DNA of 56,734 bases from Oscillospiraceae bacterium (GTDB taxonomy: Bacteria; Bacillota; Clostridia; Oscillospirales; Oscillospiraceae): contig JAFZRS010000016.1 in assembly GCA_017619715.1 (NCBI GenBank), positions 1-56,734 on the forward strand. Direction: 5' to 3'. Position numbers and translations under genes: made by a program. This document shows, piece by piece, positions 1-56,734 of this stretch (within the stretch, counting starts at the first letter, position 1; every line of letters starts with the position of its first letter). Under the pieces are notes generated by a model that saw nothing but the letters and a program-made list of their open reading frames with translations, was not told where the DNA came from and ran no database searches.

Positions 1-308
1 CACACGTTCATGCCGACCGCCTTATAGTTCCGGCTGTCTACCGTGGTGACCACGCGCAGCTTGGTCGAGGCATCATTTTCATTGGTGCCGGAGGTAAACT
101 GATACTTTACCTGCAGCACATCTTCGTCCACGAACTTGGGATATGCCGTTTCCACATTAGACGGCTCCGTATACGTGTCGTCCGTGTAGTAGCCGGCAAA
201 GAGCTTGCCGTCTTGTGTAGGCGCTTCCGCCCACGCCGTCTGTACGCCGACGCTGCACAGGGAAAAGATCATAACCAGCGCCAACACAGCACTTAATAGT
301 TTCTTCAT
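1..308 (-). CDS. Secreted protein, N-terminal part only (runs off the left edge)
   Basis: The reading frame starts at an ATG preceded by AAGGAG and continues off the window. Residues 1-28 form a classic Sec signal peptide: MKK, a hydrophobic core rich in Leu/Val/Ala, and a likely AxA cleavage around TAWAEA. The mature start contains KLFAGYYTDD followed by AYPKFVDEDVLQVKYQ. This wording is often seen in secreted repeat proteins of gut clostridia, but I cannot name a family. It is the last visible gene of the operon that starts near 13483 and lies 44 bp behind the small peptide gene. It is probably exported and may be a surface or polysaccharide-linked protein. The function is unknown because most of it is missing. 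Confidence 0.8.
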   Translation of the reverse strand, partial: MKKLLSAVLALVMIFSLCSVGVQTAWAEAPTQDGKLFAGYYTDDTYTEPSNVETAYPKFVDEDVLQVKYQFTSGTNENDASTKLRVVTTVDSRNYKAVGMNV

Positions 309-352
309 CTGCTATGCTCCTTTCATTTTCTTCATGAAATTCGAGGGGTAGC

Positions 353-472
353 TTACAATTCGCCGCCGTCCGCACCGGGGTCTTCTTCCTCGTAGGTCAG
401 CGTGCTGGTACGGATAATGTTGGTCTCCAACATCTCTATCTCCAGCTCGGGGTACTGATAACGCCGTTTCAT
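353..472 (-). CDS. Small 39-aa peptide of unknown function
   Basis: A longer frame exists from 616, but the ATG at 472 has an excellent AAAGGAGG site just upstream, giving a 39-residue product starting MKRRYQYPELEIEMLE and ending in an acidic tail (EEEDPGADGGEL). It has no signal peptide and no cysteines. The pattern of a basic start, Y-x-x-PELEIE, a central Ile-Ile-x-T-S and an acidic or Gly-rich end resembles small conserved peptides I associate with clostridial genomes, some near secreted-protein genes. This is recollection, not a search result. It sits between the PHP protein gene (102 bp upstream) and the secreted protein gene (45 bp downstream) and is probably co-transcribed. A peptide precursor or a small regulator are both open. 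Confidence 0.6.
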   Translation of the reverse strand: MKRRYQYPELEIEMLETNIIRTSTLTYEEEDPGADGGEL

Positions 473-573
473 GGGTTTTCCTCCTTTCTTATGACCTGTC
501 AGGCTCATATTATTTTTGCTGCTTCTTATATCTATCACATGTTTCACCGGGCTTTGCCCGGAAACAAGCAATT

Positions 574-1668
574 TTATTGCGTACTGGCAAGCTGACCCAG
601 ATATTTTGTGTTCCAAATGGGGTTGCCCAGTGCCAGGCGAAGATTTCGCGTTATGTCATACACTTCCACGCGGTAAAACTTGTGATCCTCCGCGCGCAGG
701 GCGACATAGGTGGGTTCTTGGCAGGAGATCTCGCGGCTGTATACGATCTCCTCGTCCGCCCACACGTCCAGGCGGTACTGATGCTCGACATTGCGTACGC
801 TCTTGTGGAATTTCCCCACGCCGATCACCAGACGCTGGCGGGTAAAATCGCATTTGCCGCCCATCAGTGTCTCGCCTATGCACATGCGGATACCGACGGG
901 TCCGGCGGTATAATCGCCCTGCCGGAGATGCTTTATAAAGCACGCGCTGGTCTTTTCCTCGGCATAGATGCTGGTGAGCGCCCAGTCGTGGGCGCAGCCG
1001 TGCAGATCGCCGCCGGCGCTGACCCACATGCGCTTGCCTTTGCGTAGGAGATGACGCCAAATCTCGTAGTTCTCCTCCGTCTCCTGGCGGTCAAGGCTTA
1101 TGTAGGGCACTTCAATACCGATTTCGTCACGGATCGCCCAGTCGTCCGCCGTACTGTCGTACTTTTTCCCGCTTCCATAGGACATGCTCGACGGATGGGG
1201 AAAGACAAAATGCCCTCCGTGGCGCTTCACCGCGTCGATGACCTCACCCAACCGCTCCTTTGTAAAACGCGGGTAGCCGAAGTGTCCTTCCACGCCGCCG
1301 GTGAACTCATACTCCGGAAACTCCTCCAGCAGAGCTTCCAGTTGCTTGGGATCGGAGAAGATCATGTTGTAGTGGATCGTACCGAGCTTTTCGCCGCTTG
1401 GCTTGAACACCTCCGCACCCGGCTCCGTACCGCCGATGAAGATCGTGTTATCCCATTCCGGCAGGTACATGTGGCGCACCTGCTTGTGATCCAGAATCGC
1501 CGCAAAGTCCATCTCCTGCGCTTCCAGCGCACCTTTCCAGTGCTCCAGCGTTCTTCCGCCGTCGCTGGTGCCGCCGGTGTTGGCGTGGTCGTGCAGCTCG
1601 CCCTGATAAATGGAGCGACCGGCATACAGTGCTTCAAGTTGTGCTACGTCCCGCTCTGTCACCTTCAT
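574..1668 (-). CDS. PHP-type metal-dependent hydrolase
   Basis: This 364-residue cytoplasmic protein has no signal peptide or membrane segment. The first motif, ELHDHANTGGTSDG (about residues 24-37), matches the PHP-domain HxH metal motif. AAILDHK near 58-64, FPHPSS in the middle and SAGGDLHG near 230 look like the later metal-ligand motifs. PHP domains bind two or three metals and usually hydrolyse phosphate esters. The substrate here is unknown. The protein diverges from PolX and histidinol phosphatases, so a specialised family is likely. It follows the second permease gene by 45 bp in the same operon, so it may act on an imported, phosphorylated product. The SD (AGAGG) is close to the ATG at 1668. 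Confidence 0.75.
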   Translation of the reverse strand: MKVTERDVAQLEALYAGRSIYQGELHDHANTGGTSDGGRTLEHWKGALEAQEMDFAAILDHKQVRHMYLPEWDNTIFIGGTEPGAEVFKPSGEKLGTIHYNMIFSDPKQLEALLEEFPEYEFTGGVEGHFGYPRFTKERLGEVIDAVKRHGGHFVFPHPSSMSYGSGKKYDSTADDWAIRDEIGIEVPYISLDRQETEENYEIWRHLLRKGKRMWVSAGGDLHGCAHDWALTSIYAEEKTSACFIKHLRQGDYTAGPVGIRMCIGETLMGGKCDFTRQRLVIGVGKFHKSVRNVEHQYRLDVWADEEIVYSREISCQEPTYVALRAEDHKFYRVEVYDITRNLRLALGNPIWNTKYLGQLASTQ

Positions 1669-1713
1669 ACACCTCTTGTCTACTCAGCCTCTACCGTTCC
1701 GGCACGTCCGCTG

Positions 1714-2604
1714 TTATCCCTTCAAAGAACCCATCATAACGCCCTTTTCAAAGAACCTCCGCAAGAACGGATACAAGATAAGCATGGGGAGCGTGGAGAC
1801 GATTACCAGCGAATACTTCATCAGATCCGCCGCCGACGCCAGTTTTTCCGCCACCTCTATATCCGTTATGTTGCTGATATCCACCTTGGCCGCATTCAAG
1901 ATCTCTCGCACCACCAGCTGCAGCGGGTAATACTCTCTGCTGCGCAGATAGATCATCGGCGTAAAGTAGTCGTTCCACTTTCCCACCAGCGCATAGAGCA
2001 AGATCACGGAGATGGACGCCTTGGACAGGGGGATCACCACCTTAACGAGATACCCTGCGTCCGATATGCCGTCTATCCTCGCCGATTCCAGAAGCTCCTG
2101 AGGAATCGTGCTTTGGAAAAAGGTTCGCATGATAATGATGTGGCTGATGCTCACGGCGCCGCTGATAATCAACCACAAGCGTGTATTTACAAGCCCTAAA
2201 TCAGAGATCAGAATATAGGTAGGAATCAAACCGCCGCTGAAGACCATCGCCACCAGGAGCATCTTCTGCACAAAGCCTTTGCCTAAATAGTCCCTTCTGG
2301 AAAGGGGATACGCGCAGAAGATGGTCATGAGCAGATGGATCGCCGCGCCCACGCCTGCATACAAAAGCGTATTGGCATATCCGACCCAAACCATTTTGTA
2401 CCTGAAAACCAACTCATAGCCGGTCAGGCTGGGTTCTACCGGCCACAGCAGCACCTTACCGCTGGAAACCGCCGTGCCGGAGGAGAAGGAGCTGGAAATA
2501 ATGTAAATGCACGGGTACGCCACCACTATGAGCCAGATGGTTGCAATAATCGTCAGGATCACGTTGAACGTGCGATCCGACATGCGGTTGCTTTTATATC
2601 CCAT
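1714..2604 (-). CDS. ABC importer permease, LplC/YtcP type
   Basis: This 296-residue inner-membrane protein has about six hydrophobic segments and the EAA loop (ESARIDGISDAGYLVKVVIPL) that docks with the ATPase. It belongs to the carbohydrate-uptake permeases (MalG-like, CUT1) of the LplC/YtcP branch, which in Firmicutes are usually paired with an LplB-type partner and a large binding lipoprotein for oligosaccharides or uncommon glycosides. The start ATG follows a strong AGGAGGGAGG site. It begins 17 bp after the LplB-type gene, so the two are co-translated. No ATPase gene is visible; this branch commonly borrows a shared MsmX-like ATPase from elsewhere in the genome. The substrate cannot be read from the sequence. 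Confidence 0.92.
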   Translation of the reverse strand: MGYKSNRMSDRTFNVILTIIATIWLIVVAYPCIYIISSSFSSGTAVSSGKVLLWPVEPSLTGYELVFRYKMVWVGYANTLLYAGVGAAIHLLMTIFCAYPLSRRDYLGKGFVQKMLLVAMVFSGGLIPTYILISDLGLVNTRLWLIISGAVSISHIIIMRTFFQSTIPQELLESARIDGISDAGYLVKVVIPLSKASISVILLYALVGKWNDYFTPMIYLRSREYYPLQLVVREILNAAKVDISNITDIEVAEKLASAADLMKYSLVIVSTLPMLILYPFLRRFFEKGVMMGSLKG

Positions 2605-2621
2605 GGTTCTCCTCCCTCCTT

Positions 2622-3563
2622 TCAGAACAGGGAAATCTCATTGTCGGTGGCTTTGCGCACCGTAAAGTTTACGCTGAGCAGCAAAGCCAGATTGATAACC
2701 GTGTTGAACAGGCCCACGGCGGCGCCGTAGGAGAAGCTGCGGAAGCTCGACATACCCACCTTGTAAACGTAGGTAGAGATTACTTCGGATACCGACGTGT
2801 TGAGGGGGGACTGCAGCAGATACGCCTTTTCAAAGCCGACGGCGATGACCTGCGTGCAACGCAGGATGAACTGAATGGCAATGGTGGGGAGAATGGCGGG
2901 AATATCCACGTGCCACATACGCTTCAATCGGGAGGCGCCGTCGATCTGCGCCGCCTCATGAAGCTCCGGGGACACCGAGGACAGCGCCGCCATGTAAATA
3001 ATGGAGCTCCATCCCAGCGTTTGCCACACACCCGACCACACATAGATGTGGCGGAATGCCTGCGCCGAAGCCCGGAAGTCCACCGGGTAACCAAAGCCGC
3101 CCAACATACGGTATACATTTCCGTAAATGCCGCTGACCGGGCTTAAGAGCATGGAGATGATACCTACCATTACGCTAATGGAGATAAAATGGGGAATATA
3201 TGCCACCGTCTGCACTACCTTGGTGTATCTTTCACTTTTGATGGCGTGCAGGATCAGTGCAAAAATGATGGGGAGCGGAAATGTCGCCAGTGAATACAGC
3301 GACAGGATCAGCGTGTTGGAAAACACCTGCCCGAACTGATAGTTGGACAGAAACTGTTCAAACCATTTCAGTCCTACCCACTCGCTCCCCATAATACCGT
3401 GGAGGGGTCGGTAATCCCGAAATGCCACCTGTACGCCGTACATCGGGATAAAATGGAAAACCAGAAGATACGCAACCGGCAACAGCACGAACAGGTGCAA
3501 CTGCCACTGTCGCTTAAACAGTCTCCACCATCTCTTTCGCTTCACTTGACTTATCTCCTTCAT
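2622..3563 (-). CDS. ABC importer permease, LplB/YteP type
   Basis: This 313-residue protein has a basic cytoplasmic N-terminus (VKRKRWWRLFKRQW), a first membrane helix, the family phrase FHFIPMYGVQVAFRDY, about six membrane segments and the EAA loop HEAAQIDGASRLKRMWHVDIP. It is the partner of the LplC-type permease just downstream, and together they form the membrane channel of a CUT1-type importer. The binding protein is the lipoprotein encoded at 11876-13483, separated from the permeases by the MBL and giant GLUG genes, which is an unusual insertion into a normally compact binding-protein/permease/permease order. A strong stem-loop lies just upstream (3591-3626). Confidence 0.92.
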   Translation of the reverse strand: MKEISQVKRKRWWRLFKRQWQLHLFVLLPVAYLLVFHFIPMYGVQVAFRDYRPLHGIMGSEWVGLKWFEQFLSNYQFGQVFSNTLILSLYSLATFPLPIIFALILHAIKSERYTKVVQTVAYIPHFISISVMVGIISMLLSPVSGIYGNVYRMLGGFGYPVDFRASAQAFRHIYVWSGVWQTLGWSSIIYMAALSSVSPELHEAAQIDGASRLKRMWHVDIPAILPTIAIQFILRCTQVIAVGFEKAYLLQSPLNTSVSEVISTYVYKVGMSSFRSFSYGAAVGLFNTVINLALLLSVNFTVRKATDNEISLF

Positions 3564-3590
3564 ACGCTCTCCTCTCCTATCGCGCCCTTT

Positions 3591-3626
3591 GGATCCCAGA
3601 AACGGTGTACGCCGCTTCTGGGATCC
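3591..3626 (-). other. Intercistronic stem-loop before the permease pair
   Basis: GGATCCCAGAA pairs perfectly with TTCTGGGATCC, and inner bases can extend the stem around a short loop. It lies between the end of the giant GLUG gene and the first permease gene. On the minus strand no T-run follows, so it is more likely an RNA-stabilising or partial-attenuation element than a full terminator. Confidence 0.75.
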
Positions 3627-3665
3627 GTTTTAACTTTTACTGCGTTCTCTCTCATTCATGCAGCT

Positions 3666-6600
3666 TCACTCTGCCGACTCGTCAAAATACGCGGGGACCG
3701 GCACATCGTCCGCTCTGACCACCCATGCGGCAGTGAAATCAAATCCGTACGGTGTGAGTGTAGCCTGCGCGGCAGCGGCTTCAAGTGCGGACGGAGCTAC
3801 GGAAGTCGCAGCGCCGCTGGAGGGCCAGATCTTGACGTCACTTTCTCTTGCGGACAGAACACACCGGACGTTGACAGTGCCTGTCACTTGCGATCCAACG
3901 GGGTTGAGCGTATTAACGAAGCTGTTGAGGCAGTTGGAAATGTTCACCGTGGGAGCGCCGCTACCGCGAGATCTTCCCACGAAGATACCCTGAACGCCGC
4001 CTGTTGCTGACGCGCTACCCTCGTTCCAGCAGCCCGTAATGTTCACCACGGTGGACGAGGCAGTCGTTTCAACCAGGCCTACCATGCTGCCCGTTCCCAC
4101 GTCCGAGCTGGACACGGTGCCGCTGCTCTTGCAATTCTCAATGGTCAGCGTTGTGTTGGCGCTGTTGGCGGCTTGACCCAGGATGCCGCCGACATAATAG
4201 CCGGAGCCGGTCACAGTGCCGTCAAAGTGCAGACCGGAGTACGCGACGCTCGTTCCGCCGTCAAAGTAACCGACCATACCGCCGATGGCAGTAGCCTTGG
4301 TACCCGCCGTTACGATGATAGCGTTGCTGTAAATGTTCTCGAAGTTTCCGTCGCCGTTACCGGCAATACCGCCGATCCTCGCGCCCTGTGAATAGATGTA
4401 GCTATTCTCCAGGCGGAAGTTCTTGACCGTGGACACGCCGCTCGTTGCGGCAAACAGACCCAGATACAGATTGCCCGTAGTGGCGCCGGTATTCTGATAC
4501 AAGCCGGAAATGGTGTGTCCGTCACCGTCGAAGACGCCCTTGAAGTACAAGGAGGTGGAACTGATGGACTTCCACTGGATCGGCGTGCCGCCCTTTCCGT
4601 CGGTGAAGCCTTCGGTACTGGCGGTAAAACCCGGGTTCAGATCGATGTCCGCACCCAGCTTGATGGTCTTGCCGGCAAAATTGTTGGTCCGAGACAACTC
4701 GGCAAAGCCGTACAGATCGCCGGCGTCATTGAGCACGTAGGAGCTTGCGCTCTCATCATACCAGTCTACGTTGGGGATCACGTCAGCAAAAGCCATCGGT
4801 ACGGGATAACCAACCTGGACCGCCCAATCCGTCTCAAAATCGAAACCGTACGGTGCGGCTGTGAGTGTTTTCTCCGCGGTAAAGCCTGTAATGCTCGCCA
4901 GAGAAATGCCCGGCACGTTGGGGCCGGCGCCGCCGCTGCTTTCATTCCACATATTGGCAACAGAGTCTCGCACAGACAGAACACGCTGGCAGGTGACGGT
5001 ACCTGTATTTAGTGATCCGACGGGGTAGTTCGGAATATTGTAGCTGTTGAGGCAGTCGGAAATGTTCACCGTGGGAGTACCGTTTTGAGTCCGTCCCACA
5101 AAGACGCCACAGTTACTGGGTGCCGACACCGTGCCGCTGTTCCAGCAACCTGCAATATTCACCGTTACGGACGACTTAGTCGTATTAACGATACCTACCA
5201 TGCCGCCCGCTACCGCATACGAGGTCGACACGGCGCCGCTGTTGCGGCAATTCTCAATGGTCAGCGTTGTGTTGGCGCTGTTGGCGGCTTGACCCAGGAT
5301 GCCTCCGATCCAATAGCCATCTCCCGTCAAGGTGCCGCCAAAGTGCAGATTGGAATACGTGACGTTCTTTTCTCCGTCAAAGTAGCCGATCATGCCGCCG
5401 ACTATACCGGCATCTCTACTCCCCGTTACGATGATCGCGTTGCTGTAAATATCCTGGAAGTTTCCGCAGCCATCACCGGCAATGCTGCCAAACCTCATGC
5501 CATTTGAATAGATGAAGCTGTTTTCCAAGTGGAAGTTCTTGACCGTTGACACACCGCTTGTTGCGGCAAACAGACCCAGATACAGATTGCCCGTATTGGC
5601 GCCGGTATTCTGATACAAGCCGGAAATGGTGTGTCCGTCACCGTCGAAGATGCCCTTGAAGTAGTTGGAGGTGGAACCGATGGACTTCCACTGGATCGGC
5701 GTGCCGTCTTTCCCGTCGGTAAAGCCGTCGGTGGTGGCGATAAAGCCGGGGTTCAGGTCAATATCCGCGCCCAGCTTGATGGTCTTGCCGGCAAAATTGT
5801 CGGTCTGGGACTGTTCGGCAAAGCCGTACAGATCGCCGATGTCCTTCAGGATGTACGGATCGCTCTCCGTTCCCGCCGCTTCATACATCCAGCTAAAGTC
5901 GATCATCTTATCCTTGTTCGCCAGACTGGGAGCGATGGCGGCAAAGGACTTCAGGATCGGCGTACCCGATTCGTCTGTCTCCGCCGTTCCTTCATCGTCC
6001 ACTACGACCGCCCAATACCGATCGAAGTCAAGAACCGTCCACTGATATCCGTCGTAGCCCTTGATGGTATCGACGGCGACCTGTTTGATCGTACCGGTCT
6101 GATTGCCGGAAGAACCGCTGGAAACGCGCTTGCAGCTCTCCGCTGTGGCATATACACCCGACACCTTGATGGTGCCGTCCGCCCAACCGTAGATCGCGCC
6201 GAAGCCGACGTTTCCGTCCGCCGCCTTTTGGCTAACCTTCACTTCGCCCACGTTGAGACTTTGCTCCAATACAACGTGTACGTTCTCCCAAATATGACCG
6301 ATGATACCGCCTGACACCGGGACAATCAGCGACGTTCCGTCTGTCTTTTGGTTATAGGTATATGCCGTGGCATCCACAACGCCTGTATGCAGGCAGTTCT
6401 TCATGCTTCCCGTCTTTGCCGCGTACAAGCCGATGATACCGCCGGTATCTCTTGCGCTGGTGGAATTGCCGGTAGCCGTCACGGTACCGTCAAACCAACA
6501 GTTGTTGATAGTCACGCTGTCACCGTGCAGCTGTCCGAACAAACCGCCTACACGCGCGCCGGCGCACAAAACGGTCGCATTGCTGTAAATCGTATCGAAC

Positions 6601-9600
6601 GTGCCGCCTTTTCCGCGTCCCACGATACTGCCGGTATCCGCGCCCGCCGCATTGATGTAGCTATTTAACAGGCTTACGTTTTTGATCACGGCGGTCGTCG
6701 TAGTTTCCGCGAAGAGTCCGCCAAACCTCTCGTCCGTCTTGAGGTAGATGCCGCTGATGCTGTGCATCTGCCCGTCAAAGGTTCCGGCAAACGGCTTGTT
6801 GGTACTTCCGATCTGCGTCCAGTTATAACCCGGATGCTTCATATCTTTGTTAACAACAATGTTTGCTCCTAATTTGACGGTTTTGCCCTTAAAGTCAATC
6901 TCTTTGGAAAGATCTGCAAATCCGAAAAGATCTGCCGAATCTTTCAGGACGTACTCCGTCTTGCTTGCATCGTACCAACTGTTATCGATCATCTTTTCGA
7001 TCCCTGCGAGGCTCGGTATCGAACCTGCGAAGGACCGTAGGACCGGCGTGCTTTCCGGCTTGACCGCCCAGTACTTTGCAAAGTCAAGGTACGTCCAGCG
7101 GTATGCGTCGTAGCCCTTGATGCTGTCCGCCGAGACCTGCCGGATCCTGCCCGTCTGCTTGGAGGAGGAACCGCTGGAAACGCGCTTGCAGCTCTCCGCT
7201 GTGGCATACGTGTCCACCACTTTGACGGTGCCGTCTGTCCAGCCGTAGATCGCGCCGAAGCCGATGTTTCCGTCCGCCGCCTTCTGGCTGACCTTCACTT
7301 CGCCTGCGTTGAGACTGCGTCCCACATCGACGTGTACGTTCTCCCAGATCTGACCGATGAGACCGCCTGCCAGCGGAACGATCAATGACGTTCCGTCTGT
7401 TTTCTGGTTATAGGTATACGCCGTGGCATCCACAATGCCTGTATTCAAACAGTTGGTCATGCTGCCCGTCTTTGCCGCGTACAGACCGAGGATACCGCCG
7501 GTAGTTCTGGCGCTGGTGGAGTTGCCGGTGCCCGTCACGGCTCCGTCAAACCAGCAGTTATTGATGGTGATCTTGTCACCGTAGAGCTGACCGAACATAC
7601 CGCCCACGCGGGAATCGGTGCACCGAACAATGGCGTTGCTGTAAATCGTATCGAACACTCCGCCTTCACCGCGCCCGACGATACTGCCGCAATCCCCGCC
7701 CTCTGCTTCTATGTATGTATTCAGCAATCTGACGTTCTTGATGACCGCTGTAGGCGTGGTCTTTGCAAAGACGCCGCCGAATCTGTCTTCTGTCTTAACA
7801 TAGATACCGCTGATGCTGTGCATTTGCCCGTCAAAGGTGCCGGCAAACGGCAGATTTGAGTTTCCGATCTCAATCCACTTGTTTTGCGGCGCATTCTGCG
7901 CCCAAGCGCTTGCATAACCGGTATTTACAACGATATTGGCCGCCAGCTTGATCGTCTTGCCCTTAAAGTTCGTATCGTAGGACAGCAGGGCAAAGCCGTG
8001 CAGATCCTGCAGCGAATCCAGAACATATACGCTCTTGTCCGGGCTGTACCAACTCACGTCATAGAGCTTCTTTACACCCGAAAGATCCGGCGCGTCGCTT
8101 ACGAAGGACTTCAAAACCGGGGTGCTGTTCTTAACGACCGCCCAGTACTCGTCAAAGTCAAGGAGTGTTCTCTGATACGCTCCATAGCCGTTGAGTATGC
8201 TCGCGTCGACGACGATCAGCTCTCCTGCTGTACCGTGTATCATCGAATGGAGATCCGAACTGTCAGCCACTGCGTACGTTTTGGAGACCTTCACAGAGCC
8301 GTCCACGTATCCGGCGATAGAGCCGTATCCGATGGACGCGACTTCATTTACTTTTACCTTACCAACGTTCAGGCAACCCTCGATCGTCATCGTCTTCTTT
8401 GTGGGAATGTAGCCGATCAGTCCGCCCGCCAAAGGCACAATGTTTTTTGCGTTGTTTGGATTTGGTGTGGTGAATTTTGTTGCATCTACAGTACCGGTGT
8501 TCAGACAGTTCTTCATAACGCTGTCGGTAAGCACAACGCCCACCAAACCGCCGGTATAGCGCGTGGACAGAGAATTGCTGGTATTGGTCACCTGTCCGTC
8601 AAACCAGCAGTTGTTCATCAAGATACCGCTGTCACCGGGGATCTGACCGACGATACCGCCGAGGTTGATATTCGAGCCGCGGATGATGGCGTTACTGTAG
8701 ATCGTATCGAAGTTGCCGCGTCCGCGACCAGCGATACTGCCGGAGCTTTGTCCGCCAAACTCATAGTAGCTGTTTAATACCTTCAGGTTTTTAATGACAG
8801 ACAATTCCGTGGTCGCCGAGAACAATCCGCTGTAATTCGAATTGGTCTTGCACCAGATGCCGCTGATGCTGTGCATCTGCCCGTCAAAGACGCCGTTGAA
8901 CGGATAATCGCCCGTGCTGATGGGGTTCCAGCTGTATTCCGGCTCCTTTTCCGCCCAGTCCGCCGCATCGCCTTCATTTATTACAATGTCTGCACCTAAT
9001 TTGACTGTTACACCGGAGAAATCTGTTTTGCGGGACAATATGGTGAAGCCGTACAACTGTTCGGCGTTCATGATGACGCACTCTGTCTGGCCCTTTTCGT
9101 ACCAGCTCGTGTCATACTTTTTCGCGATCCCCTCCAGGCTGGGACTGCTGCCGGTAAAATACTTCAATACGGGGGTGCCGTCTTCGACAACGGACCAATA
9201 GTAATCAAAATCCAACGTCGTCCACTGATAGCCGCCATACCCGGTCAACATGCGTCTGGTGTACTCGATCGGGAATCCGACCGTAGCGCCCGCTTTATAG
9301 CCAACCAGCGCTTTATAACATTCCCGCAGCGCATACACGTCATTGATGCTGGCGGCGCCCGCTACCTGACCAATCACAGAACCAACCGCGATCCCGTATT
9401 CATTTGTAATATCGCCGACAGACAGGCAATCGCTCATCTGAACTCTGCCGGAGTCCATAACAACCCCTATAATACCGCCCAGATTAACGCCGGTGTTTTT
9501 CAGTGTAGAAGAAAGTGAACCGGTATTCAGACAATGCTCTATTTTGCAAGTGCCGCCCGTTTTTCCTACCTGGCCGACAACACCTCCGGCATAGTGTCCT

Positions 9601-10160
9601 ACGTTGCCTTCCACTCTCAATACGCCGTCAAACCAGCAGTTAGTGATGGTATGTGCGCCACTCGCGTCCAGACAACCGATAATACCGCCCGTGTTCTCCT
9701 TGTAGGACAGCACGACCGCGTTACTATAAATGGAGTCGAAGGTACCGCCGCCGTTACTCGAAATGCTGCCGGCGCCTTCGTTAAAGTCGCTGTAAATAAA
9801 ACTGTTCACCAGGCGGAAATCTTTAATCGTGCAGCTTGCCTTCGTATCCGTGAACATTCCCGCTTTGCAAAACTCCGTCTTTCCGTATCGCACGATATAA
9901 ACGAAGCCATAGGAGCAGATACCGCTGATGGTATGTCCCTGCCCGTCAAATGTACCTGCAAAATTCTTAATCGGCTTCCACAGGTGTTCCGGGACGACTT
10001 CTTCCCAATCCGCTGCATTGCCCTCGTTATCCGTAATATCCGCGCCGAGTTTGATGGTCTGTCCCTCGAAATCGTAATATTCCGAAAGCGCCGCGAACTC
10101 GCGCATCTCTTTGATCGTATTGATGGTAAACTCTGTGCCGCTCTCATCGTACCAGGCTAC
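3666..10160 (-). repeat. Six direct coding repeats inside the giant gene
   Basis: Six in-frame modules of about 1.05-1.15 kb are visible, with boundaries near 9110, 8060, 6985, 5895 and 4768. Units 3 and 4 (about 8060-5895) are the most alike, sharing long runs such as the segment encoding KVSQKAADGN and AESCKRVSSGSS. Units 5 and 6 form a second close pair (shared DIDLNPGF, GLYQNTGA and ATSGVSTVKNF). The pairing indicates recent tandem duplication and a site prone to recombination or misassembly. Confidence 0.85.
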
Positions 10161-10283
10161 GTTCAGCACATTCCCTTTGCTTACAGGTTCTCTATTTGCC
10201 AAAACCCATATTCCCACCGATGCGGCCGCAAGCAAAACAAAGACACCAATGCATAATAAAATGGTTTTCGTCTTCTTACTCAT
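3666..10283 (-). CDS. Giant GLUG-repeat surface protein (2205 aa)
   Basis: The start at 10283 (MSKKTKTILL) is chosen because GGGAGGAG lies seven bases upstream; an upstream ATG at 10301 overlaps that site. Residues about 5-28 form one hydrophobic segment (signal peptide or anchor). The rest is six modules of about 350-370 residues. Each opens with a W-Y-D/E type start, L-x-x-L-x-GFA-x-LS and a F-x-G-K-T-x-KLGA-D/N-I strand. Each then carries FDGQxHTISG, YSNAI, NNCWFDG and repeated GGIxG/NxGxV units typical of GLUG/beta-helix-like surface proteins. Modules begin near residues 15, 390, 740, 1098, 1462 and 1838. No LPXTG or other sorting motif is seen at the C-terminus, so it may be held by its N-terminal segment or be released. 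An adhesin or polymer-binding role is inferred only from repeat type and location. Confidence 0.9.
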   Translation of the reverse strand: MSKKTKTILLCIGVFVLLAAASVGIWVLANREPVSKGNVLNVAWYDESGTEFTINTIKEMREFAALSEYYDFEGQTIKLGADITDNEGNAADWEEVVPEHLWKPIKNFAGTFDGQGHTISGICSYGFVYIVRYGKTEFCKAGMFTDTKASCTIKDFRLVNSFIYSDFNEGAGSISSNGGGTFDSIYSNAVVLSYKENTGGIIGCLDASGAHTITNCWFDGVLRVEGNVGHYAGGVVGQVGKTGGTCKIEHCLNTGSLSSTLKNTGVNLGGIIGVVMDSGRVQMSDCLSVGDITNEYGIAVGSVIGQVAGAASINDVYALRECYKALVGYKAGATVGFPIEYTRRMLTGYGGYQWTTLDFDYYWSVVEDGTPVLKYFTGSSPSLEGIAKKYDTSWYEKGQTECVIMNAEQLYGFTILSRKTDFSGVTVKLGADIVINEGDAADWAEKEPEYSWNPISTGDYPFNGVFDGQMHSISGIWCKTNSNYSGLFSATTELSVIKNLKVLNSYYEFGGQSSGSIAGRGRGNFDTIYSNAIIRGSNINLGGIVGQIPGDSGILMNNCWFDGQVTNTSNSLSTRYTGGLVGVVLTDSVMKNCLNTGTVDATKFTTPNPNNAKNIVPLAGGLIGYIPTKKTMTIEGCLNVGKVKVNEVASIGYGSIAGYVDGSVKVSKTYAVADSSDLHSMIHGTAGELIVVDASILNGYGAYQRTLLDFDEYWAVVKNSTPVLKSFVSDAPDLSGVKKLYDVSWYSPDKSVYVLDSLQDLHGFALLSYDTNFKGKTIKLAANIVVNTGYASAWAQNAPQNKWIEIGNSNLPFAGTFDGQMHSISGIYVKTEDRFGGVFAKTTPTAVIKNVRLLNTYIEAEGGDCGSIVGRGEGGVFDTIYSNAIVRCTDSRVGGMFGQLYGDKITINNCWFDGAVTGTGNSTSARTTGGILGLYAAKTGSMTNCLNTGIVDATAYTYNQKTDGTSLIVPLAGGLIGQIWENVHVDVGRSLNAGEVKVSQKAADGNIGFGAIYGWTDGTVKVVDTYATAESCKRVSSGSSSKQTGRIRQVSADSIKGYDAYRWTYLDFAKYWAVKPESTPVLRSFAGSIPSLAGIEKMIDNSWYDASKTEYVLKDSADLFGFADLSKEIDFKGKTVKLGANIVVNKDMKHPGYNWTQIGSTNKPFAGTFDGQMHSISGIYLKTDERFGGLFAETTTTAVIKNVSLLNSYINAAGADTGSIVGRGKGGTFDTIYSNATVLCAGARVGGLFGQLHGDSVTINNCWFDGTVTATGNSTSARDTGGIIGLYAAKTGSMKNCLHTGVVDATAYTYNQKTDGTSLIVPVSGGIIGHIWENVHVVLEQSLNVGEVKVSQKAADGNVGFGAIYGWADGTIKVSGVYATAESCKRVSSGSSGNQTGTIKQVAVDTIKGYDGYQWTVLDFDRYWAVVVDDEGTAETDESGTPILKSFAAIAPSLANKDKMIDFSWMYEAAGTESDPYILKDIGDLYGFAEQSQTDNFAGKTIKLGADIDLNPGFIATTDGFTDGKDGTPIQWKSIGSTSNYFKGIFDGDGHTISGLYQNTGANTGNLYLGLFAATSGVSTVKNFHLENSFIYSNGMRFGSIAGDGCGNFQDIYSNAIIVTGSRDAGIVGGMIGYFDGEKNVTYSNLHFGGTLTGDGYWIGGILGQAANSANTTLTIENCRNSGAVSTSYAVAGGMVGIVNTTKSSVTVNIAGCWNSGTVSAPSNCGVFVGRTQNGTPTVNISDCLNSYNIPNYPVGSLNTGTVTCQRVLSVRDSVANMWNESSGGAGPNVPGISLASITGFTAEKTLTAAPYGFDFETDWAVQVGYPVPMAFADVIPNVDWYDESASSYVLNDAGDLYGFAELSRTNNFAGKTIKLGADIDLNPGFTASTEGFTDGKGGTPIQWKSISSTSLYFKGVFDGDGHTISGLYQNTGATTGNLYLGLFAATSGVSTVKNFRLENSYIYSQGARIGGIAGNGDGNFENIYSNAIIVTAGTKATAIGGMVGYFDGGTSVAYSGLHFDGTVTGSGYYVGGILGQAANSANTTLTIENCKSSGTVSSSDVGTGSMVGLVETTASSTVVNITGCWNEGSASATGGVQGIFVGRSRGSGAPTVNISNCLNSFVNTLNPVGSQVTGTVNVRCVLSARESDVKIWPSSGAATSVAPSALEAAAAQATLTPYGFDFTAAWVVRADDVPVPAYFDESAE

Positions 10284-10304
10284 ATCAAGTTCTCCTCCCA
10301 TCTC

Positions 10305-11696
10305 CTATTCTTCTGTGGAAAACTTCGGCGGAAGCTTCTCTGCGGTTCCAACCTGATACGGGAATGTCAATATTCTGGTCCCATCACCAAACGCAAATGA
10401 TTCGGGGGCAAGCGACATCAAATGCTCATTCTGAGGTTTACGTCCTGTGAAAGAAGCCGGACCGGCACCTCCTGTCACTACCTTTGCCGGATATACTACT
10501 GTTTGGATTGTGCCTAAACGATTTGTAATTTGTTTATACACATTGATGCCATGATGCGGCACTTGATAAATAGTCAAGTTAAAATATTCCTTATCGTACA
10601 TATCGGTGTAAATAAGCTGACTGCTCCAGTCCGCATCACCGGTTAACAGCACCTTCTGCCCTTCTATCGTCATCATGGTGACGATAGAGGACGCGTTGAA
10701 CGTATCCCAATCCTCCGCCGGTGATAACTCCGGGGTATAGATAATGTCGATGGTAATATCTTCGAAATAGTATCTTTCGCCCAAACGGGGACGATACATC
10801 TTCGCCTGACCGCCGTCAGACGCTTTCAGGTACTCCGACGCCGCATTGCAGAACTTCAAGTTCCACGGCACACCGTCAACGTCTCCGTTGATCGTCACCG
10901 ACTCGGCAGGCGGGTCAAAGAAATATACGCTGTCAATATACATGCGGTCGGCATAGCTCCTGTTTTCGGCAATGCCCGTGAGAATCCCCATATGGTCACC
11001 ATGCGCATGACTGATAAACCATGCGTCAATGATCGGTTTCTGTCCTTCCGGAACCAATGATTCCAGATAATTAACTAAATGCGGGAGTTCTACTTTCGTA
11101 CCCCCGTCATACAGCAGGAAGTGACCGCTCTTGAGTTCGAAAACAAATCCCATTCCGACCGATTCAAACTCATAAACGTGCATCTTTATTTTCGCGTTAG
11201 TCTGCGTACTTACCGCGCTGTCATCGCGGTACAGGCGATCCGATAACACCGCGTTTTGAGCCGCCGTGATCGTGGTCTGTTTCAGGTTCTTGATATAGGA
11301 AACGACCACCAGTAAGTTCTCTTTTTGGTAATGGGACGTATATACATAGCCTTCCAGCCCCTGCTCCCCGTTATCCAAAACCTTCTTGAATCCTTCTTTT
11401 TCCAAAACGGAAAGGTAATCTTGATAATCCTCCATCGCCGTATCTTCGGCAATGATCATGTAATCACCGCCGCCGGCTTCGATCGCATCCTGATAAACGA
11501 CGTCTTCCCGCGTCATGGCGGGAACGTCGGCAAAAATTTCAAATTCCGAGTATCTCTTTAATCCCTTGTCGTTTTCTTCCGCCACTTTTTCTGCCTGCGC
11601 CCTCTGGTTGCTGGCAGAATACAAATATACCCCTGCACCGACGATAAGCACCGCAGCAAGCAAGCTTAACAGTATAACGGTTCTTTTTTTGTTCAT
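10305..11696 (-). CDS. Membrane-anchored metallo-beta-lactamase-fold hydrolase (ComEC/Rec2-like)
   Basis: This is a 463-residue protein with an N-terminal hydrophobic segment (about residues 6-28) placing the rest outside the cell. Residues about 185-440 are an MBL fold: LLYDGGT strand, the zinc motif SHAHGDHMG (H230, H232, D234, H235), LLTGDAD near 360 and VPHHG near 390. These match the ComEC/Rec2-type branch of MBL hydrolases but without the competence membrane domains. An N-terminal region of about 150 residues before the fold is unassigned. It ends with TAG 21 bp before the giant GLUG gene, so the two are probably translated together. An extracellular phosphodiesterase or esterase activity is plausible; the substrate is unknown. 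Confidence 0.85.
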   Translation of the reverse strand: MNKKRTVILLSLLAAVLIVGAGVYLYSASNQRAQAEKVAEENDKGLKRYSEFEIFADVPAMTREDVVYQDAIEAGGGDYMIIAEDTAMEDYQDYLSVLEKEGFKKVLDNGEQGLEGYVYTSHYQKENLLVVVSYIKNLKQTTITAAQNAVLSDRLYRDDSAVSTQTNAKIKMHVYEFESVGMGFVFELKSGHFLLYDGGTKVELPHLVNYLESLVPEGQKPIIDAWFISHAHGDHMGILTGIAENRSYADRMYIDSVYFFDPPAESVTINGDVDGVPWNLKFCNAASEYLKASDGGQAKMYRPRLGERYYFEDITIDIIYTPELSPAEDWDTFNASSIVTMMTIEGQKVLLTGDADWSSQLIYTDMYDKEYFNLTIYQVPHHGINVYKQITNRLGTIQTVVYPAKVVTGGAGPASFTGRKPQNEHLMSLAPESFAFGDGTRILTFPYQVGTAEKLPPKFSTEE

Positions 11697-11745
11697 ATCT
11701 ATACCTCACACGTTTTTAGCAAAATACGGCTTTAGACGACGGATC

Positions 11746-11779
11746 GGCGTAGTCACACCCGGGGAGGTGTGACTACGCC
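11746..11779 (-). other. Strong intercistronic stem-loop behind the binding-protein gene
   Basis: A perfect 14-bp stem (GGCGTAGTCACACC with its complement) encloses a 6-base loop between the lipoprotein gene and the MBL gene. No T-run follows on the minus strand. In binding-protein operons such hairpins commonly protect the upstream message or reduce read-through, so the lipoprotein is made in excess. Confidence 0.8.
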
Positions 11780-11875
11780 TATGGCAAACCGCTTCAAACG
11801 ACCGGTGGTCTGCTTTTTCGTCGCGTCTTCTGTCTCGTAATTGTGTATCGTCAACAGAGATTTCTTATCTTATCC

Positions 11876-13483
11876 TTACTTTCTGTCGTACGCCTTCTGG
11901 CAAATCTCCAACAACTCGCTGCGTCCTTGGCCATCCAACGTCGTCAGGAAATCGTTCCACGCTGCATCATCCTTCGGATCCTTTTCTCCTGAAACAAACA
12001 GTATAATTTGTTCACTGATATAGCTTGAGATGTTTCCTGCTTTCATTTCTCTAATTGCATACTCTTCCGGCGTGTAGACAAGTTTCGTTGCCCTTTCCGC
12101 CGGCTTCTTACCTTCCTGTACCAACTGCCACTGCTCAGCTACCAGACGCTCACTTTCCACGGCATTACTTGTAACCGCCGCTTCCGGAACGTCCAAATAA
12201 TTCCATTGTGTCATAATTCCGCACATATTCCGACACCATGTTGAATTACCGCTGAAAAACGCTTCTCCATTCACGATATTTACATACGAATCTGTTCCGC
12301 AGGCATTCTTCCCTTCTTTGTACGTCCAATCCACGTCTTTTTCTCCGAAACGCTGGCGCGAGATTGTTTCATCCAAATAGAAGGTATCAATCAGCTTCAT
12401 GGCCGCTGCCGGATATTGGCAATCCTTTGTAATGCAGGCAGTCCATGCAATACTGGGATCGTTCACGATCGTGTAACCGCCTTTTCCGGTAGCGTCGCTC
12501 AGTGCCGGCAATGCGGTAAATTCCTTCTTGGCGTCGGTCGCCGGGTTCGTCATGACCACGTGGTTACCCGTGAAGATTCCCACTTTCGAGGAGGACCCCA
12601 CCGGGCTGATGAGGTTCTTATATTCTGAGGTAGAATTGATGGAGAAGCTGAGCTTGCTGTAACCGCCCGCCTTCACCAGCTCGTTGGCAAAGATCACGCC
12701 CTGTCTGAACTCATCGGTCTTAATCGGGTCCCATACTTTTCCGTCTGTCACGTTGAACGTGAGCTGCTCGTAACGCACGAATCCATTCAACAGATAATTG
12801 ATAACGCCCTCACTGCCGAGCATCGGGATCTCATCCGCCTCGCCGTTGCCGTTGGGATCCTGCGTCATAAATGCGGTCAGCACCGTCTTGAGTTCCTCTG
12901 TGGTGGTCGGCACCTGCAGTCCCAGCTTATTCAGCCAGTTCTTGTTAATATAGGCAACACTCTGTAAGTCATCAAACGCTTCGCAAAGAACTCTGGGCAT
13001 ACCATAGTAAGCGCCGGTTTCCAAATGCTTACTCTTATCAACCACGTATTCTTTTGTGGCGGCGTCCAAATTCTCTAACTGCGCTTTATAATTCGGAGCA
13101 TACGCTTCGATATAATCCGTCAAATCAATAAAGTAGCCGTCTTCGCCGTATTGGTTCATTATGTACTGATCGAACTCAAAGCCGAGGATCACGTCCGGCA
13201 ACTTTTCATTCGCGCTGCACATAAGCGCTAATTGCTGCAAGTACTCTGATCTGGAGTTTGAAAAAAGCGTGAACTCTAACTTAACGTTTGCCTGTTCTTC
13301 CAAATATTTTGTAAATGCATTCTCGTAATAGTCCACTACATTTGAATTCTGCGGAATACCGACGGTAAGCGTAACCGTCTCACCCGGCAATTCCTCCACG
13401 CCTGCTGGTTTCTTCGCTCCGCATCCTGCAAAAACACCAAGCGCCATTACAAGAGCCAACGCTAAACAAATATACTTTTTCAT
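11876..13483 (-). CDS. Solute-binding lipoprotein of the ABC importer
   Basis: The start at 13483 follows GAAGGTG; an upstream in-frame start would add an implausible tail. The 535-residue product begins with a lipoprotein signal ending in LGVFAGC (lipid-carrying Cys 21), then KKPAGVEELPGETVTLTVGIPQNSNVVDYYENAFTKYLEEQANV, a start typical of family 1 (LplA/YtcQ-like) binding proteins. The length fits the large binding proteins that go with LplB/LplC permeases. It is the first clear gene after the GntR-type operators at 13750-13781 and heads the minus-strand operon. It should capture an oligosaccharide or related solute outside the membrane; the ligand is not predictable from sequence. Confidence 0.92.
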   Translation of the reverse strand: MKKYICLALALVMALGVFAGCGAKKPAGVEELPGETVTLTVGIPQNSNVVDYYENAFTKYLEEQANVKLEFTLFSNSRSEYLQQLALMCSANEKLPDVILGFEFDQYIMNQYGEDGYFIDLTDYIEAYAPNYKAQLENLDAATKEYVVDKSKHLETGAYYGMPRVLCEAFDDLQSVAYINKNWLNKLGLQVPTTTEELKTVLTAFMTQDPNGNGEADEIPMLGSEGVINYLLNGFVRYEQLTFNVTDGKVWDPIKTDEFRQGVIFANELVKAGGYSKLSFSINSTSEYKNLISPVGSSSKVGIFTGNHVVMTNPATDAKKEFTALPALSDATGKGGYTIVNDPSIAWTACITKDCQYPAAAMKLIDTFYLDETISRQRFGEKDVDWTYKEGKNACGTDSYVNIVNGEAFFSGNSTWCRNMCGIMTQWNYLDVPEAAVTSNAVESERLVAEQWQLVQEGKKPAERATKLVYTPEEYAIREMKAGNISSYISEQIILFVSGEKDPKDDAAWNDFLTTLDGQGRSELLEICQKAYDRK

Positions 13484-13580
13484 TTTATAAAAGCACCTTC
13501 CTCTCTTTTTATAATCAACAAGCATCACTTTTACAGCTTGATTGATAACAGCTTAATACCGAAACGAGTGCTGTCAAACT

Positions 13581-13667
13581 TTATGCACAAATCAGTTTGC
13601 GACCCCGGCGAATGACGTCAGCCGCCAAGGGGACGCCGTCCATCGCCTTCAGACGCTTTCCGTTCAT
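13581..13667 (-). CDS. Putative 28-aa ORF or gene remnant
   Basis: An ATG with AAGGAG only three bases upstream opens a 28-codon frame (starts MNGKRLKAMDG, ends RRGRKLICA) right behind the operator-bearing promoter and 97 bp before the lipoprotein gene. The spacing of the SD is short. It could be a leader peptide, the stump of a deleted first gene of the operon, or chance. I do not recognise it. Confidence 0.3.
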   Translation of the reverse strand: MNGKRLKAMDGVPLAADVIRRGRKLICA

Positions 13668-13749
13668 GTTCTCCTTGTTGCTCCACTGTGTTCCGGCAAC
13701 GCGCCCCAGTCCGGCGCAGGCCGGTATCAACGCCGATTTGCGCCTTATA

Positions 13750-13760
13750 TTGTACGACAA
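13750..13760. promoter_or_regulatory. FadR-type GntR operator, distal copy (lipoprotein operon)
   Basis: TTGTACGACAA is an exact match to the TNGTNNNACNA pattern of FadR-subfamily GntR regulators. It lies downstream of the -10, 21 bp from a second identical site. Confidence 0.75.
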
Positions 13761-13770
13761 TTTTATAATA

Positions 13771-13781
13771 TTGTACGACAA
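13771..13781. promoter_or_regulatory. FadR-type GntR operator, proximal copy (lipoprotein operon)
   Basis: A second TTGTACGACAA sits just downstream of the -10 hexamer, where a bound protein would block transcription initiation. The centre-to-centre distance of 21 bp (two helix turns) puts both sites on one DNA face. Confidence 0.75.
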
Positions 13782-13785
13782 TTTT

Positions 13786-13814
13786 AGTATAGTGTGCCTC
13801 TGTCCGCTTGTCAA
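13786..13814 (-). promoter_or_regulatory. Sigma-A promoter of the lipoprotein/GLUG operon
   Basis: On the minus strand: TTGACA (13809-13814), 17-bp spacer, TATACT (13786-13791). The flanks are almost the same as those of the promoter at 16966-16994. Confidence 0.8.
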
Positions 13815-14102
13815 GTATTTCTCCTGTGTTTTGTCAATGTTTGTGTAAGACTACAAACGGTATTGGGCAGTTAAACGAAAAAAGAGAAGGGATGCATCCT
13901 CATCGGATATAGTTGCGTTACGACACACCGGCCCTAACCGAGAAAGGGGCGATACCCTTCATTCGCCATACTTTTGTGCGCTTTTTTCAACAGATTGTGT
14001 GCCTCGCGGGCGCGCCGGAGATGATCCATGGGCTATAGCGTTTTTTGCATTTCGCTGCAGCCCCTCTGTGGGGCGTATTTGCTTTACTGCGAAACGGGCG
14101 GG

Positions 14103-15578
14103 TCAGTTTATCTTGACACCGAATACGCCTTGTTCCAGCTCCGCCACGGAGAGACCGCGGCGCTGAGGGGAGGAGGCGAGGTACAGCGTGATGCCAGTGG
14201 CCATCCAGCCTGCCAGCATCCATGTGGACATGGCGCCGGAGTAGAAGGGGCTGGCGGGGATAAACGAGAGGATCAGCACGGCGGTAGTGAGAATGGCGGC
14301 GAACAGTCCCGTCGCCTTTCCGCCGGGGATCTTGTAGGGACGCTCCATAAAGGGATACTTGGTCCGCAGACGCACCAGCGACCAGCAGGTGGCGGCCCAG
14401 GAGATCAAAAACGCCAGAGCGGAAAAACAGGTAATACTGTCGATCATGTTTGCGCCCAACAGCGGTCCGATCAGCGAGAGGATCAAACACACCACCTGAC
14501 CGCGCACCGCCACGCCACGCTTATTCTGCCGGGCGAAGAAGGTGGGGATCAGCCGTCCGCGCCCCATGCCCATCAGCAAATTGGCGGAGGCGGTGAAAAA
14601 GCCGTTCCATGTGGTGAACAAGCCCGCCAGAGCGCCGATGGTCAATGTCCAGTAGAGGATCTGACCGGTCATACCGGGATAGAGGCTCTTGAACATGGCG
14701 GCGGCGGCGGGACGCTCCATGCCGGAAAACTCCTGCCACGGCCAGGCATAGCCAAAGGCGAAGAGCAAGAACGCATAGAATACGCACGCCAGCGCCACGG
14801 ACAGTACCACGGTCTTGCCCACAGACTTCACGTTGCCGCCGGCTTCCTCCACGCCCTGAGGAATGGTCTCGAAGCCTGCCAGGAAGTAGCACGCCTGCAC
14901 GATACCGGCAAAGCAGCCGCCCAGCAGCGTGTAGTGAGAAACCTGCTTGAGCCCCTCGCCCGCGCCGTAGATGGCGGGGTTGCTCACATCGTAGATGGGC
15001 TGCAGGTTCTCGATCCTGCCGCCGATGAGCGCGGCGACAGCGCCGATGAGCGCGGCGCCCACCAAAATGAAACACAGGATTTTCTGCACCAGCGCCGCCG
15101 CCGCCAGACCCCGCATATTCAGGGCGAACAGTAAAAGCGAGCAGACCGTGCCAATGATAACGGTGGCAAGGTGGATATCGTACCCCATGACCGTATACAA
15201 AACGGGTCCGGACTTGATGCCGGGAATGAGGTAACCCAACACGTCCGTAATCTGAATTGCCTCCCAGGGGATAATGGCGATCATGCCGCCCAGAGACGCC
15301 CAGCCGGAGATAATGGAGATTTTGCTGTTGAACGCCTTATAGGCAAACGCCATGCCGCCGCCTGCCACGGGCATCATGGGAACCAGCTCGGCATAGCACA
15401 GCCCAATGGGCACCATCATGAGCATGACGATAAGGTACCCCAGCGCGGCGGGAATCGGACCGCCGCAGTTGGTCATCCAGCCATTGATGGAGACCGCCCA
15501 GCCCACGCCGACGATAGCGCCGAAGCCGATGCAGAAAAAGTCGACGGCACTGACGCCTTTTCTCTTTACAGTACGCAT
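14103..15578 (-). CDS. APC-superfamily amino-acid permease
   Basis: The start at 15578 (MRTVKRKGVSAVDFF) follows GGAGGAGG. The 491-residue protein is highly hydrophobic with about 12 membrane segments and the APC-type first helix containing FGAIVGVGWAV. It should be a proton- or cation-coupled amino-acid or amine transporter in the cytoplasmic membrane. It lies 212 bp downstream of an opine-dehydrogenase-family gene in the same direction and behind the same operator-controlled promoter. This suggests it imports the substrate of that enzyme, such as an amino acid or an N-carboxyalkyl amino acid, or exports its product. Direction and substrate are not shown by the sequence. Confidence 0.88.
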   Translation of the reverse strand: MRTVKRKGVSAVDFFCIGFGAIVGVGWAVSINGWMTNCGGPIPAALGYLIVMLMMVPIGLCYAELVPMMPVAGGGMAFAYKAFNSKISIISGWASLGGMIAIIPWEAIQITDVLGYLIPGIKSGPVLYTVMGYDIHLATVIIGTVCSLLLFALNMRGLAAAALVQKILCFILVGAALIGAVAALIGGRIENLQPIYDVSNPAIYGAGEGLKQVSHYTLLGGCFAGIVQACYFLAGFETIPQGVEEAGGNVKSVGKTVVLSVALACVFYAFLLFAFGYAWPWQEFSGMERPAAAAMFKSLYPGMTGQILYWTLTIGALAGLFTTWNGFFTASANLLMGMGRGRLIPTFFARQNKRGVAVRGQVVCLILSLIGPLLGANMIDSITCFSALAFLISWAATCWSLVRLRTKYPFMERPYKIPGGKATGLFAAILTTAVLILSFIPASPFYSGAMSTWMLAGWMATGITLYLASSPQRRGLSVAELEQGVFGVKIN

Positions 15579-15670
15579 AGTGCTTTCCTCCTCCGGGTTG
15601 ATCCTCGCCCGACCACACACACGGTCCGGGCAGGGAATCCCCGTCCGAAATCGTCAGTTTTACGTATAAT

Positions 15671-15710
15671 AGCAAGCAGAGCAGACAACGATCCGGCCTG
15701 CTCTGTTGCT
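15671..15710 (-). other. Intercistronic stem-loop between dehydrogenase and permease genes
   Basis: AGCAA-g-CAGAGCAG pairs with CTGCTCTG-TTGCT, a 13-bp stem with one bulge. It is placed like the hairpins at 11746 and 3591, between genes of an operator-controlled transcript. A second small dyad (TTCACCCCGGGTGAA) lies near 15738-15752. Confidence 0.55.
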
Positions 15711-15790
15711 GTCGCCACCCTATACGGAGAAGATCACTTCACCCGGGGTGAAAATTTGTTTTTGAATAAAAGGGACTCTCGACGCTGCAA

Positions 15791-16903
15791 TCAGTCCTGA
15801 TAGCCCTCCATGACGAACTGCTTCATCTGCTCGCCCGTCATGCCGTCCAGACCCAGCTTGTCCAGCGTGCGGCCTGTGACCCAGTAATCCTCGTTGCGCA
15901 GAGCGGACGCCAGATTGGCGATAGAGTCCATGATCGGGGTCTTGACGCCCAGCGCACGACCCAGATTGGCGCAAAAAACCAGGGAGCAGGGGGCGTCCTC
16001 GGTGAGGTAGCGGCCGCTTAAATCATTGGGGCCTTCGATATCCATGAAGATACCGATACTGCCCTGATAGGCGGAATACAGGTCGTCGGACTTGGGGCAA
16101 TAGCCGGTGATGTACAGACGGTCGAGAATGTTGATCTTCTCATAACCAAGCGCCTCGCACAACGCCATACGCTCCTCGTTGACCTTCCAGACCACGCGGG
16201 CAACGGAAGGCGTGATGCCCTCTTTGTAGTGGAAATGCTTGTGGTAATACTCGATCTTGCCGGCGTTGAGCACCACCGGAGCGGGGTGACTGTCAATGTT
16301 GCCGTTGTTCAGAGCGGTCTCCAGCACGTCCTTCATCATGGTAATGGAGTCGAACAGGGGCTTGACCACATCGAACAGTTCCTGATTGTACTTGGCAGGG
16401 AAAGCGGAGAACCAGATGACCGGGTCGCGCATCAGGATCTTGACGGTGTTCTCGTTGATCTTGCGAGCCGCGTAGGGAAGCGTGTTTACTTCGCAGATCT
16501 TGACCTTCTGGAACACGCCGGCCTCGTGGAAGACCTTACCGTATACCAGACCGCCGCCGCAGCTGCCGGGAACCAGGAAAATAATCATGCCTTCCCGCAC
16601 GTGGGGCACCAGGCTCTTTGCCACAGCCTCCTGCGCGAAAGCGGGGGAAATGGGCATAACCAGATCGGCATCCGCCAGCGCATCCGCCAGATCGGTGGTG
16701 ACCTTCTGCAGCTTGGCTGCGCCTACGGGGCCTACGCCCTCCAGATTGATGATGCCTGTGTCCTTAATGCCGGCGATGCTGGAAGCAAACTTCGGATCTT
16801 CGTAGAGCGTGACTTCAAAGCCGCGCAGGATCAGATCGGCCGCCGCCGCAAAGCCGCCGTTGCCGCCGCCCAAAATAGTAATTTTCTTCACACCTGTTGC
16901 CAT
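15791..16903 (-). CDS. NAD/NADP octopine/nopaline (opine) dehydrogenase family protein
   Basis: This 370-residue protein has an N-terminal Rossmann motif (KKITILGGGNGGFAAAADL, residues 6-24) and a C-terminal helical domain with HPAPVVLNAG and YYHKHF, the layout of opine dehydrogenases. The family catalyses reversible NAD(P)-dependent joining of an amino acid and a 2-oxo acid into a secondary amine (opine), or the reverse. The start ATG follows GGAGG. It is the first gene of a two-gene unit with the APC permease and lies behind a promoter with two GntR operators, divergent from the GntR gene. The nearest relative in the window is the protein at 49004-50092, clearly a distant paralogue. The true substrate is unknown; bacterial members often catabolise opine-like compounds. 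Confidence 0.85.
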   Translation of the reverse strand: MATGVKKITILGGGNGGFAAAADLILRGFEVTLYEDPKFASSIAGIKDTGIINLEGVGPVGAAKLQKVTTDLADALADADLVMPISPAFAQEAVAKSLVPHVREGMIIFLVPGSCGGGLVYGKVFHEAGVFQKVKICEVNTLPYAARKINENTVKILMRDPVIWFSAFPAKYNQELFDVVKPLFDSITMMKDVLETALNNGNIDSHPAPVVLNAGKIEYYHKHFHYKEGITPSVARVVWKVNEERMALCEALGYEKINILDRLYITGYCPKSDDLYSAYQGSIGIFMDIEGPNDLSGRYLTEDAPCSLVFCANLGRALGVKTPIMDSIANLASALRNEDYWVTGRTLDKLGLDGMTGEQMKQFVMEGYQD

Positions 16904-16930
16904 AACAAAGGCCTCCTACACTCACTTGTA

Positions 16931-16941
16931 TTGTTTGACAA
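16931..16941. promoter_or_regulatory. FadR-type GntR operator, distal copy (dehydrogenase unit)
   Basis: TTGTTTGACAA matches TNGTNNNACNA and lies exactly 21 bp from the second site, the same geometry as at 13750-13781. Confidence 0.72.
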
Positions 16942-16951
16942 TTTGATGATA

Positions 16952-16962
16952 TTGTCCGACAA
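16952..16962. promoter_or_regulatory. FadR-type GntR operator, proximal copy (dehydrogenase unit)
   Basis: TTGTCCGACAA lies immediately downstream of the -10 of the minus-strand promoter, in a position suited to repression. The GntR gene starts about 165 bp away on the other strand. Confidence 0.75.
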
Positions 16963-16965
16963 TTG

Positions 16966-16994
16966 AGTATAGTGTTCCTGTATTTGTTTGTCAA
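16966..16994 (-). promoter_or_regulatory. Sigma-A promoter of the dehydrogenase/permease unit
   Basis: TTGACA (16989-16994), 17-bp spacer, TATACT (16966-16971) on the minus strand. Hexamers, spacing and parts of the flanks match the promoter at 13786-13814. Confidence 0.82.
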
Positions 16995-17056
16995 GTATTT
17001 CCTTGCCGCTTTATCGAAAACTTTGTCAAAAACTTGGCTTTATTTTCTGTTAAATC

Positions 17057-17084
17057 TTGCACAATCTTTTTTTTGTGGTATAAT
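17057..17084 (+). promoter_or_regulatory. Promoter of the GntR regulator gene
   Basis: TTGCAC (17057-17062), 16-bp spacer, TATAAT (17079-17084). Transcription would start near 17091, leaving too little leader for the ATG at 17100 to have an SD. No TTGTNNNACAA site overlaps it. Confidence 0.6.
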
Positions 17085-17126
17085 ATACTATAATATGTAA
17101 TGATCGCACAGAAAGAAGGCATCGGA

Positions 17127-17825
17127 TTGGTAATTTTACGTGAAAACACTTCCGCCGCGGCGGTGTACGAATACATATACGGGGAGATCACCCATCGGCG
17201 GCTTTGCCCGGGGCAACTGCTGACGGAGAGTTATTTGTGTGCCTGCATGAACGTGGGACGCAGTCCTGTTCGGCTCGCCTTGCAGCAGTTGGCGAAGGAC
17301 GGCTTTGTAGAGCTGCGTGCCAACCGCAGCCCCATTGTGACCTGCTTTACCCAAAAACAACTCCAACAGCTCTATTCCCTACGGGAGGTGTTTTTGGAAT
17401 ATGCCCTCCGGCAGACAATCGACCTGTATGAGAAGGAAGATATTGCAACCCTCACCGCCTTTCTTTCCGATATGGAGCGTGCCTTTCAATTCCGCGCTTT
17501 CGACGATTATATCCAGGCGGTGGCGGGATTCTACCGCGCTATCATCGACAAGGCGGATAATCCCTACTTAACGGAAAGTGCCGCGGTGGTCATTAACCGG
17601 ATCAATGTCTATATCTGCCTCTACGACAATTTCTACAGCGTCAAGCGGTTGAAGACTCTTTCCATGCAAAGTCGCATGGTACAAGGGATTCGAGAGGGTA
17701 AGCTGGGGGTGGTGCTGCGCGCCCATCAAAAACTCAGCAACGAGGTAGTCGCCGCCTACGATCAGATGGTCCTCCGTAATTTGCCGAGCGGTCACTACAA
17801 TGAAAAACGGGCTGAAGCGCGCTGA
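17127..17825 (+). CDS. GntR-family transcriptional regulator, FadR (FCD) subfamily
   Basis: This is a 232-residue DNA-binding protein. The N-terminal winged helix shows LCPGQLLTESYLCACMNVG-RSPVRLALQQLAKDGFVEL, and the C-terminal two-thirds is an all-helical FCD ligand-binding domain starting near QLQQLYSLREVFLEYAL. I chose the TTG at 17127 because GAAAGAAGG is placed correctly before it. An in-frame ATG at 17100 lies only about nine bases after the predicted transcription start. The gene is divergent from the opine-dehydrogenase gene. FadR-subfamily proteins bind TNGTNNNACNA, and two such pairs occur in front of the dehydrogenase unit and the lipoprotein/GLUG operon. I therefore infer that it represses both, with an organic or amino-acid-like effector relieving binding. 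Confidence 0.85.
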   Translation: MVILRENTSAAAVYEYIYGEITHRRLCPGQLLTESYLCACMNVGRSPVRLALQQLAKDGFVELRANRSPIVTCFTQKQLQQLYSLREVFLEYALRQTIDLYEKEDIATLTAFLSDMERAFQFRAFDDYIQAVAGFYRAIIDKADNPYLTESAAVVINRINVYICLYDNFYSVKRLKTLSMQSRMVQGIREGKLGVVLRAHQKLSNEVVAAYDQMVLRNLPSGHYNEKRAEAR

Positions 17826-17922
17826 CAAAGAATCCCTGTGGGTCCACCAAAGCAGTATCAGACGAACATCTACTTCTTCAAAGGCGGTTTTGCCGTAAAA
17901 GTTCTGCTTTGATACCGATTAC

Positions 17923-17958
17923 AAAAACACCGCTTCGAGAAATCGAAGCGGTGTTTTT
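17923..17958 (+). terminator. Intrinsic terminator after the GntR gene
   Basis: CACCGCTTCGA, GAAA tetraloop, TCGAAGCGGTG, then TTTTT; flanking A-run pairs with the U-tract. Confidence 0.9.
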
Positions 17959-18078
17959 GCGTCCTTGCTCCTCGCCCCTCCGCATCTTCCAAAAATTTCC
18001 GAAAACGATTCAAATATTGGGCTCTTTGTGGTATGGTTTCTATATCTGTGCAATTAAGTCACGAAAGGCGGTGACAAA

Positions 18079-18579
18079 ATGTATATAGATACCATCCGGG
18101 AGATTCAGGCGTTGGAAGAGCAGCTGGAACAGGAAAAGATGCGCTGCCGCCAGCAGGCGAATCTGAGGCTGCTGGAAAACGCACTGGACAATCTCAATCG
18201 TTTTGCGCCGCAAAAGGCCGGGTTGCTCGCACCCCGTCCCGCCGTGGCAGAAGACGGACGGACAGGTACTGTGTCTTTGCGGCTGGGTTCCCGGGAGCAA
18301 ACGGAAAAACTGACCGAGCTGCTGACACAGTTCGACTGTGCCTACGAATACAGTGATCCCGCCGAGGAGGACGTGCCGGAGGTGCCGGCAACGCTGAAAA
18401 ACAACCGCTTTACCCGCTCCATGAACTGCATTACCGAGCAATACTCTCTCCCCGCCTACAACGGCGTGGATCCCAACCCCATTATGGCGCCGTTCTTTAT
18501 CCTGTTTTTCGGTATGATGATGGCGGACATGGCGTACGGACTGCTGATGATCTTAGGCTCGGCGCTGATCCTGGTATAG
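18079..18579 (+). pseudogene. Remnant of V-type ATP synthase subunit I
   Basis: The frame encodes 166 residues. An N-terminal coiled-coil stretch (IREIQALEEQLEQEKMRCRQ) is followed by a fold-like segment and then the hallmark LKNNRF...PAYNGVDPNPIMAPFFILFFGMMMADMAYGL, which is the first part of the membrane domain of subunit I of V/A-type ATPases. A normal subunit I has about 600-650 residues. Here most of the soluble domain and nearly all of the membrane domain are missing, and no other V-ATPase gene is near. It still has a plausible ribosome site (AAAGGCGGTG) and an open frame, so expression of a mini-protein cannot be excluded, but decay of a lost operon is the simplest reading. Confidence 0.75.
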
Positions 18580-18934
18580 CCGCCTTCTTTTGGGCTTCGT
18601 TCTCCACGGAAAGCCGCCCGTGCTTTCCGCTGCCGTGTTAGACCATAGCTCTGATTTCCTTTACGACATCATTATATCGCTGTTTGGCGGAAAACAAAAA
18701 TGTGCGATCTGAAAATTATGCGCTTGAATATGGGCTGTTCAGCTACGGTAAAAAAGTGTTTTAGTCAAGTCCGTTATCGATATTCGCACCACACGAAGAG
18801 GGTGTAACGGTTTTCCCCGTTACACCCTCTTTTTATACTATGTCGCAAAGACTGAAACGGTTTGTTGCGCAAAAACTTCCATGAGCACACATCACGGGCT
18901 TCACCCCTGGTATGCCCCGTGGATGGACGGCGTC
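18580..18934. other. Intergenic region after the V-ATPase remnant
   Basis: This 355-bp stretch has no coding potential that I trust. It is AT-richer than its surroundings in 18660-18790 and contains a strong plus-strand terminator at 18797-18834. No residue of further V-ATPase genes is recognisable. Confidence 0.5.
18797..18834 (+). terminator. Intrinsic terminator
   Basis: AGAGGGTGTAACGG pairs with CCGTTACACCCTCT, followed by TTTT. It is oriented for plus-strand transcripts although the nearest plus gene (the V-ATPase remnant) ends 217 bp before, which hints that a longer transcript once ran here. Confidence 0.85.
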
Positions 18935-19744
18935 TCACCGCTGGTGGATATCGAGCTGTTGATACGGAATGCGAATATCGGCCGTTTCCAAGCCGTCCTG
19001 GATTGTTTTAAGTACCGCACGGCGAATATCCGGACGGCCGCTCGGCTCACAGAAAAAGCGGATCTTATAGAGTACCGCGCTGGCGGCAAAGTCCTGTGTG
19101 CCCTTCAGCTCACAGCTTTCCACGCCGTCGATTGCCCGGATCTGTTCACAGATATCGTTCAAAACCGAAAACGCCTCCCGCCCGCTGAGCTCATACGGCA
19201 GCGGCAAGTCGATATCCACTAAATGCGTCAGCTTCCTGATTTGGGAAATATTGCGGTTGGCAACAGACATGACGGAACGGTCGTCCAGAAACTTGATCTT
19301 TGTGGTACGCGCCGTGAAGAAAACGACGATGCCGTCCTTTCCTTCATATTCCACCGCGTCGCCTACGGCAAAATATTTATCCGACATGATCACCACACCG
19401 GCAAAGATATCCTGCAAGGCGTCCTTCACCGCCAGCGCCAAAAGGATCACTACCAGTCCGAGGGTGGCGGACAGTCCCGTAAGACGCACGCCGATGGTTT
19501 GCAGGATCGCTACCGCACCGATAGCTATTACAAGGATTTTTGCAACGCGAAACGAGACGCGGCACGCCTGTCTGCGGCGCACATCATTGGCAATATCACC
19601 TCTGACCCGCAGCCGTTTGTACCCGATCGTCAGCAGCACAAACGCCGCCGCTGCCAGCGCCAGCACCACCGCGATCTTAATGAGCGACACCGTGCCAAAC
19701 TGCAGCTTCGATTGATCCAGTGTTTGAAGAACAAGGTCTTCCAT
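18935..19744 (-). CDS. Small-conductance mechanosensitive channel (MscS family)
   Basis: The start at 19744 follows GGGAGGAT at good spacing. The 269-residue protein has three N-terminal membrane segments (about 18-40, 65-85 and 90-115), with the third Gly/Ala-rich (LSATLGLVVILLALAVKDALQDIFAG) as in the pore helix of MscS. The MscS beta domain follows, with YFAVGDAVEYEGKDGIVVFFTARTTKIKFLDDRSV and a mixed C-terminal domain. It opens when membrane tension rises and releases solutes during osmotic downshock. It is a single gene with its own promoter. The length is typical of small MscS proteins. Confidence 0.9.
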   Translation of the reverse strand: MEDLVLQTLDQSKLQFGTVSLIKIAVVLALAAAAFVLLTIGYKRLRVRGDIANDVRRRQACRVSFRVAKILVIAIGAVAILQTIGVRLTGLSATLGLVVILLALAVKDALQDIFAGVVIMSDKYFAVGDAVEYEGKDGIVVFFTARTTKIKFLDDRSVMSVANRNISQIRKLTHLVDIDLPLPYELSGREAFSVLNDICEQIRAIDGVESCELKGTQDFAASAVLYKIRFFCEPSGRPDIRRAVLKTIQDGLETADIRIPYQQLDIHQR

Positions 19745-19800
19745 CTTTCGATCCTCCCGTATATACAACAGGCATATTTCGACTTACTGTCTGTCATTTC

Positions 19801-19829
19801 ATGATATCGTAAGCGGTGAAAGATGACAA
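19801..19829 (-). promoter_or_regulatory. Promoter of the MscS-family gene
   Basis: On the minus strand TTGTCA (19824-19829), 17-bp spacer, TATCAT (19801-19806), about 50 bp before the start codon. Confidence 0.55.
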
Positions 19830-19872
19830 GACTTTTTCTCAAAAATGTGCCTTGGAATACGGCAGGATCACC

Positions 19873-20616
19873 TTATAGCCGCACATACGGCGCGGCGGCG
19901 TATCCCTGTATGCCGTTATAGGTGACGGTGTACCAGCCGTTACTTTCGCCGCACACGGTCAGTGCTGCGCCGTTGGGCATTCGCGCCAGAACGGGGCTTG
20001 CCGTGGTAGGACCGGCACGCAGGTTAAGTATGCTGCCGGAAGTTGCCACGGTGGCAGGCTGATCCATGCAGATCTCCACAAAGGGAATCCCGAAATATTC
20101 CGTCAGCGAGCGCACCAGTTCCCGGGCAATGTTGACCACGTTACTCTCGATCCACAGCGCGTCGGCAGTGTTGTCGTGATATCCGATCTCCACCAGCACC
20201 GCGGGCATCCGTGGTTGACGCACCTCGCCCAGCGACGTGGTGGCGCGGGTGGTAACCAGATCCGGCAGCGGATAGATGCGGCGCAGATTATTTGCAATCA
20301 GCTCTGCCCCCCGCTGTCCGTTGACGGAACCGGGATAGTGAAAGGCAATGATCCCCCGCTGACGCCCTTCGCTGGTGCCGTCACCGGAGGCATTGGAGTG
20401 GAGCGCCAGATAAAAATCCGGGTTGTCCTGATTCCCCTGGCGAATGGAACTTGCCGCCGTCATGTCCGGCGTGTTGCGGGTGAAACGGATTCCGCTGGCG
20501 CGCAGATACGGCTCCATGGCGTCGGCAATCTGATTCATCCAGTACTCCTCGCTGCCGCTGCCGGTGATGTAGGGATTATACTCCTGGGTGGAGGGGCTTA
20601 AAAAAACACTTGGCAT
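19873..20616 (-). CDS. N-acetylmuramoyl-L-alanine amidase with C-terminal SH3 domain
   Basis: The start at 20616 (MPSVFLSPSTQEYNPY) follows AAAGGGTG; upstream in-frame codons look non-coding. Of 247 residues, about 1-180 form an Amidase_3 zinc domain. YLALHSNAS carries a metal His and VLVEIGYHDN carries the catalytic Glu; the usual first metal His-Gly motif is replaced by a Tyr/Gly-rich start (TQEYNPYITGSGSEEYW). Residues about 185-247 are an SH3b cell-wall-binding domain (GSILNLRAGPTTASPVLARM, GWYTVTYNG). There is no signal peptide, as in CwlC-like amidases that act after mother-cell lysis in sporulation. A role in spore release is inferred from that resemblance only. Confidence 0.85.
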   Translation of the reverse strand: MPSVFLSPSTQEYNPYITGSGSEEYWMNQIADAMEPYLRASGIRFTRNTPDMTAASSIRQGNQDNPDFYLALHSNASGDGTSEGRQRGIIAFHYPGSVNGQRGAELIANNLRRIYPLPDLVTTRATTSLGEVRQPRMPAVLVEIGYHDNTADALWIESNVVNIARELVRSLTEYFGIPFVEICMDQPATVATSGSILNLRAGPTTASPVLARMPNGAALTVCGESNGWYTVTYNGIQGYAAAPYVRL

Positions 20617-20810
20617 ACAATACACCCTTTCTATGGCTATTTCCCGGCACAGTATATGATCCAGCGATGGAAAACGTGATGGACCTCGTTTTGTTACGGT
20701 TGTTATAAATTTGTCATGTTTCTTTCCCTGTTTGCGGCATCTGCGATGACCAGGCTGCGGTGAAGTCGGCTTTCCAGCGTACCGTGGGGTAGCAGTTTTT
20801 CTTAACAAAA

Positions 20811-20852
20811 GCATAAAGAGGGAGCAGACTTTCGTCTGCTCCCTCTTTATGC
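20811..20852 (-). terminator. Terminator overlapping the stop codon of the YetF-like gene
   Basis: A 19-bp perfect stem (outer ends GCATAAAGAGGG and its complement) with a four-base loop. On the minus strand it begins at the stop codon and is followed by TTTTGTT. Confidence 0.9.
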
Positions 20853-21524
20853 TTCACCTCGAAACAGCGTCAGCTTTCGGTTGCTGTCGCACAGCGCGAG
20901 AAACACACCCTTTGCATCCCGGCATCCCATCTGCTCCAACTGTTTTTGAAGCCAGTTGGCATCCAGTCCCATTCGTTTGAGGTTCTCCTCCAAGATCCTG
21001 CCGTCCATGATGACCTCCGCGCTGATGGTTTCCTGCGGCGGAGCAAGTCCGCTGTCGGCGGGGGTGAGAGGTCGCTTGTTGCTCACGGGCAGAATGCTGA
21101 TTCGCCCGTTATACTCGAAAACCGCCGTCTGGATATCCTCCAGATTAAAATACCCCGCCTGACGGCACATGACCATGAACTCACTCAGATCCAACTTTGC
21201 CTTCTTCATATTGCCGCGGTAAAAAGTGCCCTTATCCAAAATCACAGTGGGTGAACCGTTGATATACTTTCTCGATTTGGGATTCTTGGTGGTGACCCAC
21301 CCAAAGCACACGGTCACACCGCCATACACCAGCATGGCAATCAGCGGTTTCCACGGTTCTTCCAGCTCGGTCGCCAGCTCTGCGGCAATGGATCCGATGG
21401 TAATGCCTGCAATATAGTCGAATACATCTAACTGTGAGATCTGTTTATGCCCCATCCACTTTGCCAGGAGAAACAGCACCGCCACCGACAGCAGCGCTGT
21501 GAGAATGACCTGCAAAATTTCCAT
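20847..21524 (-). CDS. YetF-like (DUF421) membrane protein
   Basis: This 225-residue protein has N-terminal membrane segments (about 5-20, 38-60 and 62-80) with the family phrase ISQLDVFDYIAGITIGSIAAE. It continues with the cytoplasmic DUF421 domain (KSRKYINGSPTVILDKGTFYRGNMKKAKLDLSEFMVMCRQAGYFNLEDIQTAVFEYNGRISILP). Family members are common in sporulating Firmicutes and have no firm biochemical role. The SD is GGAGGTG. It lies alone between the amidase gene and the YlbJ-like gene, all on the minus strand, with its own terminator. Confidence 0.9.
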   Translation of the reverse strand: MEILQVILTALLSVAVLFLLAKWMGHKQISQLDVFDYIAGITIGSIAAELATELEEPWKPLIAMLVYGGVTVCFGWVTTKNPKSRKYINGSPTVILDKGTFYRGNMKKAKLDLSEFMVMCRQAGYFNLEDIQTAVFEYNGRISILPVSNKRPLTPADSGLAPPQETISAEVIMDGRILEENLKRMGLDANWLQKQLEQMGCRDAKGVFLALCDSNRKLTLFRGEA

Positions 21525-21596
21525 TTGACACCTCCGGAATTTCTATCACCAGTATGCCCGGAAATGTCTTATATACACCTGCGCTGCAAATCCATT

Positions 21597-22493
21597 TTAT
21601 CGAATTGCCCACCCGGCGGCCGGAAACGCCATCACAGCGGAAAGGACCGCCTGCAACGCCTTGCCCGTAAAATACGGGCGCAGCGACAGATCCGTTTTTC
21701 CCAGTACCGCCGCTGTCTGGCAGTGGACACTGATCCCGCCCCATCCCAGCAGCGCCGCTGCCATGACAAAGCCGGCGCGATCAGGTGTAAGCTGTAGGAT
21801 ACCGCCGGTCAATTCAATGAAGCCAATCGCAAGCGGGTGTATGATGCCCAACGGCACAACGATCAGATGCAGTACCACCCGGGAAAACACCACAAACGCG
21901 CACACGGACAGCATCGCCTGGGCGCCGCCGCTGACGGAGCGCACCAGCGCCGCTGCAAAGGGTACAGGCTCGCGGTGTATTGCCGGGACAGGCGCAGCAG
22001 AGGAGCGGCGCCGGAGCTGTGCCGTCAAAACAGCGGCGAGCACGTGGATTGCGTAGAGCCATGCGCCGGCACGTATACTGCCGAAGCATCCCATACCGGC
22101 AACGCCCAGCACAAAGGCGCCGCCGCAGTTGTTGCAAAAGGAGAGCAAATGCTCCGCCTCGGCGCGGTCAATGACGCCGGAGGCGTACAGCTCCCCCACA
22201 GTTCGTCCGCCTATGGGATAACCGCCCGCCAAGCCCAGCAAAAACGCCGTTGCACCGGTGCCGGAACAGCCCAGTACCGGTCGCAGCAGCGGTGCAAGAC
22301 GCCGCCCCGCGCCCTCCGCCAGCCCCAAAGCGGTAAACAGCGACACCGCCACAAAAAACGGAAACAGCGCCGGTATGACGGAACGAAAACACAGCGTCAG
22401 CCCGCTGCGCACCGCCTCCGCCGCCGCCTCCGCGTTCCACAGCAATGCCGCCATCAGCGCAATCAGCCCTGCGGCGGTGATCCGGTGTTTCAT
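21597..22493 (-). CDS. YlbJ-like sporulation integral membrane protein
   Basis: The start at 22493 (MKHRITAAGLIALMAALLWN) follows GGGGGAG. The 298-residue protein has about eight membrane segments and a nucleoside-recognition/Gate-like pattern: SVIPALFPFFVAVSLF, GLAGGYPIGGRTVGELY, FCNNCGGAFVLGVAG. These phrases are characteristic of YlbJ, a sigma-E-dependent membrane protein needed for spore cortex formation in Bacillus subtilis. It is shorter than Bacillus YlbJ (about 400 residues). It is divergent from yqfC, another sigma-E-type gene, with a dyad in the 113-bp gap. Confidence 0.82.
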   Translation of the reverse strand: MKHRITAAGLIALMAALLWNAEAAAEAVRSGLTLCFRSVIPALFPFFVAVSLFTALGLAEGAGRRLAPLLRPVLGCSGTGATAFLLGLAGGYPIGGRTVGELYASGVIDRAEAEHLLSFCNNCGGAFVLGVAGMGCFGSIRAGAWLYAIHVLAAVLTAQLRRRSSAAPVPAIHREPVPFAAALVRSVSGGAQAMLSVCAFVVFSRVVLHLIVVPLGIIHPLAIGFIELTGGILQLTPDRAGFVMAAALLGWGGISVHCQTAAVLGKTDLSLRPYFTGKALQAVLSAVMAFPAAGWAIR

Positions 22494-22525
22494 GGCGCTC
22501 CCCCCCTCTTCGCTACACTTTATGC

Positions 22526-22554
22526 GCCTGTCCCCGCGTCCATGCAGGACAGGC
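22526..22554. promoter_or_regulatory. Dyad between divergent ylbJ-like and yqfC genes
   Basis: GCCTGTCC and GGACAGGC form an 8-bp inverted repeat with a 13-base centre. On either side stands an inverted copy of GGCGCATA, giving CATANNNT strings (22517-22524 minus; 22574-22581 plus) like sigma-E -10 elements. The -35 parts are weak, so promoter function is tentative. Confidence 0.35.
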
Positions 22555-22606
22555 AACTTTTGTTGAGTAGGCGCATAGCCTGTAAGATGGAAAGGGGTGT
22601 GATGGG

Positions 22607-22891
22607 GTGGAGTGGCGTAAAAGCTGGCTGTCAGCCGGTCTGGGAGCGATGGATAAGCTGGATCTGCCGCCCGGTATTGCCGCAGACGTACCCACGGTGG
22701 AGCTGAGCGGAAACCGCCAGCTCTATATGGCACAGCACCGTGGCGTACTGTCATACAGCACAGAGCTGGTGGAGATCAACGGCGGGAGTCTGGTGGTGCG
22801 TGTTCGGGGCAGTAATCTGCAGCTTTTGGCAATGACGGACACGGAACTGCGCCTGGGCGGTCAGATCACCAACGTGGAGCTGGTGGGATAG
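22607..22891 (+). CDS. yqfC: Sporulation protein YqfC
   Basis: This is a 94-residue protein starting at GTG 22607 (AAGGGG nine bases upstream); the nearby ATG at 22602 is out of frame. It matches the YabP/YqfC family: a small protein rich in beta strands, with LPPGIAADVPTVELSGNRQLYMAQHRGVLSYS, VEINGGSLVVRVRGSNLQLLAM and LRLGGQITNVEL. In Bacillus the gene is transcribed in the mother cell under sigma-E, upstream of yqfD, as it is here. It ends with TAG, one of several normal TAG stops in the window. Confidence 0.9.
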   Translation: MEWRKSWLSAGLGAMDKLDLPPGIAADVPTVELSGNRQLYMAQHRGVLSYSTELVEINGGSLVVRVRGSNLQLLAMTDTELRLGGQITNVELVG

Positions 22892-22924
22892 ACCCCGGAC
22901 GCATCGGACAGATGGGAGCGTACC

Positions 22925-24112
22925 ATGTATAAAAAAGCGGTCAACTATATGCAAGGCGACGTGTTGCTGACGGTGGAGAGCGCCTATCCGGAGCGGATCG
23001 TGAATCTGTGCTCCGCCCACGCGATCCCCTTCTGGGACGTGCGTTGGCAGTCCCAGATCCAATTCACCTTTCACACCACACGGCGTGGTGAAAGGCGGCT
23101 GCGGGAGGTGTCCGGACAAACAGACGCCCAAATTCACCGCCTGCGGGAACGCGGCGCGCCGACTCTGCTGCTGCGCCTTCGCCGCCGCTACGTGCTTTTG
23201 GCTTCGTTGGGCATATTTTTGTTGTTGCTTCTGGGCAGCAATCTTTTTATCTGGGATTTTGAGGTCACGGGCAACGATACCGTCCCCACAGAGGATATAT
23301 TGCGTTCGCTGGAGCGGCAGGGTATCACCGTGGGATCCATGAGCAGTGCCATCGATCAGGAGGATCTGCGCAACCATATGCTGCTGGAATTGCCGGACGT
23401 ATCGTGGCTGGCGGTAAACGTCCGGGGCTGTGTGGCGCACATACAGGTCGTAGAGCGGCTTCGTCCTCCGCCCATTGTACAGGAGAACGAAAAAACCAAC
23501 GTGGTGGCGGCGCGGGACGGACTGGTGACCAAGGTGGAAGCACTGGACGGCCAGGCAAAGGTAATGGCAGGCACGACAGTCATCAAAGGGCAGATCCTGA
23601 TTTCCGGCGTGAGCGACGGCGGCGCCGGCGGCATGCGCTTAATGCACGGCATGGGAAACGTGTGGGCACGCACGTGGTATGAGTTTTCCACGCTGGTGCC
23701 GTTGACAACAGCGGAAAAGGGAACGCCGTCGGCAACACATACGCATCTTGCACTGGATCTGGGCAAAACACGCATAAATTTCTATGGAAAGGGTAGCGTA
23801 ACAGAGCCGGATTGTGATAAAATAACACAGTATCAGGCATGGACGCTTCCCGGCGGCTTCCGTCTGCCCATCACGCTGGTGGTGGAACGGCGCATACAGC
23901 GGGACGTATACACGTCCGAGCGTCCCGTTGAGCTTGCCCGCGAGGAGGGCGAGGCGCTGCTCACGGAGCAGCTGGAAGCGGCGCTGGACGAAGACGGCAG
24001 CATCGTCGACACCCGGTTCGCCTCGGCGCGACAGGGGGATTATCTGCTGGTCACGCTCAAAGCCGAATGCCTGGAACAGATCGGCGTCAGCGTGCCGCTG
24101 GACGGAGGATAA
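22925..24112 (+). CDS. yqfD: Sporulation protein YqfD
   Basis: This 395-residue membrane protein has an N-terminal soluble region, one strong membrane helix at about 89-110 (YVLLASLGIFLLLLLGSNLFIW) and an extracytoplasmic domain beginning WDFEVTGNDTVPTEDIL with ARDGLVTKVEALDGQAKVMAG. Order and length agree with YqfD, a sigma-E-controlled protein required for efficient sporulation. SD is GGGAG before ATG 22925. It follows yqfC by 33 bp and precedes phoH by 14 bp, a conserved clostridial and bacillar gene order. Confidence 0.92.
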   Translation: MYKKAVNYMQGDVLLTVESAYPERIVNLCSAHAIPFWDVRWQSQIQFTFHTTRRGERRLREVSGQTDAQIHRLRERGAPTLLLRLRRRYVLLASLGIFLLLLLGSNLFIWDFEVTGNDTVPTEDILRSLERQGITVGSMSSAIDQEDLRNHMLLELPDVSWLAVNVRGCVAHIQVVERLRPPPIVQENEKTNVVAARDGLVTKVEALDGQAKVMAGTTVIKGQILISGVSDGGAGGMRLMHGMGNVWARTWYEFSTLVPLTTAEKGTPSATHTHLALDLGKTRINFYGKGSVTEPDCDKITQYQAWTLPGGFRLPITLVVERRIQRDVYTSERPVELAREEGEALLTEQLEAALDEDGSIVDTRFASARQGDYLLVTLKAECLEQIGVSVPLDGG

Positions 24113-24126
24113 GGAGGTTCGCGCTC

Positions 24127-25155
<1,029 letters not shown>

Positions 25156-25665
25156 CGCGGCATTGATCCGCCGCGCGATCCGCACAGTCCTCTCCTGTGA
25201 GGGCGTCGCCGTTCCCTGCGAAATAAACGTGCTGCTGACCGATGAGGACGGTATCCGCACCATCAACCGGGAGATGCGCGGTGTAGACGCGCCTACGGAC
25301 GTGCTGAGCTTTCCCGCCTTCTCCTATCTGCCCGGTCAGCCGCCAACAGACGACGCGGACGCCGATCCCATGACGGGTCTGACGCCGCTGGGCGATATGG
25401 CGATCAATCTATCGCGGGTGGCATCGCAGGCGAAGGAATACGGACACAGCCGTAAGCGGGAGCTTGCCTATCTGGCGGTACATTCCGTACTGCATCTATT
25501 GGGCTATGACCATCTGGACGAGGGCGAGCAAAAAAGAGCGATGCGCGCCCGGGAGGAAACCGTGATGGCGGCGCTGGGACTTCCGCGCTGAAAGTGATCA
25601 TACCGCTACCGCCGCTAAAAAAGAATAAATGCTCAAAATGAAAGAAAGTTGAGGATCACCTGCCT

Positions 25666-26568
25666 ATGTCAAACATAAAAAAGACCGCCATGATCACCGT
25701 CTGCGGCCGCCCCAACGTGGGCAAATCCAGCCTGACCAACGCGCTGGTGGGCGAGAAGGTCGCCATCGTGTCCGCCAAGCCCCAGACCACACGAAACCGC
25801 ATCTGCGGCGTGGTGAACCGAGGCGAGACACAACTGGTTCTACTGGATACGCCGGGACTGCACAAGCCCCGTTCCCGCCTGGGTGATTATATGGTCAAGG
25901 TGGTGCGCCAGAGCTTGAGTGCGGTGGAGTGTGCGCTGCTGCTGGTGGAGCCCATTCCCCACGTAGGCACCCCGGAACAGGTGCTTCTGGAGCGGATACA
26001 GGAGGAAAAGCTCCCGGTGATCCTGTGCATCAACAAGGTAGACACCGTGGAGAAAAAGGACGATCTCCTGGCGGTGATTGCCGCGTACAACGAATCGTAT
26101 CCCGCCTTCGACGCCATCATTCCCATCTCCGCCAAAACCGGCGAAGGACTGGACGAGCTTTTAACGGAGCTTGAAAAATACGCCCAGGCAGGGCCGCAGC
26201 TCTTCCCTGACGGCATGACCACCGATCAGGCGGATTCCCAGGTCTGCGCGGAGATCGTGCGGGAGAAGATGCTGCAGTGCCTTGATAAGGAGATTCCCCA
26301 CGGCACGGCGGTAGAGGTGACCCGCTTTACCGAGCGCGACGACGGCATCATCGACCTGAACGTGACCATCTACTGCGAAAAGAGCACTCACAAGGGCATT
26401 ATCATCGGCAAAAACGGTGATATGATGAAGCGCATCAGCACGCTGGCGCGGCAGGACATCGAGGGCTTTATGGGCACGAAGGTGTATCTGGAAACATGGG
26501 TTAAGGTGAAAGAAAACTGGCGCGACAATGTGCATTTTATTCGCGCGCAGGGCTACAACGAGGAGTAA
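25666..26568 (+). CDS. era: GTPase Era
   Basis: This is a 300-residue essential GTPase that binds 16S rRNA and assists 30S assembly. The G1 loop GRPNVGKSSL, G2 PQTTRNRICGV, G3 DTPGLHKPRSRLG, G4 NKVD and G5 SAKTGEGL are all present. A C-terminal KH domain follows with IIGKNGDMMKRISTLAR. Length and order are normal. It is preceded by a weak SD (GAGGAT) and a 74-bp gap after ybeY, and followed by yqzL and recO as in most Firmicutes. Confidence 0.95.
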   Translation: MSNIKKTAMITVCGRPNVGKSSLTNALVGEKVAIVSAKPQTTRNRICGVVNRGETQLVLLDTPGLHKPRSRLGDYMVKVVRQSLSAVECALLLVEPIPHVGTPEQVLLERIQEEKLPVILCINKVDTVEKKDDLLAVIAAYNESYPAFDAIIPISAKTGEGLDELLTELEKYAQAGPQLFPDGMTTDQADSQVCAEIVREKMLQCLDKEIPHGTAVEVTRFTERDDGIIDLNVTIYCEKSTHKGIIIGKNGDMMKRISTLARQDIEGFMGTKVYLETWVKVKENWRDNVHFIRAQGYNEE

Positions 26569-26629
26569 TATTTGCCAGATATAAGCGTTCACTTTCCACA
26601 CAGAATACACTGTGAGGAGGTGACGTACC

Positions 26630-26797
26630 ATGGACGGGCAATGGGACATTTTCAAAGAAACCGGCGCGCCGGAGCTGTATCTGCTCTGGTTGGCGCAAAA
26701 CCGCGCCGGAGAGCAGGGGGAGGATACCCATGCAGAGCGGAAAAACGGTAACCTATGGACTGATCCTGCGGGAGACGGAGACGAAGGAAACCGATAA
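26630..26797 (+). CDS. yqzL: YqzL-like small protein
   Basis: This is a 55-codon frame beginning at ATG 26630, ten bases after a strong GTGAGGAGGTG site. The start MDGQWDIFKETGAPELYLLW resembles YqzL, a small protein of unknown function encoded between era and recO across Firmicutes. It overlaps the start of recO by 68 bp in another frame. The C-terminal half, inside recO, is unlikely to be conserved; the SD and position are the best support. Confidence 0.7.
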   Translation: MDGQWDIFKETGAPELYLLWLAQNRAGEQGEDTHAERKNGNLWTDPAGDGDEGNR

Positions 26798-27488
26798 AAT
26801 ACTGACCGTGCTGACACCGGATATGGGCAAAATATCGCTGGTGGCGCGCGGTGCAAGGCGCAAAAACAGTCCCCTGGCGGCTTCCTGCCAGCTTCTGGCG
26901 TACTCTGAGCTGACGCTCTACCGCCGGGGAGCGTGGCTGTATTTGTCCGAAGCGTCCACGGTGGAGCTGTTCGGCGGACTGCGCGGCGACATCGAACGGC
27001 TGGCGCTGGCATCCTATTTTGCAGAGCTGACGGAGAGCGTCACCGGCGAGGATCAGCCGGCGGGTGAGGTGTTGCCGCTGCTGCTCAACGCCTTATATGC
27101 GCTGGGTGTACTGGGAAAAGACCCGGCGCTGGTAAAGCCGGTATTTGAACTGCGGCTGATGGCGCTCAGCGGCTTTGAGCCTCTGGCGGAGTGTTGCGGC
27201 GTATGCGGCAGATCTGAACCGGAATCGCCCATGCTGGACGTGGTGCAAGGTACGGTGCATTGCGCCGCCTGCCGCCGGGGCGGAGGGCTGTCTGTGCCGC
27301 TGACAGAAGGCGGCCTTACCGCGCTGCGCCGTGCACTGTACGCAGATCCCAAGCGTCTGTACGCCTTTACACTGGAACCGCCGGCGCTGCGAACATTGGA
27401 TCACGCTTCAGAATCATTTGTAACGGCGCAATTGGAACGGTCGTTCCGCACGCTGGACTATTATAAAAGCATACGCGCAGAGCATTGA
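26730..27488 (+). CDS. recO: DNA repair protein RecO
   Basis: This is a 252-residue recombination mediator that loads RecA with RecR. The N-terminal OB fold opens with TYGLILRETETKETDKILTVLTPDMGKISLVARGARR. A helical domain follows, with a zinc-binding part holding CCGVCG (about 154-159) and CAAC (about 177-180). SD AGGGGGAGG overlaps yqzL, so the two are coupled. Length and motif order are standard. Confidence 0.94.
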   Translation: MQSGKTVTYGLILRETETKETDKILTVLTPDMGKISLVARGARRKNSPLAASCQLLAYSELTLYRRGAWLYLSEASTVELFGGLRGDIERLALASYFAELTESVTGEDQPAGEVLPLLLNALYALGVLGKDPALVKPVFELRLMALSGFEPLAECCGVCGRSEPESPMLDVVQGTVHCAACRRGGGLSVPLTEGGLTALRRALYADPKRLYAFTLEPPALRTLDHASESFVTAQLERSFRTLDYYKSIRAEH

Positions 27489-27500
27489 GGACTACATCAT

Positions 27501-29882
<2,382 letters not shown>

Positions 29883-29956
29883 CCGCTTTTTGTGAAAAAT
29901 GGCAAAATGTTCTTTTGAATTTGGTGCGCTTCGTAAAATTTTTGTGGGAAAGACCA

Positions 29957-29985
29957 TTGCAATTATGCCTTGATGGCGCTATAAT
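29957..29985 (+). promoter_or_regulatory. Sigma-A promoter of the HPr gene
   Basis: TTGCAA (29957-29962), 17-bp spacer, TATAAT (29980-29985), 61 bp before the ATG. Confidence 0.75.
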
Positions 29986-30045
29986 ATCTTTGCAGTAATG
30001 TGAGATTCCATAAAATACGTTGCAATATAAAGGAGATTTGATGGA

Positions 30046-30309
30046 ATGTATACGCAGGAAATTACCGTGAAGAATGAAGTCGGTCTGCACGCCAGACCCG
30101 CTACTTATTTTATTCAGAAGGCCAATGAGTTTAAAAGCGGTATTTGGGTGGAGAAAGAGGAGCGCCGCGTCAACGCCAAGAGCCTGTTGGGCGTCCTCTC
30201 TCTTGGTATCGTACAGGGTACCACCATCACCCTGATCGCTGACGGCTCCGATCAGGAGGAAGCTGTAAAAGCACTGGTGGAGCTGATTGAGAACAATTTT
30301 GGCGAATAA
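30046..30309 (+). CDS. ptsH: Phosphocarrier protein HPr
   Basis: This 87-residue protein has the PEP-dependent phosphorylation site GLHARPA (His 15) and the regulatory NAKSLLGVLSLG (Ser 46), the two hallmarks of Firmicute HPr used in sugar PTS transport and carbon catabolite control. Crh lacks His 15, so this is HPr. It is monocistronic, with its own promoter and terminator and no enzyme I (ptsI) gene next to it. SD AAAGGAG is ten bases before the ATG. Confidence 0.92.
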   Translation: MYTQEITVKNEVGLHARPATYFIQKANEFKSGIWVEKEERRVNAKSLLGVLSLGIVQGTTITLIADGSDQEEAVKALVELIENNFGE

Positions 30310-30337
30310 TCCGCATAACGTCCCGTTGTACAAAGGA

Positions 30338-30368
30338 AACCGGCGCGACCTTCTGTGTCGCGCCGGTT
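30338..30368. terminator. Terminator between ptsH and convergent uvrC
   Basis: AACCGGCGCGAC pairs with GTCGCGCCGGTT around a seven-base loop. Modest T-richness follows on both strands, so it may serve both genes. Confidence 0.75.
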
Positions 30369-30380
30369 CTTATTGTGTAT

Positions 30381-32213
30381 TTACGCTTTTGCATGCGGGT
30401 GGAACTTCTCATAGACGGCTTGCGCCGTATTTTTCGGGATCACGGCGGCAAGCTCCGCCACTGTTGCTTGTGTGACGGCGGTAACGGTGCCAAAGGCTTT
30501 CAGCAGCGCCTTCTTTCGCGCCTGTCCCAGTCCGGGAATACCGTCCAGCTTACTGCGGTAGATCCCGCGCGTGTGCTTTTGCCGGTGGTAGGTGATGGCA
30601 AAACGGTGTACTTCCTCCTGTATCCGCCCGATCAGGGCAAACAGCGGCGGATTGTTCCGTATCCCCAGTTCCTGTCCCGCTACGGTCACGAGTGCGCGGG
30701 TGCGGTGACGATCGTCTTTCACCATGCCCAGGATGGGAATGTCCAGTCCCAACGCTGTGACGGCGTTCTGCGCGGCACGGGCGTGGTTTTCTCCGCCGTC
30801 GATCAGCATAAGATCGGGCAGCGGCGTGAATTTCTCATCGCCGTCCAGATAATGGCGCAGCCGCCGGTCCAGTACCTCTCCCATGGCGGCGTAATCGTCC
30901 GGCGCGCTCAGCGTCTTGATTTGAAAACGGCGGTAATCGCGCTTCAGCGGTCTTCCGTCCTGAAAAACCACCATGGACGCCACCATGTCATCGGAACGCA
31001 AATTGGAGATATCGTAGGACTCCAGACGCCGGGGCGGCGCGGATAAACCTGCCAGAGACGCCAGATCTTCCAGTGTTTTACTGATCCGCTCACTCTCCGA
31101 GGTGGCGCGTTCCGCCTCCTCACGGGCATTGCGCTGCGCCATGATGACCAATGCGTTGCGCTCGCCCCGCTTGGGACAGCGCAGCGTCACACGGTGTCCC
31201 GCCTGCTCGCCGAGTACGGCGGCAAAGGTGTCCGCTCCCTCCCAGAGGGAAGGGAGCACCAGCTCTCGCGGCAGCACGGTGCGGGAGAGATAATACTGGC
31301 TCAATACGGCGGAAAGAATCTCCGCCTCACCCTCATCGGCGGCGGCAGGAAACACCTGTACCTCCCGACCCAGCACGTTGCCGTTTTCAATGTGCAGCAC
31401 GGCACAACCACAGCGCACCTGTCCGGCGTAGACGCCCCACACGTCGGTATCGGCGCAGACACCGGCAATGACCTGCTGCTGTTTGCGCAGCAGCTCCAGC
31501 GCTCGCACCCGATCCCGGAGCTGGGCGGCTGTTTCAAACTGAAGATCCTCGGCGGCGCGCTCCATTTGCTCGGTTAGTTCCTCGGAGAGTTGACGCATTT
31601 TTCCGCTCAGCAGACGGCATGCCTGTTCCATGCGCTCCCGGTACACCGCCTCGCCGGGTCCGTCTTTGCGGCAAAAACCGTCGCACTTGCCGATATGATA
31701 ATTCAGACAGGGGCGCTCCTTTCCGATATCCCGGGGAAATTGACGGCGGCAGGTAGGTATTTTCAAGGCGGCGCATACGGCGTCGATTGCCGCGCGCGTC
31801 TCCTGCCGGGCGCCAAAGGGACCGAAATACCGTGCGCCGTCGTCCGCCGCCTTCCCCACCAGCGTCAATCGGGGATAGGGTACGTCCCGTGGCAGGCGCA
31901 CGAAGGGGTAGCCCTTGTCGTCTTTGAGCAGAATATTATAGCGGGGCTGGTGGTGCTTGATGAGGGAGTTTTCCAACACCAGCGCCTCAAACTCGGAGCG
32001 AACAAAGATGGTATCGAAATGATCCACCTGCGACACCATGGCGCGGGTCTTTTCATTGTGAGAGGCGCTGTCTTGAAAATACTGGCTGACCCTGTTTTTC
32101 AGCTTCTTTGCCTTCCCCACATAGATAACCTTGCCGGACTTGTCCATCATCAGGTACACACCCGGTGCAAGAGGCAGATCGTTTGCCATTTGCCGCAGCT
32201 CGCTTCGCGTCAC
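30381..32213 (-). CDS. uvrC: UvrABC system protein C
   Basis: This is the nuclease subunit of nucleotide excision repair. The start is GTG 32213 (VTRSELRQMANDLPLAPGVY, with GGAGGGG upstream), which aligns with the usual family start and gives 610 residues; the longer frame is not supported. The GIY-YIG nuclease domain (LAPGVYLMMDKSGKVIYVGKA) makes the 3' cut. A cysteine-rich part (CRRQFPRDIGKERPCLNYHIGKCDGFC), a UvrB-binding coiled coil near 200-235, an RNase-H-like domain (5' cut) and a C-terminal HhH region (IPGLGQARKKALLKAFG) follow in order. Confidence 0.95.
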   Translation of the reverse strand: MTRSELRQMANDLPLAPGVYLMMDKSGKVIYVGKAKKLKNRVSQYFQDSASHNEKTRAMVSQVDHFDTIFVRSEFEALVLENSLIKHHQPRYNILLKDDKGYPFVRLPRDVPYPRLTLVGKAADDGARYFGPFGARQETRAAIDAVCAALKIPTCRRQFPRDIGKERPCLNYHIGKCDGFCRKDGPGEAVYRERMEQACRLLSGKMRQLSEELTEQMERAAEDLQFETAAQLRDRVRALELLRKQQQVIAGVCADTDVWGVYAGQVRCGCAVLHIENGNVLGREVQVFPAAADEGEAEILSAVLSQYYLSRTVLPRELVLPSLWEGADTFAAVLGEQAGHRVTLRCPKRGERNALVIMAQRNAREEAERATSESERISKTLEDLASLAGLSAPPRRLESYDISNLRSDDMVASMVVFQDGRPLKRDYRRFQIKTLSAPDDYAAMGEVLDRRLRHYLDGDEKFTPLPDLMLIDGGENHARAAQNAVTALGLDIPILGMVKDDRHRTRALVTVAGQELGIRNNPPLFALIGRIQEEVHRFAITYHRQKHTRGIYRSKLDGIPGLGQARKKALLKAFGTVTAVTQATVAELAAVIPKNTAQAVYEKFHPHAKA

Positions 32214-32247
32214 AATGCGCCCCTCCTCTCCTCGCAGACTCGGTTTT

Positions 32248-32276
32248 AGTATAGCATGGTACAAGTCCGCTGACAA
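32248..32276 (-). promoter_or_regulatory. Promoter of uvrC
   Basis: On the minus strand TTGTCA (32271-32276), 17-bp spacer, TATACT (32248-32253), about 35 bp before the GTG start. No LexA-like box is obvious. Confidence 0.65.
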
Positions 32277-32348
32277 GGTTGCTTTTTGTCGGTTATATCC
32301 CTATAATTGCAGGGCTGTAATTTGCCCCCGAACGCGGCTAAATCTCCC

Positions 32349-32377
32349 TTTACAGGGCGCGCGTTTTTGGATATAAT
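32349..32377 (+). promoter_or_regulatory. Promoter of prfB
   Basis: TTTACA (32349-32354), 17-bp spacer, TATAAT (32372-32377), 35 bp before the start codon. Confidence 0.65.
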
Positions 32378-32412
32378 AAGAAAAAAGACTCTTGAATGAC
32401 AGGAGAGACAAT

Positions 32413-33537
32413 ATGGCAGTCATTGAATATGATGAGTATAAGCAGAAGCTGTTGGCATTGGAAAATACGCTGGGTGAACTGGAAAAGGCGTTAGGCATCC
32501 CAAAAGCCCGGGAGGAACTGTCCGCACTGCAAAAGGAGACGGAGAGCGAGGGCTTTTGGAACGATTTGGAGCGCAGTCAAAAGGTCTCCCAGCAGATCAA
32601 GCGTCTGGAAAACCGGATCAAAAAGCACGATCGGCTGCTGGGCGACTGGCAGGACTGCCTGACGTTGTGCGAGATGGGACAGGAGGAGGACGACGCCTCC
32701 CTTTTAGAGGACGTGGTCAGCGGATATGACACGCTCCAGAAGGAAATCAGTGAACGGCGGCTTGCCGCCCTGCTTTCCGGAGAATACGACGGCAACAACG
32801 CTATCTTGACGTTCCACGCCGGCGCGGGCGGCACCGAGGCACAGGATTGGGCGGAGATGCTCTACCGCATGTATACGCGTTGGGCGGAGCGCCATGGCTA
32901 CACCTATCAGCTCATGGACTACGAGGCGGGCGATGAGGCAGGCATCAAATCCGCCACCATTCTCATTGAGGGGGAAAACGCCTACGGCTACCTCAAAAGT
33001 GAAAACGATGTACACCGTCTGGTGCGCGTCAGTCCCTTTGACGCCAACGCACGCCGCCAGACCTCTTTCGCGGCGCTGGAGGTCATGCCGGAGCTGCCGG
33101 ACGACAGCGATATTGAGATCCGCCCCGAAGATATCGAAATGCAGGCGTGCCGTTCCTCCGGCGCGGGCGGACAGCACATCAACAAGACCAGCTCCGCTGT
33201 GCGTTTGACGCATCTGCCCACCGGCATTGTGGTGTTCTGCCAGACGGAGCGCAGTCAGTTCCAGAACCGGGACAACGCCATGAAAATGCTGCGCGCCCGA
33301 TTGGCGGAGCTGAAGCTCCAACAGCACGCCGAGAAGATCAGCGATCTCAAAGGCGTGCAGATGAAAATCGAGTGGGGCAGTCAGATCCGTTCCTATGTAT
33401 TCATGCCCTACACCCTTGCCAAGGATACCCGTACCGGCTACGAAATGGGCAACATTCAAGCGGTGATGGACGGCGACATCGACGGCTTTATCAACGCCTA
33501 TCTGACCGCCGCCGCCAACGGTGAGCTGAAAAAGTAA
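32413..33537 (+). CDS. prfB: Peptide chain release factor 2
   Basis: This 374-residue factor recognises UGA and UAA. It has the RF2 SPF tripeptide (RVSPFDANARR, about residue 206) and the catalytic GGQ loop (SSGAGGQHINKTSSAVRLTH, about 251). The start at 32413 (MAVIEYDEYKQKL) has AGGAGAG upstream. In many bacteria prfB needs a programmed +1 frameshift near codon 25; here the N-terminal region (LENTLGELEKALGIPKAREEL) is in one continuous frame, so that autoregulation is absent. Confidence 0.95.
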   Translation: MAVIEYDEYKQKLLALENTLGELEKALGIPKAREELSALQKETESEGFWNDLERSQKVSQQIKRLENRIKKHDRLLGDWQDCLTLCEMGQEEDDASLLEDVVSGYDTLQKEISERRLAALLSGEYDGNNAILTFHAGAGGTEAQDWAEMLYRMYTRWAERHGYTYQLMDYEAGDEAGIKSATILIEGENAYGYLKSENDVHRLVRVSPFDANARRQTSFAALEVMPELPDDSDIEIRPEDIEMQACRSSGAGGQHINKTSSAVRLTHLPTGIVVFCQTERSQFQNRDNAMKMLRARLAELKLQQHAEKISDLKGVQMKIEWGSQIRSYVFMPYTLAKDTRTGYEMGNIQAVMDGDIDGFINAYLTAAANGELKK

Positions 33538-33560
33538 AATGCCCTATATGAAACAGCATC

Positions 33561-33592
33561 GGGCGCTCCCCTTTTGGGGAGCGCCCGTTTTT
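33561..33592 (+). terminator. Terminator of prfB
   Basis: GGGCGCTCCCC, TTTT loop, GGGGAGCGCCC, then GTTTTT. Confidence 0.92.
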
Positions 33593-33606
33593 GCTGATAC
33601 AGAAGA

Positions 33607-34290
33607 TCAGCCAATATATTCCGAGGGGTCGATACTCTCCCCGTCGCGGCTGACGGAGAAATGCAGATGCGGACCCATGGTGGTCTCCGCCGTGGCGGTA
33701 GAACCCACGTAACCGATGATATCACCGGCGGAAACAGCCTGATCCACACTTACAGGCGGATTAGTCTGCAGGCTGCTGTACTGGGTGGTGTAGCCGCCGC
33801 TGTGCTCGATGAGTACAGTGGTACCCATCAGCTCATCGTTTACCACGGCGCGCACCACGCCGCCGGAGGCGGTTTTCACCGCGTCACCTTCCCCTGCCTG
33901 AATATCCACACCGTTGTGAGTGCGCCAGTCCGCCATAGTCTCATCATAAATCAGTTCCGTCATGCTGAATACCGTCATCGTGGTACCGTCCAGCGGCGAG
34001 ATCACCTGCGGCACCAGATCTTCCGGCTCCGGCACGATTTCCGGCTCGGTCTCTATGGGAGTGGGGAGGATTTCCACTTCCTCGGGCTGTATCACCGGCG
34101 CTACCGGGTCGGGATCCGCCCGTACCACCGGCGGCGTCTCCTCCGCCGGATTGTCTGTGGTGTTTTTTCCGGGGGCAGAGGTCATAACCCAGGTGACTGC
34201 TCCCGCGATCACCGCGCACATAGCAAGGGCTATGTAGCCGCCCTTGCCGCGCATCGCCGATCCGGCGCTGCGTCTATTCTTTTCACTCAT
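33607..34290 (-). CDS. M23 (LytM) family peptidase, SpoIIQ-like
   Basis: The start at 34290 follows AAGGAAGG. The 227-residue protein has one membrane segment (about 17-38, YIALAMCAVIAGAVTWVM), a Pro/Glu-rich linker (about 40-90) and a LytM domain with WRTHNGVDIQAGEG, VLIEHSGGYTTQYSSL and GPHLHFSVSRDG. His and Asp of HNGVD and the HLHF motif are present, so the zinc site could be complete. A single N-terminal anchor, acidic linker and LytM domain is the layout of SpoIIQ, the forespore partner of SpoIIIAH. A promoter of sigma-F type lies upstream. No spoIIIA genes are in the window. Confidence 0.85.
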   Translation of the reverse strand: MSEKNRRSAGSAMRGKGGYIALAMCAVIAGAVTWVMTSAPGKNTTDNPAEETPPVVRADPDPVAPVIQPEEVEILPTPIETEPEIVPEPEDLVPQVISPLDGTTMTVFSMTELIYDETMADWRTHNGVDIQAGEGDAVKTASGGVVRAVVNDELMGTTVLIEHSGGYTTQYSSLQTNPPVSVDQAVSAGDIIGYVGSTATAETTMGPHLHFSVSRDGESIDPSEYIG

Positions 34291-34378
34291 AACCGTACCT
34301 TCCTTTCCGGGCTTGCCCGATCGCCGCATATATCCGGTGGCGGCACACCAGATAATCCTTCATAGGATCTCTGCCGTA

Positions 34379-34407
34379 AGTATGGACGGCGCAACAGCAT
34401 TTTATAC
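34379..34407 (-). promoter_or_regulatory. Sigma-F/G-like promoter of the SpoIIQ-like gene
   Basis: On the minus strand GTATA (34403-34407), 15-bp spacer, GTCCATACT (34379-34387). The forespore consensus is GYATA, N14-16, GGNNANANT; one mismatch. Confidence 0.4.
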
Positions 34408-34410
34408 ATA

Positions 34411-34450
34411 AAAAATGATACCCGGAGAGGTTTTCTCCGGGTATCATTTT
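34411..34450 (-). terminator. Terminator of the glycolytic operon (after gpmI)
   Basis: TGATACCCGGAGA pairs with TCTCCGGGTATCA, with A/T runs on both flanks. On the minus strand the stem is followed by TTTTTT, ten bases after the gpmI stop. Confidence 0.9.
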
Positions 34451-34460
34451 GTTTGTTTGC

Positions 34461-35972
34461 TCACTTAACAATCAGTGTTTTGCCGTCCATCTCCGGCGGA
34501 CACGCCAGCCCCATCACGTCCAAAATAGTGGGTGCGATATCCGCCAGACGCCCGTGCCGCAGTTCTTTACCCGCGCCGCACAGAATGAACGGAACGGGGT
34601 TGGTGGTATGCGCTGTCATGGGAGAGCCGTCCGACTGCGCCATAACCTCAGCGTTGCCATGGTCAGCTGTAATCATGGCAATGCCACCCATCTCCAGTGT
34701 GGCGTCCACCACGCGTCCTACGCACTCGTCCACTGTCTCCACTGCTTTTACGGCGGCTTCCAGCACACCGGTGTGACCGACCATGTCGCAGTTGGCAAAA
34801 TTCAAAATCACCACGTCGTACGCGCCGGAGCGGATTCGCTCCACACACTTGTCGCACACCTCATAGGCGCTCATCTCCGGCTGGAGATCGTACGTCGCCA
34901 CCTTGGGCGACGCCACCAGCACCCTATCTTCACCGGGATACTGTGTCTCCACGCCGCCGTTGAAGAAGAAGGTGACGTGGGCGTATTTCTCCGTCTCGGC
35001 AATGCGCAGCTGGGTAAGACCCAGCGAACTGAGATACTCACCCAGACCGTTGTTCACCCGGACTCGCGGCCACGCCACGCTCACATTGGGCATGGACGCA
35101 TCGTACTCGGTGTTGCAGACATAGATGGTGGGGAAAAACTCCCGCTGAAAACCGTCAAAATCGGGATCGACGATGGCGCGGGTGATCTCCCGGGCGCGGT
35201 CGGGGCGGAAATTGAAGAAGATCACGCTGTCGTTATCCGAGATCGTCCCCTCACCGTCGCACACCACCGGCTCTACAAACTCGTCGGTGACGCCGGCATC
35301 GTAAGAGCGCGCCACTGCGTCCACGGGATCGGCGTTCTGGATCCCCTCACCGTATACCATAGCGTCATAGGCGCGGGAAAGACGCTCCCAGCGTTTGTCG
35401 CGATCCATGGCGTAGTAGCGTCCCATCACCGTGGCGATCTTGCCCACACCCAACTCCGCGCATTTGCGCACCAGCGCCGCCACAAAATCCTTGCCGCTGG
35501 TGGGCGAAACGTCGCGACCGTCCAGGAAGCAATGGATATACACACGGGTGAGTCCCTTGTCCTTCGCCATGCGCAGCAGCGCATAAAGATGCTCGATGTG
35601 GGAATGAACGCCGCCGTCGCTCAAAAGGCCGTACAGGTGCAGGGCAGTCCCCTTCTGCACACATGCGTCCATAGCCTGATTGTACGCCGGGTTTTGGAAG
35701 AACGAGCCGTCGTCGATGGCGCGGCTGATGCGGGGCAGATCCTGAAAGACCACTCGCCCGCCGCCGATATTGGTATGCCCTACCTCGCTGTTGCCCATCT
35801 GCCCGTCGGGCAGACCTACGTCCAATCCGCTGGCGGAAAGCGTGGTGTGGGCATACTCCCGAAACAGCCGATCCAACACCGGCGTGTTTGCCAGCGATAC
35901 CGCGTTGGTACTGCCGCTTCCCGTCAGACCGAATCCGTCCATGATAACCAAAGTGGTCGGTGTTTTACTCAT
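34461..35972 (-). CDS. gpmI: 2,3-bisphosphoglycerate-independent phosphoglycerate mutase
   Basis: This 503-residue manganese-dependent glycolytic enzyme converts 3- to 2-phosphoglycerate. The alkaline-phosphatase-like metal and Ser-nucleophile motifs are present: MDGFGL at the start, GQMGNSEVGHTNIGGGR with the catalytic Ser, HCFLDGRDVSPTSG, FFNFRPDRARE, NCDMVGHTG and TADHGNAE. SD GGAGG before ATG 35972. It is the last gene of trmL-pgk-tpiA-gpmI. Eno, the next step, is about 11.5 kb away on the plus strand. Confidence 0.96.
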   Translation of the reverse strand: MSKTPTTLVIMDGFGLTGSGSTNAVSLANTPVLDRLFREYAHTTLSASGLDVGLPDGQMGNSEVGHTNIGGGRVVFQDLPRISRAIDDGSFFQNPAYNQAMDACVQKGTALHLYGLLSDGGVHSHIEHLYALLRMAKDKGLTRVYIHCFLDGRDVSPTSGKDFVAALVRKCAELGVGKIATVMGRYYAMDRDKRWERLSRAYDAMVYGEGIQNADPVDAVARSYDAGVTDEFVEPVVCDGEGTISDNDSVIFFNFRPDRAREITRAIVDPDFDGFQREFFPTIYVCNTEYDASMPNVSVAWPRVRVNNGLGEYLSSLGLTQLRIAETEKYAHVTFFFNGGVETQYPGEDRVLVASPKVATYDLQPEMSAYEVCDKCVERIRSGAYDVVILNFANCDMVGHTGVLEAAVKAVETVDECVGRVVDATLEMGGIAMITADHGNAEVMAQSDGSPMTAHTTNPVPFILCGAGKELRHGRLADIAPTILDVMGLACPPEMDGKTLIVK

Positions 35973-36032
35973 GCAAAAACCTCCGTCAAATTGCCCGCGG
36001 GGCGATCCGTATACGTTTCGCGCAAGCGCCGC

Positions 36033-36806
36033 TCAGTCCTGATTGGCGGCGTTGACAATATCGGTAAAGTCCTTGGCTTTGAGCGCCGCGCCGCCGATCA
36101 ATCCGCCGTCGATATCAAGCTGGGACAGCAGCTCCGCGGCATTGGAGGGCTTCATGGATCCGCCGTACTGAATGGTAACGGAACGGGCGATACGCGCGCC
36201 GTACAGATGACGAATGGTGGTGCGGATCAGCGTGCAGACCTCGGCTGCCTGCTCGGCGGTGGCGTTTTTGCCGGTACCGATCGCCCACACGGGCTCATAG
36301 GCGATAACGCACTTGCGCACCTTCTCGGCAGGCACGCCGTACAGCGCGCTCTTAACCTGCAAGGCAATGAGCTCCATGGTGATCCCCATCTCGCGCTGTT
36401 CCAGGCTCTCGCCCACACAGATGATGGGGTGCAGACCCGCTTCCAGCGCGGTATGTACCTTCTTGTTGACGGACACATCTGTCTCGCCGAAATACTGCCG
36501 GCGCTCACTGTGACCGATGATCACGTACTTCACGCCCAGATCCTTCAGCATATCGGCGGACACCTCGCCGGTGTACGCGCCGGACTTCTCATAAAACAGG
36601 TTCTCCGCACCAATGGACACGCGCATATCCTTGAACGCCTTGACGGCGGTCTGAATGTTCACAGCGGGCACGCACACGACCACTTCGCACCACTTGGCTT
36701 TGGGCAGAACGGTCTTGAGCTCCTCGGCAAACTTCTTGGTCTCACCGGCGGTTTTGTTCATCTTCCAGTTTCCGGCAATAACAGTTTTACGGTATCTGCG
36801 ATTCAT
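36033..36806 (-). CDS. tpiA: Triosephosphate isomerase
   Basis: This 257-residue TIM-barrel enzyme interconverts dihydroxyacetone phosphate and glyceraldehyde 3-phosphate. The N-terminal AGNWKMNKT carries the catalytic Lys, [13 protein letters not shown] the His, and [12 protein letters not shown] the Glu. The start at 36806 ([14 protein letters not shown]) follows AGAGGAG; an upstream in-frame codon at 36854 is not needed. It lies 59 bp after pgk and 60 bp before gpmI, all on the minus strand. Confidence 0.96.
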
Positions 36807-36865
36807 AGTATGACTCCTCTTTCTTTCTATATGATAGTTTTGTGCCTTGGGCACAAATAATTACT

Positions 36866-38134
36866 TTATTGATCCAGCAGGCAGGCCACACCGGGCAGCT
36901 CCTTGCCTTCCAGAAACTCCAGCGAGGCGCCGCCGCCGGTGGAAATGTGGGTCATCTTGTCGGCATAACCCAACTGCTCCACAGCCGCCGCGCTGTCGCC
37001 GCCGCCGATGATAGTGATGGCGCCGGTCTTGCTGAGCGCTTCCGCCACCGCCTCCGTGCCCTTGGCAAAGGTGGGGAACTCAAATACACCCATGGGGCCG
37101 TTCCAGATCACCGTGCCGGCATCCGCCACCGCCGCGCAGTAAGCCGCTGTGGTCTCCGGTCCGATATCCAACCCCTCCCAGCCGTCGGGAATGGCGCGGG
37201 TGGGTACGATCTGCGTATTGGCATCGGGCGCGTAATTGTCGGCAGCCACGGTGTCCACGGGCAGCAGCAGCTTAACGCCCTTCGCCTTGGCTTTTTCCAC
37301 CATGTCCAGCGCGTAGGACTCCCAGTCCTTTTCCAGCAGGCTGTTGCCCACGCTGCCGCCCTGCGCCGCAGCAAAAGTATACGCCATGCCGCCGCCGATG
37401 ATAATGGTGTCGGCAATATCCAGCAGGTTGTTGATTACGCCGATCTTGGAGGAGACTTTGCTGCCGCCCAAGATCGCCACCAGCGGACGCTTGGGATCGG
37501 AGATCGCACCGCCCAGCACCCGCAGTTCCTTTTCAATGAGGAGACCCGAAACGGCAGGCAGATACGCGGCAACGCCTGCGGTAGATGCGTGTGCTCTGTG
37601 CACCGCGCCGAACGCGTCGGACACATACAGCTCCGCCATATCCGCCATCGCCTTGGCAAGCGCCGGGTCGTTTTTCGTCTCACCCTTTTCAAAACGGGTG
37701 TTTTCCAACAGCAGTATCTGTCCGGGCTGAAGCGCCGCCGCTTTGGCCTGCGCGTCGGCTCCCACCACGTCGGTCGCAAAGATGACCTCCTGCCCAAGCA
37801 GCTCGCTCAAACGCTTGGCAACGGGCGCGAGCGTCAGCTTCTTCAGGGATTTTTCCCAGTCCTCCCGGGTGATATCCGCCTGGTTCTTGCCCTTTTCCAC
37901 CTGCTTTTTCACGTAGGTTTCAAAGGTCGCCGCCGGCTTGCCCAAATGGGAGCAGGCAATCACTGCCGCGCCGTGGTTGAGCAAATACCGGATGGTGGGC
38001 AGAGCCGCCACGATGCGCTTATCACTGGTGATGGCGCCCGTTTTCTTGTCCTGCGGCACATTGAAATCGCAGCGCAGCAAAACCTTCTTGCCCGCTACGT
38101 CCACGTCCTTGACCGTCTTCTTATTATAATTCAT
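36866..38134 (-). CDS. pgk: Phosphoglycerate kinase
   Basis: This 422-residue monomeric enzyme makes ATP from 1,3-bisphosphoglycerate. [21 protein letters not shown] at the N-terminus, [32 protein letters not shown] and the C-terminal [10 protein letters not shown] and [13 protein letters not shown] are standard. It is about 25 residues longer than the shortest bacterial Pgk, within the normal range. SD TTAGGAGG precedes ATG 38134. It follows trmL by 23 bp. Confidence 0.96.
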
Positions 38135-38157
38135 AGAGTCGACCTCCTAAATAGAAT

Positions 38158-38661
38158 TCAAACCTTCGCTGCGGTCCCTTTCATTTCGCCTTCGCCGGTC
38201 AGACCGGGAAAACCGTTTTGCCGCAACGCCTCATAAGTGAGGATCGCCACGGAATTGCTCAAGTTCAAGCTCCGCGCCTCCGATCGCATGGGTAAACGGA
38301 TACAGCGGTCGCGGTACTTCTCCCGCAGCCAGAGGGGAAGCCCCGCCGTTTCCTTGCCGAAAAACAGCCAGCAGTCCGGTGAAAAGGACACCTTCGTATA
38401 GTCCCGCGGCGCTTTGGTGGTGGAGAGCCACCCGTCGGACAGCGCGTCGGGGTGGGCGGCAAAAAAGTCGTCCAGATCCCGGTAATCAAACACGTCCACC
38501 AGATGCCAGTAATCCAGACCCGCCCGGCGCACCGCCCGTTCGGAGATGTCAAATCCCAGAGGGCGCACCAGATGGAGCTGACTGCCGGTGGCGGCGCAGG
38601 TGCGGGCAATATTGCCGCAATTCTGGGGAATCTCCGGCTCCACCAGTACAATATGCAGCAT
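38158..38661 (-). CDS. trmL: tRNA (cytidine/uridine 34-2'-O)-methyltransferase TrmL
   Basis: This 167-residue SPOUT enzyme uses SAM to methylate the wobble ribose of leucine tRNAs. The start at 38661 (MLHIVLVEPEIPQNCGNIARTCAATG) follows GGGAGG at eight bases; a GTG three codons upstream overlaps the SD. The C-terminal knot motif EARSLNLSNSVAILTYEALRQ and LFFGKETAGLP are the family signatures. It heads the glycolytic operon, an arrangement that ties it to growth-rate expression. Confidence 0.93.
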   Translation of the reverse strand: MLHIVLVEPEIPQNCGNIARTCAATGSQLHLVRPLGFDISERAVRRAGLDYWHLVDVFDYRDLDDFFAAHPDALSDGWLSTTKAPRDYTKVSFSPDCWLFFGKETAGLPLWLREKYRDRCIRLPMRSEARSLNLSNSVAILTYEALRQNGFPGLTGEGEMKGTAAKV

Positions 38662-38688
38662 CTTCCACACCTCCCGTCCGGAATCAAT

Positions 38689-38717
38689 ATTGTAATCCCA
38701 AGTTGTTAAAAATTCAA
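38689..38717 (-). promoter_or_regulatory. Promoter of the trmL-pgk-tpiA-gpmI operon
   Basis: Minus strand TTGAAT (38712-38717), 17-bp spacer, TACAAT (38689-38694), 28 bp before the start codon. Confidence 0.6.
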
Positions 38718-38882
38718 CTATAATTTCTCAAAAATTGCTATTTTTGTTAAAATAGAAAAAATCGGCGTCACTTCCTGCGAAAAATCGACATTCTGCACAT
38801 TTCCTGCTCACAACCAGAACCGACTTTACGCAGAAAAACTTGCTAAAATTTTTCCAAACTACTGGATTTTCCCGACAGGTCT

Positions 38883-38890
38883 GCTATAAT
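38883..38890 (+). promoter_or_regulatory. Extended -10 promoter of the GlmU-like gene
   Basis: TGCTATAAT (extended -10, hexamer 38885-38890), 30 bp before the ATG. The -35 region is weak, as allowed by an extended -10. Confidence 0.6.
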
Positions 38891-38920
38891 ATGCGTAGGA
38901 TAGCAAAGGAGGGATTTCCG

Positions 38921-39934
38921 ATGGATTGCAACGGCGTATTGTTTGATCTCCGGACGGGTCAGTCCACCGGAGAAAAGCCGCTCATGCTGCATTCGCTTCT
39001 GTTTTGCCCGGTATTGACCTGGGTGTGTCAGGAGTTGTCGAATCGTGGTGTGGAGCGGTTTTTTATTGCCTGCGATGACGCCTGGCAAGCCGATGCGCAA
39101 CAGGCGGCAGCTCCCTTTTCCGGGGTGACAATCCTATCCGGCGATGTGAAAACAATGCCGCAAAACGTAACGGTAATCGCCCGGGCGGTCTTGCCCATTC
39201 CCTCCGAGGAAGGCGAATGCGGTTTCCTTCCCTTCGCCGGCGCGGATATCCTCCGCGCCGCCGTACCCGCGTGGCGGGAGATCCAGATGGCACGTCTTGC
39301 GTCCCGGGGCGTAAACGTAATTGACCCCACCAACACCTATGTCGATCCATGCTGCACCGTTGCCCGGGGCGTTACGCTTCTGCCGGGCACCATTCTCCGT
39401 GGTAAAACCACCATCGGCGCCGGCTGTCAAATCGGACCCAACACCATGATCCGGGACAGCCGCATCGGGGAACATACCACTGTCAACGCCTCCCAGGTCA
39501 ACGAGAGCGTGATCGGATCTCACACCACCGTAGGACCGTTTGCATACGTTCGCCCGGGCTGCACGGTGGGAGACGGGTGCCGCGTGGGCGATTTTGTGGA
39601 ACTGAAAAACTCCGTGCTGGGTAACGGCACCAAGGTGTCGCACCTGACGTACGTGGGCGACAGCGACGTGGGACAGCGAGTCAATTTCGGCTGCGGTACG
39701 GTGACTACCAACTACGACGGCAAGCACAAGTACCGCTGTACCATCGGTGACGATGTGTTCATTGGCTGCAATACCAACCTGGTGGCGCCGGTGACACTGG
39801 GCAACGGCTCGTATACCGCCGCCGGCTCCACCATCACCGAGGACGTACCCGAGGACGCACTGGCACTGGCACGGTCGCGGCAGAGCAATAAGCTCGGCTG
39901 GGCGGCACGCTGGCGGGGAAAAACGGATCGGTAA
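38921..39934 (+). CDS. GlmU-like protein with intact acetyltransferase half and reduced nucleotidyltransferase half
   Basis: The start at 38921 follows AAAGGAGGG; the product has 337 residues. Residues about 125-330 form a left-handed beta helix that matches the GlmU C-terminal domain, including HLTYVGDSDVG with the catalytic His, CGTVTTNYDGKHKYRC and IGDDVFIGCNTNLVAPVTLGNGSYTAAGSTIT. The first about 120 residues replace a normal 230-residue uridylyltransferase domain. They lack the LAAGxGTRM signature, and only KPLMLHSLLFCPVLTWVCQEL recalls the fold. It may acetylate glucosamine 1-phosphate while another protein makes UDP-GlcNAc. It precedes prs, as glmU does in many Firmicutes. Confidence 0.85.
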   Translation: MDCNGVLFDLRTGQSTGEKPLMLHSLLFCPVLTWVCQELSNRGVERFFIACDDAWQADAQQAAAPFSGVTILSGDVKTMPQNVTVIARAVLPIPSEEGECGFLPFAGADILRAAVPAWREIQMARLASRGVNVIDPTNTYVDPCCTVARGVTLLPGTILRGKTTIGAGCQIGPNTMIRDSRIGEHTTVNASQVNESVIGSHTTVGPFAYVRPGCTVGDGCRVGDFVELKNSVLGNGTKVSHLTYVGDSDVGQRVNFGCGTVTTNYDGKHKYRCTIGDDVFIGCNTNLVAPVTLGNGSYTAAGSTITEDVPEDALALARSRQSNKLGWAARWRGKTDR

Positions 39935-40011
39935 GCCGCGGGTTATATGCCCGAGGCATCGATATACACAAGAGAAACAGTAATACGGGATAGAAAGCGA
40001 GTGTGTGCATT

Positions 40012-40971
40012 ATGATTTCTCACGGCAAAGACATCAAGATTTTCACCGGCAACTCCAATCCGGCGCTGGCGCAGGAGATCTGCAAGATCATTGGCATCAA
40101 GCTGGGTGAAGCGGACGTCAACACTTTTGCAGATGGCGAGATCTCGGTTTCCCTATATGAGACGGTCCGCGGCAGCGATGTGTTTTTGATTAACTCCACC
40201 TGCAAGCCGGACAACGACAGCCTGAAGTAGCTGCTGATTATGGTCGAAGCCTGCCGCCGCGCCTCAGCCGGCCGCATCACCGCCGTAGTCCCCTACTTCG
40301 GCTACGCGCGGCAGGATCGCAAGGCCAAGAGCCGCGATCCCATCTCCGCCAAGCTGGTCGCCAACATGATCACCTCCGCAGGCGCCGACCGCGTCCTGAC
40401 CATGGATCTGCACGCCGCTCAGATTCAGGGCTTTTTCGATATTCCCGTGGACAACCTGTACGGCAATCCCGTGTTCGTAGATTATTACGCCAAGAAGTTC
40501 GGCGCTGACGCCGAGAACATGGTGGTCGTCTCCCCGGACGTGGGCAGTGTGGCGCGGGCGCGCGCTTTTGCTCAAAAGGTGCATATGGGTCTTGCTATTG
40601 TGGACAAGCGCCGCCAAAAAGCCAACCAATGTGAGGTCATGCACGTGATCGGCGACGTGGCGGGCAAGGACTGTATCCTCTTTGACGACATGGTGGATAC
40701 CGCCGGTTCCCTGTGCAACGCGGCGCAGGCCATCGTGGACGTGGGCGGCGCACGCAGCGTATACGCCTGCGCCAGCCACGGACTGCTCTCCGGCTCCGCC
40801 ATTGAGCGCATCAATAACAGCCCCATCAAGGAGCTGGCGCTGCTCAATACGCTGCCTACGGAGTTCGGCGCAAGTTGCGGGAAAATCAAATACCTCTCCG
40901 TAGCCCCTCTGTTTGGCGAGGCGATTGAGCGTATTTATCAGGAAATTTCCATCTCCAAGCTGTTCAACTGA
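40012..40971 (+). pseudogene. prs: Ribose-phosphate pyrophosphokinase gene interrupted by one in-frame TAG
   Basis: Codon 73 (40228-40230) is TAG. Both sides are in the same frame and together would make 319 residues, the normal Prs length. The left part reads FTGNSNPALAQEICKIIGIKLGEADVNTFADGEI; after the stop it continues [37 protein letters not shown] and the PRPP-binding [10 protein letters not shown]. Relatives have a Glu at the stop position, so GAG to TAG by one base is the simplest change. Prs makes PRPP and is normally essential. Possible causes are a base error, a real mutation with a second copy elsewhere, suppression, or re-initiation at ATG 40240 giving a 243-residue fragment lacking the N-terminus. 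Everything else is conserved. Confidence 0.85.
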
Positions 40972-40987
40972 TCGAAACTGTGATATG

Positions 40988-41024
40988 ATAAGGAGGTCGC
41001 CGCGGCGACCTCCTTATTTCTTTG
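40988..41024 (+). terminator. Terminator after prs
   Basis: ATAAGGAGGTCGC pairs with GCGACCTCCTTAT in a 30-base palindrome, followed by TTCTTTG. Confidence 0.85.
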
Positions 41025-41064
41025 TTTTCCATAAATACTCTCCGGTAAAGGAGCGAAAACGGAT

Positions 41065-41655
41065 ATGTTTTTCAAGCGCGATAGCGGCGGCTGCACGTGG
41101 CTGCTGGTGGGACTGGGCAACCCCGGCGCAAAGTATGAATCCACGCGCCACAATATGGGCTTTCTGGCGCTGGATCGGCTGGCGGATCAGCAGGGCTTCC
41201 GGTTCAATAAACTGCGTTTCAAGGCGTGGACAGCCACCGCCGTACTGGGTGGAGAACGGGTGCTGGTGATGAAGCCCCAAACCTATATGAATCTCAGCGG
41301 CGAAGCCGTGGGCGAGGCCGCCCGTTTTTACAAGATTCCACCCGAACGGATACTGGTGATTTCCGACGACGTAGCTCTTCCGGCGGGGAAACTGCGCATT
41401 CGGGCACAGGGCAGCGCCGGAGGACACAACGGGCTGAAGAACATCATACATTATCTGGGCAGTGACGCCTTTCCCCGCATTAAAGTGGGTGTGGGAATGC
41501 CCGATCATCCCGACTATGACATGGTTGACTGGGTCACCGGTCGTCCCGCCGCCGCTGATGAAAAACCGCTGATGGAGGCGCTGGATCGCGCTGTGGAGGC
41601 AATTCCCGCAGTGATCCGCGACGGTGTGGCGGCGGCTCAAAGCCGATTTAACTAA
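41065..41655 (+). CDS. pth: Peptidyl-tRNA hydrolase
   Basis: This 196-residue enzyme frees tRNA from prematurely released peptidyl-tRNA. VGLGNPGAKYESTRHNMGF carries the catalytic His; KPQTYMNLSGEAV, ISDDVALPAGKLRIRAQGSAGGHNGLKNI and YLGSDAFPRIKVGVG complete the active-site set. The N-terminus has about eight extra residues. SD AAAGGAG. It is followed by mfd 28 bp downstream, the same order as in Bacillus (spoVC-mfd). Confidence 0.95.
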   Translation: MFFKRDSGGCTWLLVGLGNPGAKYESTRHNMGFLALDRLADQQGFRFNKLRFKAWTATAVLGGERVLVMKPQTYMNLSGEAVGEAARFYKIPPERILVISDDVALPAGKLRIRAQGSAGGHNGLKNIIHYLGSDAFPRIKVGVGMPDHPDYDMVDWVTGRPAAADEKPLMEALDRAVEAIPAVIRDGVAAAQSRFN

Positions 41656-41683
41656 AACACATTTGTAAGGGGGCAGATACGCC

Positions 41684-44600
41684 ATGGAAAACCTCATACG
41701 GCAACTGCTGGCACTGCCCCAGCTCCGGGAGCTGACCGCCGCGCTCTCTTCCGGTACCTCCCCTGCGCAAATCACCGGACTTTCGCCGGTACACCGTGCG
41801 CAGATCACCGCGGCGCTGCGCCGGGCGACGGCGCGCCCGGTTCTGATGGTCTGCGCCGATGAGAAAGACGCGGCGCGTCAGGCGGCGGATCTGCGCCTTT
41901 TGACCGGGGAGGACGTAACGGTTCTGCACGGTCGGGAGTGGCATCTGCACACCGCCGCCGCGGTGAGCCGTTCCTGGGAATATAAGCGTCTGGCGTCTCT
42001 CTACGCCATGTCCCAAGGTACACCGGTAACAGTGACCACGGTGGAAGCGCTTGTACAGCGCTGTATTCCGCCCTCTGTACTGGCGCAAAACGTACACGCC
42101 CTTGCCATGGGCGAAACATATGACCTGCCGCAACTGACCGAGCGGCTGATCGCCGCCGGATATACCCGCTCGGAACAGGTGGAAGGTCCCGGGCAGTTTG
42201 CCCTGCGCGGCGGCATTTTAGATGTATTCTCCCCCGGCGCCCAGCAGCCTGTGCGGTGTGAGTTTTTCGGCGATGAGGTGGATTCTCTGGGCTGGTTTGA
42301 CGTATCCACCCAGCGGCGAACGCGCAACTGTGAGCGTGCGCTGCTGCTGCCCGCCGGAGAGGTTCTGCCCTGTCCGGATGCGGCACAGCGGCTCGAGCAG
42401 GCGGCGCGGCGGCTCAAAGGGGACGGTGCCGAGCGGTTGCGCGCCACGCTGCAAAGCGACGCCGAACAGCTCCGGCAGGGTCTGCTGCCCCCGGGCACGG
42501 ATCGCTATATGTCCGCCGTCTATCCGGAGTTTTGCACGGCGCTTGATTATCTGCCCTCCCATACGCTGATTGTTTTAAGCGACAGTCCCCGTGTAGGCGA
42601 GGCGCTGCGCGGTTTTTTGTGGCAACTGAAAGAGGACGTCACCGCCGCCATGGAAAACGGTCTGCTCTGCGGGGCGTTTGCGGATCTCACACTGGGTGAA
42701 GTACAGTTGCAGCAGGCGTTGGGGCAGTATGCCGTAGCGCAGTTGGACAGCCTGCCCACCAGTCGGTGTCTGCTGCCGCCGAAAGGTCTGTGGCAGATCA
42801 ATGCCAAACAGCTCAGCTCCTACGGCGGCTCACTGGATACCGCCGCCACTGATATGACCCACTATCTCACCGTCGGTTACCGCTGCATGGTGCTGTGCGG
42901 CGGCGAGGTGCGAGGACAAAACCTGTATCGTTTGCTGACGGAGCGCGGCATCCCCGCCGCGCTGGATTTTTCAGGTTCTGCCGAGCCGGAACACGGGTGT
43001 GTACTGATTGGGCTGGGTGCCATCAGCGCCGGCAGTGAGTATCCTGAATTGAAATTGGCGGTGCTGACAGAAGGGCAACTCACGTCGCCCGTCAGCGGAA
43101 AGTCCAAAAAGGTCCGGTCGCGCCGGGAAGACAGCCACCGGAAAATTCAGTCCTACACCGACCTCACACCCGGGGATCTGGTGGTACACGTGCATCACGG
43201 TATCGGGCGCTTTGCCGGCGTGGTGCGCTTGAACGTAGACGGTGTAGAAAAAGATTATATTAAGATTACCTATGCCGGCACGGATTGTCTGTACGTACCC
43301 TGTACCGCCCTGGATCTGGTGAGCAAGTATATCGGCAGCGGCGGCGAGGAGGACGGAAAACCCGTCCGGCTCAACAAGCTCGGCGGCAGTGAATGGGCAA
43401 AAACCACCTACCGCGCCAAAGCCGCCGCCCGGGATCTTGCCAAGGGACTGATCACCCTGTACGCCGAGCGGCAGCGGCTGGGCGGTTACGCCTTTTCGCC
43501 CGACAGTCCGTGGCAAAGAGAGTTTGAGGATTCCTTTGAATATGAGGAGACGGACGATCAGCTTACTGCGGCGGCGGAGATCAAAGCCGATATGGAAAAA
43601 GCCGTACCCATGGATCGCCTCTTATGCGGCGACGTGGGCTACGGCAAGACCGAGGTGGCGCTGCGGGCAGTGATGAAATGCATTATGGACGGCAAGCAGG
43701 CGGCGCTGTTGGTACCCACCACCGTGCTGGCACAGCAGCATTATGCCACTGCCGTCAACCGTTTCCGCTCCTTCCCCGTCACCATTGAGGTACTCTCCCG
43801 CTTTCGCAGCGGCAGGCAGCTCAAAGACACACTGGAGCGGACGAAGCGGGGCAAGGTGGATCTGCTGATCGGCACCCATAAGCTGCTGCAAAAGAACGTG
43901 GAGTTCCGGGATTTGGGGTTGCTCATTATTGATGAGGAACAGCGCTTCGGCGTTGCCGCCAAGGAACAGCTCCGCCGGCGCAGCCGACAGGTGGATACCC
44001 TGACCCTCTCCGCCACCCCTATCCCCCGCACGCTGAACATGGCGCTGAGCGGAATTCGGGATATGAGTACCATCGAACAGCCGCCGCAGGATCGTCAGAG
44101 CGTGCAGACCTACGTGTTGGAATATGACCGGTCCGTTGTACTGGACGCCATTCGTCGGGAACTGGGACGCGGCGGTCAGGTCTACTATCTCCACAACCGG
44201 GTGGAGAATATCGATTCCTCCGCCGCGGCGCTGCAGCGAGAGCTGGGCGAAGATGTGGTCGTCGCCACCGCCCACGGCAAAATGCCCGAGAGTGAGTTGA
44301 GCCGTGTGATGCAGCAAATGTCCGATGGGGATATTCAGGTGCTGGTGTGTACCACGATCATCGAAACAGGGATCGATATTCCCAACGTCAATACCCTTAT
44401 CATCGAGGACGCTGATCGAATGGGTCTGAGTCAACTCCACCAGATCCGCGGACGCATCGGTCGCAGTCCCCGCCGCGCGTATGCCTATCTCACCTACCGC
44501 GCCGGAAAAGTTCTCTCGGAGGTTGCCGCCAAGCGTTTGAGCGCCATTCGGGAATACGTGGAGTTTGGCTCCGGTTTCAAAATCGCCATGCGGGATCTGG

Positions 44601-45217
44601 AGATCCGGGGCGCAGGTAATCTGTTGGGGCCGGAACAGTCCGGCTATATGATGAGCGTAGGCTATGATCTGTACCTGAAGCTGCTTGAAGACGCCGTACT
44701 GGAACAGCAGGGACAGCCCCGGCGCAAACGGGTAGAGTGCTCCGCCGACCTTACCGTATCCGCTCATATCCCCGAACGGTATGTCCCCTCAGCCCAGCAG
44801 CGCATGGATCTCTACCGGCGTATTGCCGCCATTGCCGCGAGCGAGGACGCGGACGATCTCACCGACGAGCTGCTGGATCGCTACGGTGAGCTGCCCGCGC
44901 CGGTACGCGCGCTTTTGGACGTGGCGCTGCTGCGCGCCGCCGCCGCGGCGGTATCGGTGTGTGATATCACACAAAAGGGTCGACAGCTTCTGTTCAGCTT
45001 TGCGGACACACTGAATGTAGCAGGATTGATGGCGCTGTGTACCCAGCCCCGATACCGTAACCGTCTGCTGTTAGGCGCGGGAAAGAGTCCACGTCTTACG
45101 CTGTATCTGCGCGAAGATGAGGACGCTCTCGCAGCCGCCGGAGAGTTGGTGGAACAACTGAAACGGCAAAGCGAAACGGCGTCTGACGCCGGAAGTAAGG
45201 AGGAACACACTCTGTGA
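41684..45217 (+). CDS. mfd: Transcription-repair coupling factor Mfd
   Basis: This 1177-residue SF2 translocase removes RNA polymerase stalled at lesions and recruits UvrA. An N-terminal UvrB-like region contains GQFALRGGILDVFSPG. A CarD-like RNA-polymerase-interaction domain starts near 493 (PGDLVVHVHHGIGRF). The translocase domains carry Walker A GDVGYGKTEVA (about 648), DEEQRFGV (about 749) and SATPIPRTLNMAL, followed by RGRIGRSPRRAYAY and a C-terminal TRCF domain. It ends with GTGA shared with the next gene's start, so translation is coupled. Confidence 0.97.
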   Translation: MENLIRQLLALPQLRELTAALSSGTSPAQITGLSPVHRAQITAALRRATARPVLMVCADEKDAARQAADLRLLTGEDVTVLHGREWHLHTAAAVSRSWEYKRLASLYAMSQGTPVTVTTVEALVQRCIPPSVLAQNVHALAMGETYDLPQLTERLIAAGYTRSEQVEGPGQFALRGGILDVFSPGAQQPVRCEFFGDEVDSLGWFDVSTQRRTRNCERALLLPAGEVLPCPDAAQRLEQAARRLKGDGAERLRATLQSDAEQLRQGLLPPGTDRYMSAVYPEFCTALDYLPSHTLIVLSDSPRVGEALRGFLWQLKEDVTAAMENGLLCGAFADLTLGEVQLQQALGQYAVAQLDSLPTSRCLLPPKGLWQINAKQLSSYGGSLDTAATDMTHYLTVGYRCMVLCGGEVRGQNLYRLLTERGIPAALDFSGSAEPEHGCVLIGLGAISAGSEYPELKLAVLTEGQLTSPVSGKSKKVRSRREDSHRKIQSYTDLTPGDLVVHVHHGIGRFAGVVRLNVDGVEKDYIKITYAGTDCLYVPCTALDLVSKYIGSGGEEDGKPVRLNKLGGSEWAKTTYRAKAAARDLAKGLITLYAERQRLGGYAFSPDSPWQREFEDSFEYEETDDQLTAAAEIKADMEKAVPMDRLLCGDVGYGKTEVALRAVMKCIMDGKQAALLVPTTVLAQQHYATAVNRFRSFPVTIEVLSRFRSGRQLKDTLERTKRGKVDLLIGTHKLLQKNVEFRDLGLLIIDEEQRFGVAAKEQLRRRSRQVDTLTLSATPIPRTLNMALSGIRDMSTIEQPPQDRQSVQTYVLEYDRSVVLDAIRRELGRGGQVYYLHNRVENIDSSAAALQRELGEDVVVATAHGKMPESELSRVMQQMSDGDIQVLVCTTIIETGIDIPNVNTLIIEDADRMGLSQLHQIRGRIGRSPRRAYAYLTYRAGKVLSEVAAKRLSAIREYVEFGSGFKIAMRDLEIRGAGNLLGPEQSGYMMSVGYDLYLKLLEDAVLEQQGQPRRKRVECSADLTVSAHIPERYVPSAQQRMDLYRRIAAIAASEDADDLTDELLDRYGELPAPVRALLDVALLRAAAAAVSVCDITQKGRQLLFSFADTLNVAGLMALCTQPRYRNRLLLGAGKSPRLTLYLREDEDALAAAGELVEQLKRQSETASDAGSKEEHTL

Positions 45218-46296
45218 AAAAATTATGGATTCGCCTCGGGGCGGGATTATTGACGGCTGTGGTCGCCGTGGCGGCAGTTATGCTGTTGAGCAATACGGCG
45301 GATAACGGAAAACGGACAGACGGTCTTTTCTATCAGGCCACCGGCATCCATCCCGATGCCAGACTCATTACCGTGGACGGTGAGCCGGTCACAGCAGAGG
45401 AATATTTCTACTGGTTGGCATACGGTTGCGAATATCTTTCCGCCTACATGGAATCTGCCGACTGGAACGATTCACTGACCGATGATATGTCGTACAGCGA
45501 ATACGCCAAATCCGACAGTCTGGAAGCTGCCAAGCTGTTTGCGCTGGTGCGCATCATGGCGAAGCAAAACGGCGTAACGCTGACACAGGAGGATCTGGAC
45601 GATTTGAAGGCGCAGCGGGACGAATACATCGCCTACTACGGCGACGAGGAGACGTACCTGCAGCAGATTGCGCTGGTAGGTATCAACGAAGAGATGTTTG
45701 ACCGGATCAATTCCCAGTACTATCTTTTGGATCATCTATCGGAGCTGTCTGTCACCGAGGGAAGCAGTCTCTACCCCGCCGAGGATGAACTGCTGGCATA
45801 TGCGCAAGCCAAGAATTACGTTACGGCACGGCTCCTTTTCCTCTCCACCTCCGGTCTTTCAGAGGAAGCCGCCGCCGACCAGCAGGCGCTGGCGGAGGAT
45901 TATCTTGCCCAACTGCGGCAGCAGAGCGATGCGGACGCGGCGTATGATCTTCTGGGTAAAATGGTGCAGGATCTCGGCATGGAGTTGCCAGAGGGTGACG
46001 TCACCTTCGGAAATGACGATACGCAGGATACACTGCTCCAAGCCGTTCTGGCGCTGGACGAGGGCGCCGTCAGCGACGTAATTGAGACGTCCAACGGTTT
46101 TTACATCGCCATTCGCCGCCCGTTAAACAAGACGGCTGTGGCAAAAAGCTATTATAACGACCATCTTTCCTCGGCGCGGCAAAACGCCAAAGTGGTCACT
46201 ACCCGAGCCTATGAGGATATCGACGCAGGTGCGTTTTTTACCACACTGATGAAGCTCCGCAATGAGTTGGCGGACTCCTTTACCGCCGAATCATAA
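45214..46296 (+). CDS. PrsA/SurA-type foldase (parvulin-like peptidyl-prolyl isomerase)
   Basis: The GTG start overlaps the mfd stop (GTGA). The 360-residue product has one N-terminal membrane segment (about 5-27) without a lipobox Cys, so it is anchored or cleaved and works outside the membrane. A SurA_N-like helical domain covers about 50-190, with DARLITVDGEPVTAEEYFYWL. The parvulin-like part (about 200-310) has YVTARLLFLSTSGLSEE and LDEGAVSDVIETSNGFYIAIRRP. It helps fold exported proteins. The mfd-foldase order is common in clostridia. Confidence 0.85.
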   Translation: MKKLWIRLGAGLLTAVVAVAAVMLLSNTADNGKRTDGLFYQATGIHPDARLITVDGEPVTAEEYFYWLAYGCEYLSAYMESADWNDSLTDDMSYSEYAKSDSLEAAKLFALVRIMAKQNGVTLTQEDLDDLKAQRDEYIAYYGDEETYLQQIALVGINEEMFDRINSQYYLLDHLSELSVTEGSSLYPAEDELLAYAQAKNYVTARLLFLSTSGLSEEAAADQQALAEDYLAQLRQQSDADAAYDLLGKMVQDLGMELPEGDVTFGNDDTQDTLLQAVLALDEGAVSDVIETSNGFYIAIRRPLNKTAVAKSYYNDHLSSARQNAKVVTTRAYEDIDAGAFFTTLMKLRNELADSFTAES

Positions 46297-46314
46297 TCCG
46301 CCCGTTTTGCAGAC

Positions 46315-46353
46315 AAAAACGCTCCGTCTCACGCTGTGAGACGGAGCGTTTTT
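46315..46353. terminator. Bidirectional terminator between the foldase gene and cysK
   Basis: ACGCTCCGTCTCAC pairs with GTGAGACGGAGCGT around a three-base loop, with A-run before and T-run after, serving both convergent genes. Confidence 0.93.
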
Positions 46354-46368
46354 TAATGTAGCGTTGTG

Positions 46369-47301
46369 TCAATCCGCAAAAAGCGGCGTGGAGAGATAGC
46401 GGTCGCCGGTATCCGGCAGCAGCACCACGATGGTCTTGCCGGCATTTTCCGGTCTTTTTGCCAGCTCTATTCCCGCCCACACGGCGGCGCCGGCGGAAAT
46501 ACCCACCAGTACGCCCTCTTTGCGGCCCACCAGCTTACCGGCGGCAAAAGCGTCCTCGTTGGTAACGCGAATGATCTCGTCGTATATGCCTGTATTCAGC
46601 ACGTCCGGCACAAATCCTGCGCCGATACCCTGAATCTTGTGGGCGCCGGCTGTACCCGTAGACAGTACGGGCGAGCTGTCCGGCTCTACCGCCACCACAC
46701 GGACGCCGGGCTTCTTGCTCTTGAGATATTCGCCTGCTCCGGTAATCGTACCGCCCGTACCGACGCCGGCTACGAAAATATCCACCGCTCCGTCCGTGTC
46801 CTCATAGATCTCCGGTCCGGTGGTCGAGCGGTGTATGGCGGGGTTGGCGGGATTGACAAACTGACCGGGGATAAAGCTGTTTTCGATCTCCTCCGCCAGC
46901 TCCTGCGCCTTGGCAATGGCGCCCTTCATGCCCTTTGCACCCTCGGTGAGCACCAGCTCCGCGCCGTAGGCTTTCATCATCTGGCGGCGCTCCACCGACA
47001 TGGTCTCCGGCATGACAATGATGATTTTATACCCCCGCGCCGCCGCCACCGACGCCAGCGCGATACCCGTGTTGCCGGACGTGGGCTCAATGATGGTGGC
47101 GCCGGGCTTGAGCTTGCCGGAGGCCTCCGCGCCGTCAATCATCGCCTTTGCGATCCGATCCTTCACCGATCCGGCGGGATTGAAATACTCCAGCTTTCCG
47201 ATCAGCCTGGCTTGCAGCCCCTCCGACTTCTCAATGTTCTTCAATTCCAACAGCGGCGTTTTGCCGATCAGCTGATCAGCAGATGTGTAAATATTTGACA
47301 T
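46369..47301 (-). CDS. cysK: Cysteine synthase A
   Basis: This 310-residue PLP enzyme makes cysteine from O-acetylserine and sulfide. NPAGSVKDR contains the PLP Lys (about 47); [46 protein letters not shown] and [11 protein letters not shown] are the standard signatures. SD AAGGGGAG before ATG 47301. It is a single gene with its own strong promoter. No cysE is near. Confidence 0.95.
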
Positions 47302-47366
47302 GACACTCTCCCCTTTTCCTGATGCGCGATCATATAGCCGCGCCTTTTTGAACCTTGCGTGGGTAA

Positions 47367-47395
47367 ATTATAACCTACATATCCTACTTTGTCAA
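47367..47395 (-). promoter_or_regulatory. Promoter of cysK with tandem pentamers in the spacer
   Basis: Minus strand TTGACA (47390-47395), exact 17-bp spacer, TATAAT (47367-47372). The spacer holds GTAGG-ATAT-GTAGG, a direct repeat that could be a regulator site, possibly for an Rrf2-type (CymR-like) cysteine regulator. Confidence 0.8.
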
Positions 47396-47433
47396 TAGGT
47401 TTATAGAATTTTATTTTGTTCCCTTTTTAGAGG

Positions 47434-48832
<1,399 letters not shown>

Positions 48833-48855
48833 ACCTTTTTCGGCTGATACAATTT

Positions 48856-48907
48856 CAACATATAAAAGCAGGAGCGGCATCAAAGCCGCTCCTGCTTTTA
48901 TATGTTG
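48856..48907 (+). terminator. Terminator of eno
   Basis: A 23-bp perfect stem (core AGCAGGAGCGGC and complement, flanked by A/T pairs ending CAACATATAAA) around ATCAAA; the T-rich part of the stem provides the U-tract. Confidence 0.88.
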
Positions 48908-49003
48908 CTGTGCTTCTTACTTTCCGTCCGAAAAGCCGGTAAATGTGCCGCGTTCAAGCTTCAAAACCCTCTTTGTCTCGTTCGCCTGCATCTTTGCGGC
49001 TTG

Positions 49004-50092
49004 TTACTCGCCGCGGATATAGGTCATCAACTCATCGCGGGTCATGCCGGCAATGCCCAGTGCCTCCGCCGTGCGGCCCTCGTCCATCTTATCGCCCAGC
49101 ACCACGCGACCGATGGTGATGATCGCGTCAATGCAGGGTGTGGCAATGCCTGCCGCCTGTGCCAGCGCCCGGATCGCCACCAGTGAATAAGGCACGTCCT
49201 CCAGCACGTAGCGGGTGGCAATGGTATTGGCGCACATGATGCCTTCATAGCCGGGATTGTTGCGGACAAGCTGGTAAAGAGGCGTGGTGTTGTCGCCGCA
49301 CTCGTACATATCCACGTACTCCTGGCAGATGGTGCGCTGGTCGTAGCCATACGCCTTTGCAATGGCGATGCGCTCTTTGTCCATGGTCTCCACAAACTTG
49401 CCGATGGACGGGGTGATCCCCTCGTGATAATACTGGAAGGGAATAAACGGATCCGCCTCGATGCGGCTGGTGCTGAGCAGCATGGGCGCCGGGTGCATCA
49501 TAGCGTTGAGGTTATCAAGACTTGTCACCAGCACGTTGTCCACCAAACGGAACCACGGAAGCTGGGGATGAAGCGCCGCCTCCAGTTTCTTGTTGTCGCT
49601 TGCCGGCAACGCCGCCATGGGCACTTCGTCCTTGATGCCGAAAATGTACACGTCGCCAGGCTCTTGAATACGGGTGGAATAGAGCAGCGTACACGCCGCA
49701 CCCACCACCACGTCGGCGGTACAGCCCATGTCCTTCATGATCTTGCGGAAGGCGATCGCGCCGCAGGACGCCTCGGGGTGCAGGAACACCACCTGTCCGT
49801 CCTTGAGGTGCGGCACCATTTTCTTCGCCATGCTCTCATGGTAAATGGAGGGCAGAATCATCATAATGATGTCCGCGCCGTCCATGGCTTTGGCGATATC
49901 CGTGGTGGCGAACTCCAGCTTGCCGTACGCTTCCACCGCGTGATGGATATGTATGCCGCCCTTGGCGTTGAGCGCGTCCACCGTGGCGGGAACCACGTCA
50001 AAAAGCCGCACCTTTTCGCCCATGGAGGCAATATGCCCCGCCATCGCCTGACCGCCGTTGCCGCCGCCGATAATTGCCCATGTTTTGCTCAT
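49004..50092 (-). CDS. NAD/NADP octopine/nopaline (opine) dehydrogenase family protein, second copy
   Basis: This 362-residue protein has an N-terminal Rossmann motif (WAIIGGGNGGQAMAGHIA), GADIIMMILPSIYHESMAKKM and a C-terminal helical domain with LNAMMHPAPMLLSTSRIE and PFQYYHEGITPSIG, the opine-dehydrogenase arrangement. It is homologous over its length to the protein at 15791-16903 but clearly different, so the two probably have different substrates. The start at 50092 (MSKTWAIIGG) is used; the upstream TTG adds two residues. It starts 25 bp after an enolase-superfamily gene with which it is surely co-transcribed, under a divergent LysR regulator. Confidence 0.85.
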   Translation of the reverse strand: MSKTWAIIGGGNGGQAMAGHIASMGEKVRLFDVVPATVDALNAKGGIHIHHAVEAYGKLEFATTDIAKAMDGADIIMMILPSIYHESMAKKMVPHLKDGQVVFLHPEASCGAIAFRKIMKDMGCTADVVVGAACTLLYSTRIQEPGDVYIFGIKDEVPMAALPASDNKKLEAALHPQLPWFRLVDNVLVTSLDNLNAMMHPAPMLLSTSRIEADPFIPFQYYHEGITPSIGKFVETMDKERIAIAKAYGYDQRTICQEYVDMYECGDNTTPLYQLVRNNPGYEGIMCANTIATRYVLEDVPYSLVAIRALAQAAGIATPCIDAIITIGRVVLGDKMDEGRTAEALGIAGMTRDELMTYIRGE

Positions 50093-50117
50093 AATCAATA
50101 ACCTCTCTTCTCTTTAT

Positions 50118-51269
50118 TTATGCGCGGTACGCTTCCGTCACAACGCGCGTTTCCACTGTATATTTCTTCATCGCCGCCTCATCGATTTCTACGCCGAGAC
50201 CCGGGAGCGAGGAAAGCACTGTCTCTCCGTCCGCAAAATGAATTTGGTTATGGTAGGAACAGATATCACCGTCCAAACGGTTGGGGGAAAAATACGCGTG
50301 TCCGATCGAAGTGACAATATTCTGACACGTTACACCGATTTGCAGGCTCGCCGCCTCGGTGATGCCCTCCTCGATCATAGAGTTGAAAAACACCTTGATT
50401 CCGTTGGCGGCGGCGTAGTCACAAATTTCCTTGGCAGGCTTGATGCCGCCGTTTTTCGTGACCTTGATGCTGAACACGTCTACCGCTTTGGCTTCCACCA
50501 GGTGCTTGGCGTCCTGCAGCGTCATCACGCCCTCGTCCGCTGAAAGCGGAATGTCAATGGCGCGCCGAATCTCCGCCATACCCTGCACATCCCAGCTTTG
50601 CACCGGCTGCTCAAAGAACAGAATCCCCAGTTGCCGGATCTCCTTCCAGTACCTGATGGCGGTATCCACGTCCCAGCCCTGGTTAGCGTCCACAATCAAA
50701 GGATACTCCTTGCCCACCGCTTCCCGAGCGGCGGCTGTCCGTGCCGCGTCCAGACGCCAATCCTCACCGCCGATCTTGATCATACAACCGTCGTAGCCCA
50801 GACGCTTCGCCTCCAGCACCTCCGCCGCGCTCTCTTCCGGGGTGGAACCGCCGATCGACCACATGCACCGCATACTCTCGCGCCGTTTTCCGCCCAGAAG
50901 CTGGTGGACAGGCATTCCCGCGGCTTTGCCCCAGACATCGTAGCACGCCATATCCACCGCGGATTTGGTCAGGTGCTGATTGCGGATACACGCGTCCATA
51001 GTGCGATGAATCTCGTTAAGATTGGTGGGGTCTTTGCCGATCAGCATGGGCGCCAGATGCTTTTCCAGAATCAGCGTGGAAATCTCCGCGCTGTCACCGG
51101 TAAAGAGCGGCCACGGATCGCATTCTCCGTATCCCACAAAGCCCTCATCGGTGTAAAGCGTTACGATGACCGGCGTCGCCGTGCTGAAAACGCCGTATTC
51201 ACGGGAGAGGTGATACGGGTGCAGCAGCGGAACGGCAAGCCGGTCGATTTGTATTTTTGTGATCTTCAT
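50118..51269 (-). CDS. Mandelate racemase/muconate lactonizing enzyme family protein (enolase superfamily)
   Basis: The start at 51269 (MKITKIQIDRLAVPL) follows GGAAGGAG. The 383-residue protein has the N-terminal capping domain and a TIM barrel: MIKIGG (Lys 165), VDANQGW (Asp 194), LFFEQP (Glu 220), LSADEG (Asp 245/Glu 246), and a Lys near 269 (VFSIKVTKNGG). These are the metal ligands and acid/base lysines of the muconate-cycloisomerase/dipeptide-epimerase branch. The first Lys of the usual KxK motif is replaced by Met 163 (MIK). It may racemise, epimerise or cyclise an acid that the dehydrogenase then handles. Substrate unknown. Confidence 0.87.
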   Translation of the reverse strand: MKITKIQIDRLAVPLLHPYHLSREYGVFSTATPVIVTLYTDEGFVGYGECDPWPLFTGDSAEISTLILEKHLAPMLIGKDPTNLNEIHRTMDACIRNQHLTKSAVDMACYDVWGKAAGMPVHQLLGGKRRESMRCMWSIGGSTPEESAAEVLEAKRLGYDGCMIKIGGEDWRLDAARTAAAREAVGKEYPLIVDANQGWDVDTAIRYWKEIRQLGILFFEQPVQSWDVQGMAEIRRAIDIPLSADEGVMTLQDAKHLVEAKAVDVFSIKVTKNGGIKPAKEICDYAAANGIKVFFNSMIEEGITEAASLQIGVTCQNIVTSIGHAYFSPNRLDGDICSYHNQIHFADGETVLSSLPGLGVEIDEAAMKKYTVETRVVTEAYRA

Positions 51270-51318
51270 CTCTTCTCCTTCCGATGCCATGCACCGTCAT
51301 ATTCTCTATCCGAGATTT

Positions 51319-51335
51319 TTGTGTAAATTGTGCAA
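51319..51335. promoter_or_regulatory. LysR-type operator candidate
   Basis: TTGTGTAAATTGTGCAA is a dyad of the form TTGN3AANTTN3CAA and fits the LysR T-N11-A rule. It lies between the divergent enolase-family and LysR genes. Confidence 0.5.
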
Positions 51336-51367
51336 AGGATATTCCGCCATTATCTTATCACTTCCGC

Positions 51368-51396
51368 TTGTTATCGCCTAATATTTATGATATGAT
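51368..51396 (+). promoter_or_regulatory. Promoter of the LysR regulator gene
   Basis: TTGTTA (51368-51373), 17-bp spacer, TATGAT (51391-51396). A second TATAAT at 51403 has no good -35. Confidence 0.45.
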
Positions 51397-51433
51397 ATAT
51401 TTTATAATTCTAAAAGCATATACGAGGTATGTT

Positions 51434-52384
51434 ATGTTCACGCTAAAGCACTACGTCCTGGAGATTGCCAAAAGCGGGAGCTTTTCACAGGCGGCGGAGA
51501 ATCTCTACGTCTCGCAGCCCTCTTTGAGTGCTTCCATTCTGCGGCTGGAAAAACGGATCGGGGAACCGTTGTTTGACCGCAGCGTACACCCGGTTCGCCT
51601 GACGGAAACCGGAGAGGAATATGTCCACACCGCCTACGCTCTTGCGGAATTGGAAAAAAACTTTCAAGTCTATTTGGAAGAGCATCAGAAAAGCCAGACC
51701 GGGCGGCTGATCCTCGGCGGAAGCCATTTAAATCTGTCTTATGTGATCCCGCCTCTTTTGCGCCAATACCGCAAAGAGTATCCTCTGGTGGAGATTTCTC
51801 TGGTGGACGGCAACATCGACCGGCTTTATGCCATGCTGTCCGACGGAGACATTGATCTGGTGGTAGACAGCGGCTCCGTAGATCACGCATTGTTTGAAGA
51901 ATACCTCTATCAACCGGAGATTCTTTTGTTGGCAGTACCGGATCATTTCCCCTGTAATGAGGTGATGAAGGCGTATCAAATCGGTTACGATGAGGTGCTG
52001 CAAAACATACACGCCGATCCCGGCATACCTGCTCCTCCGCTTTCTCTGCTGGGTGACACACCCTTCCTGAACATGACCCCTGATACCGATACCGGGAAAC
52101 GGGAAAAACGCATTTTTCGCCGGGAGAACTTCCGTCCCAACTCCCCATTCGCGTTCCGCCAGCAGTTGACCGCCTTTCATCTGGCATGTCAGGGTATCGG
52201 TTGTACCATCATCAGCGATATGTTGGTGAAAAGCGGGATTTTCCGCCCGAAGCTGACATTTTATAAGCTGGACGAAACGGAGAGCTTTCGCTATATCAAG
52301 TTTTATCAGAAGAAGGGACGGCGAATGACCTTCGCCATGCGCTCGTTTTTGATCTGCGCCGGCGCCATTGGGGATAAAGGCTGA
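51434..52384 (+). CDS. LysR-family transcriptional regulator
   Basis: This 316-residue regulator starts at ATG 51434 (MFTLKHYVLEIAKSGSFSQAAENLYVSQPSLSASILRLEKRIG), which is the canonical N-terminal winged helix-turn-helix of LysR proteins; the longer upstream frame has no such content. A periplasmic-binding-protein-like effector domain follows (GRLILGGSHLNLSYVIPPLLRQYRKEYPLVEISLVDG). It is divergent from the enolase-family/opine-dehydrogenase pair, with a dyad in between, so it most likely activates that pair in response to its substrate. Confidence 0.9.
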   Translation: MFTLKHYVLEIAKSGSFSQAAENLYVSQPSLSASILRLEKRIGEPLFDRSVHPVRLTETGEEYVHTAYALAELEKNFQVYLEEHQKSQTGRLILGGSHLNLSYVIPPLLRQYRKEYPLVEISLVDGNIDRLYAMLSDGDIDLVVDSGSVDHALFEEYLYQPEILLLAVPDHFPCNEVMKAYQIGYDEVLQNIHADPGIPAPPLSLLGDTPFLNMTPDTDTGKREKRIFRRENFRPNSPFAFRQQLTAFHLACQGIGCTIISDMLVKSGIFRPKLTFYKLDETESFRYIKFYQKKGRRMTFAMRSFLICAGAIGDKG

Positions 52385-52450
52385 CCCTCTTCGTGTCAGC
52401 GCCTTTTGAGGCTTGGCGAAAAAACATTTTTCCAATACCGGCATGAAAAC

Positions 52451-52490
52451 GCAGATACGCACGCGGACAGCAATCCGCGTGCGTATCTGC
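52451..52490. other. Strong inverted repeat between the LysR and G1P-dehydrogenase genes
   Basis: A 17-bp perfect stem (GCAGATACGCACGCGGA with its complement) and six-base loop. No T-run on either strand. It may be part of a transcription end zone between convergent genes together with the neighbouring dyad at 52502-52533. Confidence 0.7.
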
Positions 52491-52501
52491 ATTATGAAGA
52501 G

Positions 52502-52533
52502 AAACGGGAGGGAAATGCTATCCCCTCCCGTTT
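52502..52533 (-). terminator. Dyad at the end of the G1P-dehydrogenase gene, likely terminator
   Basis: AAACGGGAGGG pairs with CCCTCCCGTTT around a ten-base loop. It overlaps the TAA stop of the minus-strand gene. The tail is only weakly T-rich (TTTCTCTTC). Confidence 0.6.
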
Positions 52534-53842
52534 ACAGCTTGATTTTCTCCAACACGCCCAGATCCCAGCACAGCCGAGGCAACACGTACTTATCACGGAT
52601 ATCCTTGGCACAGCGGAAAGTCATGGCTACCTGCGCGCTGTCAATGCCGATTGCTTCCGGCGTTTTCGGCGCGCCTACCGCGTCCAGAATTGCCTCGATT
52701 TCTGCGGCGGAGGGCAGTTCCTCGTCAATTACGGATATAATCTCGTCCCAGCAGTCGATGATCCGCTCCAGCCGTGCCTTATGCCGCGCAACGTCGTACT
52801 TATGCTCCCGCGCTTCTATGGCGATCATCGCATCGGCACCGTCGCCTACGAAAGCGCGGAGTTGTTTTTTCCAGTCCTCATAGTCGAAGGCGGCTACATA
52901 GGAAAGCGCCTTTTCCCGATCCGGCTTCATTTTTTTGATCTGCTCATAGACCTTGGCGCACAGCAGCGTGGCAATACCGCACTGAATACCGTGGAGGTCG
53001 GCGGGTGTGCCGAACTGTAACGCCCGCATATCCCACACATGGGACATATAGTGCTCCGCACCCGATGCGGGGCGGGACACACCGGCATACGCCATAGCCA
53101 CGCCGCCGATCACCAGTCCTTCAAATACGACGGCAACCGCGTCATCCTCCCGGCGCATCAGCCCTTCGCGGTGGGCAACGCACTTATCCAGCGCCGCACG
53201 CATCATCTGTGCAATGGCGGGACAGTAGTATTCGCCGTTGATGATGTGGCTGAGGCGCCACTCGCAAAGGCTCACGTATTTAGCCAGCATATCGCCAAAG
53301 CCCGCTTGCAGCATATGATCCGGCGCGGTTTTGAGAATGTCTGTGTCCCCGATCAGTACGTTTGGCGCCCGGGTGGGAAGCGACACCTTTAAGCCGTCGC
53401 GCTCCATGGAGGAGGTGGCGGAGGCGTAGGCGTCGCAGGAAGGGGCGGTGGCAATGACGATGTAGGGCTTACCCGTGAGAGAAGAGAGTATCTTGCCGAT
53501 GTCGCACAGCACACCGGAGCCGACGGTGACAATAGCGTCACAGGCCGGATCATAATGCTCCACCGCGGAGCCAACGTATTCCTCCGACGGCTTGGGCGAA
53601 TGGGGAAACACGAAGGAAGCTGCCGACAAGCCTGCGTTGTGTATCAACTCCGCCGCCTTTTGCCCTGCCACAAGATTCGTATTGTAATCGGATAGGATAA
53701 ACACACGGCTTGCACCGTATCGCGCCAGCACCTCCGGCAGACGGGCGATTACACCCCTGCCGATGATGACGTCCTCCACGGTGGTGGTGTGGGTGCGTCC
53801 GCAATCGCAGTCAAAGCTGCGCCGCAACGCTTGTTCTTCCAT
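52532..53842 (-). CDS. sn-Glycerol-1-phosphate dehydrogenase family protein (AraM/EgsA-like)
   Basis: This 436-residue protein of the iron/zinc-dependent dehydroquinate-synthase-like alcohol dehydrogenase fold has DVIIGRGVIARLPEVLARYGASRVFILSDYNT at the start, IVTVGSGVLCDIGKILSSLTGKPYIVIATAPSCDAYASATSSM for NAD binding, GFGDMLAKYVSLCEWRLSH and the metal His in SRPASGAEHYMSHVWDM and LHGIQCGIATLL. Bacterial AraM reduces dihydroxyacetone phosphate to sn-glycerol 1-phosphate, the archaeal-type glycerol stereoisomer. It starts three bases after the stop of the radical SAM gene, with its SD (AGAGGAAA) inside that gene, so the pair is coupled. Confidence 0.85.
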   Translation of the reverse strand: MEEQALRRSFDCDCGRTHTTTVEDVIIGRGVIARLPEVLARYGASRVFILSDYNTNLVAGQKAAELIHNAGLSAASFVFPHSPKPSEEYVGSAVEHYDPACDAIVTVGSGVLCDIGKILSSLTGKPYIVIATAPSCDAYASATSSMERDGLKVSLPTRAPNVLIGDTDILKTAPDHMLQAGFGDMLAKYVSLCEWRLSHIINGEYYCPAIAQMMRAALDKCVAHREGLMRREDDAVAVVFEGLVIGGVAMAYAGVSRPASGAEHYMSHVWDMRALQFGTPADLHGIQCGIATLLCAKVYEQIKKMKPDREKALSYVAAFDYEDWKKQLRAFVGDGADAMIAIEAREHKYDVARHKARLERIIDCWDEIISVIDEELPSAAEIEAILDAVGAPKTPEAIGIDSAQVAMTFRCAKDIRDKYVLPRLCWDLGVLEKIKL

Positions 53843-53845
53843 AAA

Positions 53846-54955
53846 CTATTTCCTCTTATTGTTATGACTGCTCATGATGTTTTCCACAAGCTCCCGCTTT
53901 TCATACAGAACGCATCCGCCCGCGTGATCGTCGATCAGGATATTGCCGTCCCGAAGCGCCGTAAAGAGCGGTGAATGCATCGCCTCGCGAAGCGACGTGT
54001 CCCGCACGTTCACGTCGGAATAGGGCGAGAACGGACAAGGCTCGGCGCCGCCGTGGGAATTGATATGGAAGAAACCTCTGCCTGCCGCTACACAACCGCC
54101 GGAACTCTTCTCGTCTCCGGGGAAGGATATGTACACCATCTCGGGACGTTCGTTTCTCAATCGCGCGACCTCACCTCGCAGGTATTCGCGTTCTTCCTCT
54201 CCCGGAGCAAGGTCCTTGCTGTCCTCTGTCACAGGAACAAATTCGACGAAGATCACCGCCTTACAGCCGCGATCGGAGAGCTTTTGCAAGAATGTGTCCG
54301 ATGAGACCTCGCGGATATTCTCGGTCGTCACCGTGACGGAGACGCCGAAAATAAGCCCTCGGCGGTGCAGCTCATCCATATTGGCGATCAGCTTATCGTA
54401 GATCCCGCTGCCTCGACGGGCGTCGGTAATCTCCTTTTCGCCCTCGATACTCATGATCGGCAGAAGATTCCGGCTTTTGGTGAACAGCTCGAAGTACTTT
54501 TCGTCCATATAAGTGCCGTTGGTAAAGATCGGAAACAGAATATTCGGTTTCTTTGCCGCCGCCTCGATAATATCGCGGCGTAACATCGGCTCGCCGCCGG
54601 CAAGCAGAATAAAGCTGATGCCGAGATCGTCCGCCTCGTCAAAAATGCGGAACCATTCCTTACTTGTAAGCTGAGAAATCGGTTCGCTGTCGACCGTCGC
54701 ATGATTGCAGCGCGAATAGCACCCTGCGCAGTGCAGGTTGCATTTGCTCGTGATACTGGCAATCAAGAAAGGCGGAATATGCTCTCCATTCTCTTCCGCT
54801 TTCTTTCTCTTTTTAGACGCCGCTCGGCTCGCGGCGGCAAATTGGAGCATAAAGGCGCTCTCGCGAGGATCCTTCAGCGTTGCCTTCAACGCTTCCGACA
54901 CCACACGTTCCACGCCTTTTGTCATATATTCTTGCATATCAAACGGTGTACTCAT
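53846..54955 (-). CDS. Radical SAM protein with C-terminal SPASM-like cysteines
   Basis: The start at 54955 (MSTPFDMQEYMTKGVERVV) follows GGAGGT. The 369-residue protein has a helical N-terminal part rich in Lys (KKRKKAEENGEHIPP) and then the radical SAM motif SKCNLHCAGC (CxxxCxxC, Cys 72/76/79) with LLAGGEPMLR for SAM binding. C-terminal cysteines in GGCVAAGRGF, EPCPFSPYSD and GGCVLYEK may bind an extra Fe-S cluster. These features suit an iron-sulfur enzyme modifying a peptide, lipid or small molecule. The tight coupling to the glycerol-1-phosphate dehydrogenase gene is the best clue to function. It ends with TAG. Confidence 0.88.
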   Translation of the reverse strand: MSTPFDMQEYMTKGVERVVSEALKATLKDPRESAFMLQFAAASRAASKKRKKAEENGEHIPPFLIASITSKCNLHCAGCYSRCNHATVDSEPISQLTSKEWFRIFDEADDLGISFILLAGGEPMLRRDIIEAAAKKPNILFPIFTNGTYMDEKYFELFTKSRNLLPIMSIEGEKEITDARRGSGIYDKLIANMDELHRRGLIFGVSVTVTTENIREVSSDTFLQKLSDRGCKAVIFVEFVPVTEDSKDLAPGEEEREYLRGEVARLRNERPEMVYISFPGDEKSSGGCVAAGRGFFHINSHGGAEPCPFSPYSDVNVRDTSLREAMHSPLFTALRDGNILIDDHAGGCVLYEKRELVENIMSSHNNKRK

Positions 54956-55093
54956 CGCGTGACCTCCTGCGAAAGGTGAAACGGCTGCTTCATTTGCCAA
55001 AAACTCATTCAGTCTTGAAAGAGCGCAAAAATATTTTGAAAAATAATGCCCTGCCGTTCACAATTTTCATTACCTCAGTTATTCTTCTCATCA

Positions 55094-55122
55094 ATTGTAT
55101 TGTGTTTAGCGGGAGTAGTCAA
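55094..55122 (-). promoter_or_regulatory. Promoter of the radical SAM/G1P-dehydrogenase pair
   Basis: Minus strand TTGACT (55117-55122), 17-bp spacer, TACAAT (55094-55099). Confidence 0.65.
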
Positions 55123-55252
55123 GAGTATGCGGAATATCCTGCGCCAAGCTATTTATGATTTAATCGATGCACAGACTAAAGCACAAAATACAGCTTGAAT
55201 TCTTCGTTCTTGGAATTCGCCGTTAACGGGAAATGCGGCTCATATTCAAAAT

Positions 55253-55290
55253 GACAGTCTCTCGAAGGCACAAGCCTTTGGGAGACTGTC
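55253..55290. terminator. Terminator behind alr, probably bidirectional
   Basis: GACAGTCTC..AAGGC pairs with GCCTT..GAGACTGTC (two internal mismatches) around ACAA. TTTTT follows on the plus strand and ATTTTG on the minus strand, 36 bp after the alr stop. Confidence 0.85.
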
Positions 55291-55325
55291 TTTTTCTAAT
55301 CAACCGCGCCGCTTACTCCGCGCCC

Positions 55326-56495
55326 TTACAAGCGCAGCAGCAGCTCCCGCCCGATCTCCGCGCCGCTGCGCAGATAGACACGCAGTACCCGCTTTCTTAC
55401 GGACGTCAACAGCTCATAGGGGATCGTATTTGCCGCCGCCGCCAAGTCATTGACGCTGTTGCGCACGCCGAATACCTCCACCTCGTCGCCTGCGTTGACG
55501 CCGGGCAGATCGGTCAGGTCTATCATGCACATATCCATGCAGATCCTGCCGCGCACCGGCGCGGGTCCGTGTGCCGTCAAGAGCGAGCAGTTATTGGAAA
55601 GGCTTCGGAAAAAGCCGTCCGCATAACCGTAGGGTACCACGCCAATGCGGGTCTGACGCGGCGTCACGTAGCGCCGCCCGTAGCTGATGGAGGTGTCCTG
55701 CGGATACGTCTTTACGGTGCTGACCGTGGTTTTCAGCGTCATCACCGGGCGTAAACCCAACTCCCCGGCAAACTCGCCGCAACCGTAGAGCAGCAGACCG
55801 GGACGCACCATGTCCAGATACGTCTGCGGCCATTGCGCCACCGCGCCCGTATTGGCGCAGTGCCGCAATGCAAAGGGGTGTTCCAATTTTGCTTCCACCG
55901 CCTCGATACACCGGCAAAAGAGGTCGAACTGCCCTTGGGTATAGGCACGGCTCTCCTCGTCCCCCTCGTCGGACACGGCGAAGTGGGTAAAGATTCCCTC
56001 ACTTGCAAGACCCGGCAGACGGCAGACATCGCATATTTCCGCCACACAGGCGTCAAACTGCGCTCCGGCGCACAGGAAGCCCAAACGGGACATACCGGTA
56101 TCCACCTTGATGTGGATCTGCAGCGTGCCGCCGCAGCGCACCGCCTCGGCGCTGTAAGCCTCCGCCGCTTCGATGGAAGTCACCGCCTGCGTGATATGCA
56201 GCTTGATAAGCCGTTCCACCTGATCCGGCGGGGTATAACCCAGAATGAGGATCGGCATGGCGATCCCATGTTCACGCAGTTCCATCGCCTCATCGATACT
56301 GCTCACCGCCAGATAGTCCGCGCCTAACTCCTCCAGCGTGCGGGAAACTTCAATCGCACCGTGCCCGTAGGCGTCCGCCTTCACCACGCCCAGGAATTTT
56401 ACACCCGGACCAATGCGGCGGTGCAGCGTATGGTAGTTATGCGCCAGCGCGTCCAGATCGATCTCCGCCCATGTTCTGCGTAATGTAGATTCCAT
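55326..56495 (-). CDS. alr: Alanine racemase
   Basis: This 389-residue PLP enzyme supplies D-alanine for peptidoglycan. The start at 56495 (MESTLRRTWAEIDLDALAHNY) follows AAGGAG; the frame can be extended but the extension precedes the SD. VVKADAYGHG carries the PLP Lys 39, HIKVDTGMSRLGF, GIFTHFAVSDEGD, VRPGLLLYG, VPYGYADGFFRSLSN (catalytic Tyr region) and GRICMDMCMIDLTD complete the TIM barrel and C-terminal beta domain. It is transcribed from an extended -10 promoter in the gap to the gene at the right edge. Confidence 0.95.
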   Translation of the reverse strand: MESTLRRTWAEIDLDALAHNYHTLHRRIGPGVKFLGVVKADAYGHGAIEVSRTLEELGADYLAVSSIDEAMELREHGIAMPILILGYTPPDQVERLIKLHITQAVTSIEAAEAYSAEAVRCGGTLQIHIKVDTGMSRLGFLCAGAQFDACVAEICDVCRLPGLASEGIFTHFAVSDEGDEESRAYTQGQFDLFCRCIEAVEAKLEHPFALRHCANTGAVAQWPQTYLDMVRPGLLLYGCGEFAGELGLRPVMTLKTTVSTVKTYPQDTSISYGRRYVTPRQTRIGVVPYGYADGFFRSLSNNCSLLTAHGPAPVRGRICMDMCMIDLTDLPGVNAGDEVEVFGVRNSVNDLAAAANTIPYELLTSVRKRVLRVYLRSGAEIGRELLLRL

Positions 56496-56524
56496 ATTGT
56501 GCAGCTCCTTTTTATACTGCAAGT

Positions 56525-56533
56525 ATTATAGCA
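56525..56533 (-). promoter_or_regulatory. Extended -10 promoter of alr
   Basis: Minus strand TGCTATAAT (hexamer at 56525-56530), 30 bp before the ATG; the -35 region is A/T-rich and weak. Confidence 0.5.
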
Positions 56534-56692
56534 TAACAATCGAAAAAAGAAAATTTGACATTTTTGATTTTTCAAAAATGTCTGTCTTTCATCAAAAATT
56601 CGCTTTTGATACTCGAGAAAACGTTTGTACTATGTTATACTGAAGTATAAAAAGGCAAAGTGTAAAGAAATGCGGAAAGGGGCTTGACAGGA

Positions 56693-56734
56693 ATGAAAGA
56701 GAATGTGACAATGCAGTCAGTCAGTCAGTCAGTC
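56693..56734 (+). CDS. Start of a gene with an in-frame tetranucleotide repeat (runs off the right edge)
   Basis: ATG 56693 opens a frame starting MKENVTMQSVSQSV that continues to the window end. AAAGGGG lies 12 bases upstream, slightly far, with AGGA immediately before the ATG. A second in-frame ATG at 56711 precedes the repeat directly. The gene is divergent from alr; a possible promoter is TTGATA (56606-56611) with TACTAT (56628-56633). Too short to identify. The repeat in the first codons means slippage would switch the frame. Confidence 0.4.
   Translation, partial: MKENVTMQSVSQSV
56714..56734 (+). repeat. CAGT tetranucleotide tandem repeat, at least five copies, cut by the window edge
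   Basis: CAGT x5 plus one base, uninterrupted, right behind an ATG. The total length is unknown because the window ends inside it. It may be a phase-variable tract or a place where assembly broke. Confidence 0.85.

Follow-up and report, generated by a model that had tools for sequence, protein, structure and literature searches.

In the available text of PMC9145765, AnsR of Corynebacterium glutamicum is described as a FadR-subfamily GntR regulator with an operator related to TNGTNNNACNA, a combination that recurs at the locus presented here, and its site shortly after the transcription start, positioned much like our own sites, is read as a roadblock. The same text reports a divergent regulator-target arrangement for Rhodococcus, to which our locus bears a likeness. 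What sets the present system apart from AnsR as portrayed there is the occurrence of two strict palindromes spaced 21 bp apart, a predicted target that is an opine dehydrogenase, and a second, apparently copied promoter that brings in a surface/uptake operon. Opine-type metallophore systems of the staphylopine-like kind employ an opine dehydrogenase together with transport genes (available text of PMC7438024), likewise a feature of this locus, whereas the dehydrogenase encoded here matches the Octopine_DH family. An opine metallophore cluster was considered for the locus and rejected, the Pfam scan yielding no nicotianamine-synthase-like match among 15 neighboring proteins and the dehydrogenase being of the Octopine_DH type. 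The enzyme itself shows near full-length likeness to N-(1-D-carboxyethyl)-L-norvaline dehydrogenase (CENDH) of Arthrobacter sp. 1C (PDB 1bg6), from which it differs in having an amino-acid permease and a GntR regulator linked to it. Our literature searches found no related paper joining opine dehydrogenase, GntR and an operator; among the matches listed, none for octopine with related terms was on the subject and none for GLUG surface-protein operons was relevant, and the search on opine dehydrogenase in gut Clostridia found only zincophore work.

The locus belongs to Oscillospiraceae bacterium (GCA_017619715.1; 34 contigs, 1.32 Mb, 98% complete), and the window, i.e., the whole stretch of DNA analyzed, covers 56,734 nucleotides of contig JAFZRS010000016.1. 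On the strength of sequence comparison we consider it highly probable that one GntR regulator and two copied promoter-operator cassettes unite the opine-dehydrogenase unit and the surface/uptake operon in a single regulon, the predicted co-regulation of the two being well supported by comparison.

Two promoters with paired operators

The sequence-only reading had proposed two TTGACA-N17-TATACT promoters, and both are indeed present on the minus strand, 3.2 kb apart: one at 16966..16994 upstream of the dehydrogenase unit and the other, an apparent copy of it, at 13786..13814 upstream of the surface/uptake operon. Each scores 11/12, as do no others among the 15 promoter-like sites between positions 400 and 18500; as that total is close to the shuffle mean of 14.7, only the rank of the two is notable. 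The similarity of the promoter flanks also holds, with 39 nt repeated at 82% identity, and past each -10 lie the two TTGTNNNACAA palindromes previously pointed out, at an exact 21-bp spacing in both pairs. In the dehydrogenase unit, O1 (16952..16962, TTGTCGGACAA on the minus strand) begins 3 nt after the -10 and is followed 21 bp on by O2 (16931..16941, TTGTCAAACAA on the minus strand). At the surface/uptake operon both O1 (13771..13781, 4 nt after the -10) and O2 (13750..13760, 21 bp from O1) read TTGTCGTACAA on the minus strand, and the second palindrome of each pair thus starts 24-25 nt after the -10 and the first 3-4 nt. These are the only four TTGTNNNACAA sites in the window (13750, 13771, 16931 and 16952), where shuffles expect 0.53 and 0/100 reach four, and all four agree with the FadR-subfamily pattern claimed for them, fitting the TNGTNNNACNA consensus as quoted in the available literature text.

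Scanned genome-wide, the pair with up to two mismatches is confined to these two promoters, with 0 mismatches at each, and the many unrelated pairs that would have counted against the sequence-only reading are absent; a reversed-pattern control gives one match at up to two mismatches and none at up to one, and neither pair nor control is found at a 22-bp spacing. Oscillospiraceae bacterium UBA1230, a comparison species of the same genus, likewise holds two exact pairs, at the same two promoters only, with two control matches at up to two mismatches. Single TTGTNNNACAA words, by contrast, occur in 13 places in our genome versus 21 for the control, and it follows from these counts that the exact pairs exceed chance while the single words are unremarkable. 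Mere chance resemblance could draw on the latter, as well as on the one or two control pairs with up to two mismatches that turn up per genome, but it would have to account for two exact 21-bp pairs, both at promoters and both shared with a second species, and we regard its probability as negligible; the genome-wide exact-pair counts, at the 21-bp spacing in both genomes and at 22 bp in our own, contradict it.

Between the two species, and with both promoters pooled, operator-arm bases are identical at 32/32 positions and promoter-hexamer bases at 24/24, as opposed to 71/96 of the others (arms vs. other bases, Fisher p 0.0005). Since the dehydrogenase promoter is unchanged downstream of its -10, a footprint can be read at the surface-operon promoter alone: there, all 16 arm bases are kept and 17/48 other bases are changed (Fisher p 0.0035). 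The same figures bear on the reading that genuine control extends to the dehydrogenase unit alone and that the second promoter is a copy with relic operators. The two promoters do resemble copies of each other, as such a reading would have it, yet both persist in both species and the arms at the surface promoter have been spared amid considerable change, which makes relic operators improbable. That the exact pair is confined to these two promoters and that both are kept in the second species instead supports the earlier proposal of one GntR regulator joining both units.

The GntR regulator and its predicted dehydrogenase target

The gntR gene (17127..17825, plus strand) likely starts at the TTG at 17127, which follows AGAAAGAAGG (identified by eye), with the reading frame also open from an ATG at 17100; as regards possible autoregulation of gntR, the operator sites lie at least 165 bp upstream of the likely start. 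As the sequence-only reading had it, a FadR-type GntR gene adjoins one of the promoters: both the N-terminal winged helix (PF00392, 41.9 bits, cut-off 27) and the C-terminal FCD domain (PF07729, 36.1 bits, cut-off 24.3, profile positions 1-84 of 125) score above the Pfam cut-offs, and the fold matches FCD regulators. Metal-binding FCD regulators of the TM0439 type hold their metal in the FCD domain by means of an Asp and three His residues. In the profile alignment of our protein to 3sxy, read by eye, the DERLH His falls on a Tyr and the REHKEL His on a non-His residue, with the third His one column off a His.

The small clade of this regulator was examined in six genomes, namely our own, UBA1230, and four more distant ones (GntR 46-58% identical), the relatives being largely metagenome-assembled. 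A strict site stands beside the clade gntR in 5/5 of the other genomes, and in 6/6 with our own included, which lends further weight to the one-regulator proposal. In the four distant genomes it is found in the intergenic region flanking gntR, where shuffles produce one with a probability of 0.002-0.010 each, and the loci retrieved from these genomes, 11-21 kb long, contain exactly one apiece. The GntR search returned 19 loci in total, 14 of which were weak (26-36% over part of the query) and used only as controls; the same site search found none in the 400 nt upstream of the match in any of these 14. In two 400-genome draws from the family, the clade GntR (E < 1e-100) and the dehydrogenase (E < 1e-60) were found in the same three genomes, and a search with the A1 profile across 394 genomes sampled from the order retrieved our own genome alone at E 1e-50. 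Metagenome contigs encode further homologs of the clade GntR, at 69-86% identity.

The opine dehydrogenase (370 aa; 15791..16903, minus strand) matches Octopine_DH (PF02317, 1.9e-36) and aligns to CENDH over residues 6-360 of 369 (E 1.3e-53); the His, Arg and Asp that we take to be the CENDH active-site residues are kept in this alignment. The amino-acid permease of the unit (AA_permease_2) is encoded at 14103..15578 on the minus strand, with a reading frame open from 15620 and the UBA1230 homolog beginning, by alignment, at the position of 15578. All five other clade genomes encode the dehydrogenase, at 73-96% identity, and a promoter with an operator site precedes its unit in 6/6. In five of the six the first operator comes 3-5 nt after the -10 (the G777 operator having one mismatch), and each of the four distant genomes has 1-2 mismatches in one of its two sites there, which are set 20-22 bp apart; the promoter call in G775 is ambiguous. 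In Tb.RUG.154 gntR and the dehydrogenase are on separate contigs, and still at the dehydrogenase TTGTCGGACAA follows TATACT by 4 nt; as the relatives are metagenome-assembled, a different contig is compatible with nearness as well as with misbinning. Of four paralogous dehydrogenases, the loci of three were inspected and the operator word was absent from all of them. Together, these comparisons suggest that the opine dehydrogenase is a shared target in all six examined genomes of the regulator clade.

A different regulator with the same FadR-type word could also own the sites, the neighboring GntR being incidental. TNGTNNNACNA is, in the available text of PMC2230225 and PMC9145765, the consensus of the whole FadR subfamily, and among 27 other GntR-FCD control loci one (L037) shows a strict site directly before its GntR gene. 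Furthermore, among 300 family genomes (ours included) the pair with at most one mismatch occurs in one place in each of nine others, with control matches in 17 genomes, and one of the nine, G035 of another genus, carries an exact pair and a good promoter before a ferredoxin/2-oxoacid-oxidoreductase-like operon (named by eye). As the GntR query gave no match in G035, word and spacing are not exclusive to the clade regulator. Nevertheless, the sole match to the GntR query in our own genome at E 0.001 is the gene itself, the word accompanies GntR in 6/6 clade genomes and is absent near 14/14 weak GntR matches, and it is missing from the paralogous-dehydrogenase loci (L124-L126), all of which renders a foreign owner of the sites unlikely.

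Probable promoter copying and the surface/uptake operon

Outside the recognized elements, our two promoters match at 26/37 positions (the fraction of 20,000 shuffles was printed as 0.0000), while the dehydrogenase promoters of three distant genomes match our promoters at 12-19 of 37, and the surface-operon promoter is hence best taken as copied from that of the dehydrogenase unit. Less favorable to copying, some pairs with distant promoters also exceed shuffles somewhat: our surface promoter matches that of G776 at 19/37 (shuffle fraction 0.012) and that of G774 at 18/37 (0.029), our dehydrogenase promoter matches that of G774 at 19/37 (0.008), and the two UBA1230 promoters match that of G776 at 18 and 16 of 37 (0.027 and 0.025); the remaining distant pairs give shuffle fractions above 0.1. 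Each of our promoters also matches its UBA1230 counterpart at 26/37, the same figure as for our own pair, which leaves room for later exchange between the copies. The surface/uptake operon was likely added in this lineage by copying of the dehydrogenase promoter and operators in front of it. The apparent copying is a point that goes beyond the sequence-only reading.

The operon, all on the minus strand, opens with a 5' leader of about 295 nt (13484..13779, its start placed from the -10). A short stretch near 13510-13550 that could form a hairpin (ATCAATCAAGC ... GCTTGTTGAT) is conserved in UBA1230, unlike the middle of the leader. No Rfam family reached its gathering threshold in the window and the leader as a whole folds in an ordinary way (z -0.84), and a riboswitch or another known RNA was rejected for it. 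There follow a solute-binding protein (535 aa; 11876..13483; SBP_bac_1) with a lipoprotein-like start by eye and 93% identity in UBA1230, a metallo-beta-lactamase-fold protein (463 aa; 10305..11696; Lactamase_B), and a giant repetitive protein (2211 aa; 3666..10301), the last two each with an N-terminal membrane-like segment by eye. The giant protein, which is likely surface-exposed, has 15 GG[LIVM]xG-type motifs and no Pfam match above a curated cut-off, and the GLUG label it had been given is without support from Pfam, with no GLUG match at E up to 10. Two ABC permeases, UgpA-like (2622..3563) and UgpE-like (1714..2604) by profile match, and a CehA/McbA-like metallohydrolase (364 aa; 574..1668; NCBIfam NF038032 at 72.1 bits, just under the cut-off of 80, with no Pfam match) come after it. 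It is important to note that, with the operator present at the dehydrogenase unit in 6/6 clade genomes and at the surface operon in two species, those two are the ones that carry the surface operon next to the dehydrogenase unit, and the surface-operon link is known from two species of one genus only.

Proposed mechanism and implications

In light of these results, we propose that the GntR protein encoded beside the dehydrogenase promoter binds the operator pairs at both promoters, with a dimer at O1 expected to sit on the transcription start, given its location 3-4 nt past the -10, and a dimer at O2, two helical turns downstream, blocking escaping polymerase, so that the protein would likely act as repressor and roadblock at once. 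An intracellular ligand, probably an opine, amino acid or related metabolite, would free GntR and turn both units on, and one chemical signal would likely switch on both gene clusters. Activation of both promoters by GntR has precedent in that FadR-type regulators can activate, e.g., GntR1/2 at ptsG (available text of PMC2230225), yet we hold it to be very unlikely here: the sites begin 3-25 nt past a near-consensus -10, a position favoring repression, and the available text of PMC9145765 presents AnsR, whose site spans +5 to +19, as a repressor.

Beyond this predicted repression, it is conceivable, if rather doubtful, that the copied cassette put the surface operon into an opine regulon: an opine-like conjugate would be collected and trimmed by the giant surface protein, the binding protein, the ABC importer and the two metallohydrolases, split by the dehydrogenase and sensed by GntR. 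Such a conjugate may be exemplified by N-carboxyalkyl amino acids, of the glycation-product kind. Another clade genome may have taken the same step independently: there, an operator precedes a ceramidase-like lipoprotein, and the operator word is also found upstream of a surface protein of 1402 residues.

A little-studied Oscillospiraceae lineage thereby gains a testable two-operon regulon with a defined operator and a candidate regulator, and a predicted opine dehydrogenase is tied to a giant, likely surface-exposed protein and an importer. Regulons may grow when an entire promoter, operators included, is copied to a position before a neighboring operon, and the identity of the ligand would point to the nutrient collected by the system.

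Two operator-bearing promoters and the genes they face

Two minus-strand promoters, each reading TTGACA-N17-TATACT and each followed by two putative operators 21 bp apart, had been described from the sequence alone and are confirmed here, at 16994-16966 ahead of the dehydrogenase unit and at 13814-13786 ahead of the surface operon. The 15 promoter-like sites found between 400 and 18500 are in line with the shuffle expectation (14.7), so that only the rank of these two, the sole sites to match 11 of the 12 positions, is notable. Past the -10 of the dehydrogenase promoter, TTGTCGGACAA begins after 3 nt and TTGTCAAACAA after 24 nt; at the surface-operon promoter two copies of TTGTCGTACAA lie 4 and 25 nt past it. 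Apart from these four operators the window contains no TTGTNNNACAA word; the number expected is 0.53.

The first gene facing the dehydrogenase promoter encodes an opine dehydrogenase (15791-16903, minus strand; Octopine_DH), and the same unit includes an amino-acid permease. The second promoter is separated by a leader of about 295 nt from genes for a solute-binding protein, a metallo-beta-lactamase-fold protein, a giant repetitive protein of 2211 residues with an N-terminal membrane-like segment discerned by eye, two ABC permeases and a CehA/McbA-like metallohydrolase scoring just below the family cut-off. The GLUG label initially attached to this operon is not backed by Pfam, a search of which gave no GLUG match in the giant protein. 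The gntR gene (17127-17825; GntR and FCD domains) runs opposite to both units.

Within 13484-13700 the surface-operon leader also contains a potential hairpin, ATCAATCAAGC ... GCTTGTTGAT, directly before the ribosome site, as well as a 28-codon frame following AAGGAG, seen by eye; Oscillospiraceae bacterium UBA1230, of the same genus, keeps the hairpin-capable stretch but not the middle of the leader. For a 166-residue open reading frame at 18079-18579, the match to V-type ATPase subunit I is confined to a short internal segment of that protein.

Conservation and genome-wide occurrence of the operator pair

Among 59 relatives searched, one, UBA1230, encodes a near-identical regulator (89%), in the same gene order as the window, with nine proteins 81-98% identical, the giant protein being the lowest. 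Its genome has exactly two operator pairs, both exact and at the corresponding two promoters, against 2 matches at ≤2 mismatches for the reversed-pattern control. Between the two species 32/32 operator-arm bases and 24/24 hexamer bases are identical, compared with 71/96 others (arms versus others, Fisher p 0.0005 with columns treated as independent). Since the dehydrogenase promoter is unchanged downstream of its -10, the surface-operon promoter is the informative footprint case: 16/16 arm bases are kept there versus 31/48 others (p 0.0035), and its second operator has an altered core between preserved arms.

In the window's own genome (34 contigs totalling 1.32 Mb, 98% complete), a search at ≤2 mismatches for the many unrelated pairs that would speak against a dedicated regulon returned only the two promoter places, both exact; the control gave 1 match at ≤2 mismatches and 0 at ≤1, and no pair with 22-bp spacing occurs in this genome. 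For the single word the count is at chance level (13 places versus 21 for the control). The extended word ATTGTNNNACAAT is present at 6 places, with 0 for its control; the two beyond the four operators (C11:35080 and C34:140305) have different cores.

A genome of another genus, G035, also carries the word with 21-bp spacing at a promoter, and no match to the GntR query was found there. This pair (L051 1501-1532, G035:C1) is exact, and its two sites follow a good -10 by 8 and 29 nt; the genes behind it, judged by eye, encode a P-loop protein, a ferredoxin and a 2-oxoacid oxidoreductase subunit.

The operator word and the GntR clade

A profile built from 25 members of the small FadR/FCD-type clade around the window's gntR yielded 19 loci in named genomes, 5 of them clade members (46-90% identity) and 14 weak partial matches; a strict site lies no more than 400 nt upstream of the gntR match in 5/5 clade loci versus 0/14 weak ones. 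Of 27 other GntR-FCD loci, 1 has a strict site. For the gntR-flanking intergenic regions of four distant clade genomes (G774-G777), shuffle probabilities of a site are 0.002, 0.006, 0.010 and 0.0075. The dehydrogenase is encoded in 5/5 other clade genomes (73-96%), and in two 400-genome family draws the three genomes with a clade GntR (E below 1e-100) are the same three that have the dehydrogenase (E below 1e-60), own included, with UBA1230 evidently outside the draws. Of four weaker paralogous dehydrogenases, the three whose loci were read (L124-L126) lack the strict site. In each of the four distant genomes one of the two dehydrogenase-unit operators is imperfect (1-2 mismatches, spacing 20-22 bp); in G774 and G776 this is the second operator, in G775 and G777 the first.

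In Tb.RUG.154 (G774), gntR adjoins a ceramidase-like lipoprotein gene, with the word 24 nt past the -10 in that gene's promoter, and the dehydrogenase, on a different contig, has TTGTCGGACAA 4 nt after TATACT, an arrangement that lends support at a distance to the regulator-site pairing, with the caution due to a metagenome-assembled genome. A third ATTGTCCGACAAT (L144, about 6684, G774:C24) lies some 140 nt upstream of the gene for a 1402-residue protein with an InlB-B-repeat-like domain, directly after an apparent terminator hairpin (by eye) of an M20 peptidase gene; promoter calling returned none in that stretch.

Together, the pairs kept in UBA1230 and the word beside clade gntR in 5/5 loci support the proposal of the sequence-only reading that one GntR regulator would control both units.

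Probable promoter copying, and loss in a relative

Promoters were compared at the 37 positions that belong to neither a hexamer nor an operator, of which 10 lie upstream, 17 in the spacer and 10 between the operators. At 26 of them the window's two promoters agree (fraction of 20,000 shuffles printed as 0.0000). Against the distant dehydrogenase promoters of G774, G776 and G777, its dehydrogenase promoter agrees at 19 (fraction 0.008), 14 (0.15) and 12 (0.81), and its surface promoter at 18 (0.029), 19 (0.012) and 14 (0.36); some likeness to G774 and G776 thus remains, smaller than that between the window's own two, of which one probably arose by copying the other. Each matches its UBA1230 counterpart at 26/37 as well, equal to the own pair, and the presence of both promoters in both species would place the copying before the species split, unless the copies later exchanged sequence.

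A paralogous surface operon in the window's own genome (C20), near sugar-isomerase-like and kinase genes, has no operator site in the 19 kb read (L112, G000:C20:36000-55000), indicating that this operon type is not tied to the operator; the window's copy was likely recruited to it. The paralogue encodes a binding protein 40% identical to the window's, a 465-residue product without Pfam match at the metallo-beta-lactamase position, a giant open reading frame of >2350 residues and two permease-size genes, one Pfam-confirmed, and is preceded by arabinose-isomerase-like, FGGY-kinase and TIM-barrel genes.

In G013 (65% complete), another of the 59 relatives searched, only the last 39 residues of a near-identical regulator are present: relative to the window, one deletion (L057 6372-8038, G013:C21) fuses the permease gene to the gntR 3' end and removes at once the dehydrogenase, its operators and the bulk of gntR. 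A related surface operon elsewhere on that contig is without an operator site.

The link between the surface operon and the regulon is seen in just two species, both of one genus. As a proposed small FadR-type regulon, which the sequence comparisons support, the system is of a known kind; what appears new is its pair of targets, together with a visible origin that is likely a promoter copy.
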